Shown here: positions 1-48,480 of the stretch, in pieces
Numbering within the stretch: position 1 is the first letter of the stretch
Layout of the letters: the number at the start of each line of letters is the position of its first letter
Source: Enorma burkinafasonensis
GTDB taxonomy: Bacteria > Actinomycetota > Coriobacteriia > Coriobacteriales > Coriobacteriaceae
NCBI RefSeq assembly: GCF_902150035.1
Contig: NZ_LR597512.1
Span: 1-48,480, forward strand
DNA: 48,480 nucleotides
Direction of reading: 5' to 3'
Notes under the pieces: generated by a model
What the model saw: the letters and a program-made list of their open reading frames with translations, nothing else
Told to the model about the DNA's origin: nothing
The model's database searches: none
Translations under genes and position numbers: made by a program

Positions 1-74
1 TACATGTACTTCACCCCGGCTGAGCTCGCCGCCGTCCAGCTCACCATCGGCGGGGTCGCCGTCGACCCCGCGCT

Positions 75-260
75 CTACCGGATCGAGCCGGCGGGGGGCG
101 CGCCGGGCGGGGGGGACCCCTCGGTCACCGGCACGGTCACGGGCAGGGGCGCCGGGGCGGGCGCGGCCACCACCGGTGCGGGGCCGGCGGGTGCGCCGAC
201 CTCCTCCATCTCCACGAGGTACTGGGTTCCGTCGATCGAGATCTTGAATTTACGCAGCAT
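75..260 (-). pseudogene. Biotin carboxyl carrier subunit, N-terminal part only
   Basis: The first ~20 residues (M-L-R-K-F-K-I-S-I-D-G) followed by an Ala/Pro linker (residues ~23-50) are typical of the biotin-carrier gamma subunit of oxaloacetate/methylmalonyl-CoA decarboxylases. In the family a ~70-residue biotinyl domain with an M-K-M site follows the linker. Here the frame ends at codon 61, just where the domain should begin (G-A-P-P-A-G-S-I resembles its usual opening E-A-P-M-P-G-S-I). A good ribosome site (GGAGGGG) precedes the ATG. The gene lies just downstream of the OadG/MmdE-like gene, same strand, as in decarboxylase operons. The truncation may be a real break or an assembly junction near position 100. 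Confidence 0.6.
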
Positions 261-279
261 GGTTCCCCTCCATTGGTTG

Positions 280-633
280 CTACTTCTTGCGGTAGATGCG
301 CTTCACGGTGAACGAGCTCTTCTCCAGGGCGCCTGCGCCCAGCGCCGTGGCGATGGCGGCGACGCGCCGGTGCTCGGGGTTGGCCGCGAGCACGCGCTTC
401 ACCGTGAGCTTGCTTTCAGCCTGCGCGCCGGCAGCGATCGCCGATGCGATGACGCAGGCGGTGAGGTGCTTGTACGGGTCCACCGGCAGGTAGGCGGGCA
501 CCTCGTCCCATTCGTCGGCAGGGCAGCCGGGCGCCAGCTCGGTGCGCGCCGGTGCGTCGGCACGGGGCCGCTCGCCTTCCCGCTGCCGGGCCGCACGGGA
601 GGTGCGCCCGCGCAGCCAAGAGCGAAATCCCAT
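280..633 (-). CDS. OadG/MmdE-like small subunit of a sodium-pumping decarboxylase
   Basis: A 117-residue protein. The last 65 residues hold two copies of one pattern: an Ala-rich helix (H-L-T-A-C-V-I-A-S-A-I, residues 56-66) ending in L-T-V-K-R-V (76-81), then H-R-R-V-A-A-I-A-T-A-L (88-98) ending in F-T-V-K-R-I (108-113). Small accessory subunits of Na+-translocating decarboxylases (MmdE, OadG C-terminal region) carry one such helix plus V-K/R-R-I ending. The biotin-carrier fragment follows within 20 bp, which supports the assignment. The N-terminal third is basic and low complexity, with no clear membrane span. SD is AAAGGA, 8 nt before ATG. The family call is inferred from pattern and context. 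Confidence 0.55.
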   Translation of the reverse strand: MGFRSWLRGRTSRAARQREGERPRADAPARTELAPGCPADEWDEVPAYLPVDPYKHLTACVIASAIAAGAQAESKLTVKRVLAANPEHRRVAAIATALGAGALEKSSFTVKRIYRKK

Positions 634-1085
634 ATGACCGTCCTTTCTAGCACGCCGCCTGGACTTGCGGAAACGGCGCGGCGTGCACGCATGTGTAGAT
701 ATTGTATAGGGAGCGTGGCGCGCCTGCGGGGGCGGAGCGCGCCTTATCGGCGGTCGGAGGGCCGGCTACGTCGCGTTTCCCCTGTGTGCAACCGGGAAAT
801 GCGCGGGACATGGTCCGGAGACGCTAATCGGCGAACGGTAGGCGGCCCCGCTGCGCAGTGAGGGGTTTTCGGCGAACGGTTTCGCGCCTCACGGCGACGC
901 CGCGCCCTCGAGCGAGGCGGCGGGCGCGCCCGCCTACCCGCCGGCGCCCTCGGCGCACCGTGCCTGCGCGGGCGGCGTCGGGCGCGGGCGCTGTGTGCTC
1001 TCGGTGGTCATGATTAGCGTCCACGCCCCCCGGGCATAATCCCCAAGACTCAAGAGCCGTAAAGCGTATTCGTTGGAGGTATGAC
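634..1085. other. Intergenic region, divergent promoters, no gene seen
   Basis: A 452-bp gap between divergent genes with no credible ORF. An AT-rich patch at ~697-716 (TATTGTATAGG) probably holds the minus-strand decarboxylase promoter. CATAAT at 1036-1041 could be a -10 for the superoxide reductase. The motif GGCGAACGGT occurs twice (831 and 872), and a related motif recurs near 18.24 kb. Confidence 0.4.
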
Positions 1086-1448
1086 ATGGCGACGTTTTTC
1101 AAGGATGCCGATGGCAACATCATCACCGCGCTCAAGGCGGGCACGCCCGTGCCGGCCGGCTTCGAGGCGCTCGAGGCCAACACCACCGACGCCGCGACGG
1201 AGAAGCACGTCCCGGTCGTCGAGTCGCAGCGTGACGGCCACGTGCTCTGCGTGACCGTCGGCGAGGTCGAGCACCCCATGGAGGAGAAGCACTACATCGA
1301 GTGGATCGCGCTCGAGGCCGACGACCGCCTGGAGGTCCACCACCTCAAGCCCGGCCAGACCCCGCGCGTGTTCTTCCCCGCCGGCCCCAAGAACGGGACG
1401 GTCTACGCCTACTGCAACCTGCACGGCCTGTGGAAGGCGGATTTCTAG
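1086..1448 (+). CDS. Superoxide reductase (desulfoferrodoxin catalytic domain)
   Basis: Reduces superoxide to hydrogen peroxide without making oxygen; a cytoplasmic defence in anaerobes. All five ligands of the Fe(His)4Cys centre are visible in family order: H41 (E-K-H-V-P, with the conserved E39-K40 pair), H63 (E-H-P-M), H69 (K-H-Y), C110 and H113 (Y-C-N-L-H-G-L-W). At 120 residues it has a short N-terminal segment (F-F-K-D-A-D-G-N) where two-iron desulfoferrodoxins carry the four-Cys desulforedoxin site; those cysteines are absent, so this is a one-iron type. SD TTGGAGG precedes the ATG. Monocistronic, ended by the terminator at 1475. Confidence 0.93.
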   Translation: MATFFKDADGNIITALKAGTPVPAGFEALEANTTDAATEKHVPVVESQRDGHVLCVTVGEVEHPMEEKHYIEWIALEADDRLEVHHLKPGQTPRVFFPAGPKNGTVYAYCNLHGLWKADF

Positions 1449-1474
1449 CCGGCAGCCGCGCACAGCCGATGTCG

Positions 1475-1500
1475 GGGGCCGTCGCATGACGGCCCCTTTT
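1475..1500 (+). terminator. Rho-independent terminator after superoxide reductase
   Basis: Perfect 9-bp stem (1475-1483 with 1488-1496), GCAT loop, then TTTT; 27 bp after the stop codon. Confidence 0.9.
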
Positions 1501-1580
1501 GCCATACGGGGCGGCGGCGTGCAGGTAAACTGTTTCGTTAAGGTAAGTCAGGGGAACCGAGCGGGGAGGGAAGGCGTTCC

Positions 1581-3569
1581 ATGAAGATCGCGCTCGCGCA
1601 GATCGATTGCCGGCTCGGGGATATCGAGCGCATCTGCTCGCGTATCGAGAGCCAGGCCTCGCTCGCCCACGACCAGGGCGCGCGGGTCCTGTGCGTCCCG
1701 GCCCCGCTTCTGGGCGGCACCGCGCCCGGCACGCTCGCGGAGTCTGCCGACTACATCCACGACGTGCTCACGGCCCTGACCGACCTCTCCGCGCACTGCG
1801 CGCGCCTGGGCGTCGTCGCGCTCGTGCCCGCGGTCGTCGCGCACGAGGGCGCGCCCATCCTCGAGCTCTTCATGCTCAAGAAGGGGCGCGTGATCCCGGT
1901 GCGCACCCTTCTGGCCCTGCGCCGCGCCCAGGCCCAGGAGGAGCTCTGGCAGCCACCCGTGTTCGATGTCGACGGGGTGCGCCTGGCGGTCACGTTCGAC
2001 GCCCACCGCGACCTCGAGGAGCTCCCCCAGGGGGTCGACGCGCTCATCTACTTCCAGATGGACGCGCTCAACCTCGCGGACGAGTCGACGGCGGCGGTCG
2101 CGGCGGTCGCCGACGGCCATTTCCGCGAGCAGGTCGCCCGGCGGAGCCTGTGGTTCGCGTGCATGGCGCCCGTCGGCGGGTTCGACGACGCCGTCTTCTG
2201 CGGCGGGTCGTTCGTGATGGACGACGGCGGCCGCGTGGTCGCCTGCGCGCCCTGCTTCGAGGAGGCGCTGCTTATCCAGGAGATCTCCCGCGGGGTCGCC
2301 GTGCCGTGCATGGAGGACCACGAGCTGCCGCACTTCGAGCGCAACGAATGGCTCTGGGAGGCCCTGAGGCTCGGGCTCGCCGACGCCGTCGCCGCCCAGG
2401 CGCGCGGGCGCGCGGTGCTCGTGCTCGCCGGCGACCTCCCCAGCTCGCTGCTCGCGGCGCTCGCCGTGGACGCGCTGGGTCCGCGCAACGTGGTGGGGCT
2501 CTTCGTGGCCCGCCAGGGCATTGCCACGCCCGCCCAGGAGGCGGCCGAGGAGGCGCGCGCGTCACGGGCCCGCGAGCTCGCCCGCCATCTGGGCATCCGC
2601 CTGGTGGAGCGCACCGAGCCTGACCAGGGCCTCGTGCTCGACGCCGACGGGGCCGTCGCCTCCCGGGCGGGGCGCGCCGCGGGCATCGAGCGGCTGCTTC
2701 TGGCCGACCTGGCCCATGCCGAGGCCGCGGTGCCCCTGAGCGCGATCACCAAGACGCACGCGGCCCTCGCCCCCTCCATGGCGGAGGGGGCCCTCGCCGG
2801 CCAGATCGCGCCGTTCGGGGACGTGTACCTCACCGCGCTGGAGTTCCTCGCCCGTTCGCGCAACCGCGCCGGCGAGGTCGTGCCCGCCGAGCTGGTCTCG
2901 CTCAAGGCGGTCGCCTCGACCATGGGCGATATCGTCGCCCATGCCGTGTGGGCCGAGCGCGCCGACGCCGCCTACGCCGGCAAGATGGCGGCGCTTCTGG
3001 CGGAGCTCGAGCCCAACCAGATCGACGGCGTGCTCGAGGCGCACGTCGACCGCGGGCTCTCGCTCGACGAGCTGCCCCTGGCGCCGTCCGCGCCCGAGGC
3101 GTGCGCGCTGCTGCTCATGATCGTGCGCCAGGGCGAGACGGCCCGGCGTGCGCTGCCCATGGCGTTCTCGGTCTCGGCCCGCACGTTCGAGGAGCGCGCC
3201 TGGCCGCGCGGCCTCGCCTGGTCCGACCTGGGGCTGCGCGACGCCGAGCGCCTGACGCTCGCCGACGTGGCGCAGAAGGAGATCGAGCGCGCCGAGTCGC
3301 GTGGCGCCGAGATGGGCGAGCGCATGCGCGGCGAGCTCATGGGCCTCATCAGCGGGCTTTTGGGCATCAGTCCCGAGCAGCTGGAGGAGCTCGGCTCTGA
3401 GGAGGGCCAGCGCCGGCTGGGCGAGGGCATCGCGCGCTTCGAGAGCCAGATGCGCGAGGCGTTCGAGCAGATGGCCGAGCAGGATGGGCCGGATGCCGGA
3501 GGCGGCCATCCCGGCCAGGCGGGCGGCGCGCCCGGAATGCGCGGCCTGCCGTTCTTCTCCCTCAACTGA
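1581..3569 (+). CDS. Degenerate glutamine-dependent NAD synthetase-like protein
   Basis: A 662-residue protein with the two-domain layout of NadE: nitrilase-like residues 1-235 and NAD-synthetase-like residues ~255-545, plus a C-terminal ~110-residue extension rich in Glu/Gln and ending in Gly/Pro. Key active-site residues appear lost in both domains. The nitrilase Glu (usually F-P-E-L) is Ala41 in V-P-A-P-L. The expected Cys region reads L-I-Y-F-Q-M-D. The ATP pyrophosphatase loop S-G-G-x-D-S is A283-G-D-L-P-S-S. Later landmarks survive (T-K-T-H-A-A-L ~390, P-F-G-D-V-Y ~411). I infer a pseudoenzyme or altered function rather than a working synthetase; real NadE should lie elsewhere. The frame is open and GC3-rich, so it is selected as protein. 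ruvC starts 100 bp downstream. Confidence 0.75.
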   Translation: MKIALAQIDCRLGDIERICSRIESQASLAHDQGARVLCVPAPLLGGTAPGTLAESADYIHDVLTALTDLSAHCARLGVVALVPAVVAHEGAPILELFMLKKGRVIPVRTLLALRRAQAQEELWQPPVFDVDGVRLAVTFDAHRDLEELPQGVDALIYFQMDALNLADESTAAVAAVADGHFREQVARRSLWFACMAPVGGFDDAVFCGGSFVMDDGGRVVACAPCFEEALLIQEISRGVAVPCMEDHELPHFERNEWLWEALRLGLADAVAAQARGRAVLVLAGDLPSSLLAALAVDALGPRNVVGLFVARQGIATPAQEAAEEARASRARELARHLGIRLVERTEPDQGLVLDADGAVASRAGRAAGIERLLLADLAHAEAAVPLSAITKTHAALAPSMAEGALAGQIAPFGDVYLTALEFLARSRNRAGEVVPAELVSLKAVASTMGDIVAHAVWAERADAAYAGKMAALLAELEPNQIDGVLEAHVDRGLSLDELPLAPSAPEACALLLMIVRQGETARRALPMAFSVSARTFEERAWPRGLAWSDLGLRDAERLTLADVAQKEIERAESRGAEMGERMRGELMGLISGLLGISPEQLEELGSEEGQRRLGEGIARFESQMREAFEQMAEQDGPDAGGGHPGQAGGAPGMRGLPFFSLN

Positions 3570-3612
3570 TGCCCGAGGTGCGTTCGCGCTAGCGCGCTCG
3601 GGGCCGCTGTGC

Positions 3613-3618
3613 TAATCT
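3613..3618 (+). promoter_or_regulatory. Possible -10 element (TAATCT) for ruvCAB
   Basis: TG-x-TAATCT lies 52 bp before ruvC. Similar TG-rich -10 hexamers (TACACT, TATACT, TAGACT) precede other genes here. No clear -35. Confidence 0.35.
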
Positions 3619-3669
3619 AGAACAGATGTTCGAAGCGTTAGGGCGCGCGGGCGCCGGGGAAGGGGCCGC

Positions 3670-4194
3670 ATGGTCATCCTGGGGATCGATCCCGGTCTGG
3701 CGAACACCGGCTGGGGTGTCGTCGAGGAGCGGCGCGGGTCGTGCCGGTGCCGCGCCTACGGCTGCATCCATACCACGCCCGACGACGACCTCGCGTCGCG
3801 CCTGAGGGCCATCGTCGACGACCTCGCCCGCGCCATCGGGCGCTACCGGCCCGATGCCGCCGCGATCGAGGGCATCTACTTCGGCGCGAACGTGCGCTCG
3901 GCCATCCCCACGGCGCATGCCCGCGGCGCGGCGCTCGTCGCCTGCAGCCTCGCGGACATCGCGGTGGGGGAGTACACCCCCATGCAGATCAAGCAGGCCG
4001 TGGTGGGCACCGGCGCCGCCGACAAGCGGCAGGTCACCTACATGGTGCGCAGCCTCCTCGCGCTCGATCACGACCCCAAGCCCGACCATGCGGCGGACGC
4101 GCTCGCCTGCGCCATCTGCCATGCCAACCTCGTCCGTACCGAGGCGCTTACCAGCGGCGCCTACATCCAGGAGAAGGGAAACCCGTACTCATGA
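3670..4194 (+). CDS. ruvC: Holliday junction endonuclease RuvC
   Basis: Dimeric resolvase that nicks Holliday junctions during recombinational repair. The four acidic/His active-site positions are in place: D7 (G-I-D-P-G), E67 (A-I-E-G-I), H140 and D143 (P-D-H-A-A-D-A-L-A). Length 174 is normal for the family. SD GGGGAAGGGG. Its stop overlaps the ruvA start (ATGA), the first link of a ruvC-ruvA-ruvB operon. Confidence 0.97.
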   Translation: MVILGIDPGLANTGWGVVEERRGSCRCRAYGCIHTTPDDDLASRLRAIVDDLARAIGRYRPDAAAIEGIYFGANVRSAIPTAHARGAALVACSLADIAVGEYTPMQIKQAVVGTGAADKRQVTYMVRSLLALDHDPKPDHAADALACAICHANLVRTEALTSGAYIQEKGNPYS

Positions 4195-4808
4195 TCGCTC
4201 AGTTGCGCGGAACGCTCGTGGAGGCGACGCTCTCCCAGGCGGTGATCGATGTCTCGGGCATCGGGTTCGAGGTGGGCATCTCGGGCCTCACGGCGGCGGC
4301 CCTGCCGGCGCTCGGCGAGGAGGTCCGGCTCTTCACGCGCATGCGCGTGGGCCAGGACGCCGTGGCGGTCTTCGGCTTCGCCACGCGCGAGGAGCGCACG
4401 GTCTTCGACCGGCTCGTCGCCGTGGCCACGGTGGGCCCGCGTCTCGCGCTCGCGGTGCTCTCGAAGTACTCCGCCTCGCAGCTCTACTCCATCGTCATGG
4501 CCGAGGACGCGGCGGCGATGGCTGCGGTGCCCGGCGTGGGCAAGAAGAAGGCGCAGCGCCTCATCCTGGAGCTCAAGGGGTCGCTCGCCCAGGATACCGA
4601 GCTCGCGGGCGCGGCCGCGCCGCTTCCGGGCCAGGCGCCGCTCTCGCTCTCGAGCTCCTCGCCCGCAGACGACGCGCGACAGGCGCTGCTCTCGATGGGC
4701 TTCAGCCCGCAGGAGGCCGACCTCGCGCTCGAAGGGTATGATGGTCGGGACATGCGGGTCGAGGACCTCCTCGCCGCAGCGCTCAAGCGACTCGGGATGG
4801 ATGCATGA
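4191..4808 (+). CDS. ruvA: Holliday junction branch migration protein RuvA
   Basis: 205-residue DNA-binding subunit that loads RuvB on Holliday junctions. The N-terminal OB-fold begins M-I-A-Q-L-R-G-T-L. Helix-hairpin-helix signatures are at V-G-P-R-L-A-L and [11 protein letters not shown]. After an acidic, Ser/Pro-rich linker, a C-terminal UBA-like domain binds RuvB ([10 protein letters not shown]). The start at 4191 overlaps the ruvC stop as ATGA and has GGAGAAGGG upstream; a longer reading of this frame would run into ruvC. Its stop in turn overlaps the ruvB ATG. Confidence 0.96.
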
Positions 4809-5899
4809 TGTGGGAAGACACCTCTGAGGACCTCTGGGCGGGTGACGCCGCGCGCAGCCCGCATGCCCCCGCGCCGGCCGCGCCCGCGCCCGGCCAGCAC
4901 GGCGACCGCTTCGTGACGGGCAACCTCACGGGCGAGGACCTGGATGTCGAGCGGTCGCTGCGCCCGCAGAAGCTCGATGACTACTGCGGTCAGGAGCACA
5001 TCAAGCAGAGCCTGCGCATCCTCATCGAGGCCGCCCAGAGCCGCGGGGAGACCTTGGACCACGTGATCTTCTCGGGCCCCCCGGGGCTCGGCAAGACCAC
5101 GCTCGCCGCCGTGGTCGCCAACGAGCTGGGCGCCCAGATCAAGACCACCTCGGGCCCCGCCATCGAGCGCACGGGCGACCTCGCGGCGATCCTCACCAAC
5201 CTCCAGCCCGGCGACGTGCTCTTCATCGACGAGATCCATCGCCTCAACCGCTCCGTCGAGGAGATCCTCTATCCCGCGATGGAGGATTTCGCGCTCGACA
5301 TCGTGATCGGCAAGGGGCCCGCCGCCCGCTCGATCCGCCTCGACATCCCGCGCTTCACGCTCGTGGGCGCCACCACGCGCTCCGGCATGCTCACTGGCCC
5401 TCTGCGCGACCGCTTCGGCATCTCGTTCAGGCTCGACTACTACAGCGTCGACGACCTCGCTCAGATCGTGCTGCGCTCCGCGGCGATCCTCGGCGTGGAG
5501 GTCGACCGCGCCTCGGCGCTCGAGATCGCTTCGCGCTCGCGCGGCACGCCGCGCCTGGCGAACCGCCTGCTCAAGCGCGTGCGCGACTACGCGCAGGTGC
5601 GGGGGAGCGGCCCTGTGGACCTGCCGATCGCCCGCGAGGCGCTCGAGTTCTTCGAGATCGACGAGCTCGGTCTGGACTGGATGGACATCCGCATCCTGGA
5701 GACGCTCGCCAAGACGTTCCGCGGCCGCGCTGTGGGCCTCACCACGCTCGCGAGCGCCGTGGGCGAGGACCCCTCCACCCTCGAGGACGTCTACGAGCCC
5801 TACCTGCTGCAGCGCGGTCTCATCGTGCGCACCCCGCAGGGCCGCATGGCGACCCTGGCGGCCTTCGACCACCTGGGCATGGAGCCGCCGGCACGGTAG
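4805..5899 (+). CDS. ruvB: Holliday junction branch migration helicase RuvB
   Basis: AAA+ hexameric motor driving branch migration with RuvA. Visible: Walker A G-P-P-G-L-G-K-T (91-98), Walker B L-F-I-D-E-I-H (139-145), sensor-1 G-A-T-T (188-191), arginine finger in P-L-R-D-R-F-G (199-205), and the C-terminal winged helix (~290-364). A ~45-residue Ala/Pro-rich N-terminal extension makes it longer than the usual ~340. Two ATGs are adjacent (4805, 4808); 4805 gives the ATGA overlap with ruvA. Confidence 0.97.
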
Positions 5900-6002
5900 G
5901 GGCACGTCCCGCCGGGCGCGGGCGAGGCGGTGCCTACCGGGCGCCCTCGGGCGCGCATGCGCCTACGCCGCCCGCCTCGCGCCCCGAGCTTCCCCGCGCT
6001 GC

Positions 6003-6008
6003 TACACT
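6003..6008 (+). promoter_or_regulatory. Possible -10 element (TACACT)
   Basis: Hexamer 34 bp before the C69 dipeptidase start, matching the TACACT/TATACT form before several genes here. No convincing -35. Confidence 0.35.
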
Positions 6009-6041
6009 GGGGAGGACCGACGGCGTATCGAGGAGGCCCCC

Positions 6042-7562
6042 ATGCCCTGCACCACCATCCTGATCGGCAAGAACGCGAGCTATGACGGCTCGACCATCGT
6101 CGCCCGCAACGAGGACTCGCCCAACGGGCAGTTCGAGCCCAAACGGCTCTGCGTCGTGAAGTCCGAGGACCAGCCGCGCGTCTACACGGCGACGACCTCG
6201 AAGGTCACCATCGAGCTGCCCGGCGACCCCATGCGCTACACCGCCGTGCCGGATGCCGTGCCGGGTCACGGGCCGTGGGCGGCCGCCGGCGTGAACGAGC
6301 TCAACGTCGCGATGAGCGCGACCGAGACCATCACCTCGAACCCGCGCGTGCTGGGGGCCGACCCGCTCGTCATCTACCGCCCGGCCGAGGGCGCGGAGGG
6401 CGAGCCCGGCTACGTGCCCGCCCGGCCGGGCGGCATCGGCGAGGAGGACATGGTGACGCTCGTGCTGCCCTACATCACGAGCGCCCGCGACGGCGTGCGG
6501 CGCCTGGGCGCGCTCCTCGAGCGCTACGGCACCTACGAGATGAACGGCATCGCCTTCTCAGACGTCGACGAGATCTGGTGGCTGGAGACCGTGGGCGGCC
6601 ACCATTGGATCGCCCGGCGCGTGCCCGACGACGCCTACGTGACCATGCCCAACCAGCTGGGCATCGACCGCTTCGACCTCGCAGACGCCGAGGGCGCCGA
6701 GGCCGAGCACATGGCGAGCGCCGACCTGCGCGCGTGGATGGCCGAGCACCACCTCGACCTCACGCTCCGCGGCGACGGCGACGCGACGGACGTCTTCAAC
6801 CCGCGCGAGGCCTTCGGCTCGCACACTGATTCGGACCACGTGTACAACACGCCGCGGGCCTGGTACATGCAGCGCTGCCTGAACCCGCACGACAGCTGGG
6901 ACGGCCCGGCCGCGCGCCACACGCCCGAGTCCGACGACATCCCCTGGGCGCGCGTCCCCGAGCGCAAGCTCACCGTCGAGGACGTGAAGGACGTGCTCTC
7001 GGCGCACTACCAGGGCACCCCGTTCGACCCGTACGGCACCCTGGGCACGCCGGGCTCGCGGGCGCGCTACCGCCCCATCGGTATCAACCGCAGCGGCCAG
7101 CTCGCCGTGCTGCAGCTGCGCGACCGGGTGCCCGCGGCCTGGCGCGCCGTGCAGTGGATGGCCTTCGGCTCGAACCCCTTCAACGCGCTCGTGCCCTTCT
7201 ACACCAATGTGGACGCGCTGCCGGAGTACCTCGGCAACACGACCGCGCGCGTGACGAGCGAGAGCTTCTACTGGGCGAACCGCCTCATCGCGGCCCTGGC
7301 GGACGCGCGCTTCCACGAGAACGCAGCCGCGATCGAGGGCTACCAGGAGGCCATGGCCGCCGCGGGCCACGCGATGCTCGGCCGCACCGACGCCGAGGCC
7401 GCCGCAGCCTCCGAGGACGAGGTTCCGGCCCTGCTCGCCCGCGCGAACGACGATATGGCCCGCAAGCTCAAGCGCGCCACCGAGGAGCTTCTGGGCAAGG
7501 TGCTCTACATCACGAGCTGCGCGATGCGAAACGGCTTCTCGATGTCGGACAACGAGCGGTAG
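6042..7562 (+). CDS. C69-family dipeptidase (PepD-like)
   Basis: N-terminal nucleophile hydrolase that cleaves dipeptides. Cys3 directly after the initiator Met-Pro is the expected catalytic nucleophile, exposed by N-terminal processing. The opening M-P-C-T-T-I-L-I-G, then D-G-S-T-I-V-A-R-N-E-D (15-25), is the family signature. Length 506 is usual. No signal peptide, so probably cytoplasmic, consistent with use of imported peptides in an amino-acid-fermenting anaerobe. Strong SD GAGGAGG. Monocistronic; the next gene starts 163 bp later after a GC-rich spacer. Confidence 0.92.
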   Translation: MPCTTILIGKNASYDGSTIVARNEDSPNGQFEPKRLCVVKSEDQPRVYTATTSKVTIELPGDPMRYTAVPDAVPGHGPWAAAGVNELNVAMSATETITSNPRVLGADPLVIYRPAEGAEGEPGYVPARPGGIGEEDMVTLVLPYITSARDGVRRLGALLERYGTYEMNGIAFSDVDEIWWLETVGGHHWIARRVPDDAYVTMPNQLGIDRFDLADAEGAEAEHMASADLRAWMAEHHLDLTLRGDGDATDVFNPREAFGSHTDSDHVYNTPRAWYMQRCLNPHDSWDGPAARHTPESDDIPWARVPERKLTVEDVKDVLSAHYQGTPFDPYGTLGTPGSRARYRPIGINRSGQLAVLQLRDRVPAAWRAVQWMAFGSNPFNALVPFYTNVDALPEYLGNTTARVTSESFYWANRLIAALADARFHENAAAIEGYQEAMAAAGHAMLGRTDAEAAAASEDEVPALLARANDDMARKLKRATEELLGKVLYITSCAMRNGFSMSDNER

Positions 7563-7599
7563 CGTCCCGCGGGCGGACGCCGGGCGCTCGCCGCGCGTC

Positions 7600-7660
7600 T
7601 GCGTCCACCGGCGGCTCGCTCGCCGCGCACCAGCGTCCACCGGCGGCTGCGCCGCCGCGC
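7600..7660 (+). repeat. Short direct repeat and hairpin in the spacer
   Basis: GCGTCCACCGGCGGCT occurs twice about 33 bp apart; the second copy runs into a CGGCGGC-TGC-GCCGCCG hairpin that could end dipeptidase transcription. No U tract. Confidence 0.4.
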
Positions 7661-7725
7661 CCGGCCGTTACGCGCGGGCCGCTTAGGGTACAACAGATGA
7701 AATGGACCCGGATGAGGGAGGAAAC

Positions 7726-8172
7726 ATGGCCAAGACCTTCGAGGAGCTCGTCACCGACATGCTCGACATGAGCCTGGGCGCCGCCGCCATGGCGGCCGAC
7801 AAGGGCAAGGAGTTTTTGGACGACCTCACCGCACGCGGCGCGCAGGCGCGCGACGAGGCCGCGCAGAGCGATTTCGGCCGCTCGATGGCCGAGGTCTTCA
7901 AGCAGGCCGGCGACGCCGTCGAGGACGCTACCGATCGCCTGAGCGAGCGCGGCGCGACCGTCGCCGAGCGCATCTTGGACGAGCTCATCGCGGCGCGCGT
8001 GCGGCCGCTCTCCGCGACCGAGCGCACGGCCTTCATCGCGCACGTGAACGAGCTCGTGGCCTCCGTGCCGGAGGCCGCCGTCTCCGTGCCGGTCGAGTCC
8101 GTGGAGGACGAGACCGCACCCGCCGAGGACGCCCCGGCGGACGGCGACGCCACCGCGGCCGACGGGGAGTAG
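7726..8172 (+). CDS. Phasin-like helical protein
   Basis: 148 residues. Residues ~1-100 are amphipathic helix (F-E-E-L-V-T-D-M-L-D-M, then long Ala/Glu/Asp/Arg stretches) and 110-148 form an acidic Ala/Pro/Glu/Asp tail. This resembles phasin/PhaI-type proteins, which coat granules or associate with membranes; no granule polymerase gene is near. The start at 7726 has GGAGG at the right spacing; an upstream in-frame ATG at 7702 lacks a ribosome site. UbiB follows 24 bp later, so the two are probably co-transcribed. Function not established. Confidence 0.7.
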   Translation: MAKTFEELVTDMLDMSLGAAAMAADKGKEFLDDLTARGAQARDEAAQSDFGRSMAEVFKQAGDAVEDATDRLSERGATVAERILDELIAARVRPLSATERTAFIAHVNELVASVPEAAVSVPVESVEDETAPAEDAPADGDATAADGE

Positions 8173-8196
8173 GGGCCCGCGCGTCCCTAGAGCACC

Positions 8197-9966
8197 ATGG
8201 ATGCCAAGTCGAAGGAGCGGCCCCCTGCGGAACCGCTGATCCCCGAGGAGCCCCTATACGGCGAGGAGCCGCCGCCGGAGCCGGAGCCCGCCGGCCGCCG
8301 CCGCGAGCGCGCGGTCGATGAGTTCCCCGACGAGCCTGAGGTCATGGCCGAGACCGAGAAGTACCAGCTCACCATGACCGGCAGGCGGCGCCGTATCGCG
8401 CAGATCTTCGATATCGCGCACAAGTACGAGGTGTGGCGCGCGATCACGCCCGTGCGCCTGCGCCGCATGCTCGAGGAGCTCGGCCCCATGTTCGTCAAGA
8501 TGGGGCAGATTCTCGCCAACCGCTCGGAGATCCTGCCGCAGCGCTACTGCGACGAGCTCAGGCGCCTGCGCACGGAGGTCGACCCCGTCCCCTACAAGGT
8601 GGTGCTCGAGTGCCTCGAGGCCGAGTACGGCAAGAAGCTCGGCGAGGTCTTCGACGCCATCGACCCCAAACCGCTCGGCAGCGCCTCGCTCGCGCAGGTG
8701 CACCGCGCGCGCCTTGTCACGGGCGAGGACGTCGCCGTGAAGGTGCAGCGCCCCGGCGCGCAGCAGGTCATGGCCCAGGACATCGACATCATGCGCTCGC
8801 TCGCGCGCCATATCTCGCGCTTCATCAAGAGCGAGCAGTTCATCGACTTGCGCGACGTGGTCGAGGAGCTGTGGCAGTCGTTCCGCGAGGAGACCAACTT
8901 CCTCGCCGAGGCCCGCAACCTCGACGAGTTCTACGCGTTCCACAAGGGCTCCGCCACCATCTCGTGCCCACGCTCGTACATGGACCTCTGCACCGAGCAC
9001 GTCGTCGTGATGGACTACATCGAGGGCATCTCGATCGCCGAGCCCGATGCGCTCAAGGCCGCGGGCTACGACCTCGAGCAGGTGGGGGAGCGCATCGTCG
9101 ACGACTACGCCACCCAGGTGCTCGACGACGGCTTCTTCCACGCCGACCCGCATGCCGGCAACATCATCCTCGCGGACGGCGTCATCTACTTCATCGACCT
9201 CGGCATGGTGGGCCGCATGTCGGCGCACGACCGCGGCGTGGTGAAGGACATCATCTTCGCGGTCGCCGAGGGCGATGTTCCCAAGCTCAAGGACGCCTTC
9301 ATGCGCTTCGCGATCTCGCGCGGGGAGACCTCGCAGATCGATCACACGGCGTTTCTCACCGACCTCGACTACATCGTCGAGGACTTCGGCGGGCGCGACC
9401 TGCGCGACCTCGACATCGGGCGGTTCCTCACCTCGCTCATCAACCTCGCGCGCAAGAACGACATCGAGCTGCCGAGCGTGGTGACGATGTTCGCCCGCGG
9501 CATGGTGACGCTCGAGGGGCTCCTCACCGAGTACATGCCCGACGTGAACATGATCGAGATCATCCAGCTGCACATCGCGCACGAGAAGAGCGGCTACCAG
9601 CGCGCCCGCGAGGCCGCCGAGGAGCTCGCGCTGGGCACGGGTCGTGCCGTGAAGGGCGGGCTCGAGGCGATGGAGTACCTGGGGCTCGCGTCGCGCATGC
9701 TCACGCGCGGCCAGCTCAAGATCAACGCCGAGGTGCTGGGATCGGAGGAGGTCCTGCGCCGCGTGGGCGGCATCGTGGACCGCATGTCGATGGCCATCGT
9801 GATCGCGGGTCTGTTCATCGGGTCCTCGGTGGTCTACTACGCCAAGATCGAGCCGGTCATCTTCGGCATCCCCATCATCGGCTTTCTGGGGTACCTCTCG
9901 GCGCTCGTGCTCGCGCTCATGCTCGGGCGCGAAATCTGGCGCAACAGCCGCGGCCGCCATCGCTGA
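8197..9966 (+). CDS. UbiB/ABC1 (AarF) family atypical protein kinase
   Basis: 589 residues. COQ8/UbiB hallmarks are present: K101-M-G-Q104 (KxGQ), the Ala-rich loop G-S-A-S-L-A-Q-V-H (161-169), K182 in V-A-V-K-V-Q, E231/E232, H-A-D-P-H-A-G-N (315-322) and D-L-G (334-336). Two C-terminal transmembrane helices (~526-575) anchor it. UbiB proteins support isoprenoid-quinone or lipid metabolism by ATPase activity; here menaquinone or another polyprenyl lipid is the likelier partner. The N-terminal ~50 residues are Pro/Glu-rich. The ATG at 8197 has no clear SD but follows the upstream stop closely; an alternative ATG lies at 8344 after GAGG. Confidence 0.92.
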   Translation: MDAKSKERPPAEPLIPEEPLYGEEPPPEPEPAGRRRERAVDEFPDEPEVMAETEKYQLTMTGRRRRIAQIFDIAHKYEVWRAITPVRLRRMLEELGPMFVKMGQILANRSEILPQRYCDELRRLRTEVDPVPYKVVLECLEAEYGKKLGEVFDAIDPKPLGSASLAQVHRARLVTGEDVAVKVQRPGAQQVMAQDIDIMRSLARHISRFIKSEQFIDLRDVVEELWQSFREETNFLAEARNLDEFYAFHKGSATISCPRSYMDLCTEHVVVMDYIEGISIAEPDALKAAGYDLEQVGERIVDDYATQVLDDGFFHADPHAGNIILADGVIYFIDLGMVGRMSAHDRGVVKDIIFAVAEGDVPKLKDAFMRFAISRGETSQIDHTAFLTDLDYIVEDFGGRDLRDLDIGRFLTSLINLARKNDIELPSVVTMFARGMVTLEGLLTEYMPDVNMIEIIQLHIAHEKSGYQRAREAAEELALGTGRAVKGGLEAMEYLGLASRMLTRGQLKINAEVLGSEEVLRRVGGIVDRMSMAIVIAGLFIGSSVVYYAKIEPVIFGIPIIGFLGYLSALVLALMLGREIWRNSRGRHR

Positions 9967-10014
9967 CGCGGGGCGCACGGCCCCGGACCCGCCTCGCCGC
10001 GCGCCGCTTCGGCG

Positions 10015-10605
10015 CTACTGGTTGAAGATCTCGATGTTCGCGAAGGTGCGCGCGGCGCGGTCGTACTCGAACACGAGGACGCAGCAGTTGCCGAGCGCGA
10101 CGTCCTGCTCGCAGCGGGCGGTGTGCGCCCAGATGGTCTTGAAGAGCCGCGTGATGGAGCCGTGGCTCACGGCGAGCACGTCGCCTTCCGCTTTCTGCAT
10201 GAGGTCGTCGAGGGCGTGCGCGATGCGGTAGCGCGCGCACGCCTGGGTCTCGCCGCCGCCCCTGACGTAGGCGTCGCCGGGGTCCCAGGGGTCCACGGGC
10301 AACACGGTCGTCGGTTTGGTCTCGTATGCGCCGAAGTCGCGCTCCATGAGGCCACGGTCCGCGACGCGCGGCAGGTCCTCGAGCCCGGGCACCTCGGCGC
10401 ACACGATGTCGAGGGTCGTCTGCGCGCGGCCGGACGGGGAGGCCGCGACGAGCGTGAGCTTCGGGTCTTGCTCCCGGAGCCACGCCGCGGTGCGCCGCGC
10501 CTGCTCGACGCCCTCGTCGGTGAGGGGCGAGTCCGAGCGCCCCTGGAGGATGTGCTGCGTGTTGAAGACCGTCTGCCCATGGCGCATGAGGTAGAGCTTC
10601 TGCAT
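10015..10605 (-). CDS. Histidine phosphatase family protein
   Basis: 196 residues of the phosphoglycerate-mutase-like fold. Catalytic R8-H9-G10 (M-R-H-G-Q-T), R60 (S-G-R-A-Q-T-T), acid E89 (M-E-R-D-F-G) and second His H148 (V-S-H-G) are all present. Substrate unknown; these enzymes dephosphorylate sugars, nucleotides or cofactor precursors. Last gene of the minus-strand run after the MetRS-like and GNAT genes. It converges on ubiB with a 48-bp gap and no obvious U-tract terminator. Confidence 0.9.
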   Translation of the reverse strand: MQKLYLMRHGQTVFNTQHILQGRSDSPLTDEGVEQARRTAAWLREQDPKLTLVAASPSGRAQTTLDIVCAEVPGLEDLPRVADRGLMERDFGAYETKPTTVLPVDPWDPGDAYVRGGGETQACARYRIAHALDDLMQKAEGDVLAVSHGSITRLFKTIWAHTARCEQDVALGNCCVLVFEYDRAARTFANIEIFNQ

Positions 10606-10685
10606 GGTCGCCTCGATTTCCGTCTCTGGTGGTTCGGTCGCGCTGCGAGCTGCCGCCTAGCGCGTTCCTGTGCGGCAGGGTGGCG

Positions 10686-11216
10686 CTAGATGAGCTTCTC
10701 GTAGGCGATGCGCGTGCGGGAGCCCTCCGCCCCGGCGCGGGGCTCGAGCTCGATGACGCCGACCTCGGTATACCCCTGCTTGGCGATAAAGCCGCGCATG
10801 GCCCGGTTGCCCGGATGGGTGTCGATGCGGATGCCGCTGCGGCCGGCCGCGCGGGCGATGGTCGCCGCCTGCTCGAACATGGACCCCATCACGCCGCGCC
10901 CGAGGGCCTGGCTCGCGGTCGCGCAGCGGTGGATCGCCGCATAGGCGGGCGTCCCGGCACCGCTCGCGGTAAGCCACGGCACGCGCGCCTGCTCGTAGGA
11001 CGCATCCGCGTCGAAGATGAGCGCGAGCGTGCCCACCGCCGCGCCGTCCGCGTCCTCGGCGACCCAGCAGGTGCCGGCACGGATGTCCTCCTCGACGGCG
11101 GCGCGGTCGGGATAGCCGCCCTGCCACTGGTCGATCCCGAGTCCGGCGATCTGGCGCTTGCCGTCCTCCAGGATGGCAAGCACGCGGTCCGTGTCTGCCG
11201 CCTCGGCGCGGCGCAT
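10686..11216 (-). CDS. GNAT family N-acetyltransferase
   Basis: 176 residues; starts M-R-R-A-E-A-A-D and ends Y-E-K-L-I. The acetyl-CoA pyrophosphate loop lies in the central A-L-G-R-G-V-M segment, and G-F-I-A-K-Q-G-Y-T-E-V-G is the usual GNAT C-terminal strand-helix. The start at 11216 is preceded by GGAGGG; the same frame runs far upstream through the MetRS-like gene but only as its shadow. It sits 26 bp after the MetRS-like stop, so it is likely co-transcribed. Substrate not predictable. Confidence 0.85.
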   Translation of the reverse strand: MRRAEAADTDRVLAILEDGKRQIAGLGIDQWQGGYPDRAAVEEDIRAGTCWVAEDADGAAVGTLALIFDADASYEQARVPWLTASGAGTPAYAAIHRCATASQALGRGVMGSMFEQAATIARAAGRSGIRIDTHPGNRAMRGFIAKQGYTEVGVIELEPRAGAEGSRTRIAYEKLI

Positions 11217-11242
11217 GGTGATTCCCTCCACCGCCGTCGCCC

Positions 11243-13309
11243 CTAGAGCGAGAAGAAGTCGAAGCGCGGGGGCAGCGCCTTCACGCGGTGGCCGCCCGGC
11301 TTCTCGCCGAGCGCGCGGGCGAGGTCGTCCATCGTGTCGAAGATGTGCTCCCACGAGAAGAACGTCTCCGGCGCGATGGCGAAGTGCTCGCAGATGAGCT
11401 CGCAGCCCTCGGGCACGATGCCGTGCATGAGCACGGTCGCGACGTGCAGCTCGTGGAAGGCGTCCACGAGCGCCCGGTGCATGAGCTCGTCGCCGCGCGC
11501 GGCATCCTCGGCACCCGCCGCCTTCGCGGCCTTGCTCGCGTCGCTCCAGCGCTTGTTGGCGGCACGCAGGTACGCGTCGCAGATGCCCAGCGCGCGATGG
11601 AGCTCGAAGCGGTGCATGGCGTCCTCGAAGGAGAGGATAGCGGCCTCGGCGGCCTCGATCACCGCGGGCGCAGGCGTGCCGGCGGGGATGCAGCCGCAGC
11701 GCACGCGGCTCTCGTCGCCCTCCTTCTCGGCGACACCGTAGAAGCAGGAGCGGGCGAGGCGGTTGAACACGCCCGTGAGGAGCGCGCCCTCCTTGAGCAC
11801 GGGGTCGATGACGCGCTTGTCGTCGCGGGCCAGAAGCGGCGTTCCGTCCGGGTTCTTGCCGGTCTCGCGCGTGTCGTAGGCTTTGGGGCTGAAGCTCACC
11901 GGCTTCTCGCCGAGGCCGAGCGACAGGAAGTGGGCGCGCAGCTGCTCGGGGCGGTAGTGCTCGAGGAGCTCCGAGGCGGGCGGGGGCGGGGTCTTGCTGC
12001 TCGAGCTCGCCTTCTTGCCCATGTAGAGCACGTGGTAGTTGGCCACGAGCGTCGACTGCTGCATGCCGCAGCCGAGCGCCTCCCACAGCGCCGTCTGCGC
12101 GACGCCGTAGAAGTAGATGTTGTCCTGGCCGATGAACTGGTAGGCGTGCGCGTCGGGCGAGCACCACCAGTCGTGCCAGTCGAGGCTGCTGTAGCGCTCG
12201 GGGGCGCCTGCGCGCTCCGCCTCGGCGAGTGCCGTGCGCGTGAAGCTGATGGGCGCCCAGAGGCTCTCGGGCCACACCCAGCAGGTGAGGCCGGAGCAGC
12301 CGCAGGAATCGTCCACCGGCACGCCCCACTCGATGTTGCCCGTGATGCGGAACGGCACGAGCGCCTTGCCCGAGCGGAAGCGCACGCCGCCGCGGTTCAG
12401 GACCTCGTGGGCCTCGTCGCGCTCGCGCCAGGAGGGGAACTGGACCGTGAAGGAGCTCTTGTTGCCCTCGGCCTCGATGACGGTGTGCTCGGGCAGCTCG
12501 GTCTCGATGGCGTCGAAGGCCTCGCGGAATTTCGTCTGGATGTAGAGCTGCGGCGCGCCGAGCCACTCCTCCATGGTCTTCACCACGACGGAGCGGGTGA
12601 CGCCGTCGTGCGCGAGCTCGGCGGTGTAGCGTTTGAGGTAGTCGAGGTAGGCGGGCAGGTCGAAGTAGAGGTTGTCGACCGGGCGCAGCTCCGGCGTGGT
12701 GCCGGTGAGCTGCGAGATAGGCGCGATGAGCTCCTCGGGCTCGAACTGGTGCCCCAGGTCGCACTCGTCCGCATAGGCCTTCTCGGACTTGCAGCCCTGG
12801 ATGGGGCAGCGGCCGATCACCTGGCGGCCGTTCAGGAACTGCCCGGCCTGCGTGTCGAAGAACTGGAGCGTCGAGCGCTTGTGGAGCACGCCCGCGTCCT
12901 TCAGGCGGTGGAGGATCTTGTCGGTCACGCGCTCGTGCACGCCCGCCGCGGGCGCAAGGGCGCTGCCGCCGAAGAAATCGGGCTCAACGCCGTAGCCCGC
13001 GAGCGTCGCCGCCTGCTTGTCATGGTTCTCCTGCACGTAGTCCGCGATGCTCGCGGTGTAGCCCTGCTCGTCGCACAGCTTGCGGTAGCTCTCCATGATG
13101 GGCGAGCCGTAGCAGTCGGTGCCCGAGACGAAGAGCACGTTCTCGGCGCCCAGGCGGTCGCGGAGGAAGCGCGCGTAGAAGTCCGCGGGGATGAACACGC
13201 CCCCCACGTGGCCGAAATGCAGGTTCTTGTTGCCGTAGGGCATGCCCGCCGTCACGACGGCGCGGCGGGGCCACGCGGGGCGGGATGCTTTGCTGAGATG
13301 AGCGGCCAT
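11243..13309 (-). CDS. metG: Methionyl-tRNA synthetase-like class I tRNA ligase
   Basis: 688 residues. Class I signature H-F-G-H (31-34, HIGH type) follows M-P-Y-G-N-K-N-L. A zinc knuckle is likely C168/C173/C183/H187. G-N-I-E-W-G-V-P-V (324-332) precedes an unusual C-G-C-S-G-L-T-C segment. The position of K-M-S-K-S reads K-K-A-S-S-S (432-437). Usual bacterial MetRS has K-M-S-K-S and F-Y-V-W-F-D, so this is a divergent branch; whether it is the cell's main MetRS or a paralogue cannot be told here. The start at 13309 is set by GAAGGAG 7 nt upstream; an upstream in-frame extension to 13414 has no ribosome site. Confidence 0.8.
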   Translation of the reverse strand: MAAHLSKASRPAWPRRAVVTAGMPYGNKNLHFGHVGGVFIPADFYARFLRDRLGAENVLFVSGTDCYGSPIMESYRKLCDEQGYTASIADYVQENHDKQAATLAGYGVEPDFFGGSALAPAAGVHERVTDKILHRLKDAGVLHKRSTLQFFDTQAGQFLNGRQVIGRCPIQGCKSEKAYADECDLGHQFEPEELIAPISQLTGTTPELRPVDNLYFDLPAYLDYLKRYTAELAHDGVTRSVVVKTMEEWLGAPQLYIQTKFREAFDAIETELPEHTVIEAEGNKSSFTVQFPSWRERDEAHEVLNRGGVRFRSGKALVPFRITGNIEWGVPVDDSCGCSGLTCWVWPESLWAPISFTRTALAEAERAGAPERYSSLDWHDWWCSPDAHAYQFIGQDNIYFYGVAQTALWEALGCGMQQSTLVANYHVLYMGKKASSSSKTPPPPASELLEHYRPEQLRAHFLSLGLGEKPVSFSPKAYDTRETGKNPDGTPLLARDDKRVIDPVLKEGALLTGVFNRLARSCFYGVAEKEGDESRVRCGCIPAGTPAPAVIEAAEAAILSFEDAMHRFELHRALGICDAYLRAANKRWSDASKAAKAAGAEDAARGDELMHRALVDAFHELHVATVLMHGIVPEGCELICEHFAIAPETFFSWEHIFDTMDDLARALGEKPGGHRVKALPPRFDFFSL

Positions 13310-13474
13310 GGCGCTCCTTCGGTCTCGATCGGTCGGGTCGCCGCGGGGTGCGCGGCAGCCATCCATTATCGCACATGATGGCTGCATCGCCCGCACGCGG
13401 CGGGGTCGCGACAATTAGGACAGGTTTCGCGTGCGGTGCGCTCGGCCGCGGGGCGTTCGAGTATGATGGGTGCC

Positions 13475-14131
13475 ATGAGGAAGATCGCAGACATCCGCAC
13501 GTTCGACGACCGGGCGTTCCAGCGGCGCATGATGCGCCTTTCGGCCGCCGTGGCCGTGGTGGGCGCCGTTGCCGGCGCGCTGTGGTTCACGGTGGGGGCG
13601 CCCCGGCTGGGGCTTTCGGGCAGCGAGTTCGCCGCCGTGGTGCTCGAGGGCTCGGGCCCCCGTCTGGGGTTTCTAGGGCCCGGCGCCCTGTGGTTCGCTG
13701 CGGGCGCCGTCGCCGTGCTCGCGTCGCTCGGGGTGCACGAGCTCGTGCATGCCCTCTTCTTCAAGCTGTTCGCCCCGGCGGGCGCGCGCGTGACCTTCGG
13801 TGCCAACTGGGATGCGGGCATGCTCTACGCTTGCGCCGAGGGCATCGTGTACACGCGCCGGCAGTACCTGGCCATCGCGCTCGCGCCGACGCTCGCGGTG
13901 ACGGTCCTCGTGCTCGCGGCGGGGGCTGCCTGCGGGTGGCCGCTTCTGGGCTACATCGTGGCCGTGGCGCACCTCACCGGGTGCACGGGCGACTGGTGCT
14001 ACGCCGCCACCATCGTCCGTGACGCGCGCATCACGCATTGCGAGGACTGCACCTGGGGGGTCAGGTTCTACGGCGCGGGCGAAGAGGTGCCGGGGCCCGA
14101 TACGACCGCGGAGGGGGATGGTTCCCGATGA
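13475..14131 (+). CDS. DUF3267 membrane protein, putative zinc protease
   Basis: 218 residues with four predicted transmembrane segments (~21-42, 68-88, 132-155, 160-175). H-E-L-V-H (88-92) inside G-V-H-E-L-V-H-A-L-F-F-K fits the HExxH zincin motif reported for DUF3267. The C-terminal soluble part is Cys/Asp-rich. In-frame ATGs stand at 13463, 13466 and 13475, none with an SD. TATGAT (13462-13467) would make a good -10 that starts transcription near 13475, so the mRNA may be leaderless. Stop overlaps queH start (ATGA), so the two are translationally coupled. Confidence 0.78.
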   Translation: MRKIADIRTFDDRAFQRRMMRLSAAVAVVGAVAGALWFTVGAPRLGLSGSEFAAVVLEGSGPRLGFLGPGALWFAAGAVAVLASLGVHELVHALFFKLFAPAGARVTFGANWDAGMLYACAEGIVYTRRQYLAIALAPTLAVTVLVLAAGAACGWPLLGYIVAVAHLTGCTGDWCYAATIVRDARITHCEDCTWGVRFYGAGEEVPGPDTTAEGDGSR

Positions 14132-14712
14132 CCCGCCTGCTGCTGCACGCCTGCTGCGCCCCGTGCTCGCTTGAGCCGGTGCGCATCCTCGTCGAGGAGG
14201 GCTTTGCGCCCACCATCTGCTGGACGAATCCCAACATCCAGCCGCCCGAGGAGCACGACCGCCGCCTCGCGGAGCTTCGCCGCTGGTGCGCCGACGAGGG
14301 GATCCCCCTCATCGAGGCCGAGGAGGACCCCACCGCCTGGGAGGCCAAGGTGGCACCCATCGGCGCGCTCCGGCGTGAGACGCGCTGCCGCGCCTGCTAC
14401 GCGCTGCGGCTCGCCGAGGCCTGCCGCGTCGCGCGGGCGGAGGGGTTCACGCACGTCGCCACGACGCTCGCCGTCTCGCCCTACCAGCTCTTCGACACCT
14501 GCAACGACGTGCTCGAGTGTCTCGCCGGCGCGTACGGCCTCACGCCTGTGGTGCGCGACTTCCGCCCCTGGTACCCCGAGGCCACGCGCCGCTCGCGCGA
14601 GCTCGGCATGTACCGACAGAACTACTGCGGCTGCCGCTTCTCCGCCGCCGAGGCCGCGCTCGACCGCGCCCGGCTACGCGACGAGCGCAAGGCAGGCCGC
14701 GCAAGCGGGTAG
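14128..14712 (+). CDS. queH: Epoxyqueuosine reductase QueH
   Basis: 194 residues. QueH converts epoxyqueuosine to queuosine in tRNA without cobalamin. The conserved Cys pattern is intact: C9-C10-x-x-C13 (H-A-C-C-A-P-C), C87/C90 (C-R-A-C-Y) and C167/C169 (Y-C-G-C-R). Other landmarks are N-P-N-I-Q-P (35-40) and T-T-L-A-V-S-P-Y-Q (112-120). Start at 14128 overlaps the previous stop. queA (15380) and tgt (19658) lie downstream on the same strand, so three steps of queuosine modification are within 7 kb. Confidence 0.95.
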   Translation: MTRLLLHACCAPCSLEPVRILVEEGFAPTICWTNPNIQPPEEHDRRLAELRRWCADEGIPLIEAEEDPTAWEAKVAPIGALRRETRCRACYALRLAEACRVARAEGFTHVATTLAVSPYQLFDTCNDVLECLAGAYGLTPVVRDFRPWYPEATRRSRELGMYRQNYCGCRFSAAEAALDRARLRDERKAGRASG

Positions 14713-14876
14713 CCTTCTGCCTGCGGGCGGGCGCGCGCTGGCCGATCGGGGGCGGCGGGCCTGCCGTGCAGCTCGAAGCGTACGGGGCTGCGCGGTCTCT
14801 TCCACGGAATCAAGGCGAGCGACCGCCGAATGACGACCATGCTCGATCCAGGCCCATGGTCCCGGAATGCCGCCGA

Positions 14877-14926
14877 TACAGAAATCGATCGGATGGCATC
14901 CGAAGGCAACTCGATTGATTTCTGTA
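14877..14926. repeat. 50-bp element with imperfect inverted repeats
   Basis: TACAGAAATC (14877-14886) is mirrored by GATTTCTGTA (14917-14926), extending imperfectly to about 16 of 18 bp. A nested hairpin TCGGAT-GGC-ATCCGA sits inside the left half. The surrounding ~300 bp are markedly AT-richer than the genome. Confidence 0.7.
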
Positions 14927-15030
14927 CAAATCAGGGCGTTCATTAATCATTCGGATTGCATGGGCCCGGCGCTTCCGCAGGATAACGATGTGGTGCTCAG
15001 CGCCATGTTCCTTTGTTTTTATTCATTTTT

Positions 15031-15203
15031 CAATCGGATGGCTACTAGGAATCATTTCGAGTTCATTGATCAATCGGATGGCAAGATTTGTGCAACTCGG
15101 TGTTCAAATGAATGGCGAGTTGCAGCTGCGGTCCACTCGGCAATCAAATGAATGGCGAGTTGCATCTGCAGTCCACTCGGCAATCAAATGAACGGCGAAC
15201 GGC
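15031..15203 (+). repeat. Array of ~40-bp degenerate tandem repeats
   Basis: Five repeat starts at 15031, 15071, 15105, 15145 and 15185 (periods 40, 34, 40, 40). The first two open with CAATCGGATGGC, the next two with CAAATGAATGGCGAG, the last with CAAATGAACGGCGAA. The 15105 and 15145 units differ at only two positions over 40 bp. Whole region 14713-15379 between queH and queA has no supportable gene; frames across it are low quality. It matches no CRISPR pattern because there are no unique spacers. Confidence 0.8.
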
Positions 15204-15342
15204 ATCTCACCCCATGCGCCATCCGCCTGGGCGACGGGCGATGAGGTGGCGGCGTCTGGCGAAGCGCGGCTGCCGGGACGCTTCCGCGCTTGTGCTGCGT
15301 GTGTTCCGTCCCGCCGGCCGCGTCCGCCTGGCGCATCCGTGC

Positions 15343-15348
15343 TAAGCT
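15343..15348 (+). promoter_or_regulatory. Possible extended -10 (TAAGCT) for queA
   Basis: TG-C-TAAGCT lies 32 bp before the queA ATG; no clear -35. It implies queA has its own promoter downstream of the repeat array. Confidence 0.35.
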
Positions 15349-15379
15349 TGACCGTCGGAACACAGAAAGCGAGGCCGCC

Positions 15380-16603
15380 ATGCGCACCGATGATTTCGAC
15401 TACAACCTGCCCGAGGAACTGATCGCCCAGGCCCCCGCGGAGCCGCGCGACTCGTGCCGCCTGCTCGTCTTGCACCGGGCCGAGCCGCTCGCGACCACGG
15501 GTGATGTCGTCCCGCTCGCGGCGGGCGGCAGCGTGGAGCACCGGCATTTCTTCGACATCATCGACTACCTGGAGCCGGGCGACCTACTCGTCGCGAACGA
15601 GACCCGCGTCATGCCGGCGCGCCTCATCGGCCGCAAGGCCAGAACCGGCGGCGTGGCCGAGACGCTGCTGCTCAACCGCCGCGAGGACGTGGATCCCTTG
15701 GGGCACGTGTGGGAGTGCCTCGTGAACCCAGGCAAGCGGCTCAAGCCGGGCGCCGTGATCGAGTACCGCGCGGGCGGCCCGCACGCCCCCGAGAGCGCGC
15801 CCGTGGTGCTCACGGGCGAGGTCATCGACTTCGTGACCGACAGCCGCGGCGGCCGCCTCGTGCGCTTCACGCCCGCGGGCGAGAACGCCGCGGGGGCGCC
15901 GCGCACGCTCGACGAGGCGATCCATGCGGCCGGCCACGTGCCGCTGCCACCCTACATCACCGACTACGAGGGCGATCCCGAGAAGTACCAGACCGTCTAC
16001 GCCATGCGCGAGGAGCACTCGGCGGCGGCCCCTACGGCGGGCCTGCACTTCACGCCCGAGCTCATCGAGCGCATCAAGCAGAAAGGGGTCGGCTGGGCGA
16101 CGGTCGAGCTCGAGGTGGGCATCGACACGTTCCGCCTCGTGGAGGAGGACGACCCCACCGAGCACGTTATGCACACCGAGCGCTACCACGTGCCGCGCTC
16201 GGTCGTCGACGCCGTGCACGCGACGAAGGCCGCGGGCCACCGCGTGATCGCCGTGGGCACCACGGCCGTGCGCTCGCTCGAGAGCGCCTGGGAGGCGGGC
16301 GACCCGGCCGGCGAGCCCGCGGTCACGGCGCGCCGCTTCGAGGGTGCCGCCGATTCCGCCGCTGTCACGGGGACGGGTGACATCGTCGAGCGCGCCGATG
16401 CGACGACGAACCTCTACCTCATGCCCGGCTCGACCTACCACGTGGTCGACGCGCTCATCACGAACTTCCACGTGCCGCGCTCGACGCTCATGATGCTCGT
16501 CTCGGCCCTCGCCACGCGCGAGCAGATCATGGACGCCTACGAGCAGGCGGTCGCGGAGCGCTACCGCTTCTTCAGCTTCGGCGACGCGATGCTCATCGAG
16601 TAG
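15380..16603 (+). CDS. queA: tRNA preQ1(34) S-adenosylmethionine ribosyltransferase-isomerase QueA
   Basis: 407 residues. Transfers the ribosyl moiety of SAM to preQ1 in tRNA to form epoxyqueuosine. Opening F-D-Y-N-L-P-E-E-L-I-A-Q, then L-V-A-N-E-T-R-V-M-P-A-R, the core A-A-P-T-A-G-L-H-F-T, and the end R-Y-R-F-F-S-F-G-D-A-M-L-I are hallmark blocks. It is longer than the common ~340 because of acidic insertions around 120-190 and 320-345. ATG 15380 has GAGG upstream; an in-frame extension to 15290 lacks support. Works after Tgt and before QueH. Confidence 0.96.
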   Translation: MRTDDFDYNLPEELIAQAPAEPRDSCRLLVLHRAEPLATTGDVVPLAAGGSVEHRHFFDIIDYLEPGDLLVANETRVMPARLIGRKARTGGVAETLLLNRREDVDPLGHVWECLVNPGKRLKPGAVIEYRAGGPHAPESAPVVLTGEVIDFVTDSRGGRLVRFTPAGENAAGAPRTLDEAIHAAGHVPLPPYITDYEGDPEKYQTVYAMREEHSAAAPTAGLHFTPELIERIKQKGVGWATVELEVGIDTFRLVEEDDPTEHVMHTERYHVPRSVVDAVHATKAAGHRVIAVGTTAVRSLESAWEAGDPAGEPAVTARRFEGAADSAAVTGTGDIVERADATTNLYLMPGSTYHVVDALITNFHVPRSTLMMLVSALATREQIMDAYEQAVAERYRFFSFGDAMLIE

Positions 16604-16682
16604 GCGGCGCGAGCGGCGAGCGTGCCGCCCAGCGCCCCTCAGCCGAGATGGCGCGCTTTCGTTCCCGTGTGCGGGCGCGGCC

Positions 16683-18023
16683 CTAGCGGTTCATGAGGAA
16701 GATGACGAGCGCCACGATGGCCACGGCCACGACGGCGATTGCGGCGATGACGGCGATGAAGCGCACGCGCGAGCCGCGGGTCCTCATGCGGACGTCATGC
16801 TCGACCCCCGCGAGCTGCTCGACCTGGGCGTTCTTGGCCTCATAGGAGGCCTGGTCGCTCTGCAGCTGCGCGGCGATGGCCGCGGTGACCTCGGGATGGG
16901 CGTGGATGTCGTTCGCCTCGTCGAGCAGGGCCTGCGCGTCGGCGGCCTCGTCGCCGGCGTCGGCTGCCTGCTGCTCCTGCTCGCGCTTGGCCTTCTCGTT
17001 CGCCGAGATCTCGTCGCGGAGCGCCCGCTGCCGCTCGGCGGCGTCGTCCTTCGCCTCGCGGTAGGCGTTGCGCGCCTCGTCGGCCGCGTCGCTGATCTCG
17101 CGGAACTGCTTCTTGGCCTCGTCGATGGGCTTCTCCGCCTCGGTGACCGCCCGGCGGGCGCGCTCGAGCTCCTGGGCGAGCTCCTGCGTCACGCGGGGCA
17201 GGTCGTCCTGGGCGGCCGTGAGCTCGCGCGCGGCGTCCGAGATCTCGACCTCGAGCTCCTCGGCGCGCACGCTGTAGGCGGCCGAGTTCGCCGAGGGGTT
17301 GCGCTGGATATCGGCGTACTCCTCGCGCAGCATGTCGAGCCGGCTCGAGGTGCTCTCGACGGCGGCCTGCGCGGCCGCGACGCCGTTCTTGCTGTCGGCC
17401 TCCGCCTTCTCGAGGTTGCGCTTCGCGTCGTCGAGGCGGCGCTGCAGGCGGCTGCCGCTCTCGCGGGCCGACGCCTCGCGCGCCTCGGCGGCGTCGAGGG
17501 CTGCCTTCAGGCGCTTCTCGGTCTGGGCGTCGGCGTCCTTCATCTTCTGGAGCTCGTCCTTGAGGCGGTCGATCTCGCCCTGGAGGCGCTCCTGCTCGAG
17601 CTCGCAGGCGGCGATCGCCTTCTCGGCCTCCGCCTTGCGCGCGCTCTCGGTGCGGACGATCTCGTCGTAGCGGGCAGCGACGTCCTGGCGGTGCGCGAGT
17701 TCTGCCTGCTCGCCCTCGATGGCGTCGCCGATGGCCTCGAGCTCGTCGCGGGCGGCGGCGTGCGCGCGGCGCGCGGCGCTCATCTCGCGCATGGCGTCGG
17801 CGCCCTGCGCGAAGAACGTGCCCACGGCGTCGACCGCCGAGGTGAGCTGCTGCTGGGCGTCGGGTGCTGCGGCGGCTCCGGGTTGCCCCGGTTGGCTCTC
17901 CGCGGCCTCCGGCGCCGGCGCCTCCAGCGGAGCCTGGTCCTCAGGCGCCGACTCGTGCGGTGCCGGTGCGGCCTCATGGCCGGTGAGGTCCTCGTGCTGC
18001 TGCGTGTTCTGGTCGAGATCCAT
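16683..18023 (-). CDS. Tail-anchored long coiled-coil protein, function unknown
   Basis: 446 residues in three parts: an Ala/Pro/Glu-rich disordered N-terminus (~1-58), an almost unbroken charged coiled coil (~65-405, heptads rich in Ala/Glu/Lys/Arg), and one C-terminal transmembrane helix (~420-443) ending M-N-R. There is no signal peptide, so the coil should face the cytoplasm with the tail in the membrane. No enzymatic motif. Possible roles are envelope or division scaffolding; I do not recognise a named family. SD GGGGGG. It converges on queA. Three GGTAT boxes at 7-8 bp spacing lie upstream on its strand (~18085-18107). Confidence 0.8.
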   Translation of the reverse strand: MDLDQNTQQHEDLTGHEAAPAPHESAPEDQAPLEAPAPEAAESQPGQPGAAAAPDAQQQLTSAVDAVGTFFAQGADAMREMSAARRAHAAARDELEAIGDAIEGEQAELAHRQDVAARYDEIVRTESARKAEAEKAIAACELEQERLQGEIDRLKDELQKMKDADAQTEKRLKAALDAAEAREASARESGSRLQRRLDDAKRNLEKAEADSKNGVAAAQAAVESTSSRLDMLREEYADIQRNPSANSAAYSVRAEELEVEISDAARELTAAQDDLPRVTQELAQELERARRAVTEAEKPIDEAKKQFREISDAADEARNAYREAKDDAAERQRALRDEISANEKAKREQEQQAADAGDEAADAQALLDEANDIHAHPEVTAAIAAQLQSDQASYEAKNAQVEQLAGVEHDVRMRTRGSRVRFIAVIAAIAVVAVAIVALVIFLMNR

Positions 18024-18381
18024 GGCTGCCCCCCGTAGTCGTCGCGGACGGGCCGGCGCGGCCGGCGTTGCGATTGGTGGTTCTATACCCCATACCGATA
18101 CCTATGATAGCCGGCTTCGCGGACCATTTCCGGGCGGCGCCCATTTACCGTCTTGCCGGTATGGCCCCGTCCCGCCTGGCGCGGCGCGACCCTGCGCATG
18201 ACGTCGCGCAAGCGGGTCCGTGCCGCCTGCGGCCACCGTTCGCGGGCGTTCCGCTACCGTTCGCGAACTTGCTCGAGAAGATGGCGCCTCGGCGCATAAA
18301 CACCTGCTAGCGGGGAATATTCAGCAATGAACAGCAGGGTCGCTTCAGAACAGCAAGCGACGACCGAAGGAGGCGATTCCG

Positions 18382-18447
18382 ATGGGCACAGAAGAGATAG
18401 CACAAGCGTTCGAGCTCGTTGGATACGGCTCCGAGGCTAGTTCGTAA
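18382..18447 (+). CDS. Tiny ORF, 21 residues, acidic
   Basis: Encodes M-G-T-E-E-I-A-Q-A-F-E-L-V-G-Y and a Ser-rich end. A near-perfect ribosome site (AAGGAGG, 8 nt before ATG) makes translation plausible. It could be a leader peptide or a signalling/small regulatory peptide. No homology claim is made. Confidence 0.4.
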   Translation: MGTEEIAQAFELVGYGSEASS

Positions 18448-18453
18448 GGGTGT

Positions 18454-18534
18454 ATGCAGAAGGCAACCCATTGGATTCCGTCGCAACACGGAAAAGGCCG
18501 AAGAAGAGACGTAGACAGGCTCGGAGGCATCTAG
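18454..18534 (+). CDS. Tiny ORF, 26 residues, basic
   Basis: Starts 6 bp after the acidic tiny ORF. Encodes M-Q-K-A-T-H-W-I-P-S then an Arg/Lys-rich segment. The ribosome site is weak (AAGGG), so it may depend on coupling to the first ORF. Could be noise. Confidence 0.25.
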   Translation: MQKATHWIPSQHGKGRRRDVDRLGGI

Positions 18535-18621
18535 AGCGGCAGGGCTCCGGTCCCGGAAGGGGCGGGAAGCCGGGGAGCCGGATAGATGCATTGGGGTGAG
18601 TCCACCGTAATAGACACGCCG

Positions 18622-18654
18622 GAGGGGCGGTGACGCGTAAGCGCACCGCCCCTC
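18622..18654 (+). terminator. Strong hairpin, possible terminator
   Basis: 11-bp perfect stem (18622-18632 with 18644-18654), 11-nt loop; no U tract follows on either strand, so termination is uncertain. Confidence 0.4.
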
Positions 18655-18748
18655 GTCATGCGCGTCCCGCACCGCCGGAGAAAGCGGGCGCACCGACACC
18701 CAGAGGATCGATGCGCCCGCAGCGTATGCGGCGTCTGTGCAGCCGGCT

Positions 18749-19399
18749 CTAGTAGCCGAGCTCCTCGCCGATGAGGACGACCTTGATGCGGCCCTCGTGG
18801 CGCGAGTGGCGGGTCACGACCATCTGGCAGCACATGCAGCTCTTGGCGCGGCACTCGGCGCAGGTCCCCGTGAGCTCGCAGGGGGTGCCGGTGTGCAGAC
18901 GCGCGGCGTTGAGCGGGCAGGTGATGGTGCGGATGCGCTTGAAGCCGGCCTCGACGTCGGCGACGAGCTTGTTCATGCCGACGAGCACCACGACGTGCTC
19001 GGGGCCGTGCAGCAGCAGCGACAGGCGGTCGCTGTTGCCGTCGATGTTCACGAGCTCGCCGTTCACGGTGAGAGCGTTCGTGCTCATGAAGAACCAGTCG
19101 GCGCAGACGCGGTCGCGCCACATCGCGCGCTTCTCCTCGGGCGTGGTCGCCGTCGTGCGGTCGAGCATACGGTAGATGCCGGCCTCGTCGAGCGCCGCTT
19201 TCATGCCGGTCTCCTTGAAGGTCTCGGTCCCGCCCCAGGTGACGGAGTCGTCCTCGGCCATCCAGGAGCGGACGAGCTCGACGGCTTCGGCGCTCGAGGG
19301 GCAGAAGTAGCCCTCCATCCCGTGGTGGCCGAGGTTCTTGATGACGGTCTGGGCGGTCATCGCGTACGCGGCGCGGACGGTGTCGGTGAGCTGGGCCAT
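18749..19399 (-). CDS. LUD-domain lactate utilization-type protein
   Basis: 216 residues of the LUD (DUF162, LutC/YkgG-like) family: G-M-E-G-Y-F-C-P-S-S-A-E-A-V-E, V-T-W-G-G-T-E-T, a central N-I-D-G-N-S-D-R, and V-G-M-N-K-L-V-A-D. A C-terminal Cys cluster (C-E-L-T-G-T-C-A-E-C, then C-M-C-C) may bind metal or an iron-sulfur cluster. Standalone proteins of this type are common in gut anaerobes without LutA/LutB, and no such partners are near, so a lactate role is not shown. Start 19399 has AGGGAGA upstream; longer frames lack a ribosome site. Confidence 0.85.
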   Translation of the reverse strand: MAQLTDTVRAAYAMTAQTVIKNLGHHGMEGYFCPSSAEAVELVRSWMAEDDSVTWGGTETFKETGMKAALDEAGIYRMLDRTTATTPEEKRAMWRDRVCADWFFMSTNALTVNGELVNIDGNSDRLSLLLHGPEHVVVLVGMNKLVADVEAGFKRIRTITCPLNAARLHTGTPCELTGTCAECRAKSCMCCQMVVTRHSRHEGRIKVVLIGEELGY

Positions 19400-19657
19400 G
19401 GGTTCTCCCTTCGACGATGATGCCCTTATGGTAGCGCATGCCCGCGAGCGGGGCTGCTGCGCGGCGCGTGATAACCAATCCGTAAGGCGCCCATGCCGGC
19501 TGCGACGTGGAGCGGGCGCGCGGGCCTCTGGAGCATGCCGAAAGAAGGTCGGCATCTGGTATGATGGCGTATCGCCGCGGCGGGGCGGGGTCTCGGGCGA
19601 CCGGGCCCATCCACGACCGCCGCCGCATCAACGCCAGCCAAACGAGGAAGGTGCCCC

Positions 19658-20797
19658 ATGGACCAGTCCCTCTTCACCTACGACATCGTCGCCGAGGACT
19701 CCTCGACCCACGCCCGCGCCGGCATGCTCCATACGCCGCATGGCGACATCGAGACCCCGATCTTCATGCCCGTGGGCACGCGCGCCACGGTGAAGGGCGT
19801 GCCCTGGGAGACCGTGCGCGACCTGGGCGCCCAGATCGTGCTCTCCAACACTTACCATCTCGCCATGCGCCCCGGCGCCGACCTCATCGCCGAGATGGGC
19901 GGCCTGCATGATTTCATGAACTGGCACGGCCCCATCCTGACCGACTCGGGCGGCTTTCAAATCTTCAGCCACTCGGACGCCGTCAAGCTGTCCGACAAGG
20001 GCGTGCGCTTCATCGCGACCGATTACGACGGCAGCCACGTGTTCTGGAGCCCCGAGGACAACATGGCCATCGCCCAGAAGCTCGGCAGCGACATCTGCAT
20101 GCAGCTCGACCAGTGCATCGGCTACCCCGCCGAGCGGCGCGACGTCGAGCGCGCCATGGACCTCTCGAGCCGCTGGGCCGAGCGCTGCTATCGCGCGCAT
20201 ACCCGCCCCGACCAGGCGCTCTTCGGCATCGTGCAGGGCGGTATGCACCTCGATTTGCGCGTCAGGAGCCTCGAGCGCCTGGAGGACATGGGCGACTTCC
20301 CGGGCTATGGCATCGGCGGGTACTCGGTGGGGGAGAGCCACGAGGTCATGTTCGAGACGCTCGAGCCGCTCGCCGCCGAGTACATGCCGCGGAGCAAACC
20401 CCGCTACCTCATGGGCGTGGGCAACCCCACCACGCTCGTGCGCGGCGTGGCGTGCGGAATAGACATGTTCGACTGCGTGCTGCCCACCCGTACCGGCCGC
20501 ATGGGCACGGCCTTCTCGAGCGAGGGACGGCTGAACTTCCGCAACGCCCGCTTCGCCCGCGACCCGCGCCCCATCGACGAGCGGTGCGCCTGCCCGGTGT
20601 GCACCGGGGGCTACACCCGTGCGCACATCCGGCACATGGTCGCGCAGAAGGAGATGCTCGGCGGCATCCTGCTCTCCATGCACAACATCTTCTACCTGCT
20701 CGACCTCATGCGCCGCGCGCGCCGCTCGATCATCGAGGGGACCTACGGCGCGTTCGTGCGCGCCTGGATGGACTCGCCGGCAGCCGCCGATTACTAG
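19658..20797 (+). CDS. tgt: Queuine/preQ1 tRNA-guanine transglycosylase Tgt
   Basis: 379 residues. Exchanges guanine-34 for preQ1 in GUN anticodon tRNAs. General acid/base D96 (T-D-S-G-G-F-Q), nucleophile D271 (M-F-D-C-V-L-P-T-R) and the zinc site C309/C311/C314 with H341 (M-H-N) are all present. G-I-G-G-Y-S-V-G-E (217-225) resembles the bacterial substrate loop. SD GAGGAAGG. A TATGAT box at 19559-19564 may be a -10. With queA and queH it completes tRNA insertion and the two modification steps; preQ1 synthesis genes are not in the window. Confidence 0.97.
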   Translation: MDQSLFTYDIVAEDSSTHARAGMLHTPHGDIETPIFMPVGTRATVKGVPWETVRDLGAQIVLSNTYHLAMRPGADLIAEMGGLHDFMNWHGPILTDSGGFQIFSHSDAVKLSDKGVRFIATDYDGSHVFWSPEDNMAIAQKLGSDICMQLDQCIGYPAERRDVERAMDLSSRWAERCYRAHTRPDQALFGIVQGGMHLDLRVRSLERLEDMGDFPGYGIGGYSVGESHEVMFETLEPLAAEYMPRSKPRYLMGVGNPTTLVRGVACGIDMFDCVLPTRTGRMGTAFSSEGRLNFRNARFARDPRPIDERCACPVCTGGYTRAHIRHMVAQKEMLGGILLSMHNIFYLLDLMRRARRSIIEGTYGAFVRAWMDSPAAADY

Positions 20798-20842
20798 CGT
20801 GCGGGGCGGGCTCGGCGCGGCGGTACCGAGCCCCGGCAAACG

Positions 20843-20882
20843 GGGCGGGCGCCGTGCTGGACCCTCCAGCCGGCGCCCGCCC
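20843..20882. terminator. GC-rich hairpin between convergent tgt and flavoprotein gene
   Basis: 12-bp perfect stem (20843-20854 with 20871-20882), 16-nt loop, no U tract. Placed between two convergent genes, so a bidirectional block is likely. Confidence 0.5.
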
Positions 20883-20934
20883 TCGCTTCCCGGGTGACCC
20901 TCTGGGACGGGCGCCCGCCCGCGGCCCGTCTTGG

Positions 20935-22269
20935 CTACTCGGCCCCGAGCGCCGCCATGGTGATGTAGTTGTACGGCTGGTTGAAGTGGGGCAGGAAGAA
21001 GATGTCGAGGAGCTTCAGCTGGTCGATGGTGTAGCCGACCTCGATGGCGAGCGAGAACAGGTGGATCGTGGGCGACACATCGAGCTCGCTCGCGAGCTGG
21101 GCGCCCACGATGCGGCGGCTGCCGCGCTCGTAGACGATGCGGATCTTCACCTCTCCGTTCTCGCGCATGAAGGCGGGGCGCTGCAGGTCCTCGAAGTCGG
21201 TGTGCAGCACCTCGAGGCCCGCCCGCTCGGCCGCCGCGACGGAGAGCCCGGTCGAGACGAGGTTGAGCCCGTACACGGAGATGGCGTTCGAGCCCTGCAC
21301 CCCCGCGGCCTCGAGCGGCGTCCCGCCCGCGTTGTGGCCGGCGACGATGCCGGAGCGCACGGCGTTCGTGGCGAGGGCGATGTAGGTTTCGGCGCGCAGG
21401 GCATTGGAATAGATGGTCGCGCAGTCACCGATGGCGTACACGTCCTCGATGCTCGTCTGCTGGTGCCTGTCGACGCGGTACGCGCCCTTCGCGCCGAGCT
21501 CGAGCGCATCGCGGCCGAGCTCGGTGTTGGGTACGAAGCCGATGGCGTTCACGACCAGGTCGGCAGGGTAGGTGTCGCGCGAGGTCCTGACGGCCCGCAC
21601 GTGGCCGTCTTCGTCGCCGATGTACTCCTCGACGCCCTCCCCGAAATGGCACTCGATGCCGTTGCGCTCGAGGCGCTCGTCCATGAGGTGGGCGAACGAG
21701 GGGTCGTAGTAGCTCGCGAGCGAGGTCGGGGCGATGTCGAAGAGGCGCACGCGCTTGCCGCGCCGGTGCGCCGCCTCGGCGATCTCGACGCCGATGTAGC
21801 CCGCGCCGATGACGGCGACGGTGTCGACTTTGGGATCGCTGACCTGTCGGTCGACCTCCTGGCCCTCCTGGAAGAGCTTGAGGAAGCTGATGCCCGCAAG
21901 GTCGTTGCCGGGGATCTTGGGCGCGATGGGCAGCGAGCCGGTCGCCAGGATGAGCTTGTCGTAGGCGACCGTGAACGGTGCGCCCACAAGGGGCTCGCAG
22001 CTCACCGTCTTGGCGGTGAAGTCGATACCCGTCACGCTCGTCTCCATGAAGATCTTCGCGCCCTTGGCCTCGAACGCCTCCCTGCTGGTGTAGAAGAGGT
22101 TCTGGTATGAATCGATCTGGCGGCCCACCCAGAGCGCCGTGCCGCACCCGAGGTAGCTCAGGTTCGAGTTGCGGTCGATCATGACGACCTCGGCCTCCGG
22201 GTAGTTGTCGAGCAGGGTGTTGGCCGCGGCGATACCCGCATGGTTGGTTCCGACGATGACGACGCGCAT
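20935..22269 (-). CDS. NADH oxidase / CoA-disulfide reductase family flavoprotein
   Basis: 444 residues. FAD fold at the N-terminus (V-I-V-G-T-N-H-A-G, 4-12), redox Cys42 in Y-L-G-C-G-T-A-L-W (typical of water-forming Nox and CoA-disulfide reductases), internal NAD(P)H fold V-I-G-A-G-Y-I-G-V-E, and a second FAD motif I-G-D-C-A. The single Cys without a CxxxxC disulfide argues for NADH oxidase or CoADR, probably an oxygen- or thiol-stress enzyme. Start at 22269 has AGGAGGAG upstream. A TACACT box lies upstream on the minus strand (~22324). Confidence 0.9.
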   Translation of the reverse strand: MRVVIVGTNHAGIAAANTLLDNYPEAEVVMIDRNSNLSYLGCGTALWVGRQIDSYQNLFYTSREAFEAKGAKIFMETSVTGIDFTAKTVSCEPLVGAPFTVAYDKLILATGSLPIAPKIPGNDLAGISFLKLFQEGQEVDRQVSDPKVDTVAVIGAGYIGVEIAEAAHRRGKRVRLFDIAPTSLASYYDPSFAHLMDERLERNGIECHFGEGVEEYIGDEDGHVRAVRTSRDTYPADLVVNAIGFVPNTELGRDALELGAKGAYRVDRHQQTSIEDVYAIGDCATIYSNALRAETYIALATNAVRSGIVAGHNAGGTPLEAAGVQGSNAISVYGLNLVSTGLSVAAAERAGLEVLHTDFEDLQRPAFMRENGEVKIRIVYERGSRRIVGAQLASELDVSPTIHLFSLAIEVGYTIDQLKLLDIFFLPHFNQPYNYITMAALGAE

Positions 22270-22436
22270 GGCTCCTCCTTCGCTCCCCACGCGGTGGGGG
22301 TGGCAGAAACTGACAGTAACAGTGTAGCATTTATGGACGGACCGCATGGCGGCGTCTCTCAGGCGCGGCGATCCGCGCGCCGGGATTCCCCGCATGCGCT
22401 CGGCGATTGCTCGCGAGCGGGCCGCGGCAGATGGCC

Positions 22437-22442
22437 TATACT
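22437..22442 (+). promoter_or_regulatory. Possible -10 element (TATACT)
   Basis: Consensus-like hexamer 47 bp before the PARG-like gene; no clear -35. Confidence 0.4.
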
Positions 22443-22488
22443 CGTCTGGTAGCCGAGCTCAACGCGACATCGATGCGAGGGTGATCAC

Positions 22489-23436
22489 ATGGACCATCGA
22501 GAGAACCGCAACGCCTCCGGAAACCGATCGAACCCGCGGCGCGACGCGCGCCGCGCCGCCGCCGAGCGCCACACCGCCGAGGTGGCGGAGCGCCTGGCCC
22601 GGGATATCGAGCGCTCGAGCGCGGGCGTGGCCAGCTTCGAGGGCGACCCCAAGGCCGAGGTCGCCGAGCCCTGCGTGCCCGAGGTCAAGGTCGCGGCGCA
22701 GGACGCCGTCGCCGCGGTGCTGGAGCACGGCCGCGGCTATGCGCAGTTCTGCGACCTCGCGGTGCTCGACTTCGCCTCGTTCGTGAACCCCGGCGGCGGC
22801 TACATCCGCGGGGGCCTCGCCCAAGAGGAGGCGCTCTGCACCGAGTCGTACCTCTACAACGTCCTGGACGGCCAGCGCGACTGGTACGGCGAGAACCGCC
22901 GCCGCAACATCAACTGCGAGCTCTACCGCGAGCGCGCGCTCGTCGTGCCGGCCGTGCGCTTCGAGCGCGGCAAGATGCACGCCTACGCCGACGTGATCGT
23001 GGCGGCCGCGCCCAACGCCCGCCGCGCCCGCGAGGAGTACCGCGTGGCCGACGCCACGCTCGAGGCGGCCATGCGCGACCGCATCCGCTTCGTGCTCGAC
23101 ATCGCCGACGCCCTCGGGCGCGAGAAGATCGTGCTCGGCGCCTACGGCTGCGGCGTCTTCGGGTGGGATGCGGAGCTCGTCGCCGAGCTGTTCCGCGCGG
23201 AGCTCGCCCGCGGCGCGCACTGCGTCAAGCAGGCCGTGTTCGCCATCCCGCGCACGCGCTACGACGAGAACCTCGCCAAGTTCGAGCACGCGTTCAGCGC
23301 CTTCCCCGACGCGCCGGCGACGACCTACGCCGACGCCGCCCGGGCGGCCGCCGCGGCGAAGGCGGCGGAGGAGTCCGCGCGCGGGGCGCAGGCGGACGAC
23401 GACGAGGACGAGGACGACTGGCGGAAGTACCTCTGA
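22489..23436 (+). CDS. Bacterial poly(ADP-ribose) glycohydrolase-like protein (TIGR02452)
   Basis: 315 residues. Carries the PARG/macrodomain signature N100-P-G-G-G104 and Q112-E113-E114 (G-G-G then Q-E-E), with C117 just after. Y-G-C-G-V-F-G (~218-224) is the diphosphate loop of the macro fold. Microbial PARGs remove ADP-ribose from proteins or handle ADP-ribose; the target here is unknown, and no ADP-ribosyltransferase is in the window. The N-terminal ~45 residues are basic and the C-terminus is an Asp/Glu tail. SD AGGGTGA. Own promoter and terminator suggest a single-gene unit. Confidence 0.88.
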   Translation: MDHRENRNASGNRSNPRRDARRAAAERHTAEVAERLARDIERSSAGVASFEGDPKAEVAEPCVPEVKVAAQDAVAAVLEHGRGYAQFCDLAVLDFASFVNPGGGYIRGGLAQEEALCTESYLYNVLDGQRDWYGENRRRNINCELYRERALVVPAVRFERGKMHAYADVIVAAAPNARRAREEYRVADATLEAAMRDRIRFVLDIADALGREKIVLGAYGCGVFGWDAELVAELFRAELARGAHCVKQAVFAIPRTRYDENLAKFEHAFSAFPDAPATTYADAARAAAAAKAAEESARGAQADDDEDEDDWRKYL

Positions 23437-23477
23437 TACCGGCCCGTCACGGGGCGGGGCATCTCCCGGCATGACAG

Positions 23478-23512
23478 GGGCCCGCGCGGGACAGCTTCCG
23501 TGCGGGCCCTTA
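23478..23512 (+). terminator. Terminator after PARG-like gene
   Basis: Stem of about 14 bp (23478-23491 with 23496-23509, 12 paired), short loop, then TTAT. It may also serve the convergent HdeD-like gene. Confidence 0.65.
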
Positions 23513-23559
23513 TCTGTGCCGCGGCAACACCGGCGGGCGGCGCTTGGAGCGGCTCGTCT

Positions 23560-24150
23560 CTAGCGCTCGATGCGCTTGATGGCGATGCTCTCGGCGATGA
23601 GCGTGACGCCGGCGACGATGAGGTAGCCCGCGATCAGGTACACGAGCGTGAGGCTCGCCATGAGCGGCGCGAACAGGAAGATCACGCCCAAGACGATGTT
23701 GAGGACGCCGGTCGCCGTCCCGGCCGACGAGGCGGGGATCCGGTAGTAGCTCAGCTGACGGGCGAACGTCATGCGCTCGATGCCGCTCAGGATGAGCAGG
23801 AAGGCGAAGAGGAAGACGAGCGTGCCGGCGGTGAAGAGCGCGGGCAGCGCGAGCAGCATGATGCCGAGCAGCGCGTTCAAGATGCCCGACGCCACCGAGA
23901 CGCCGCTGCGGAAGAACTCGGGTGTCTGGAAGTGGCCGACGATCTGCGTGATACCGTGCGCGATGAGCACCGTCGCGGTGACGCCCTGGATGACGGCGTA
24001 CATGCTCATGGGCGATACCGCCGCGGCGATGCCGGCGAGCACGAGAACGACGCCCAGGACGACCATCCACGCCTTGGCGCGCCCCACCTCCTTGTTCCAG
24101 TGGTCTATGTACTCCTCGATGTAGTCGCGATCGGGATCGAAGCTGCTCAT
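23560..24150 (-). CDS. HdeD/DUF308 family membrane protein
   Basis: 196 residues with about six transmembrane helices arranged as three pairs from residue ~27 on. Acidic cytoplasmic N-terminus (D-P-D-R-D-Y-I-E-E-Y). Repeated G-V-x-x-V-L-A-G, G-I-L-N-A-L-L-G and G-V-L-N-I-V-L-G blocks are typical of DUF308 repeats. HdeD in enterobacteria is linked to acid resistance; function in Actinobacteria is not settled. C-terminus I-K-R-I-E-R. Confidence 0.82.
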   Translation of the reverse strand: MSSFDPDRDYIEEYIDHWNKEVGRAKAWMVVLGVVLVLAGIAAAVSPMSMYAVIQGVTATVLIAHGITQIVGHFQTPEFFRSGVSVASGILNALLGIMLLALPALFTAGTLVFLFAFLLILSGIERMTFARQLSYYRIPASSAGTATGVLNIVLGVIFLFAPLMASLTLVYLIAGYLIVAGVTLIAESIAIKRIER

Positions 24151-24236
24151 GACGAGGCCTCCCTAGAGAAAAGCTCCCGACCGCGGACCGGTCAGGAGCA
24201 CGTTGCTATATCTCTTCTACCCGGGACGCGCTGCGC

Positions 24237-24242
24237 TAGACT
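24237..24242 (+). promoter_or_regulatory. Possible extended -10 (TAGACT)
   Basis: TGCGC-TAGACT lies 54 bp before the small membrane protein gene; same general form as other -10 candidates here. Confidence 0.3.
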
Positions 24243-24295
24243 GGAGACAATGTGACGTTTCGCTTAAGGCCCGGGCGGGCGAGGGGGCGGTGGAG

Positions 24296-24802
24296 ATGAC
24301 AGGTTCGGGTGACCCGTGCAGGAGGAGCCTTGCGGGCGCGGTCGTCCTGGCGGTGGTGCGGACCGCCATCGCGGTGCTCGACCCGGGGATCGGGCTCTTC
24401 GCGCTCTTCGATGCGGTCTCGCTGTTCATCATGGTCGTTTTCTACATCGCGGTACGCGCAAACATCAGGTGCTTCGTTCGAGATGCGCTTCTCGCCCGCG
24501 GGGCGGACGGCTGGAGCGCTCGCCCCATCACCCGCGCCCGCTACGCGAGTGTGCGGTCGATCATCTGGCTCTTCGTCTTCATTCTCTCGCTGATCATCCT
24601 GGCGTCGAGCGCGCTGCTCGTCCCCGTGGCCATGGTCGCGGTCGATCAGGCCCGCTGCATGTTCCCCGTGCAGCTGCTGCCGTTCGAGACGGCGGTGCCG
24701 CTCGCCGTGCTCCACCTGGTGCTCGCGGTGCCGCTCGTGGCCTGCCTCGTGCTCCTCGGCCGCGCGCTGCGCGCGGAGCTGGAGGCCGCCCGGTCCGCTT
24801 GA
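24296..24802 (+). CDS. Small four-helix membrane protein, unknown
   Basis: 168 residues; hydrophobic segments at ~11-28, 33-53, 88-116 and 132-155 with a basic loop (54-86). No recognised motif. The ATG at 24296 follows GGTGGAG; the open frame extends upstream to 24203 without a ribosome site. It is divergent from the HdeD-like gene and convergent with thiD (8-bp gap), an isolated unit. Confidence 0.6.
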   Translation: MTGSGDPCRRSLAGAVVLAVVRTAIAVLDPGIGLFALFDAVSLFIMVVFYIAVRANIRCFVRDALLARGADGWSARPITRARYASVRSIIWLFVFILSLIILASSALLVPVAMVAVDQARCMFPVQLLPFETAVPLAVLHLVLAVPLVACLVLLGRALRAELEAARSA

Positions 24803-24810
24803 GGGCTCCC

Positions 24811-25626
24811 TCAGTAGGCCCACATGTGGTTCACGGGGCCGGAGCCGTGGCCGAGGTCGAGCCCGGCGGCTAGCGCGCCCGTGAGGTACTCCTTCGCCTG
24901 GTTGATGGCCTCGGGCAGCGTGCGCCCCTGCGCGAGCGCGCAGGCGATCGCCGAGGAGAGCGTGCAGCCGGTGCCGTGGGTGTTCTCGGTCTCGACGCGC
25001 GCATGGCGGAACCACGTGATGCGCGGGGCGTCGCACTCGTTCGCGACGGGCTCGGCGAGCACGTCGTTGGCGTCGTTCACGTTGTGGCCGCCCTTGACGA
25101 GGACGGCGCACCCATAGCGGCGCGCCAGCTCGGCGGCGACCGTCTCCTGGTCGTGCGACGATTCGATCGCGTGCCCCACGAGCGCCTCGGCCTCCTTGAT
25201 GTTGGGCGTGATGACGCGGGCGAGCGGGAAGAGGCGCCCGGTGAGCGCCGACACCGCGTCCTCGTCGATGAGGCGCGCGCCCGAGGTCGCGACCATCACG
25301 GGGTCGACCACGATGTCGCTCGCCTCCCAATGGGCGAGCCGCTCGGCGATGGCCTCGATGATGGCGGCGGAGGACACCATGCCGATCTTGACCGCCGCCG
25401 GCGGGATGTCCTCGAAGACCGCGTCGATCTCATCGGCGACGAACTCCGGCGTCGCGTCCAGCACGGCGCGCACGCCGAGGGTGTTCTGCGCCGTGAGCCC
25501 GGTGATCGCGGTCTCGGCGTACAGGCGGTGGGCGGTTATGGTCTTGATGTCTGCCTGGATGCCCGCCCCGCCGCTCGAGTCGGAGCCGGCGATGGACAGG
25601 ACGGCGGGCACGGTCTTGACGTTCAT
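24811..25626 (-). CDS. thiD: Hydroxymethylpyrimidine/phosphomethylpyrimidine kinase ThiD
   Basis: 271 residues. Phosphorylates HMP twice to HMP-PP for thiamine synthesis. Ribokinase-fold motifs: S-I-A-G-S-D-S-S-G-G-A-G-I-Q-A-D (11-26), K-I-G-M-V (80-84), D-P-V-M-V-A, T-P-N-I-K-E-A, and the anion-hole H-G-T-G-C-T-L-S-S. Separated from thiC-M-E by a carrier gene on the other strand and without a TPP riboswitch of its own, so it is regulated apart. Confidence 0.96.
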   Translation of the reverse strand: MNVKTVPAVLSIAGSDSSGGAGIQADIKTITAHRLYAETAITGLTAQNTLGVRAVLDATPEFVADEIDAVFEDIPPAAVKIGMVSSAAIIEAIAERLAHWEASDIVVDPVMVATSGARLIDEDAVSALTGRLFPLARVITPNIKEAEALVGHAIESSHDQETVAAELARRYGCAVLVKGGHNVNDANDVLAEPVANECDAPRITWFRHARVETENTHGTGCTLSSAIACALAQGRTLPEAINQAKEYLTGALAAGLDLGHGSGPVNHMWAY

Positions 25627-26001
25627 GGTTACCTCGTTTCCCCGATGCCGTGGCCGCGGTGCGGGACGGGCCCCTCGCCCGACTGCCGTGTCGCGGCCGC
25701 TTGGGTAGCTGTACCCGTTTGCGCGCGCGGGTAAGCAGGGCGCGCGGACCTCTCCGTATCGCCAGAACTCCCCGCGGGCGCCGCGTCGCCCCGGATGCGA
25801 GCCGCCTGCCGGCTCGATGCGCCCCTCTCGCCCCGGATGCGTGCTGCCCCTCGCGTCAATGGCAGCTTGAAGAGCGTGTTCTTGCAGGTAATCGACGCCG
25901 TATGATGCATTGTCCCAACCTGTATCCCCATGTCCTGTTTCAATTCATGCATAAAAGGGCTACCATTATGCGCGCTTTGTCCGCAGCGGTAAGGAGTACG
26001 C
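25627..26001. other. Divergent intergenic region thiD / carrier
   Basis: 375 bp. A 14-bp direct repeat, TCGCCCCGGATGCG, lies at 25785 and 25828. The carrier-proximal 120 bp are AT-richer and contain CATGCATAAAAG (~25948) near a likely promoter. No gene seen. Confidence 0.4.
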
Positions 26002-27513
26002 ATGTCTCAAGACCAAGCTGGCTCGAGTCCTGAGGAGCTCGGGTCGAACGGGGGGAACAAGGCCGAGCAGAAGGTCATGATCTCCTCCTACACCATCCTC
26101 GTCATCATCACGCTCATCGTCGGCGTGGCGACCGTCTTTTTGTCGCGGGTGCTTCCCGGCGTCACTGCGGCGTCGCTGTCTGACATCCTCGCGTCGCCCG
26201 TCATGGGCTTCCTCGACGGCATCGAGGTGTCGCTGTTCCTGCTCATCCTCGGCGGCTGCCTGGGTATCGTGAACAGGCTGGGCGCCCTCGACGCGGGCAT
26301 CGCCGCGCTCGTGCGCGCGCTCCACGGCCACGAGACGGTGCTCATCGCCGCGATCATGGCCATCTTCGCGCTGCTGGGCTCGACCTACGGCTTCTGCGAG
26401 GAGACGATCCCGTTCTACGCGCTGCTCTCGGCGACGCTGTTCGCCGCGGGCTTCGACACCATGGTCGCCGCCGCGACGGTGCTGCTGGGCGCCGGCGTGG
26501 GCTGCCTGGGCTCCACGGTCAACCCGTTTGCCGTGGGTGTGGCCATCGACTCGCTCGCGAGCGTGGGGATCGAGGCCAACCAGGGCATCGTCATCGTGCT
26601 CGGCTTCATCCTTACCGTGGTGAGCTACGCCATCTCGCTCTTCTTCATCCTGCGCTACGCCAACCGCGTGCGCCGCGACAAGGGCTCGACCATCCTGTCG
26701 CTCCAGGAGCAGGCCGCGGCCGAGGAGGCCTACGGCAAGGAGGCCACCGAGAAGGTCGAGACGCTTGAGTTCACCGGCAAGCGCAAGCTCGCGCTCGCGC
26801 TGTTCGGCCTGTCCTTCGTGGTCATGATCTGCGGCTTCATCCCGTGGGAGGACTTCGGCGTGAGCATCTTCACCGCCGGCGGCGTGTACGATGCGGCCGA
26901 GGAGGTCTGGGCCACCATGCCCTGGAGCGGCATCATCACCGGCAACCCGGTGGGCGAGTGGTACTTCAACGACGCCTCGATCTGGTTCTTCCTCATGGCG
27001 ATCGTGATCGGCGTGCTCGGCGGCCTGCGCGAGAACGAGATCGTGGACGCGTTCCTCTCGGGCGCCGCCGACATGATCGGCGTCGCGCTGATGGTCGGCC
27101 TGTCGCGCGCCATCTCGATCCTGATGGGCGAGACCGGCCTCGACATCGTGATCCTGAACGGCGCCTCCGCGGCGCTCGCCGGCACGAGCGCGCTCATCTT
27201 CGGGCCGCTGTGCTACCTCGTGTACCTGGGCCTTTCCGTCGTCATCACCTCGACGTCGGCGCTTGCCACCATCTCCATGCCCATCCTGGGGCCGCTGGCG
27301 GCGAACCTCGGCTTCTCGCCCGAGGTCATCATCGCCATCTTCTGTGCGGCGAACGGTCTCGCGAACCTCTTCAGCCCCACGGCGGTGTTCCTGCCGGGCC
27401 TGCTGCTCGCCCGCGTGCAGTACCCCACCTGGCTCAAGTGGGCGCTCGTGCCCATCGTGACCATCGCCGTCGCGAGCGTGGTCATCACCACCGCGGGCCT
27501 CTTGATTCTGTAG
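26002..27513 (+). CDS. YfcC/DcuC-type anaerobic carrier
   Basis: 503 residues, about 12 transmembrane helices with a charged central loop (~225-255). Belongs by sequence pattern to the C4-dicarboxylate anaerobic carrier-like/YfcC superfamily: L-G-S-T-Y-G-F-C-E-E-T-I-P-F-Y (115-129), G-C-L-G-S-T-V-N-P-F-A-V (~169-180), and the mirrored S-T-S-A-L-A-T-I-S-M-P and A-N-G-L-A-N-L-F-S-P-T blocks in the second half. Members move dicarboxylates, arginine/ornithine or peptides; substrate undetermined. It lies between thiamine genes, but nothing shows a thiamine role. SD TAAGGAG. Ends at the terminator at 27562. Confidence 0.85.
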   Translation: MSQDQAGSSPEELGSNGGNKAEQKVMISSYTILVIITLIVGVATVFLSRVLPGVTAASLSDILASPVMGFLDGIEVSLFLLILGGCLGIVNRLGALDAGIAALVRALHGHETVLIAAIMAIFALLGSTYGFCEETIPFYALLSATLFAAGFDTMVAAATVLLGAGVGCLGSTVNPFAVGVAIDSLASVGIEANQGIVIVLGFILTVVSYAISLFFILRYANRVRRDKGSTILSLQEQAAAEEAYGKEATEKVETLEFTGKRKLALALFGLSFVVMICGFIPWEDFGVSIFTAGGVYDAAEEVWATMPWSGIITGNPVGEWYFNDASIWFFLMAIVIGVLGGLRENEIVDAFLSGAADMIGVALMVGLSRAISILMGETGLDIVILNGASAALAGTSALIFGPLCYLVYLGLSVVITSTSALATISMPILGPLAANLGFSPEVIIAIFCAANGLANLFSPTAVFLPGLLLARVQYPTWLKWALVPIVTIAVASVVITTAGLLIL

Positions 27514-27532
27514 GGGCCCTGCGGGTTGCCTC

Positions 27533-27693
27533 GCGCAACTCGTTTCGGTATTCGGTGTGAGAAATGGGACTGTCGGGAATACCCGTCAGTCCCATTTTCT
27601 TTTCCGCAGGTCAGAGGCCCGCCGATTTTCCGTTTTGGCGCCCTTCTGTCGCATCCGCCGAAACTCGCACCGAATACCGCAACGAGCGTGCGA
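27533..27693. mobile_element. MITE-like inverted-repeat element, copy 1
   Basis: About 161 bp bounded by inverted repeats of ~27 bp: CTCGTTTCGGTATTCGGTGT on the left and CACCGAATACCGCAACGAG on the right. It sits between the convergent carrier and thiE genes and contains a terminator. Related ends bound a similar element at 46563. No transposase. Confidence 0.65.
27562..27602 (+). terminator. Terminator inside MITE-like copy 1
   Basis: 11-bp stem AAATGGGACTG (27562-27572) with CAGTCCCATTT (27587-27597), a nested CGGG/CCCG stem in the loop, then T-rich. Confidence 0.8.
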
Positions 27694-27709
27694 ACGGGCC
27701 CGCGCGACC

Positions 27710-28402
27710 CTAGGGGAGCACGCGGTCGAGGGCGTCCGAGAGCTCGCGCGTGGCCGCCGGGATGTCGTCGGCGGCGAAGATGGCCGAGACCACCGCCGCG
27801 CCGTCCACGCCGGTGCCCGCGAGCACGTCGAGCGTGCCCGCATGCAGCCCGCCGATGCCCACCACGGGGATCTCGACCGCCTGGCAGATGCGGGCGAGCT
27901 CGTCTTTGGTCACGTCGACGGCGTCGGGCTTGGTCGGGGTGGGGATGAGGGCCCCCACGCCCAGGTAGTCGGCACCGGCGGCCTCGGCCGCGCGCGCCTC
28001 CTCGACCGTCTGGGCGGAGACGCCGACGATCGCGTCGGGCCCCAGGATGCGGCGGGCGTCGGAGCAGGCGACGTCGCTCTGGCCCACGTGCACGCCGTCC
28101 GCGCCCGAGCGCCGCGCCGCCTCGACGTCGTCGTCGATGAGGAAGGGCACGCGCGCGGTGCGGCAGATGGGCAGGATGGTGGCGGCGAGCTCGACGATCG
28201 CATCGGTGCCGAGGTGCTTCTCGCGCAGCTGCACGCAGGTGGCGCCGGCGTCTACGGCCTCCTGCACGCACGCGGCGAGCGTCCGCCCGCGCAGCCAGGC
28301 GCTGTCCGTGACCGCGTAGAGCCGCATGGCGCGGCGGATGTCGTCGGGGCCCCAGGCGCCGCGCCGCGCGGGCGCGGCCGCCTGCTCCCGGTCGGCCGCC
28401 AT
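27710..28402 (-). CDS. thiE: Thiamine-phosphate synthase ThiE
   Basis: 230 residues. Joins HMP-PP and thiazole phosphate. TIM-barrel landmarks: L-Y-A-V-T-D at ~32, Q-L-R-E-K, D-D-D-V, G-V-H-V-G-Q-S-D, P-T-P-T-K-P and G-I-G-G-L. A ~28-residue Ala/Arg-rich N-terminal extension precedes the domain. Start at 28402 is one base past the thiM stop with GAGGAG 7 nt upstream inside thiM, so translation is coupled. Last gene of thiC-thiM-thiE. Confidence 0.95.
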   Translation of the reverse strand: MAADREQAAAPARRGAWGPDDIRRAMRLYAVTDSAWLRGRTLAACVQEAVDAGATCVQLREKHLGTDAIVELAATILPICRTARVPFLIDDDVEAARRSGADGVHVGQSDVACSDARRILGPDAIVGVSAQTVEEARAAEAAGADYLGVGALIPTPTKPDAVDVTKDELARICQAVEIPVVGIGGLHAGTLDVLAGTGVDGAAVVSAIFAADDIPAATRELSDALDRVLP

Positions 28403-28403
28403 G

Positions 28404-29237
28404 CTAGAGCTCCTCAACGCAGGCGCCGTCCATGAGCTGGGCGGCCGTCATGTTGTAGGCGGCGTCGATGAGGTAGGTGCGGAAGCTCGCGTTGCCGTCG
28501 AGCGCGCCCATGCGACCTTCGGCGACCTCGCCCGCAAGGCCCCAGCCGGCGATGGCGGCGACGGTCGCCTCGAGCGCGCGGTCGGGGTTCGCGACGGTGT
28601 AGGCGGCGATGATGGTGTCGAGCATGCAGCCGGTGCCGGTGATCTTGCCCATGATGGCGCGGCCGTTGCGCACGGCGACGGCGCGCTCGGCGGTCGCCAC
28701 GAGGTCGATCGCGCCGGTGACGGCGACGATGCAGCCGAGCTTGCCGGCGAGCTCGCGCACGACGGCGGCGACCTCGGCGAGGTTCTCCTCGGTCACGGCG
28801 TCGTCGGGGTTGGCGTCGACGCCGCGCGTGGCCGCCGCGGCGCCGGTGAGCGCCTTGATCTCGCTCATGTTGCCGCGCACCACGGTGACGGGCAGCCCGT
28901 CGATGAGGGCGGCCGCCGTGTCGGTGCGCAGCTGGCTCGCGCCGGCGCCCACCGGGTCGAGCACGATGGGGTGGCCGAGCTCGCCGGCGACCTTGCCCGC
29001 GGCGTGCATGGTCTCGATGGTGCGGGCGTTCAGGGTGCCGATGTTCAGCACGAGGCCGCCGCAGATGCGGGTGATCGCCGGGGCGTCGTCGATGTCGTCC
29101 GCCATGATGGGGCTGCCGCCGCAGGCGAGCAGGGCGTTCGCGCAGTCGTTGACCGTGACGTAGTTGGTGATGCAGTGCACGAGCGGCGTGGTGGCGCGGA
29201 CGTTGTCGAGCGCGGCGCCGAGCAGGTTCTTGTCCAT
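28404..29237 (-). CDS. thiM: Hydroxyethylthiazole kinase ThiM
   Basis: 277 residues. Phosphorylates salvaged hydroxyethylthiazole. Ribokinase-like motifs: H-C-I-T-N-Y-V-T (21-28), D-P-V-G-A-G-A-S (93-100), R-G-N-M-S-E-I, V-A-V-T-G-A-I-D and K-I-T-G-T-G-C-M-L. With no thiazole-biosynthesis genes in the operon, this is the likely route to the thiazole half. SD AAGGGGA. 70 bp downstream of thiC. Confidence 0.95.
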   Translation of the reverse strand: MDKNLLGAALDNVRATTPLVHCITNYVTVNDCANALLACGGSPIMADDIDDAPAITRICGGLVLNIGTLNARTIETMHAAGKVAGELGHPIVLDPVGAGASQLRTDTAAALIDGLPVTVVRGNMSEIKALTGAAAATRGVDANPDDAVTEENLAEVAAVVRELAGKLGCIVAVTGAIDLVATAERAVAVRNGRAIMGKITGTGCMLDTIIAAYTVANPDRALEATVAAIAGWGLAGEVAEGRMGALDGNASFRTYLIDAAYNMTAAQLMDGACVEEL

Positions 29238-29307
29238 GGTTGAAATCCCCTTTCAGGTAGGGAGTCGGATCTGGTTTCAGGTAGCGGGTCGATGGTTCGG
29301 GTGGCGT

Positions 29308-30687
29308 CTACTCCGCGTCGAGGTCGATCGTGGTGCCCTCGAACACCTTGTTCACGGTGCGCACGGCGCACATCTTGCCGCACATGGTGCAGGTGCCCTC
29401 GGTCGAGGCAGGGGAGGCCTCGTAGCGCGCCCTCGAGGTCACGGGGTCGAGCGCGTACTGCCACATTTCATCCCACGCGAGGCGCCGGCGCGCGTCGCCC
29501 ATGCGGTTATCGGCCTCCTGCGCACCGGGCACGCCCTTGGCGATGTCCGCGGCGTGCGCGGCGATGCGCGTAGCGATGAGGCCGTCGAGCACGTCCTTCG
29601 CGTCAGGCAGGCACAGGTGCTCGGCGGGGGTCACGTAGCAGAGGAAGTCCGCGCCCGCGCTCGCGCTGATCGCGCCGCCGATGGCCGCGGTGATGTGGTC
29701 GTAGCCCACGCCGATGTCCGTGACGAGCGGGCCCAGCACATAGTAGGGCGCGCCATGGCAGAGGCTCTTCTCGAGCGCCACGTTCGCCTCGATCTCGTTG
29801 ATGGGCATGTGGCCCGGACCCTCGATCATGACCTGCACGCCCGCGTCCCAGGCGCGCTTGGTGAGCTTGCCGAGCTCGATCATCTCGGCGGTCTCCACGG
29901 CGTCGTTCGCGTCGAAGAGGCAGCCCGGGCGGCACGAGTCGCCGAGCGAGATGGTCACGTCGTACTCGTGGCAGATCTTCAGGATCTCGTCGTAGAACTC
30001 GTAGAACGGGTTCTCGTTGCCGGTAACCTCCATCCAGCCGAAGAGCAGCGACCCGCCGCGCGAGACGATGTTCATGAGGCGGCCGGTCTCCTTGAAGGTC
30101 TTGACGACGCTCTTGTTGATGCCGCAGTGGATGGTGAGGAAGTCAACGCCGTCCTCGGCATGCGCGCGCGTGACCTCCAGCAGGTCGTCGACCGTGAGCT
30201 TGACGAGGGGCTTCTCCATGTAGCCGATGGCGTCGTACATGGGGACGGTGCCCACCATGAGCGGGGTCTTCTGCACGAGCTCCTGGCGGAAGAACCGCGT
30301 CTTGCCGGAGTTCGACAGGTCCATGATGGCGTCGGCGCCGAACCGCTCGGCCGTGCGCACCTTCTCCCATTCCACGTCGGCGTCCGCGACGTCACCCGAG
30401 ATGCCGAGGTTCACGTTCACCTTGGTCGAGAGGCCCTCGCCCACGCCGCGCGGCTCGAGGCCGTACTCGAGGTGGCGGATGTTCGCCGGGATGGCGATGC
30501 GCCCGGCGGCGACACCTGCGCGGATGAACTCCGGGTCGCGATGCTCACGCTCGGCGACGGCGCGCATTGCGGGCGTGATCACGCCGGCGCGCGCGAAGTC
30601 GAGCTGTGTGACGCACGGGCTTCCGTCGGGGCGGGTGGGCGCGGTGCCCGGTGATTCGGTTGCGGTGGTCGCGTGCTGCGTATCCAT
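29308..30687 (-). CDS. thiC: Phosphomethylpyrimidine synthase ThiC
   Basis: 459 residues. Radical-SAM enzyme converting AIR to HMP phosphate. The C-terminal cluster motif is C-T-M-C-G-K-M-C (CX2CX3C), a form found in short anaerobic-type ThiC, against CX2CX4C in the longer type. Other blocks: S-N-S-G-K-T, H-C-G-I-N-K-S, S-R-G-G-S-L and E-G-P-G-H-M-P. Length suits the short class. First gene after the TPP riboswitch and the promoter at 30800. Confidence 0.97.
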   Translation of the reverse strand: MDTQHATTATESPGTAPTRPDGSPCVTQLDFARAGVITPAMRAVAEREHRDPEFIRAGVAAGRIAIPANIRHLEYGLEPRGVGEGLSTKVNVNLGISGDVADADVEWEKVRTAERFGADAIMDLSNSGKTRFFRQELVQKTPLMVGTVPMYDAIGYMEKPLVKLTVDDLLEVTRAHAEDGVDFLTIHCGINKSVVKTFKETGRLMNIVSRGGSLLFGWMEVTGNENPFYEFYDEILKICHEYDVTISLGDSCRPGCLFDANDAVETAEMIELGKLTKRAWDAGVQVMIEGPGHMPINEIEANVALEKSLCHGAPYYVLGPLVTDIGVGYDHITAAIGGAISASAGADFLCYVTPAEHLCLPDAKDVLDGLIATRIAAHAADIAKGVPGAQEADNRMGDARRRLAWDEMWQYALDPVTSRARYEASPASTEGTCTMCGKMCAVRTVNKVFEGTTIDLDAE

Positions 30688-30698
30688 GACGCACTCCC

Positions 30699-30787
30699 TT
30701 CGTTGGCATTACCCATATCAGGTTCCGCGGGTCGGGGCGGGCGCCGCCCCCTCTCAGCCTGCCGTCCCATCCTGCAAGCTCCCCGTT
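30699..30787 (-). promoter_or_regulatory. TPP riboswitch upstream of thiC
   Basis: On the minus strand the aptamer reads, in order, GGCTGAGAGG, a GC-rich variable stem, then ACCTGATATGGGTAATGCC and AACGAAGGGAG. The CTGAGA and CCTGATnTGGnTAATGCC-type cores are diagnostic of THI-box RNA. The thiC ribosome site (GAAGGGAG) follows directly on the aptamer, which suggests control of translation by SD masking; no separate terminator hairpin with a U tract is evident. Confidence 0.93.
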
Positions 30788-30799
30788 ATGTCGAGGCTG

Positions 30800-30827
30800 A
30801 TTATAGCGCGTTGGGCATACCTGTAAG
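30800..30827 (-). promoter_or_regulatory. thiC operon promoter
   Basis: Perfect TATAAT (30800-30805, minus) with CTTACA 16 bp upstream (30822-30827). Confidence 0.7.
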
Positions 30828-31211
30828 GTAAAACCGTAACCCGAATGGCGCGTGAGGTCGATTTCGAGCTCTTGCGTCCGTTCATGTTACGGTTTCGATT
30901 CGTGATGCACGGCAGCTGGATGGCACGACAGGTCGGGCTTGCGTAGCACGGTTACAACAGCCAAGTGTCGCCCAACCATCCGTCGAAAGGTGCTGCGCCG
31001 TGTGGCCGGACTCGAAGCACTCGCCCTCCGTTATAATCACCACCCCACAGGGTTTACCTGCGATTATACCATGTATATATTGTGCTCATCTGTTATGCGC
31101 TTCTGGTATGGGCACGATGAGATGCCGGGTGGCCACGACATGAAATAGCGCCGGCCGAAGCCGGGCGGCAAAGAATCAAAGTTCGAAATAGAACTGAAGC
31201 AGCCGTCTTTC
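30828..31211. other. Intergenic, start of AT-richer accessory block
   Basis: 384 bp without a supportable gene. Has a TATAAT on the plus strand at ~31033, an AT-rich stretch 31058-31090, and a short CCGGC-CGAA-GCCGG hairpin near 31155 that may end minus-strand transcription. No attachment-site copy of the tRNA-Val 3' end was found here. Confidence 0.4.
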
Positions 31212-32171
31212 TTAATGAGGAAGACCGACGAACGACCTCACGCATGGATGCGATAGCGCGGCGCATAGAATCATGATAAGAACGAGGACGGCATTGGAAC
31301 CAATTAAAAGCCTGACGGGCCAATTGCCTATCTCGATCTTCCCGTTGAACGACATCTTCCAGAGAAAGACAAACAGGATGCTGATGGCATCGATGAGGAC
31401 GAATCCGACGAGCGCGGTGAGGAACACCAGCGCTCTGAGCCCGGACGCCGTTCCAAGCGCGGAAAGGGACGATGTCGAGAATCCGACGGCACCGTTGAAG
31501 GCCAGAACTATGGCTGCGAACACGCCGAGGATGGCGATGTACTCCATTCGCATGCTATCGACCTTATCGGTAAACTTCTCTTCAAGCTCCTTTCGATTGT
31601 TGACGGCGTCCCTCTCGAGCTCCTTCCGCCTCTCGTTGAAATCCCTGATTCGGTTGCTCTGCTCTACATAGTGCCTCAATCTTGTTCGTTCGAGCTCTAT
31701 ATGGTCGCAGAGCTTTAAGACGCTTTCCGCCTGCGTGCTGGGTGCGTCGCCGCCGTCCGTCATGCGCGCGTAGACGATGTTGATATTCTCGGCAAGGCTG
31801 TTTACCTGATAAGGAACTCCGCAGTCCAGCTCCTCAGATTCCTCGAGGAGGGAAAACATTGTATCGCAGATATCCGCGTAGCTGTGCCGGTACTTTGGCG
31901 TTCCGCCGTATAGACGGTTGAAGAACTCGATTGTCGCATCGATATCTGCATCGGATAGAGCATCCTCCGGCCTGACGCTTGCCATCTCCTTAAGAAGAGA
32001 ACGTAAGGCCTTCCTTCGCTCTCCGTCATCACAGCCTTCACTCAGTTGAGGGATGTTCAGATTCGGCTTATCTATTCCACCAAACTGGTCGACAAGCGAT
32101 TGAAGGGCGGAGGAGAAGGATCTTAATAACTCGTCCGCCCCCGGATATTGATCGGACTTCCTATCTTCCAT
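31212..32171 (-). CDS. Coiled-coil three-TM protein, putative PanT-type toxin/effector
   Basis: 319 residues. N-terminal ~1-145 soluble and helical; coiled coil ~150-207 (charged, R-R-K-E-L-E-R repeats); transmembrane helices at ~211-231, 246-271 and 286-307; short tail. No enzymatic motif. Its start lies inside the end of the Panacea gene (11-bp overlap), so the two are translated together, antitoxin-like gene first. Panacea proteins neutralise diverse toxins, including ones that act at the membrane, so I infer this is the toxic or sensing partner. Lower GC than neighbours suggests transfer. Alternatives: a phage-defence membrane effector or a stress sensor. Confidence 0.6.
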   Translation of the reverse strand: MEDRKSDQYPGADELLRSFSSALQSLVDQFGGIDKPNLNIPQLSEGCDDGERRKALRSLLKEMASVRPEDALSDADIDATIEFFNRLYGGTPKYRHSYADICDTMFSLLEESEELDCGVPYQVNSLAENINIVYARMTDGGDAPSTQAESVLKLCDHIELERTRLRHYVEQSNRIRDFNERRKELERDAVNNRKELEEKFTDKVDSMRMEYIAILGVFAAIVLAFNGAVGFSTSSLSALGTASGLRALVFLTALVGFVLIDAISILFVFLWKMSFNGKIEIGNWPVRLLIGSNAVLVLIMILCAALSHPCVRSFVGLPH

Positions 32172-32634
32172 GATGAGGCCCCGTCGCAGCGGCGAGAATC
32201 ATCTCGTTCGGGATAATCCCCTTATGCTCATTTCTTACGTTGTAAACCTCATCCCACGGAGACCCTTTAGCATGGGAGATCCTAACAAGCTCCCATGGAG
32301 ACTTCTCGCGCAACAGAGCGATTCCCTCATCGATAAACTCGCGATGCGCAGGGGCAATCTGTGCACCAGAGTCGTTAAAAGAAACTCTTATCGGAGCTCC
32401 ACCGTAGTTGGAAAACTCGATATAAATCTCCCGGATGACCGGGCCGTACGGCCATGCCTCAAACTGATCGGAAAAGAGAAGATCGCCAAACACCCTGGCA
32501 AACACAATCTGAAGAAAATACAGCATCTTCTGCAACTGCAAGTTACTGATGGGCTTCTGATCCTTATAGCACTTGTCTATGACATATCGGGCGATTTGAC
32601 GCACGCGATATGGCGTTCCTGTTGACTTTCCCAT
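32161..32634 (-). CDS. Panacea (DUF4065/GepA-like) antitoxin-type protein
   Basis: 157 residues. Family blocks: I-A-R-Y-V-I-D (14-20), L-Q-L-Q-K-M-L-Y-F-L-Q (32-42), F-E-A-W-P-Y-G-P-V-I (58-67), then Y-I-E-F-S-N-Y-G. The family includes phage GepA and SocA and serves as a promiscuous antitoxin domain (PanA) in PanAT pairs; SocA also works as a protease adaptor. Start at 32634 is set by GGAGAGG 6 nt upstream; an in-frame ATG at 32658 is within the ribosome-site region. It overlaps the next gene by 11 bp. Promoter at 32661. Confidence 0.88.
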   Translation of the reverse strand: MGKSTGTPYRVRQIARYVIDKCYKDQKPISNLQLQKMLYFLQIVFARVFGDLLFSDQFEAWPYGPVIREIYIEFSNYGGAPIRVSFNDSGAQIAPAHREFIDEGIALLREKSPWELVRISHAKGSPWDEVYNVRNEHKGIIPNEMILAAATGPHHGR

Positions 32635-32660
32635 GCGATGCCTCTCCTCTCCAGACACAT

Positions 32661-32691
32661 ATCATAGCAGTTTGTTATCTCCTCACATCAA
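32661..32691 (-). promoter_or_regulatory. Promoter of the Panacea pair
   Basis: On the minus strand TTGATG (32686-32691) and TATGAT (32661-32666), 19-bp spacer; within a marked AT-rich stretch. Confidence 0.5.
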
Positions 32692-32876
32692 TTAATATAG
32701 TACATATGTTCGTGTTTTACAATGTGAAGCCAAGACAAATTGGGGAAACGCATAAGGACGCCCCTCCTTCGTTGCACGTTACCGATTGCCCTGCGCGCCA
32801 CGTGGATGCAGTGGCCACCACGTCCCATCGGAGCAAGTGCGCATCTTTCTTCATGTACTGCTGGTCTTAAAACTCC
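32692..32876. other. Remnant DNA beside the Panacea pair
   Basis: Minus-strand remnants only: a 21-codon ORF (M-R-F-P-N-L-S-W, start ~32751) with a good SD (GAAGGAGGGG) that stops in the AT-rich promoter stretch, as if a longer gene had been cut there. GCAGTGGC at 32807 and AGTGCGCAT at 32836 hint at a diverged copy of the 35-bp repeat. Confidence 0.35.
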
Positions 32877-33140
32877 TCAACCAGCGCCGGTAGCACCGAG
32901 TGGTCCACGCGTGTTCCTCGGTCGGAATCGAGGGGCGCATCTGAGCGCGTTCTGCCCCTCGCCTGGGCTGATGAGGTCGGTGAGGCGGGTGAAAACCTTC
33001 TGTCATGACCACCCGTCGACGTCACCCGCGCCGATGATCACGGCCATGATTTCGCCGATGGCGTCGACGTCGGCGTCCCTGCCGTTATACGCCCTCAGCG
33101 TCGAAGCAACGTGCTTGCACCCGTCATTCGTCATGGTCAT
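32877..33140 (-). pseudogene. Small phage-like ORF with in-frame TGA
   Basis: ATG at 33140 (AGGTGAG upstream) opens 45 codons (D-A-D-V-D-A-I-G-E-I-M-A-V-I-I-G-A-G), stops at TGA (33003-33005), and continues in frame with coherent sequence (Q-K-V-F-T-R-L-T-D-L-I) to 32877. The D-V-D-G-W-S then V-F-T-R-L order looks like one interrupted gene. It follows the Lar-like ORF by 10 bp. Confidence 0.5.
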
Positions 33141-33150
33141 GTCGGCTCAC

Positions 33151-33501
33151 CTATCCCGATGATTCGATGTCTGCGAGCTGGTTTCGGCTCGAGATGGCTT
33201 TCCCGATAACCGGCGGCTTGTTGATGCCCTCGCCAGCAAGGAGATGAGTCGTCCTCCCAGACTGGTACACTATTGATGTTGAGGTGTGGCAGCCGGAACA
33301 GACCGCATGGGCTTCCTTGCCGCCAACCAAGGGGTAGTCTCAGTACTGGATGTAGGTCATGCCCCCGCAGAACGGGTGCGGGGCGAGTATGAAGCTGTAT
33401 GCGCTCTGGCCGGTGCTTTCGATGAGACTCACCATGACCTCGCGGAGGTACGCCATGGTGCGCCTTACCTTTTCGCGCATCTCGGTCGTGGCCATTTCCA
33501 T
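33151..33501 (-). pseudogene. Lar-like zinc-binding protein remnant
   Basis: Reads M-E-M-A-T-T-E-M-R-E-K and continues to P-F-C-G-G-M-T-Y-I-Q-Y, an in-frame TGA (33340-33342), then D-Y-P-L-V-G-G-K-E-A-H and V-C-S-G-C-H. The P-F-C-G-G and C-x-G-C pair around an aromatic/acidic block match Lar-family restriction-alleviation proteins of phages, whose usual first Cys (C-P-F-C) is His here. The TGA stands where Trp or Cys would be expected. Confidence 0.55.
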
Positions 33502-33533
33502 GACCTCATCGTTCGGAAGCTCTGTGACGTCGA

Positions 33534-33779
33534 TTATGCATTCTCCTCAACGATTCGAGCACCTCAGTTTTCGCAGAAAATGGGCTCATCATCGTATTTG
33601 TGGCGTCCATCGCATTCCGAGCGGCAAAACACGCAACTGTAGTCGACCATGCGGCACGTCCGCTCCGCGCGGCAGTTTCACACGGTGGCCGTGTCTCAGA
33701 CCGCGGCCATCTTGGAGACGCCAACTCCGCTCGGGCCTTCCTCCCCGCAGCAACCGCAGTGGAAGAACGCGAAGTGCAT
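33534..33779 (-). pseudogene. Cys-rich zinc-ribbon ORF with three in-frame TGAs
   Basis: A single frame from ATG 33779 (or 33818, inside repeat A) to TAA 33534 gives F-H-C-G-C-C-G-E-E-G, then Y-S-C-V-F-C-R-S-E-C-D and F-C-E-N-x-G-A-R-I-V-E, where x is TGA. TGA also falls at 33696 and 33678. No TAA or TAG occurs before the end. It resembles small zinc-ribbon genes of phages; the final C-x-x-C has TGA in place of the second Cys. Probably decayed. Confidence 0.5.
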
Positions 33780-33805
33780 TACGGACGAGTTGGAGTCCTC
33801 ATTTT

Positions 33806-33840
33806 GGAGCAGTGGCATTCTGGTTGGCAATCAAACGGGA
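33806..33840 (+). repeat. Cassette-junction repeat A
   Basis: Core GCAGTGGCATTCTGG, then TTGGCAATCAAACGG. Shares most positions with repeats B, C and D. Confidence 0.75.
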
Positions 33841-33958
33841 GAGTGCGCATACGCCCGGTGCATCCAGTCGCGCAACCGCCTTAAAGCGTCGAATATCGCA
33901 TCACGGCGGCCCGGTATCCCGCGGCCGCGCATCGCGGTGGGACTCGGCGGCACGGTAC

Positions 33959-33985
33959 AAAAAACGGGCCCCGGTCGGGGCCCGT
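33959..33985 (-). terminator. Terminator of the two tiny TM genes
   Basis: Perfect 10-bp stem ACGGGCCCCG/CGGGGCCCGT followed by six T on the minus strand. Confidence 0.88.
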
Positions 33986-33993
33986 CTCCTCAA

Positions 33994-34158
33994 TCAATCC
34001 CGGTCGATGTGCGACGCGTCGACTATCCGGCGCATCTTCGCGCGTAGCCTCGCGGCGCGCCAGTACGTCACGGCGAGCGATATAGCACCCCATAGCGGGT
34101 AGACGAACAGGAGCGCGACGACGAATATAACTATTGCGTATCCGATTACGTATTCCAT
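33994..34158 (-). CDS. 54-residue single-TM protein
   Basis: M-E-Y-V-I-G-Y-A-I-V-I-F opens a transmembrane helix (~4-32), followed by a basic tail (R-A-A-R-L-R-A-K-M-R-R). Intact frame with SD AGGTGA, and a terminator 9 bp after the stop. Size and layout resemble small phage/holin-like or membrane-associated regulatory proteins; no family assigned. Confidence 0.6.
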   Translation of the reverse strand: MEYVIGYAIVIFVVALLFVYPLWGAISLAVTYWRAARLRAKMRRIVDASHIDRD

Positions 34159-34162
34159 CGAG

Positions 34163-34255
34163 TCACCTCATAGACCGTCCGATGTGCACGCCCATGATAA
34201 ACGCCATGGCGCAGGCGACGAGCGCGAGCGCCGCGGCGATATGCCCATATCCCAT
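34163..34255 (-). CDS. 30-residue TM peptide
   Basis: M-G-Y-G-H-I then one hydrophobic helix (I-A-A-A-L-A-L-V-A-C-A-M) ending H-I-G-R-S-M-R. SD GGAGG, 7 nt upstream. Four bases before the next tiny TM gene, so they form a bicistron. Resembles type I toxin-like or small membrane peptides by shape only. Confidence 0.5.
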   Translation of the reverse strand: MGYGHIAAALALVACAMAFIMGVHIGRSMR

Positions 34256-34354
34256 TATACAGCCTCCAAACGGGGCTGCCCGGTCGGACCGGGCCACCTG
34301 AATCTATCGTCCATTCCCAGGGTGTGGGCTCGGTTGGCCTATAACGTCTTGCTC

Positions 34355-34400
34355 GTTTTGGGGCAATGGCATTCTGTGTGGCAGGCAAATTCGGAACGCA
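34355..34400 (+). repeat. Cassette-junction repeat B
   Basis: TTTTGGGGCAATGGCATTCT, then GTGTGGCAGGCAAATTCGG. Aligns with A and D over ~35 bp. Confidence 0.7.
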
Positions 34401-34485
34401 TCGGAGAGGCGGTGTGCAGCGACAGGCCGAAAGCGGTTGCTGCCGAGCTGTACAATTAGAAATACGACCAGATGAGGAGCATGAA

Positions 34486-34671
34486 ATGAGATTTCCCATG
34501 CCAGACTTTGTGAGAAGTCCTTACGTGGAGCACGGCAATAGGGCGGGCGACCCGGCATGGGTCGTTCGCGAGGACGCTCCTCAGGCGTTGCGAATCGAGC
34601 TGCAGAAGCAGATTGATCAATGGGAGAGAAAGCTCATCGATGCGAGACGCGAACTCGGATACAGAGCGTGA
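34486..34671 (+). CDS. Small orphan protein, 61 residues
   Basis: Reads M-R-F-P-M-P-D-F-V-R-S-P, then a C-terminal charged helix (Q-K-Q-I-D-Q-W-E-R-K-L). SD GAGGAG before ATG 34486. Lies between repeats B and C. Not recognised. Its first four residues equal those of the truncated ORF near 32751, which may be chance. Confidence 0.5.
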   Translation: MRFPMPDFVRSPYVEHGNRAGDPAWVVREDAPQALRIELQKQIDQWERKLIDARRELGYRA

Positions 34672-34715
34672 TATGTTTTGGAACAGCAGCGCCCTAACTG
34701 GCAAGCAAACAGAAG
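34672..34715 (+). repeat. Cassette-junction repeat C (diverged)
   Basis: TTTTGGAACAGCAGCGCCCT, then AACTGGCAAGCAAACAG; the most diverged copy. Immediately follows the stop of the 61-residue ORF. Confidence 0.55.
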
Positions 34716-34730
34716 AACGGGGCGTACTGC

Positions 34731-34790
34731 GTGAGGGTTGACGACAAGCCGTTTTCCGACCTAATCAGGGAAGCGGTGCAGGAGAGCTGA
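34731..34790 (+). pseudogene. C-terminal gene fragment after repeat C
   Basis: Twenty codons (V-R-V-D-D-K-P-F-S-D-L-I-R-E-A-V-Q-E-S) ending TGA that overlaps the next ATG (TGATG). Reads as the end of a longer gene cut at repeat C. Confidence 0.45.
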
Positions 34791-35041
34791 TGGAAGGCAT
34801 GTCCGGAATCATATCCGACAGGCTTCGGGAGCTGCGCGGCGAGCACTCCTGCAAGATCGGCATGAACGAGCCGACGCGTGTGGTAGACGGCATGCTTTAT
34901 GTGCCGTACTACGACACTAAGGACGGGAACGCTCCGGATGAGCCCCTCCCGATCCTCCTCATCGGTACTGACGGGAGCTTTACGGAAGTGTATGGCCCAT
35001 CTGAGGAATGGTTCAGGCTCATTGACCAGATTCCAGACTAA
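34790..35041 (+). CDS. Small acidic orphan protein, 83 residues
   Basis: Reads M-E-G-M-S-G-I-I-S-D-R-L-R-E-L, ending E-E-W-F-R-L-I-D-Q-I-P-D. Acidic, with predicted strand-rich middle (M-L-Y-V-P-Y-Y-D, L-P-I-L-L-I-G-T-D-G). Such small acidic proteins are often immunity or antitoxin proteins, but there is no direct evidence. SD GGAGAG; coupled to the fragment upstream. Lies between repeats C and D. Confidence 0.5.
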   Translation: MEGMSGIISDRLRELRGEHSCKIGMNEPTRVVDGMLYVPYYDTKDGNAPDEPLPILLIGTDGSFTEVYGPSEEWFRLIDQIPD

Positions 35042-35049
35042 CTTGTTGC

Positions 35050-35085
35050 AGGTTGGGGCAGTGGCATTCTGGCTGGTAATCACAC
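35050..35085 (+). repeat. Cassette-junction repeat D
   Basis: TTGGGGCAGTGGCATTCTGG, then CTGGTAATCACACTGAGG; 9 bp after the stop of the 83-residue ORF. Nearly identical to repeat A in the first 20 bp. Confidence 0.75.
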
Positions 35086-35124
35086 TGAGGGATGCTTTGG
35101 GATGGTGGTTGATACTCAAGAGCG

Positions 35125-35355
35125 ATGCAAGCGCTGGGCATCGACTATCGAGATAATGCCGAAGTGGTCAGAATCTCGGGCATGTTTTCTTACGGAGCTA
35201 TGGAGAACGGCGATTGTGGCGCAGGCCGATACATCGAGATCATCATGTCGCTGCTCGAGAAACCTAGGATAGCAACGACCCGCCGCGACGGACCATGCAA
35301 GCGATACCCGAAGATGTTCGATCTCGACGGCTACCGACTCGGCACATTTGGGTAA
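35125..35355 (+). CDS. Small orphan protein, 76 residues
   Basis: Reads M-Q-A-L-G-I-D-Y-R-D-N-A-E, with an Ile/Met-rich middle and a basic Arg/Lys patch (T-T-R-R-D-G-P-C-K-R-Y-P-K). Ribosome site poor (AAGAG). Starts 40 bp after repeat D. Unrecognised; may be a truncated gene. Confidence 0.4.
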   Translation: MQALGIDYRDNAEVVRISGMFSYGAMENGDCGAGRYIEIIMSLLEKPRIATTRRDGPCKRYPKMFDLDGYRLGTFG

Positions 35356-35364
35356 GATATCGGA

Positions 35365-35379
35365 GAATACGTTGTATTC
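35365..35379. promoter_or_regulatory. Palindromic operator of the TA operon
   Basis: GAATAC-GTT-GTATTC, a perfect 6-bp inverted repeat 16 bp before the antitoxin ATG; suits autorepression by a ribbon-helix-helix antitoxin. Confidence 0.6.
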
Positions 35380-35394
35380 GTTAGGGAGGTTGCC

Positions 35395-35610
35395 ATGGCC
35401 ACGATGACGATTAGGATGAGCCAGGAGGAAGCGGCGATCGCGAAGAAGTACGCGGAGTTCACGGGGCAGTCGTTCTCCGAGTTCGCGCGCCGCGCGATCG
35501 CGGACGCCATCGACGATGAGTGCGACACGGCGCTCCTCGAGAAGGCGATACGCGAGGATGACGGCGAGCGCGTGAGCCATGCCGAGCTCATGAAGGAGCT
35601 CGCGCGATGA
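35395..35610 (+). CDS. RelB/ParD-type RHH antitoxin
   Basis: 71 residues. The N-terminal strand T-M-T-I-R-M-S followed by two helices (E-E-A-A-I-A-K-K-Y-A-E-F-T-G-Q-S-F-S-E-F) is the ribbon-helix-helix fold. An acidic C-terminal helix should bind the toxin. Its stop overlaps the toxin ATG (ATGA). SD GGGAGG. Operator upstream. Confidence 0.85.
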   Translation: MATMTIRMSQEEAAIAKKYAEFTGQSFSEFARRAIADAIDDECDTALLEKAIREDDGERVSHAELMKELAR

Positions 35611-35876
35611 GCTGGCGCGTGGAGTACTCGAAGCGGGCCGCCAAGACGCTGAGGAAGATGGACCGGTTCGACCGCACTATGATCCTCGAGTGGGTCGACA
35701 GGAACCTCGAGGGTTGCGAGAACCCCAGGGCCCATGGGAAGTCCCTTACGGGAAACTACAGCGGCATGTGGCGCTACCGGGTCGGGAAGTACAGGATCCT
35801 ATGCCGGATCGAGGACGGCGCCCTCGTCGTTCACGCGCTCGAGATCGGGCACGGGCGCGAGGTCTACCAATCATGA
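35607..35876 (+). CDS. RelE/ParE superfamily toxin
   Basis: 89 residues: W-R-V-E-Y-S-K-R-A-A-K-T-L-R-K-M-D, then G-N-Y-S-G-M-W-R-Y-R-V-G-K-Y-R, and C-terminal H-A-L-E-I-G-H-G-R-E-V-Y. This W-R-Y-R-V-G-x-Y-R core is typical of RelE-like ribosome-dependent mRNA interferases. Overlap with the antitoxin gene marks a type II TA module. Confidence 0.88.
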   Translation: MSWRVEYSKRAAKTLRKMDRFDRTMILEWVDRNLEGCENPRAHGKSLTGNYSGMWRYRVGKYRILCRIEDGALVVHALEIGHGREVYQS

Positions 35877-35906
35877 GGCAATCGGAAGCATCACGGAAGA
35901 GGGGTC

Positions 35907-36284
35907 ATGGCTGAGTTTCTTGCCGTCGCGATCGGCGGCGCGGTGGGGAGCCTGGGGCGCTGGGGCATCGGCATCGTTCTGGGCTCGTGGCTGCCCGGCA
36001 TCCCCGCGGGGACCTTCGTCGCCAACGTGCTCGCGGGCCTCATCATCGGCACGGTGACCGGCGCGCATGCTGTGGTGCCGCTTCCCGAACCATGGCGCCT
36101 GCTGCTCACAGTCGGCCTGTGCGGAGGTCTCTCGACGTTTTCGACCTTCTCCAACGAGACGGTCCGCATGCTCGAGGTGGGCCAGCTCGGCGGGGCGGCG
36201 CTGAACATCGCACTCAACGTCGCGACGTGTTTGGTCGCCGTGTGGCTGGGATCGCGCTTGGGCATGAGAATCGCGGCGTTCTAA
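35907..36284 (+). CDS. crcB: Fluoride channel CrcB/FluC
   Basis: 125 residues, four transmembrane helices. Signature G-G-A-V-G-S-L-G-R-W (10-19), N40 in F-V-A-N-V-L-A-G, and the pore/Na+ segment G-L-S-T-F-S-T-F-S-N-E (74-84) with the Phe box. A dual-topology dimeric channel expelling fluoride. SD GAGGGG. No fluoride riboswitch is visible upstream; it begins 30 bp after the toxin gene and may be read with it. Confidence 0.94.
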   Translation: MAEFLAVAIGGAVGSLGRWGIGIVLGSWLPGIPAGTFVANVLAGLIIGTVTGAHAVVPLPEPWRLLLTVGLCGGLSTFSTFSNETVRMLEVGQLGGAALNIALNVATCLVAVWLGSRLGMRIAAF

Positions 36285-36336
36285 GGCGCATGCGTGGTGG
36301 GCTGCCGATTTGCTACGGGATCTTAAGGGGGAGCAT

Positions 36337-36531
36337 ATGGGGGAGCGGATCTTGATTGACGTCGACCGCCTGCGCGCGGCGCTCATGGACGATACGGGTT
36401 CCGCCATGTTCGCCGCGTCGCCCTGGGCGGTCATGGATCTTTCCGACCTCGAGCGTGCGCCCGCCGAGGAGCTGGTCCGCGAGGCCGAGCGCCGCGGCTG
36501 GGATCTGCGTCGGTTCGAGGCACGGCAATAG
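36337..36531 (+). CDS. Small acidic protein, 64 residues, unknown
   Basis: M-G-E-R-I-L-I-D-V-D-R-L-R-A-A-L, ending W-D-L-R-R-F-E-A-R-Q. Acidic and helical, no known motif. Start 36337 has AAGGGGGAG upstream; the frame extends to 36310 without an SD. 52 bp after crcB. Confidence 0.6.
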   Translation: MGERILIDVDRLRAALMDDTGSAMFAASPWAVMDLSDLERAPAEELVREAERRGWDLRRFEARQ

Positions 36532-36640
36532 GGGTCCGCGGACCAGCGGTGCAAGTTGCGACCCTGTCTGTCGAGCGACGTCCCCTGGGAGTGCATGTGC
36601 GCTGCGCTCTGGGATTTCTGGCTTTTGATGGGCAGATAGC

Positions 36641-36672
36641 AAAACAGCTCAGAGCGGAGATGCTCTGAGCTG
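36641..36672 (-). terminator. Terminator after tRNA-Val
   Basis: 11-bp perfect stem (36645-36655 with 36662-36672), 6-nt loop, then TTTT on the minus strand. Confidence 0.85.
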
Positions 36673-36680
36673 CGAAAGTT

Positions 36681-36755
36681 TGGTGGGCGTTACAAGATTT
36701 GAACTTGTGACCTCTTCCGTGTCAGGGAAGCGCTCTCCCCCTGAGCTAAACGCCC
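36681..36755 (-). tRNA. tRNA-Val(GAC)
   Basis: Acceptor GGGCGTT/AACGCCC, anticodon stem CTTCC/GGAAG with loop CTGACAC (GAC), T-loop GTTCAAATC, encoded ACCA. The 3' end faces the accessory block. Confidence 0.96.
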
Positions 36756-36829
36756 TTGTGCTTTTCAGCGATAGCTATACTACCATGACCGCCCCCGCGT
36801 GCCAACGACAAATTTCCGAACTTTCAAAA

Positions 36830-37756
36830 CTACGACGTCCGCGGCTGCTTGTCCTTCGAGAAATTGAGGTTCTGGAAGGTGTCGGCGATGAAGCGGTCGT
36901 CGAAATGGCGGTCCACGTACTCCTCGAACGCGTTCTGCGGCGGGACGCCTTCCTGGCGCTGCCCCGAGCGGTAGAAGCACGCCACCGTCATGACGATGTC
37001 GAGCGCGATGAAGATACTCAGGAGGCTCACGAGGATCACCTGGCCGCGCCGCGTGGGCTCGCCGATGCGGTAGAGCAGCTCGGGCATGATCGCCTTGCAC
37101 CACACGATGCCGAGGATGCCCCAGGCGATGAGGAAGCGCCAGGCGACCCATTGCGTGATGTGGTCGGGGAAGTGGAGGTAGGACCACGACCAGGCGTGCA
37201 TGACGGTCTCCATGCTCCAGCCGGCGATCTGCTCGAGCAGGCCGCCGAGCGCCGCGGAGATGAGGAAGATCATCCAGAGCGGCTGGTCGCGCAGGCGCCA
37301 GAGCACGACGGTGAGGAGCACCGCACCGCAGCCGTAGAGCGGCGAGAACGGTCCCCAGACGAGGCCGACCCGGCTCTCCAGCACACCGTAGAGCACGTAC
37401 ATCCAGACGGTCTCGAGCAAAAGGCCCAGGACCGAGGCGACGAGGAACAGCAATATATATTGGTAGAGGCCGGGCTTGTGGTCGTTGAGGAAGTCGTCGC
37501 GGAGCTCGAGGCGGGCGGCGAGGATGACCTTGCGCTGCGCCTTGGAGATCTTGGGGCGGAGCTTGTTGCGCCCGAAGCTATCGTTCTCCGTCCAGATCGC
37601 GTCCTCGTAGACGCCGGCGTCGATGCGGCCCTGCTTGAGCATGCGCTTGAACGCCTTGCCCTGCCCGCGCCAGTCCTGGTAGCGGGCGACGGCCCCGGTG
37701 ACGAGCCGCGCGATGAGGAAGAGCACGACGATGACGATGGATATGGTGAACAGCAC
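36830..37756 (-). CDS. Putative ABC transporter permease-type membrane protein (CmpB-like)
   Basis: 308 residues. TM helix at 1-20, a soluble basic region to ~95, then about five further helices (~100-130, 138-160, 165-185, 205-230, 240-262) and a hydrophilic C-terminus. The L-L-L-E-T-V-W-M-Y-V-L-Y-G and W-G-P-F-S-P-L-Y-G-C-G blocks match the putative ABC transporter permease (type IV, CmpB) family of Firmicutes and Coriobacteria. No ATPase partner nearby, so transport is unproven. Starts M-L-F-T-I-S at 37756. Confidence 0.78.
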   Translation of the reverse strand: MLFTISIVIVVLFLIARLVTGAVARYQDWRGQGKAFKRMLKQGRIDAGVYEDAIWTENDSFGRNKLRPKISKAQRKVILAARLELRDDFLNDHKPGLYQYILLFLVASVLGLLLETVWMYVLYGVLESRVGLVWGPFSPLYGCGAVLLTVVLWRLRDQPLWMIFLISAALGGLLEQIAGWSMETVMHAWSWSYLHFPDHITQWVAWRFLIAWGILGIVWCKAIMPELLYRIGEPTRRGQVILVSLLSIFIALDIVMTVACFYRSGQRQEGVPPQNAFEEYVDRHFDDRFIADTFQNLNFSKDKQPRTS

Positions 37757-37893
37757 GGTGCGTCCAATCGGAAGCGGGCGGCCTGCCCGGCAGATGTCGA
37801 GGATGTGTAGAGGCGGGTCCAGCCGATGACCAGCGAAAACCCGAGCGGCACACGTGCATCATTGTACCCACGGAACTTTTTTCAAAAACAGGC

Positions 37894-37922
37894 TTGCACT
37901 CGGTTGGGTTCTCGCGTATATT
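37894..37922 (+). promoter_or_regulatory. Promoter of tRNA-Gly
   Basis: TTGCAC, 17-bp spacer, TATATT; tRNA starts 12 bp after the -10. Confidence 0.85.
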
Positions 37923-37933
37923 ATTTCCCGCAA

Positions 37934-38009
37934 GCGGACATGGCTCAGTTGGTAGAGCACAACCTTGCCAAGGTTGGGGTCGCGGGTTCGAGCCCCGTTG
38001 TCCGCTCCA
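37934..38009 (+). tRNA. tRNA-Gly(GCC)
   Basis: Acceptor GCGGACA/TGTCCGC, anticodon stem CAACC/GGTTG with GCC, T-arm GTTCGAGCC, encoded CCA. Confidence 0.97.
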
Positions 38010-38018
38010 TCGCATGTC

Positions 38019-38046
38019 AAAGGCCGGATGCAAGTTCGGCCTTTTT
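38019..38046 (+). terminator. Terminator after tRNA-Gly
   Basis: AAAGGCCG/CGGCCTTT stem, 10-nt loop, T5. Confidence 0.85.
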
Positions 38047-38050
38047 CATC

Positions 38051-38124
38051 GGCGACGTGGCCAAGTGGTAAGGCAGAGGCCTGCAAAGCCTTTACCCCCA
38101 GTTCGAATCTGGGCGTCGCCTCCA
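38051..38124 (+). tRNA. tRNA-Cys(GCA)
   Basis: Acceptor GGCGACG/CGTCGCC, anticodon loop with GCA, T-arm GTTCGAATC, encoded CCA. Lies four bases after the previous terminator. Confidence 0.97.
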
Positions 38125-38132
38125 TCGCAAGG

Positions 38133-38160
38133 AAAGGGCACCGCGCGCGGTGCCCTTTTT
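38133..38160 (+). terminator. Terminator after tRNA-Cys
   Basis: 12-bp perfect stem AAAGGGCACCGC/GCGGTGCCCTTT with T5. Confidence 0.9.
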
Positions 38161-38225
38161 GCGTTCGATGGGGGATGCGCCCGCAGGGGGCGGACCTGTG
38201 AGGGTGGCCCGGCGGCGCGCCTGCG

Positions 38226-39548
38226 CTAGCCGTCCACGTCCGTCTTGCCGATCATGATGTTCAGGATCTCGACGTCGGTGGGCTTCATGCCCACGCGCCC
38301 CACGTAGCCCATGCTCGCGATGGTCTCCTCGATGGTGTCCTGCACCAGGCCCTCGCCCGCCCGGAAGCTGCGGCCGGCCATCGCCATGTCGTGGCCCAGG
38401 ATCGCCGCGTCGACGGCGGCCGAGATCTTGGCGGCGCAGCTCGACTTGGCGCCGTCGCAGACGATGCCGCCCACGTTGGCGAGGGTGTTCACCACGGTCG
38501 CCCCGATCTGCTCGAGCGTGCCGCCGGCCATCCACGTGATGGCGGCACCGGCCCCGCACGCGGCACAGACCGCCCCGCAGAAGGCCGAGAGCGCGCCGAT
38601 GTAGCTCTTCACGTGGATCGCCACGAGGTCGGAGAGCGCGGCGGCCCGCAGGAGCCGGTCGCCCTCGACGCCGAGCCGCTCGGCGTACTCCATGACCGGC
38701 AGGCTCGCCGTGATACCCTGGTTTCCCGAGCCGCAGACGATGACCACCGGCAGCGCGCACCCGCTCATGCGGGCGTCCGAGCCGGCGGCCGCCCGCGCGC
38801 GGGCGCAGCACGACGCGCTGTCGGGATAGGAGGAGAGGATCGTGCGCCCCACCTCGGCGCCCCAGGGATGGGCGAGCCCCTCCCGCGAGATGGCGTCGTT
38901 GAGCTCCATCTGCTGCGCGAGGACATCGCGTGCCGCCGTGATGTCGCCCTCGTCCGCGAAGGCGACGATGCCCTCGAGCGAGAGGCGCGCGTCCTCGCTG
39001 GCGCGCTCGCTGTCGTCCTCGGCAGCGGCAGCCGCCTCGGCAGAGCCCTCGATCGCTGCGCCGTCGAGCGCGCGGTAGACGACATCGGTGTGGTGCTCGG
39101 CGATGACCACCTCGGCGCGGTGCCCCGCCGCGGTCGCGACAACCTTGATATAAAGGTTGGGCACGCCCTCGGCGAGCGTCACCTGGGCGAAACCCGGCTG
39201 CGCGAGCAGCTCGCGCGCACGGGCGCGGTCGGCGTCGTCGAGCGACTCGAGCACCTCGAGCGCGCTTTTCGCATCGCCGCCCACGCAGCCCAGCGTCGCC
39301 GCGGCCTCGATGCCGCGCATGCCGCCCGAGTTGGGCACCGTCACGCTCATCACGTTCTTGATGATGTTGCCCGAGCAGGCGAGGTCGAGGCGCTCGGGCT
39401 CGCGCCCCAGCGTCTCGCGCGCGAGCGCCGCTGCGTAGGCGACGGCGATGGGCTCGGTGCAGCCGAGTGCGCACACGAGCTCGCGGTTCAGGATGGCGCA
39501 GAAGAGCTCGTCGCGTTCTGCAGGGGAGAGCGGGGGTTCGCTGGGCAT
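38226..39548 (-). CDS. L-cysteine desulfidase family protein (UPF0597/CyuA-like)
   Basis: 440 residues. [4Fe-4S] enzyme family degrading L-cysteine to pyruvate, ammonia and sulfide, related to serine dehydratase alpha chains. Landmarks: A-L-G-C-T-E-P-I-A-V-A-Y-A (N-terminal Cys), C-S-G-N-I-I-K-N-V, P-N-S-G-G-M-R-G, G-S-G-N-Q-G-I-T, and C-D-G-A-K-S-S-C-A near the end, which together supply the cluster cysteines. ATG 39548 is chosen over GTG 39554 because AGGAG lies 8 nt before the ATG. Neighbouring tRNA-Cys is probably coincidence. Confidence 0.9.
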   Translation of the reverse strand: MPSEPPLSPAERDELFCAILNRELVCALGCTEPIAVAYAAALARETLGREPERLDLACSGNIIKNVMSVTVPNSGGMRGIEAAATLGCVGGDAKSALEVLESLDDADRARARELLAQPGFAQVTLAEGVPNLYIKVVATAAGHRAEVVIAEHHTDVVYRALDGAAIEGSAEAAAAAEDDSERASEDARLSLEGIVAFADEGDITAARDVLAQQMELNDAISREGLAHPWGAEVGRTILSSYPDSASCCARARAAAGSDARMSGCALPVVIVCGSGNQGITASLPVMEYAERLGVEGDRLLRAAALSDLVAIHVKSYIGALSAFCGAVCAACGAGAAITWMAGGTLEQIGATVVNTLANVGGIVCDGAKSSCAAKISAAVDAAILGHDMAMAGRSFRAGEGLVQDTIEETIASMGYVGRVGMKPTDVEILNIMIGKTDVDG

Positions 39549-39665
39549 GGGCACGCTCCTGGTCTCGGATGCCGGTGTTCGTGCATAATTCTAGCCTCGA
39601 CATGCATACTCCGCCTCCAGGCGCCATCGCGCGTCGGGTAATGGAGGGGAATCGCGGGCAGGCGT

Positions 39666-40451
39666 TCAGCGCCCGCGATGGGTGTCCTGCACGATGTCGA
39701 GCAGCCCGCGCTCCTGCCGCTCGCAGAAGCGCTCCTCGACCTCGTCGAAGCGCTCCGCGAACTCGGCCATGGAGCCGCACCAGGTGGCGCGCACCGGCTT
39801 GCCCGAGCCCACGTAGGCGGTCTGGATCCCGCAGTCGGGCGTGGGGAAGTCGCGCTTGGGGTCGTTGCCGACCATGAGAACCTCCCCGGGCTCAAGGCCG
39901 AGCGCCGCGAGCGCCTCGAGGTAGTAACGGGGGCTCGGCTTGCAGCGCGTGCTGTTCTCCATCGAGGTCACGAGCTCGAACGGCATGTCGAGCATCTCGC
40001 CCCAGCCCATGCGGCACTCGATGCAGGCCCGGCTGAAGCTCGGGTTGGTGAGCAGCGCGATGCGGATGCCGCGGTCCGCGAGCATGGCCACGGCCTCGTG
40101 CGCGCCCGGGCGCGGTCGCGCGGCGATGATGCTGTCGTTGCGGTGGGGGAGCACGTCGCGCTCGTAGCACGCGAAGGCGTCGGCAATTACCGGGTCGTCG
40201 AGGGGGACGCCCGTGCGCTGTCTGATCGCGTCGTTGAAGAAGGCGAGGTTGGTGCGGTCGTCGCCGTCATCGCGCGCGTTGTTGTTGAGGCTGAGCAGCG
40301 CGCCGCCGAAGGCGGCGAACGCCGAGAACGGGTTGATGCGCGCGATGTCGCCGAGCAGGCGCGCCTCGTCCCGCGCGTAGACGGCGATGAAGGCGCTCAG
40401 GTTGATGCTGAGCAGCGTGTCGTCCATATCGAACAGAACGGCTTTGAGCAC
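39666..40451 (-). CDS. HAD family hydrolase
   Basis: 261 residues. HAD motif I D8-M-D10-D-T, motif II L-L-T-N (L-L-T-N-P-S), motif III Lys in R-C-K-P-S-P-R, motif IV G-N-D-P-K-R-D. The long insert between motifs I and II gives a C1-type helical cap. Substrate unknown. Start GTG at 40451, set by GAGGAGG 7 nt upstream; longer frames lack an SD. Confidence 0.88.
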   Translation of the reverse strand: MLKAVLFDMDDTLLSINLSAFIAVYARDEARLLGDIARINPFSAFAAFGGALLSLNNNARDDGDDRTNLAFFNDAIRQRTGVPLDDPVIADAFACYERDVLPHRNDSIIAARPRPGAHEAVAMLADRGIRIALLTNPSFSRACIECRMGWGEMLDMPFELVTSMENSTRCKPSPRYYLEALAALGLEPGEVLMVGNDPKRDFPTPDCGIQTAYVGSGKPVRATWCGSMAEFAERFDEVEERFCERQERGLLDIVQDTHRGR

Positions 40452-40803
40452 CTGGCACCTCCTCGTCAGAGCCGGACGCGGGCGGCTCGCCCGCTCGCGT
40501 TCACCTCTTTCTACCCAAAATCGAAGGTGCCCTTCGCGGGGGTGGGGAGCTTCGCGGCGCGCGGCGCGGGGCACCAGCGGGAAATATGGTAATCGCATTG
40601 AAAAAAACACCGGTCGACCTTGAATTCGAGAGCAGTTCAACGTAACCTATAGGTCTGTGAACGCAACCGCGCTCACGTACGTATCTGTCGGCCCCCGAGT
40701 GTTTCCCAGAGGGTGTGCGTGGGTTATTGGCGCAAGCCGGCCACCCCTGTGCATCTGCAAGGTCCTTGCAATCGGGGCCCCGTACTTCGAAAGGGGTCCA
40801 CCT
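40452..40803 (+). promoter_or_regulatory. rpsA upstream region and leader
   Basis: Plus-strand promoter likely near 40625-40653 (TTCGAG and TATAGG). The ~150-nt leader contains a perfect palindrome TGCAAGG-T-CCTTGCA (40756-40770) and GGGGCCCC able to pair with AAAGGGG at the ribosome site, so leader-based control of S1 is plausible. No gene; an in-frame extension back to 40657 has no ribosome site. Confidence 0.45.
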
Positions 40804-41967
40804 TTGAGTGAGATTCAGAACTCGTCCATCTTCTCGCTAGATGACGTCAGCGACGAGGAGATGAGCAGCCTCGTCGACGGCACGATCACCGACTTCGATG
40901 AGGGCGATCTCGTGAACGGCACCGTCGTTCAGATCGAGAAGGACGAGGTCCTTGTCGACATCGGCTTCAAGTCCGAGGGCGTCATCCCGGTCCGCGAGCT
41001 CTCCATCCGCAAGGATGCCGATCCGTCCGAGATCGTCTCGCTCGGTGACCCGATCGAGGCGCTCGTGCTCCAGAAGGAGGACAAGGACGGCCGTCTCGTG
41101 CTCTCCAAGAAGCGCGCCGAGTACGAGCACGCCTGGAACCGCATCGAGGAGAAGTTCCAGTCCGGCGAGAACGTCGAGGGCGAGGTCATCGAGGTCGTCA
41201 AGGGCGGTCTCATCCTCGACATCGGCCTGCGCGGCTTCTTGCCCGCGTCCCTCGTCGACCTGCGCCGCGTGAAGGACCTTTCCAGCTACCTCGGCACCTC
41301 CATCGAGGCCCGCGTCATCGAGATGGACCGCAACCGCAACAACGTGGTCCTGTCCCGCCGCGTGGTGCTCGAGGAGTCCCGCAAGGCCGAGCGCTCCGAG
41401 ATCCTCTCCAAGCTCAAGCCCGGCATGCGCCTCAAGGGCACCGTGTCCTCCATCGTGGACTTCGGCGCCTTCGTGGACCTGGGCGGCATCGACGGCCTGG
41501 TGCACATCTCCGAGCTCTCCTGGAACCACGTCAACCATCCCTCCGAGGTCGTCAAGCAGGGCCAGGAGATCGAGGTCGAGGTGCTCGACGTCGACCTCAA
41601 CCGCGAGCGCATCTCGCTCGGCCTCAAGCAGACCACCGAGGACCCGTGGCGCGCACTCGTCAAGAAGTACCCCGTGGGTGCTATCGTCGAGGGCACCGTC
41701 ACCAAGCTCGTCCCGTTCGGCGCCTTCGTCGACCTGGGCGATGGCATCGAGGGCCTGGTGCACATCTCCGAGATGGCCAAGCAGCACGTCGACCAGCCCT
41801 CGCAGGTCACGCATGTGGGCGCTAAGGTGCAGGTCAAGGTCATGGAGATCGACCTCGACCGCCGCCGCATCAGCCTCTCGATGAAGTCCGCCGCCGAGAC
41901 CCTCGGCTTCGAGATCGAGGTCACCCCGCTCGAGAAGCCCGAGGAGAAGGCCGAGGACGCCGAGTAG
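40804..41967 (+). CDS. rpsA: 30S ribosomal protein S1
   Basis: 387 residues, four S1 RNA-binding domains at ~34-103, 120-188, 205-275 and 290-361; Actinobacterial and low-GC S1 proteins have four rather than the six of E. coli. Domains 3 and 4 are most canonical (V-D-F-G-A-F-V-D-L-G-G-I-D-G-L-V-H-I-S-E; V-P-F-G-A-F-V-D-L-G). Starts at TTG, placed by AAAGGGG upstream and by the expected N-terminus. Acidic N- and C-termini. Followed by a terminator. Confidence 0.93.
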   Translation: MSEIQNSSIFSLDDVSDEEMSSLVDGTITDFDEGDLVNGTVVQIEKDEVLVDIGFKSEGVIPVRELSIRKDADPSEIVSLGDPIEALVLQKEDKDGRLVLSKKRAEYEHAWNRIEEKFQSGENVEGEVIEVVKGGLILDIGLRGFLPASLVDLRRVKDLSSYLGTSIEARVIEMDRNRNNVVLSRRVVLEESRKAERSEILSKLKPGMRLKGTVSSIVDFGAFVDLGGIDGLVHISELSWNHVNHPSEVVKQGQEIEVEVLDVDLNRERISLGLKQTTEDPWRALVKKYPVGAIVEGTVTKLVPFGAFVDLGDGIEGLVHISEMAKQHVDQPSQVTHVGAKVQVKVMEIDLDRRRISLSMKSAAETLGFEIEVTPLEKPEEKAEDAE

Positions 41968-41993
41968 CCTCGCGTTTCCCAAGGACGCTTGAT

Positions 41994-42030
41994 CGAAGCC
42001 CTGCCGGTTGCGGTGGGGCTTCGTTCGTTT
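41994..42030 (+). terminator. Terminator after rpsA
   Basis: 8-bp stem CGAAGCCC/GGGCTTCG, 14-nt loop, then TTCGTTT. Confidence 0.65.
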
Positions 42031-42083
42031 GAGGGGCTGCGGAAGGGCGGCGCGCCCGCACGCGCCCCGGTAGAGGAGGGACC

Positions 42084-42782
42084 ATGCTGGATAGACGTCA
42101 CGTCCGCGACCGGCTTGCCCGGGCGGCCGTCGTGGTCTTCGACTTCGACGGGACGCTCGTCGACACGGGCCCGGCGATCCTGCGCTGCGCCGCCCGCGCG
42201 CTCGAGCTCAACGGCTACGACCTGGATGCCCTGCGCGACCTGCGCCTTATGATCGGGCCTCCCCTGGTGGACGGCTTTCGCGAGGTGGCGGGCGTCTCGC
42301 GCAAGGATGCGCTGCCGCTTGTGGCGGCCTATCGCGAGATCTTCCGCCGCGAGGTGACGCCTGCGGACTACCCGCCGTTTCCCGGCGCGGTCGAGCTCCT
42401 CGGGCGCCTGCGCGCCCGGGGCGTGCGCACGGCCATCGCCACGTCGCGGCTCGAGGCCTCGGCGCTCGAGATGCTCGCCGCTGCCGACCTGCCGCCGTTC
42501 GACGCCGTCGCCGGCCGACTGGAGCCCGGGCGCTCCACGAAGGCCGACTGCATCGCCGCCGCCCTCGATATGCTCGGTTGCACCGCCGACGCTGCTGTCA
42601 TGGTCGGCGACCGGAAAAACGACGTCGAGGGCGCCCATGCGCTCGGCATCCCCTGCATCGGGGTCTACCGCGACGAGCGCGGCCGCGCGGAGCTCGAGGA
42701 GGCGGGGGCGGACGCGCTCGCCGGCGGCATGGCCATGGTGGCCGACCTGCTGGGAGGTTCCCTCCCGGGCGGGGCCGTATAA
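42084..42782 (+). CDS. HAD hydrolase, phosphoglycolate phosphatase-like
   Basis: 232 residues. Motif I D20-F-D22-G-T-L-V-D, motif II A-T-S-R, Lys in S-T-K-A-D, motif IV G-D-R-K-N-D-V-E-G-A. Four-helix cap (~35-100) as in Gph/PGP and beta-PGM types. R replaces the usual K/N after motif II (T-S-R-L), common in these. Substrate unproven. SD GAGGAGGG. The M20 dipeptidase starts 37 bp later. Confidence 0.9.
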   Translation: MLDRRHVRDRLARAAVVVFDFDGTLVDTGPAILRCAARALELNGYDLDALRDLRLMIGPPLVDGFREVAGVSRKDALPLVAAYREIFRREVTPADYPPFPGAVELLGRLRARGVRTAIATSRLEASALEMLAAADLPPFDAVAGRLEPGRSTKADCIAAALDMLGCTADAAVMVGDRKNDVEGAHALGIPCIGVYRDERGRAELEEAGADALAGGMAMVADLLGGSLPGGAV

Positions 42783-42819
42783 TCATCTGGACCCAAACCC
42801 GCCTGACGAAAGGAGCATC

Positions 42820-44247
42820 GTGAGCGATTCGACCCCTGCCGCGCTCGAGGAGCGCGTCGACGCCTACATCGACGAGGTCTGGGGCGCCCTCGTCGACGAC
42901 ATCGCCGCGCTCGTGCGCTACCCCTCGGTCGCGGACGCCGCCCATGCGCTGCCGGGCGCGCCCTATGGCGCCCCGGTGCGCGAGGCGCTCGACGCCGCGC
43001 TCGGTATCGCGCGCCGCCTGGGCTATGCGACCGATGAGGATGAGGGCCATGTGGGCTGGGGCGATATCCCCGGCCGCGAGCCGGGGCAGGTCGCGACGAT
43101 CGCCCATGTGGACGTCGTGCCCGCCGGTCCCGGCTGGGCGACCGACCCCTTCGAGCTCGTGCGGCGCGAGGGGTGGTTCCTCGGCCGCGGCGTGATCGAC
43201 GACAAGGGTCCCGCCGTGCTCTCGCTCTACGCCGGTGCGTTCCTGCTGCACGAGGGGATCGTGCCCCGCTACACCTTCCGCGCGCTTTTGGGCTGCGCCG
43301 AGGAGGTGGGCATGGGCGACGTCCGCCATTACCTCGAGGGGCACGACGCCCCCGGCTTCCTCTTCACCCCCGATGCCGACTTCCCCCTGTGCAACGCCGA
43401 GAAGGGCTGCTTCAACGGCAGGTTCGTGAGTGCCCCCGTCGCGGGCGGCAGGATCGTTTCCTGGAGCGGCGCCGAGGCACCCAACGCCGTGCCGGGTGAG
43501 TCGGTGCTCGAGCTCGTGGTCGATGCGTCCGAGCTGCCCCTTCCCGCAGAGCATGCGGACCGTATCGCAATCGAGGCCCTGCGCCCCGGCGTGTGCCGCA
43601 TCAGCGCGCGGGGTATCGGCGGTCACGCCTCGGCGCCCGCCGGCACGATCAACGCCATCGCGCTCATCGTCGGCTATCTGCGCTCCTGCGACGTGCTCGA
43701 GGGCGCGGAGCGCGCCTTTGTCGACCTCATCGACCTCGTGCTCGCCGATACGGCCGGCACGGGGCTCGGCATCGCGTGCGCGGACGACGCGTTCGGGCCG
43801 CTCACGCTCAACGGCGGCACGATCGGTGTGCGCGACGACGGCCGGCTCGCCATGAGCGTCGACATTCGCTACCCCGCCTGCATCGACTGCGAGCGCATCC
43901 GCTCCGCCTGCGAGGGGTTCGCCCGGCGCTTCGGCGCCTCGTTCGAGATGGACTGGTGCAAGGTGCCGTTCTCGGTCGGCGTCGACCATCCGGCGGTGCG
44001 CGCGCTGCTGGACGTCTACCGCGAGGTGACGGGTGAGGAGGCCGAGCCGTTCTCGATGGGCGGCGGCACCTACGCGCGCAACTTCCCCTGCGCGGTCTCC
44101 TATGGCCCCGTGGGCCGGTGGTCGACCGTCCCCGCCTGGGTGGGGCACATGCACGGGCCCAACGAGGGTGCACGCGAGGCCGACCTCAAGCGGGCGCTCA
44201 AGATCTACATCCTCGCGATCGTGCGCCTCATGGAGGTCGACCTCTAG
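42820..44247 (+). CDS. Sapep/PepV-type M20 metallodipeptidase
   Basis: 475 residues. Di-metal M20 ligands: H96-V-D98 (I-A-H-V-D-V-V-P), D128 in G-V-I-D-D-K-G-P, catalytic/general-base E161-E162 (A-E-E-V-G-M-G-D), D185 in T-P-D-A-D-F-P. Length and lid domain fit the Mn2+-dependent Sapep/PepV dipeptidases. Start GTG 42820 with GAAAGGAG. Second dipeptidase of the window with C69, in line with peptide-based nutrition. Confidence 0.93.
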   Translation: MSDSTPAALEERVDAYIDEVWGALVDDIAALVRYPSVADAAHALPGAPYGAPVREALDAALGIARRLGYATDEDEGHVGWGDIPGREPGQVATIAHVDVVPAGPGWATDPFELVRREGWFLGRGVIDDKGPAVLSLYAGAFLLHEGIVPRYTFRALLGCAEEVGMGDVRHYLEGHDAPGFLFTPDADFPLCNAEKGCFNGRFVSAPVAGGRIVSWSGAEAPNAVPGESVLELVVDASELPLPAEHADRIAIEALRPGVCRISARGIGGHASAPAGTINAIALIVGYLRSCDVLEGAERAFVDLIDLVLADTAGTGLGIACADDAFGPLTLNGGTIGVRDDGRLAMSVDIRYPACIDCERIRSACEGFARRFGASFEMDWCKVPFSVGVDHPAVRALLDVYREVTGEEAEPFSMGGGTYARNFPCAVSYGPVGRWSTVPAWVGHMHGPNEGAREADLKRALKIYILAIVRLMEVDL

Positions 44248-44325
44248 GCGCCGGTCGCGGCCTGTTTTCCGGGTGGCTCCGCAGGCGCCCAGCGCCCGCG
44301 GGCCCCCTTCACGAGGAGGTTTCCC

Positions 44326-44487
44326 ATGGATCAGCTGCTCTGGTTCGCGGTGATCGCGGTGGCCATGGTGTTCGGCTGGTACCTGCACCAGAAGTACTCG
44401 GGCGGCGGTGCTGCCGGCAAGGGCTCGGCCCAGGCGGGCTCCGCCGCGCGCCCCAAGCGCAAGAAGCGCCCGCGCAAGCGCTCGTGA
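44326..44487 (+). CDS. 53-residue membrane-anchored basic peptide
   Basis: One N-terminal TM helix (L-L-W-F-A-V-I-A-V-A-M-V-F-G-W-Y), a Gly/Ala/Ser linker, then a strongly basic tail (R-P-K-R-K-K-R-P-R-K-R-S). Strong SD GAGGAGGT and GC3-rich codons support expression. The tail should lie in the cytoplasm and could bind RNA or acidic lipids. Not a family I recognise. Confidence 0.7.
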   Translation: MDQLLWFAVIAVAMVFGWYLHQKYSGGGAAGKGSAQAGSAARPKRKKRPRKRS

Positions 44488-44583
44488 CAAAACGCCGCGC
44501 CTGACGGGCCCTGTGTCGGTTCCGCTTCCTCTGCGCAGCGGGGTTTCGGTTGGGTTCGTTTTCGCGCCTCCGGTGCCGGCGCG

Positions 44584-46413
44584 CTATCCCTCGAGCCGCT
44601 CGGTGACCTCAAGCCAGCTCGTCTCGAGTTCATCGATCGTCCCGCGCGCCGCGTCGATGAGCTTCTGCTGCTCCTCGAGGGCAAGGTAGTCGGTGGGGTC
44701 GATCGCGCCCATGGCGTCTTGGAGATCCTGTACTCGACGCTGCTGGGTCTCGAGCCTGCGCTCGAGCGACGCGGCTTCCTTGCGCAGGCGCTGGCGCTCG
44801 GCATTGGAGAGGCCGTCGTCTTCGTGCGCGCCCTCGGCGCGTCCCTCGGCCTTGCCGCGCCCTGACGCGCCCGGGGCCGCGGCCCTGGGTGCGACAGCCT
44901 TGCGGCCGGCGACGAGCTCGAGGTACTGGTCCACGCCGCCCGGGACGTGCCGCAGGCGGCCGTCGATGAGTGCGAACTGCTGGTCGGTGACGCGCTCCAT
45001 GAGGTAGCGGTCGTGGGTCACGAGGATGAGGGTCCCGGGCCATCCGTCGAGCAGGTCCTCGACGATCGCGAGCATGTCCGTGTCGAGGTCGTTGCCCGGC
45101 TCGTCCAAGATGAGCACGTTGGGCTCCTCGAGGAGCGTGAGCAGGAGCTGCAGCCGCCTGCGCTGCCCGCCGGAAAGGTCGCGTATGCGGCTCCAGAGCT
45201 GCTCCGGCGAGAAGCCGAGCCGCTCGAGCAGCTTCTCGGGGCTCGTCTCCTTGCCGTCGACCACGTAGCTGCGCTTGTAGCGCTTGAGCACGTCGCGGAT
45301 GGGCTCGTCCATGAGCGGGTCGAGCTCGTGGAGCTGCTGCGAGAGGACGCCGAAGCGCACCGTCTTGCCGATCTTGACCCTTCCCGCGAGCGGAGCGAGC
45401 TTGCCCTGCACCACGTCGAGCAGGGTGGATTTGCCGGCGCCGTTCTCGCCGAGCAGGCCGAAGCGGTCGCCCGCGCCGATGAGCCAGGTGACGTCCTCCA
45501 CGACCGCGCCTGCCGAGCCGTCTCCGTAGCCCGCCGTGACGTCGAGCACGTCGATGACCTGCTTGCCCAGGCGGGCGACCGCGAGGCGCTTGAGCTCGAG
45601 CTCGTCGCGCAGCGGCGGGACGTCGGCGATGAGCTCGCGCGCCGCCTCGACGCGGAACTTCGGCTTGGTGCTGCGCGCCTGCGCCCCGCGCGAGAGCCAC
45701 GCGAGCTCCTTGCGGGCCATGTTGCGCCGGCGCTCCTCGGCGACCTGCGCCAGCCGGTCGCGCTCGACGCGCTGCAGGATGTAGGCCGAGTACCCGCCCT
45801 CGAACGGGTCGACGGTCGCGTCGTGGACCTCCCACATCGTGGTGCAGACCTCGTCGAGGAACCACCGGTCGTGCGTCACCATGAGCAGGGCGCCCTGGCC
45901 GTCCTGCCAGCGCTCCTTGAGATGGCGGGCCAGCCAGTCGATCGTGCGCATGTCGAGATGGTTGGTGGGCTCGTCGAGCAGGAGCGCGTCGTAGGTGCCG
46001 ATGAGCAGCCGCGCGAGGTCGACGCGGCGCCGCTGGCCGCCCGAGAGCGCTCCGAGCGTGCCCTCCCAGGGGACGTCGGCGATGAGGCCGGCGAGGACCT
46101 CGCGGATGCGGGGCGACGAGGCCCATTCGAATTCGGGGAGATCGCCCACGACCGCGTGGCGCACGGTGTCGTCGTCGGCAAGCGAGTCGCGCTGGCCCAG
46201 AAGCCCCACCGCGATGCCGCGCCGGTGCGTGACGCGGCCCTCGTCGGGCTCGAGCGTGCCCGCGAGCAGCGAGAGCAGCGTGGACTTGCCGTCGCCGTTG
46301 CGTCCCACGATGCCGATGCGGTCGCCCTCGTAGACGCCGAGGGTGACATCGCGCATGACGCGCTTGGTGGGGAAGTCGAGCGAGATGCGGTCGCAACCGA
46401 GGAGGATGGCCAT
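44584..46413 (-). CDS. ABC-F family ATPase, Uup-like
   Basis: 609 residues with two nucleotide-binding domains and no membrane spans. Walker A G-R-N-G-D-G-K-S-T (37-45) and G-E-N-G-A-G-K-S-T; signature L-S-G-G-Q-R-R-R in both; Walker B L-L-L-D-E-P-T-N-H-L-D and L-I-L-D-E-P-G-N-D-L-D. A C-terminal coiled coil (~535-609, R-K-E-A-A-S-L-E-R-R-L-E) marks the Uup type, which acts on ribosomes or branched DNA rather than antibiotic resistance. The second Walker B has Gly for Thr. Divergent from the Cof-type gene. Confidence 0.92.
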   Translation of the reverse strand: MAILLGCDRISLDFPTKRVMRDVTLGVYEGDRIGIVGRNGDGKSTLLSLLAGTLEPDEGRVTHRRGIAVGLLGQRDSLADDDTVRHAVVGDLPEFEWASSPRIREVLAGLIADVPWEGTLGALSGGQRRRVDLARLLIGTYDALLLDEPTNHLDMRTIDWLARHLKERWQDGQGALLMVTHDRWFLDEVCTTMWEVHDATVDPFEGGYSAYILQRVERDRLAQVAEERRRNMARKELAWLSRGAQARSTKPKFRVEAARELIADVPPLRDELELKRLAVARLGKQVIDVLDVTAGYGDGSAGAVVEDVTWLIGAGDRFGLLGENGAGKSTLLDVVQGKLAPLAGRVKIGKTVRFGVLSQQLHELDPLMDEPIRDVLKRYKRSYVVDGKETSPEKLLERLGFSPEQLWSRIRDLSGGQRRRLQLLLTLLEEPNVLILDEPGNDLDTDMLAIVEDLLDGWPGTLILVTHDRYLMERVTDQQFALIDGRLRHVPGGVDQYLELVAGRKAVAPRAAAPGASGRGKAEGRAEGAHEDDGLSNAERQRLRKEAASLERRLETQQRRVQDLQDAMGAIDPTDYLALEEQQKLIDAARGTIDELETSWLEVTERLEG

Positions 46414-46541
46414 GGGGTTCCTTTGATCGAGGCGGGCCCGGGGCGCCGCCGCGTGTCGATGATGGGCGCGGCGCCCTCAAGCTGCGCGGCGCGCCATAGC
46501 TATCCTAGCAGACCGCGCCGTTGGCGATCTGGGCGCTGCGC

Positions 46542-46547
46542 TATACT
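46542..46547 (+). promoter_or_regulatory. Possible extended -10 (TATACT)
   Basis: TGCGC-TATACT; if used, the mRNA leader would carry the whole inverted-repeat element before the Cof-type gene. Confidence 0.4.
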
Positions 46548-46562
46548 GGGCGCGTTGGCGGT

Positions 46563-46718
46563 TCGCATCACGTTCGTTTCGGTATTCGGTGTGAGATTCG
46601 TCTCAGTGTTGCGACAGCGCCGGGTGGCACTTCCGCTACCTGGGGTTTTGTTGAGTGCATGCGCCGCTTAGATGGCATGCGCGCAAAACTGACACCGAAT
46701 ACCGAAACGAGCGTGCGA
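46563..46718. mobile_element. MITE-like inverted-repeat element, copy 2
   Basis: About 156 bp with ends CGTTCGTTTCGGTATTCGGT and ACCGAATACCGAAACGAGCG, closely matching copy 1. Interior differs from copy 1 except for CTGTCGCA-like sequence near one end. No ORF. Confidence 0.65.
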
Positions 46719-46733
46719 TGAAGGGGGACGAAC

Positions 46734-47501
46734 GTGATCAAGGCGGCGTTTTTCGATGTCGACGGGACCTTGCTGAGCTTCAAGACGCATCTGCTGCCCG
46801 AATCCACCAAGGCGGCGCTCGCCCGGCTGCGCGAGCGCGGGGTCAAGACCGTCATCTCCTCGGGAAGGCCGACCTACCTGCTGCCCCCGTGCATCCGCGA
46901 GAGCTTCGACGCCTACGTCACCTTGAACGGCCAGCTCTGCTACGACGGCGACGGCGTGTTCCGCAGCTGCCCGATTGCCGAGGACGACGTGCAAACCATC
47001 GTCGGCCAGGTGCGCGCGGGCCTCTACGACGCGCTGGTCCTGCAGCGGAGCCGCGCGTTCGCGAACAGGCTCTCGCCGCGCATCGTCGCGAACGGCCGCG
47101 AGGTGGGCCTCGACTACGAGGCCGATGACATCGAGCGTGCCCTCGACGAACCCGTCTACCAGTTCTGCGCCTATCTCGAGCCGGGGGAGGAGCACGTCAT
47201 CATGGATGCGACGCACTCGGTGGCGCACACGCGCTGGACGAACCTGTTCTGCGACGTCATCCCCAAGGCGGGCGGCAAGGACCTCGGCGTCCGGTCGGTG
47301 CTCGAGCGCCTCGGGATCGAGCCGGAGGAGGCGGTCGCGTTCGGCGACGGCGAGAACGACCTCGCGATGTTCGAGAGCGTGGGCACGAGCGTCGCCATGG
47401 GCAACGCCTGGGATTCCGTCAAGGAGCGGGCGACCCTGGTCACCTCGCACGTCGACGAGGACGGCATCTACCGTGCCTGCGAGCGGCTGGGGCTGATCTA
47501 G
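46734..47501 (+). CDS. Cof-type HAD-IIB phosphatase
   Basis: 255 residues. D8-V-D10-G-T-L-L (motif I), S-S-G-R-P (motif II), K-D-L-G-V (motif III Lys), F-G-D-G-E-N-D (motif IV) with the C2B cap between II and III (~85-185). Cof-like enzymes dephosphorylate sugar phosphates and flavin or HMP-PP analogues. GTG start with AAGGGGGA. Confidence 0.92.
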   Translation: MIKAAFFDVDGTLLSFKTHLLPESTKAALARLRERGVKTVISSGRPTYLLPPCIRESFDAYVTLNGQLCYDGDGVFRSCPIAEDDVQTIVGQVRAGLYDALVLQRSRAFANRLSPRIVANGREVGLDYEADDIERALDEPVYQFCAYLEPGEEHVIMDATHSVAHTRWTNLFCDVIPKAGGKDLGVRSVLERLGIEPEEAVAFGDGENDLAMFESVGTSVAMGNAWDSVKERATLVTSHVDEDGIYRACERLGLI

Positions 47502-47604
47502 CGGCGCGGGCGATGCGTGCGGATCGCGGGGCGCCCGAGCCGGTCGCGTAGGGCGCGGCCGCAGACGGCGATCTCGGCAGGGACACTCCCACCGCAGGGC
47601 GCGT

Positions 47605-48234
47605 TTAAGCGGACTTCTTCAGGTTGGGGATGATGCGCTTCACGACCCAGACGATCGCGACCACGATCACGATGGCGATGATCACGTACTTCACGATGTC
47701 CGAGACCCACTCGGCCTGCTCGCTCACCGTCATCCACGCGCTGCCGGCGGCTGCGCCGAGCGAGCAGAGCACGGTGTTCCACACGGCGGAGCCCACGAGG
47801 GTGAAGAGCGTGAATTTCACGGGGTTCATGCGCGCCGTGCCGGCCGGGATGGAGATGAGGCTGCGCACCACGGGGATGCAGCGGCACAGGAGCACGGTGA
47901 ACTGGCCCTTGCGGTCGAACCAGTCGACGGCGCTCGCGATGTCGGTGCCCTTGAAGCCCAGAAGGCGCATGGGCTTGGTATCGAAGAAGTACATGAGGCG
48001 CTCGCGCGAGAGCACCCAGCCGATACCGTAGAGGATGTAGGCGCCGAGGACCGAGCCGGCGGTCGCGGACACGATGACCAGCGGCAGCACCATGTCGGTC
48101 GTGGTGGTGAAGAAGCCCGAGAGCGGCAGGATGAGCTCGCTCGGGATGGGCGGGAATATGTTCTCGATGAAGATGAGCGCGGCGACGGCGAAGTAGCCGA
48201 ACTGGTCGATGAAGTTGAAGAACAGCTCTTCCAT
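47605..48234 (-). CDS. DedA family membrane protein
   Basis: 209 residues, five to six hydrophobic segments. DedA blocks: F-I-E-N-I-F-P-P-I-P-S-E (22-33), G-S-V-L-G-A-Y-I-L-Y-G-I-G, and the re-entrant R-C-I-P-V-V-R-S-L-I-S-I-P-A-G. Family members are lipid (undecaprenyl-phosphate or phospholipid) transporters/flippases. Two ATGs (48237, 48234); the second has better spacing from AAGGGA. C-terminus K-K-S-A. Confidence 0.92.
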   Translation of the reverse strand: MEELFFNFIDQFGYFAVAALIFIENIFPPIPSELILPLSGFFTTTTDMVLPLVIVSATAGSVLGAYILYGIGWVLSRERLMYFFDTKPMRLLGFKGTDIASAVDWFDRKGQFTVLLCRCIPVVRSLISIPAGTARMNPVKFTLFTLVGSAVWNTVLCSLGAAAGSAWMTVSEQAEWVSDIVKYVIIAIVIVVAIVWVVKRIIPNLKKSA

Positions 48235-48382
48235 CATGGTCCCTTCATGCGGGCGGCCCCGCGCGGGGGCCGTCGTGTGTGCAGGGGAAAGTGTAGCCCA
48301 AGCGGCGGGGGTGAGGGCATTTTCCATGGTACCTACGGAAGTTCGCCGCGCACCCTTGATTATCAACTTTATCCGAACACCT

Positions 48383-48418
48383 CCCACATTCATCCGCACA
48401 TGTGCGGATGAATGTGGG
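48383..48418. repeat. 36-bp perfect palindrome
   Basis: CCCACATTCATCCGCACA (48383-48400) followed at once by its exact reverse complement (48401-48418). Lies ~54 bp before the gene at 48472, so it may be an operator or a cruciform/hairpin in its 5' region. Confidence 0.85.
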
Positions 48419-48471
48419 AACCCGATACCCTGAGGGCCGGATCGGCCGGCCCCGGGAGATCGGAGGACGGC

Positions 48472-48480
48472 ATGTCCGGA
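48472..48480 (+). CDS. Start of a gene cut by the window end
   Basis: ATG-TCC-GGA preceded by GGAGG at good spacing; only three codons are visible. Confidence 0.5.

Follow-up and report, generated by a model that had tools for sequence, protein, structure and literature searches.

What does a NAD synthetase homologue do once both of its active sites appear to be dead? The question is raised by a 662-codon open frame, read from 1581 to 3569 on the + strand of the window (the whole stretch of 48,480 nucleotides of Enorma burkinafasonensis DNA that was analysed; the genome, at 99.96% completeness, comprises 48 contigs and 2.23 Mb), which encodes a NadE-derived protein of 662 aa, here called pseudo-NadE. 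A sequence-only reading had taken the product for a pseudoenzyme and had placed its intact frame just before ruvCAB; the frame is indeed open, and Pfam confirms all three downstream genes, with ruvC at 3670-4194 followed by ruvA and ruvB, ending at 5899. No promoters or terminators were found in 900-6050 (sigma-70 consensus only). A peptidase C69 gene lies after ruvB (window 6042-7562 (+); PF03577, 580 bits). The locus comprises the following features.

1086..1448, + strand: desulfoferrodoxin family gene, the upstream neighbour (PF01880, 71.5 bits)
1581..3569, + strand: NadE-derived pseudoenzyme, 662 aa (open frame; NF010588 E 6.6e-32; predicted fold; selection)
1581..2315, + strand: nitrilase-like (former glutaminase) domain, residues 1-245 (CN_hydrolase 22.4 bits, below cut-off; nitrilase folds at Z ~22)
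1701..1703, + strand: A41, replacing the catalytic Glu (alignments; E in 0/96 f1/f5 copies)
1995..1997, + strand: F139, replacing the catalytic Cys (alignments)
2337..3212, + strand: NAD synthase-like domain, residues ~253-544 (NAD_synthase 22.2 bits; alignment to 3n05 and 5kha)
2427..2447, + strand: lost ATP loop, AGDLPSS for SGGxDS(A) (alignments)
2751..2756, + strand: retained K391-T392, the K-S of TGNKSE in live enzymes (column frequencies)
3258..3479, + strand: predicted helical C-terminal extension, residues 560-633 (model secondary structure)
3555..3569, + strand: C-terminal F-S-L-N plus stop, the invariant FSxN end (96/96 f1/f5 copies and L068; pattern in the window)
3670..5899, + strand: ruvC, ruvA and ruvB, downstream (Pfam confirms all three)

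The descent of the protein from NadE was clear from both sequence profiles and predicted structure. In Pfam, the 662-aa protein scored 22.2 bits for NAD_synthase (cut-off 21) and 22.4 bits for CN_hydrolase (cut-off 23.2), and the NCBIfam NAD+ synthase model NF010588 matched residues 1-537 with an E of 6.6e-32, at 110.6 bits against a curated cut-off of 479 and hence below the family threshold. A profile of 41 relatives retrieved the structures 3n05 (7.9e-47), 5kha (4e-46) and 4f4h (7e-40), and an AlphaFold2 model built from the same alignment (mean pLDDT 82.8, pTM 0.80) had 3n05 as its best structural match (Foldseek E 3.0e-29; Z 30.7, rmsd 2.9 A over 473 residues). Pfam, model and structure matches together indicate that both folds are present, an N-terminal nitrilase and a C-terminal NAD synthase as in a fused NAD synthetase, and the NF010588 E value and the extent of the fold match argue that the likeness is not chance. 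Pseudo-NadE thus shares domain order, fold and descent with fused glutamine-dependent NadE (type F; 3n05, 5kha, 4f4h; NF010588), but differs in lacking the C-E-K triad and SGGxDS, in its sub-cut-off score, and in an extra C-terminal extension ending in FSxN. The model also shares the synthetase-domain fold (Z ~23) with single-domain ammonia-dependent NadEs (1xng, 3p52), which are live enzymes without a nitrilase domain.

Two hallmarks of a fused NadE are absent from the Enorma protein. The first is the Cys-Glu-Lys glutaminase triad, whose residues are named in PMC6946656: the Glu column holds A41 (VPAPLLGG versus PELALTGY), the nitrilase Cys column holds F139, and the Lys-bearing segment is shortened compared with solved NadEs. 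The second is the SGGxDS ATP pyrophosphatase loop, where A283-G-D-L-P-S-S289 stands in place of SGGIDS. The substitutions reported from sequence alone (nitrilase Glu to Ala, the expected Cys region without Cys, and SGGxDS to AGDLPSS) therefore hold in alignment. It had been left conceivable that intact catalytic residues sit elsewhere; when the profile was aligned to 3n05 and to 5kha, the ATP loop was crossed gap-free and no alternative place for them emerged, and on these alignments we rejected this possibility.

The same reading had asked whether orthologues share the losses, and they do. Our sample covered 197 genomes of the order, with matches in 179, many of the unread matches being single-domain NadEs. 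Fused copies were read from 48/48 genomes of Coriobacteriaceae (family f1) and 48/49 of family f5, along with 32 copies from other families; L004, L055 and L056 (loci already used) and L195 (identical to L065) were left out as duplicates, and the truncated L095 was scored unreadable for the ATP loop. In the collection, a scan with A2 gave 58 loci, P0001 alone gave no matches, and the conservation of A1 was too low. None of the 48 f1 copies retained triad columns or motifs, SGGxDS, TGNKSE, LQARxR, KxPSAEL or EYKR, and the 48 f5 copies gave the same zeros apart from one with Cys in the aligned Cys column. Across both families, then, the E or K column, any triad motif and SGGxDS were each kept in 0/96 copies and Cys in its column in 1/96, and all 96 matches were uninterrupted.

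Elsewhere in the order, as a rule, only one of the two sites is gone. The 32 copies from other families had likewise lost the Glu and Lys columns without exception, with Cys in its column once (in f9) and the Cys motif never, whereas SGGxDS was present in 30/32, the exceptions being L092 and the truncated L095 (30/31 readable copies). The triad motifs were absent from each of the 30 copies in which SGGxDS is intact. These dead-glutaminase NadEs are of the same lineage as pseudo-NadE and share its triad loss, and L068 shares its FSxN end, but SGGxDS and the other synthetase motifs are live in them. Copies from elsewhere in the class, outside this order, had E, K, C and SGGxDS all intact (30/30, the best 30 of 70 matches, some of those 70 being single-domain NadEs). 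A PF02540 search of 36 genomes found the live fused copy to be the sole strong match in most genomes having one, which argues, from sequence, that copies with a live loop and a dead glutaminase are working and presumably ammonia-using synthetases; G005, G012, G099 and G133 carried an additional PF02540 match above 100 bits. At L068, L076-L094, L096 and L127-L136 the triad is lost, the synthetase motifs are live, and the gene is mostly the only strong NadE of its genome.

The sequence-only reading had also asked for a second, intact nadE in the genome; the absence of any other NAD synthetase would have spoken against the pseudoenzyme claim. We found a second, intact NadE of the long type (L001) on contig C16 of the Enorma genome (C16:202167-204191), with the motifs PELCLTGY, KESLPSYGEFYE, VCEDLW and SGGLDS; it lies distant from the pseudo-NadE gene, so that the two are not neighbours. 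The remaining four NAD_synthase matches in the genome are frames that all carry SGGxDS, which we take to be two GMP-synthase-like proteins, one LarE-like and one MnmA-like. Long-type NadE (also represented by Mycobacterium tuberculosis 3dla and 6ofc) likewise combines a nitrilase with a synthetase domain, but differs from pseudo-NadE in its live motifs, its distant branch and its location elsewhere in the genome. It was present in all 97 genomes of the two families (48/48 f1 and 49/49 f5). Outside them, matches at E <1e-50 occurred only in G053, G055 and G065 (the last partial), and genome searches found no fused relative in any of these three, which indicates that the old gene need not be retained once it has been replaced; replacement by long-type NadE can also end in plain loss.

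Phylogenies of the fused copies suggest a decay in two steps. In a tree of 52 rows, f1 and f5 grouped together (100/100), L068 of family f3 was sister to both (100/97), and the fused copies of the order all fell into a single clade (100/100) that excluded the intact copies of the class. Separate domain trees still placed f1 with f5, though L068 was not sister in the synthetase-domain tree, which has long branches. From the tree and the distribution of intact, half-dead and doubly dead copies, we infer that loss of the glutaminase preceded loss of the synthetase. The association between dead copies and long-type NadE represents mainly one event on the tree, not 97.

The single case of loop loss in another family was L092 (G148, f6; 2593-4389 (+)), in which SGGxDS has become KGDLAS and which carries DKTALALG like many f5 copies. 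The whole-protein tree placed it inside f6 (100/100), as did the nitrilase domain (99*), while its synthetase domain fell next to f1/f5 with a support of 91, a position for which the f6 constraint was not rejected (p-AU 0.512). Of 57 changed conserved columns in L092, 14 hold the f5 majority residue (shuffle p 0.0011) and 11 hold that of f1 (p 0.009). Its sequence would fit either independent decay with convergence or transfer of a dead domain. No strong long-type NadE match was found in G148, a genome 72% complete; its congener G065 has its partial match at a contig end.

We quantified selection on pseudo-NadE in 15 Collinsella loci (105 pairs, Nei-Gojobori). Median dN/dS was 0.067, with 0.39 in the highest pair, compared with 0.014 for RuvC, so pseudo-NadE is under strong purifying selection but is less constrained than RuvC. 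By part, values were 0.046 for the nitrilase, 0.030 for residues 246-450, 0.107 for 451-575 and 0.088 for the tail; the lowest value of the protein thus falls in the dead synthetase part. With both sites lost in all f1/f5 copies read, strong purifying selection and an intact NadE in the genome, the proposal of a pseudoenzyme is well supported.

Some residues have been retained and others newly near-fixed. The 60 live copies share 117 near-invariant columns, of which 30 were kept in f1/f5 and 87 were not; 79 of the lost columns lie in the synthetase, out of 100 conserved there. Those kept include Q7, S210, D297, K391, R427, D482 and R522, with K391 at a column frequency of 1.00 in both f1 and f5 (96/96) and T392 at 1.00 and 0.98. 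Newly near-fixed in f1/f5 are P83, D414, W547 and, at the end, F659, S660 and N662, while W191, W259, A395 and Y416 were common already in part of the live copies. The C-terminus reads FSxN in 96/96 f1/f5 copies and in L068, whose SGGIDS is intact, and a looser end (Asn at -1), which may be the same element, occurs in 14/18 f6 copies with a live loop. In the model, the last 30 residues have a pLDDT below 50. A search for the same end in other proteins of the genome found none: TTY-TCN-NNN-AAY-TRR, which covers TCN serine codons only, had 2 matches, this one and one ending in TGG, with no stop. That the gene is retained under selection and its product ends in an invariant C-terminal tail suggests some role, for which the new, perhaps regulatory, one of the sequence-only reading would be a candidate.

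We think it somewhat probable that pseudo-NadE is a retained pseudoenzyme derived from a fused NadE, acting without catalysis as a scaffold whose tail serves for docking. That it lacks NAD synthetase activity we regard as almost certain, whereas for a scaffold or docking function in particular the chances seem about even. The main argument for a docking tail is that the FSxN residues, which close a disordered stretch, are invariant. The ancestor would have been a fused, glutamine-dependent NAD synthetase. As the family series suggests, the ancestor of the order's fused copies may then have lost its glutaminase triad and kept the synthetase; with long-type NadE present, the f1/f5 lineage would have lost the ATP loop and most conserved synthetase residues, the two-domain fold being preserved throughout the decay. 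The resulting scaffold, probably oligomeric like NadE, may present the FSxN peptide on its flexible tail to a partner protein, with K391, D414, R427 and R522 serving to hold the fold or to bind a nucleotide-like ligand. Against this proposal, the tail could be structural, and both the weaker constraint relative to RuvC and the survival of G033 without the gene count against a scaffold.

Possible, though less probable, is that a tail-borne second function was gained while NadE was still live and kept the gene after long-type NadE took over. FSxN in the f3 sister with its SGGIDS, together with the similar end in live f6 copies, suggests such an order of events; if true, the new role came before the loss of catalysis, and both functions would persist in f3 or f6 members. 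Through its position before ruvCAB, a tail-borne role may be tied to Holliday-junction repair. A same-strand ruvC lies within 1 kb downstream at 48/48 f1 and 46/48 f5 pseudo-NadE loci, and a desulfoferrodoxin gene lies upstream at 48/48 and 39/48. G076 (L097) keeps the pseudo-NadE gene with no ruvC match within the fetched locus. G033 (one contig, 99% complete) is the sole f5 genome without pseudo-NadE, and it gave no RuvC match in a search with two congeners as positive controls; its only RuvB match was a weak AAA-type one, of a kind that turns up in G028 as well, in addition to the true RuvB there. The whole locus has apparently been lost in G033, and because one deletion accounts for both losses, we rejected this co-loss as an argument for a functional link.

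Among the remaining explanations, ranked by how well they survive, the first is a neofunctionalised enzyme, in which one pocket would use newly fixed residues to carry out another reaction. Near-fixed D414, W191, W259, W547 and P83 count against the scaffold reading, as a new active site would explain them too, and the retained K391, R427, R522, D482 and S210 and the low dN/dS of the synthetase part fit a new enzyme; with the known catalytic residues of both ancestral activities lost, so many conserved synthetase columns drifted, and the kept residues few and spread along the sequence, we consider it unlikely. More improbable is that pseudo-NadE assists or regulates the intact long-type NadE by mixed assembly: the dead copies do co-occur with that enzyme throughout f1 and f5, but it is of a distant type (matching fused copies at E ~1e-10 to 1e-26) encoded by a gene that is no neighbour, and no fused copy was found in G053, G055 and G033, all of which carry the long type. 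Very improbable is a remnant of NAD synthetase activity, ammonia-dependent and with the ATP loop remodelled, for although fold, K391, one loop Gly and one loop Ser are kept, SGGxDS, TGNKSE, LQARxR, KxPSAEL and EYKR are missing from all 96 copies and an intact NadE exists in the same genome. A decaying pseudogene or ruvCAB operon passenger, which the loss of all known catalytic residues and the long synthetase-domain branches might recall, is ruled out, barring an artefact in the selection measure, by the dN/dS, the uninterrupted matches and the invariant tail.

We searched open-licence PubMed Central papers for a NadE pseudoenzyme or NAD synthase in Collinsella or Coriobacteria, and found no doubly dead NadE homologue described. 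The fold and family are known; as far as searched, no earlier description exists of a conserved descendant of NadE that has lost both sites. De Ingeniis et al. (2012; PMC3376133) describe the fused NAD synthetases studied up to then as glutamine-using; on sequence grounds, the fused copies that combine a lost triad with a live loop would be exceptions. Since, in other families of this order, the triad motifs are missing from every fused copy in which SGGxDS is intact (30/30), a fused nitrilase domain is no proof of glutamine use by a NAD synthetase, and L068, L076-L094, L096 and L127-L136 are predicted to be ammonia-only enzymes despite the fused domain. Relatives that match NAD synthase models could likewise be misnamed under homology annotation. 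Living genomes show every stage from the intact enzyme to the double loss, and the path to a pseudoenzyme is thereby testable step by step.

Follow-up and report, generated by a model that had tools for sequence, protein, structure and literature searches.

A decayed type II CRISPR array holding gene-sized inserts in Enorma burkinafasonensis

Our analysis indicates that the window (the whole 48,480-nucleotide stretch of the Enorma burkinafasonensis contig that was analysed) almost certainly contains a decayed CRISPR array that holds gene-sized inserts. The first-pass annotation had described four copies of a ~35-bp repeat at the junctions of small gene cassettes. All four copies are real and lie on the same strand; the repeat itself is 36 nt long and exceeds the core first described. 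Its copies are:

33801..33836, plus strand: repeat copy 1, decayed CRISPR repeat ATTTTGGAGCAGTGGCATTCTGGTTGGCAATCAAAC, consensus score 32/36
34355..34390, plus strand: repeat copy 2, decayed CRISPR repeat, consensus score 29/36
34675..34710, plus strand: repeat copy 3, decayed CRISPR repeat, consensus score 30/36
35050..35085, plus strand: repeat copy 4, decayed CRISPR repeat, consensus score 31/36

These scores are against a 36-nt IUPAC consensus drawn from relatives; the best score among 100 first-order random sequences of window length was 26, and none reached 29. A fifth copy suspected near 32807 was ruled out, as its score of 17/36 is at chance level against that random maximum of 26. Rfam was also searched for the repeat as an RNA family, and its matches were only tRNAs and a TPP riboswitch.

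The intact form of the 36-nt repeat is GTTTTGGAGCAGTGGCATTCTGACTGGTAATCAAAC. A search of relatives found it in many other genomes, and in many of these it recurs with a period of 65–66 bp; genomes with such regular arrays have cas9 where tested (TIGR01865), and the loci read closely share the gene order cas9, cas1, cas2, csn2, array. Judged by its sequence and its neighbours, the repeat is a type II CRISPR repeat, of subtype II-A by gene set: it starts with GTTTT, and in relatives it is accompanied by cas9-cas1-cas2-csn2, a probable anti-repeat upstream of cas9 and spacers of 29–30 nt. Unlike a type II-A array, the window and its cas9-less relatives have no full complement of cas genes, and inserts the size of genes stand beside their spacers or in place of them. 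When 84,980 species were scanned for the exact pattern, 48 stretches came back, all of them (48/48) from Coriobacteriia by record title. Within its own genome the repeat core is confined to the window, and contig C14 carries a weaker copy, decayed further still (28/36), at a distance of ~80 nt from a gene that is 80% identical to a gene of an insert in the congener G002. The window array, whose copies match the consensus at 29–32 of 36 positions, thus shares its repeat with working arrays; it is a remnant, because cas9 (TIGR01865) is absent from the window genome and its four congeners. No cas genes lie beside the window array, and a weak Cas1 match on contig C27 of the same genome belongs to another system.

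The copies are irregularly spaced (554, 320 and 375 bp from copy to copy), leaving intervals of 518, 284 and 339 nt between repeats; regular short spacers, though seen in relatives, are absent. The proposed change of gene content and strand between copies is borne out: interval 1 carries two small minus-strand ORFs, and intervals 2 and 3 carry plus-strand ORFs. The features of the inserts and of the stretch after copy 4 are:

33837..34354, no strand assigned: insert 1 (518 nt), a stem resembling a terminator, with two small membrane-protein ORFs on the minus strand
33994..34158, minus strand: 54-aa ORF in insert 1, membrane protein as judged by sequence
34163..34255, minus strand: 30-aa ORF in insert 1, membrane peptide, judged likewise
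34391..34674, no strand assigned: insert 2 (284 nt), holding a 61-aa orphan ORF
34486..34671, plus strand: 61-aa orphan ORF in insert 2
34711..35049, no strand assigned: insert 3 (339 nt), a toxin tail, then an immunity-like gene downstream
34713..34790, plus strand: tail of a phage toxin gene, papain-fold (Gln_amidase-type), cut at the repeat
34790..35041, plus strand: 83-aa ORF, probable immunity protein, its start overlapping the toxin stop codon (TGATG)
35125..35355, plus strand: 76-aa ORF after copy 4, with homologs at E 4e-15 to 4e-14

Insert 1 has no DNA match in 392 genomes of the order, and no DNA source for any window insert was found among the matches listed from those genomes. Judged by eye alone, the end of the 61-aa ORF in insert 2 looks like one of the regular 30-nt spacers in the C. 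provencensis array (GCGAACTCGGCTACCGACGCG). Insert 3 is the most informative. The gene fragment that had been noticed near 34731 is genuine: read as codons, 34713-34790 give the tail of a protein without its head, NGAYCVRVDDKPFSDLIREAVQES, and this has its match in a toxin tail from another genome. The insert opens in frame, and its RVDDKPFSDLIREAV matches RVDDKDVTDLIKKAV, a toxin tail in a C. provencensis insert, to a degree that none of 5000 shuffles equalled; a sister insert in C. provencensis matches PF15644. The 83-aa protein that follows has a weak match (E 0.003, tblastn) to a post-toxin gene both in an array insert (L238) and in L239, a contig of genome G030; a profile built from four putative immunity proteins failed to raise it above decoys, and a close-relative scan found no viral relatives of it. 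Its position and weak homology suggest that it may neutralise a toxin.

L239 is a repeat-free native locus with the order toxin, immunity gene, third gene. The 76-aa ORF after copy 4 clearly resembles that third gene (E 4e-15), which lies after the immunity gene, and its other homologs lie within or beside arrays L029 and L238. As the 83-aa and 76-aa proteins both resemble genes of L239, the two stretches that flank repeat 4 correspond, in order, to a native phage toxin-immunity module. A MuF domain and a C-terminal toxin domain are represented in relatives by PF04233 in an insert of array L090, by PF15644 in three inserts and by the native locus L239; the window holds the toxin tail only. MuF polymorphic toxin-immunity modules of temperate phages (PMC5576092) likewise combine a MuF minor head protein, a variable toxin domain and an immunity gene behind it, whereas here only tails and immunity genes occur, off the phage and between CRISPR repeats.

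Arrays of relatives show the inserts in fresher form. The C. provencensis array (L031, in an isolate genome, on a 1.73-Mb contig) has 15 identical repeats and one hybrid, and between them seven ordinary 29–30-nt spacers and eight inserts of 178–547 nt, each of which fills the space between two repeats exactly. The same mix of spacers and inserts between identical or near-identical repeats is found in Olsenella phocaeensis, Lancefieldella rimae ATCC 49626, Atopobium sp. HOT-810, a genome of the Collinsella family (G044) and an Eggerthellaceae MAG (G254, array L238). Inserts in cas9-less relatives measure ~180–2000 nt, alternate with 29–30-nt spacers and end exactly at the repeats. Over 29 loci, which were partly hand-picked and not corrected for kinship, cas9-bearing loci hold 297 regular spacers and 10 long gaps and cas9-less loci 37 and 54; three genomes (G254, G126 and G083) were counted as cas9-less without a whole-genome cas9 search, G254 because its contig begins with the anti-repeat/repeat hybrid. 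What stands between the copies is not the same in different genomes. Genes are cut arbitrarily where inserts end, no motif is shared at the edges of 44 inserts, and two C. provencensis inserts close with a reading frame whose stop codon lies in the repeat. No full-length match links the regular spacers to the inserts. Insert-bearing arrays occur in related bacteria of the gut and mouth without Cas9.

In these fresher relatives the inserts are single continuous pieces of foreign DNA, derived from phage or from the chromosome of another species. One L. rimae insert (7821-8926) aligns from its first base to its last with the chromosome of a congener, G126, at 94%, and another (12038-12790) does so over 750/753 nt at 95%; since the native L. 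rimae copy of the latter region, on another contig, is only 65-78% identical to G126, this DNA is foreign and had another species as its source. One insert, of 597 nt, consists entirely of sequence from within a phage terminase gene, with homology up to the repeat on one side (DNA) and near the repeat on the other (protein). Further inserts contain C-terminal parts of MuF minor head proteins, a scaffold protein, DUF4258 and the like, and in the three inserts with papain-fold toxin tails (PF15644) small genes follow the toxins. Inspected by eye, the junctions of sourced inserts reveal no obvious microhomology, and the source loci scanned contain no repeat. For C. provencensis inserts, no DNA sources were found among the 392 order genomes. 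A close-relative scan found no viral relatives of the C. provencensis toxin tail or of a 135-aa insert ORF; NCBIfam gave no name for insert proteins.

Insert-bearing arrays are associated with loss of the cas genes. Where multi-insert genomes were searched for cas9 it is missing, and none of them yielded type II cas1, cas2 and csn2 as a complete set: L. rimae retains cas2, csn2 and a truncated cas1, and G044 retains fragments of cas2 and csn2. The array start in C. provencensis, G211, G129 and G254 is a hybrid, in which an array repeat is joined to a sequence, probably the tracrRNA anti-repeat, that relatives carry immediately upstream of cas9. The cas operon may therefore have been deleted in several relatives by recombination between this probable anti-repeat and an array repeat.

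The surroundings place the window array at a locus shared with congeners:

29308..30687, minus strand: thiC (PF01964), left flank, a marker by which this chromosomal region is recognised in congeners G002 and G004
36681..38124: tRNA-Val (minus), tRNA-Gly (plus) and tRNA-Cys (plus), right flank, the same trio as beside the C. provencensis array

Near thiC, congener G002 has 7 diverged copies of the repeat at intervals of 117-1455 nt, and G004 has 1-2 worn copies. A 95-aa ORF of G002 is absent from phage and plasmid records and has no viral relatives in a close-relative scan. The C. provencensis array, which the tRNA-Val/Gly/Cys trio also flanks, runs in the direction opposite to that of the window array. 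Genes flanking the arrays are mostly metabolic and vary by genome, and no family was common to the flanks among the 25 of 51 families listed.

On balance, and with moderate confidence, we find the whole best explained by a decayed type II array into which blocks were integrated by its own adaptation machinery and which later lost its cas genes. Cas1-Cas2-Csn2 would have integrated blocks at the repeat with proper size control missing, in lineages whose Cas9 was on its way out or gone; thereafter deletion would have removed the cas operon and the array would have decayed, with immunity genes perhaps kept as protection against phage toxins. Cas1-Cas2 joins arbitrary ends to both sides of a repeat; it is for this reason that we favour oversized integration, and junctions without obvious microhomology fit an enzymatic joining of this kind. 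Two of the outer flanks at right edges, GCAACC and CCAATC, are suggestive with regard to a PAM. Against integration stands the short and fixed length of the spacers for which Cas1-Cas2 is known. Nor is the process caught in progress, because no complete type II cas1-cas2-csn2 was found in multi-insert genomes and no state with active Cas1-Cas2 plus inserts was seen; likewise, a stage with failing Cas9 is unobserved, because Cas9-bearing loci have almost no inserts among their 297 regular spacers, and in G217, where cas9 is split in two frames, the longest of the gaps is an insertion sequence. Our preference for Cas1-Cas2 as the agent of insert capture is hence tentative, and we hold it a little less firmly than the scheme as a whole.

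A less likely explanation, and the one that fares best among the others, is that inserts arose after Cas loss by a double crossover, in which two neighbouring spacers against the same phage recombined with that phage and the intervening repeat was replaced by the phage DNA between their targets. Recombination between CRISPR spacers and phage targets is reported by PMC8616872, which cites Varble 2019 and Watson 2018. Such a process would yield repeat-exact phage inserts in the absence of any Cas protein and explain both the association with cas9 loss and the arrays without any cas genes. However, it predicts a PAM after the first 29–30 nt of each insert, and no shared motif is present there in 44 inserts. 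The one PAM that could be inferred is ~NGAAR, from five near-matches of one Collinsella array (with Cas9); NGAA stands at the predicted site in 6 of the 44 inserts, against a background mean of 3.3 and maximum of 7, although 2/4 inserts of array L096 have it. Moreover, two adjacent spacers against a foreign chromosome would be needed for each of the two L. rimae inserts.

Ordinary decay of an abandoned array through insertion sequences, deletions and chance mobile DNA, with no capture process, we consider improbable: several long gaps are indeed insertion sequences (1981 nt in L095, 2059 nt in L092), but most inserts of cas9-less arrays are not, and random insertion would not repeatedly give pieces that fit exactly between near-identical repeats. 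Lower still in probability is the idea of the first-pass annotation that the repeats are recombination sites of a cassette system, integron-like or otherwise site-specific, with the repeat as attachment site. Integron cassettes too are repeat-bounded gene units, and units do move here: the repeat with 358 nt of insert is common to G126 and G127, two Lancefieldella species, at 95%, with different upstream neighbours. Yet the repeat is a CRISPR repeat that adjoins cas9 elsewhere; insert ends cut genes and share no attachment-site motif; no integrase was seen; and the linked recombinase that such a system would call for did not appear as a common family in the array flanks among the 25 of 51 families listed. 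Similar insert genes also occur in arrays of G002 and G254, which belong to different families, and repeat-insert units may well spread once formed. Homologous exchange, by which orphan genes had been proposed to spread, may thus account for the spread of formed units, as in G126 and G127, but leaves the exact joining of unrelated chromosomal DNA to repeat ends unexplained. Solitary CRISPR repeats carried by phages or other mobile elements and inserted with neighbouring genes recall Racr loci (RNA anti-CRISPRs), in which single CRISPR repeats lie beside small genes (PMC10651486), but are very improbable here, where the repeats form a chromosomal array remnant, the exact pattern has 0 matches in 2.9 million viral contigs (IMG/VR), scanned source loci lack the repeat and the congener loci sit in one chromosomal region.

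Toxin tails recur with immunity genes behind them, and reading frames have stayed intact in the window array despite its decay; both would fit retention of anti-toxin immunity genes. An alternative to selection is preferential capture from the phage head and packaging region, since all structural phage matches recognised in inserts belong to that region. Islands of orphan immunity genes (polymorphic toxin orphan modules, or acquired interbacterial defence) hold immunity genes without intact toxins; the arrays described here are likewise collections of immunity genes, and differ in that CRISPR repeats bound these genes and ordinary spacers stand among them. On the usual view, CRISPR arrays store guides of ~30 nt. 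The open-licence literature searched reports spacer/target recombination and solitary phage repeats, but no CRISPR array in which inserts the size of genes separate intact repeats.

In conclusion, it is conceivable, though speculative and rather unlikely, that the adaptation machinery of Coriobacteriia captures whole genes and that the arrays store phage immunity genes, providing a protein-based anti-toxin protection that outlives the loss of Cas9. If the reading of the inserts given here is true, either Cas1-Cas2 can integrate DNA without a ruler, or recombination between arrays and phages is frequent enough in nature to reshape arrays, and either mechanism is testable in cultured type strains. 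The inserts suggest that abandoned arrays may live on as stores of immunity genes.

A ParE toxin and a DUF6290 partner lie immediately downstream of the array remnant (window 35395-35876), and a SocA/Panacea antitoxin-domain gene lies between thiC and the array (window 31212-32658), overlapped by a 319-aa ORF that has no match in Pfam. Elsewhere in the window genome, contig C14 carries another decayed repeat-like site at about 17233-17701 (L240:7234-7702; 28/36 positions matching the repeat consensus), and the gene adjoining it shares 80% identity with a gene within an insert of the Enorma congener G002. A weak Cas1 match on its contig C27 (41663-42274) is part of some different system and not of the type II array.

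In G126, a Lancefieldella congener of L. rimae (L194, reverse complement 7483-7876), a single repeat is present together with a 358-nt stretch that is 95% identical to the start of an insert in L. rimae, and the upstream neighbour of this unit is a different one. In O. phocaeensis (L088, reverse complement 3876-6556), two inserts share their initial 194 nt (99.5%) and diverge beyond; their left edge is identical, as apparently is the preceding spacer, and at least one continues past the common segment into a toxin-like domain. At a second repeat locus of G139, distant from its cas9 array, two repeats flank an IS-like transposase ORF of 610 aa (L092:8643-10701). In G002, the first two repeats enclose a gene for tRNA-Leu (L029:5513-5595); in other genomes tRNA-Leu is located close to the leader-distal array end (loci L093, L088 and L102).

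Several cas-less arrays open with a hybrid unit, in which sequence found upstream of cas9 (TTTGACTCGCAGTG...), probably the tracrRNA anti-repeat, is joined to a repeat:

L031 (C. provencensis), 6013, reverse complement: hybrid first unit
L099, 7597: hybrid first unit
L100, 161, reverse complement: hybrid first unit
L238 (Eggerthellaceae MAG), 1377, reverse complement: hybrid first unit

Because the first unit combines these two sequences, it suggests that the cas operon was lost through recombination between the sequence upstream of cas9 and an array repeat.
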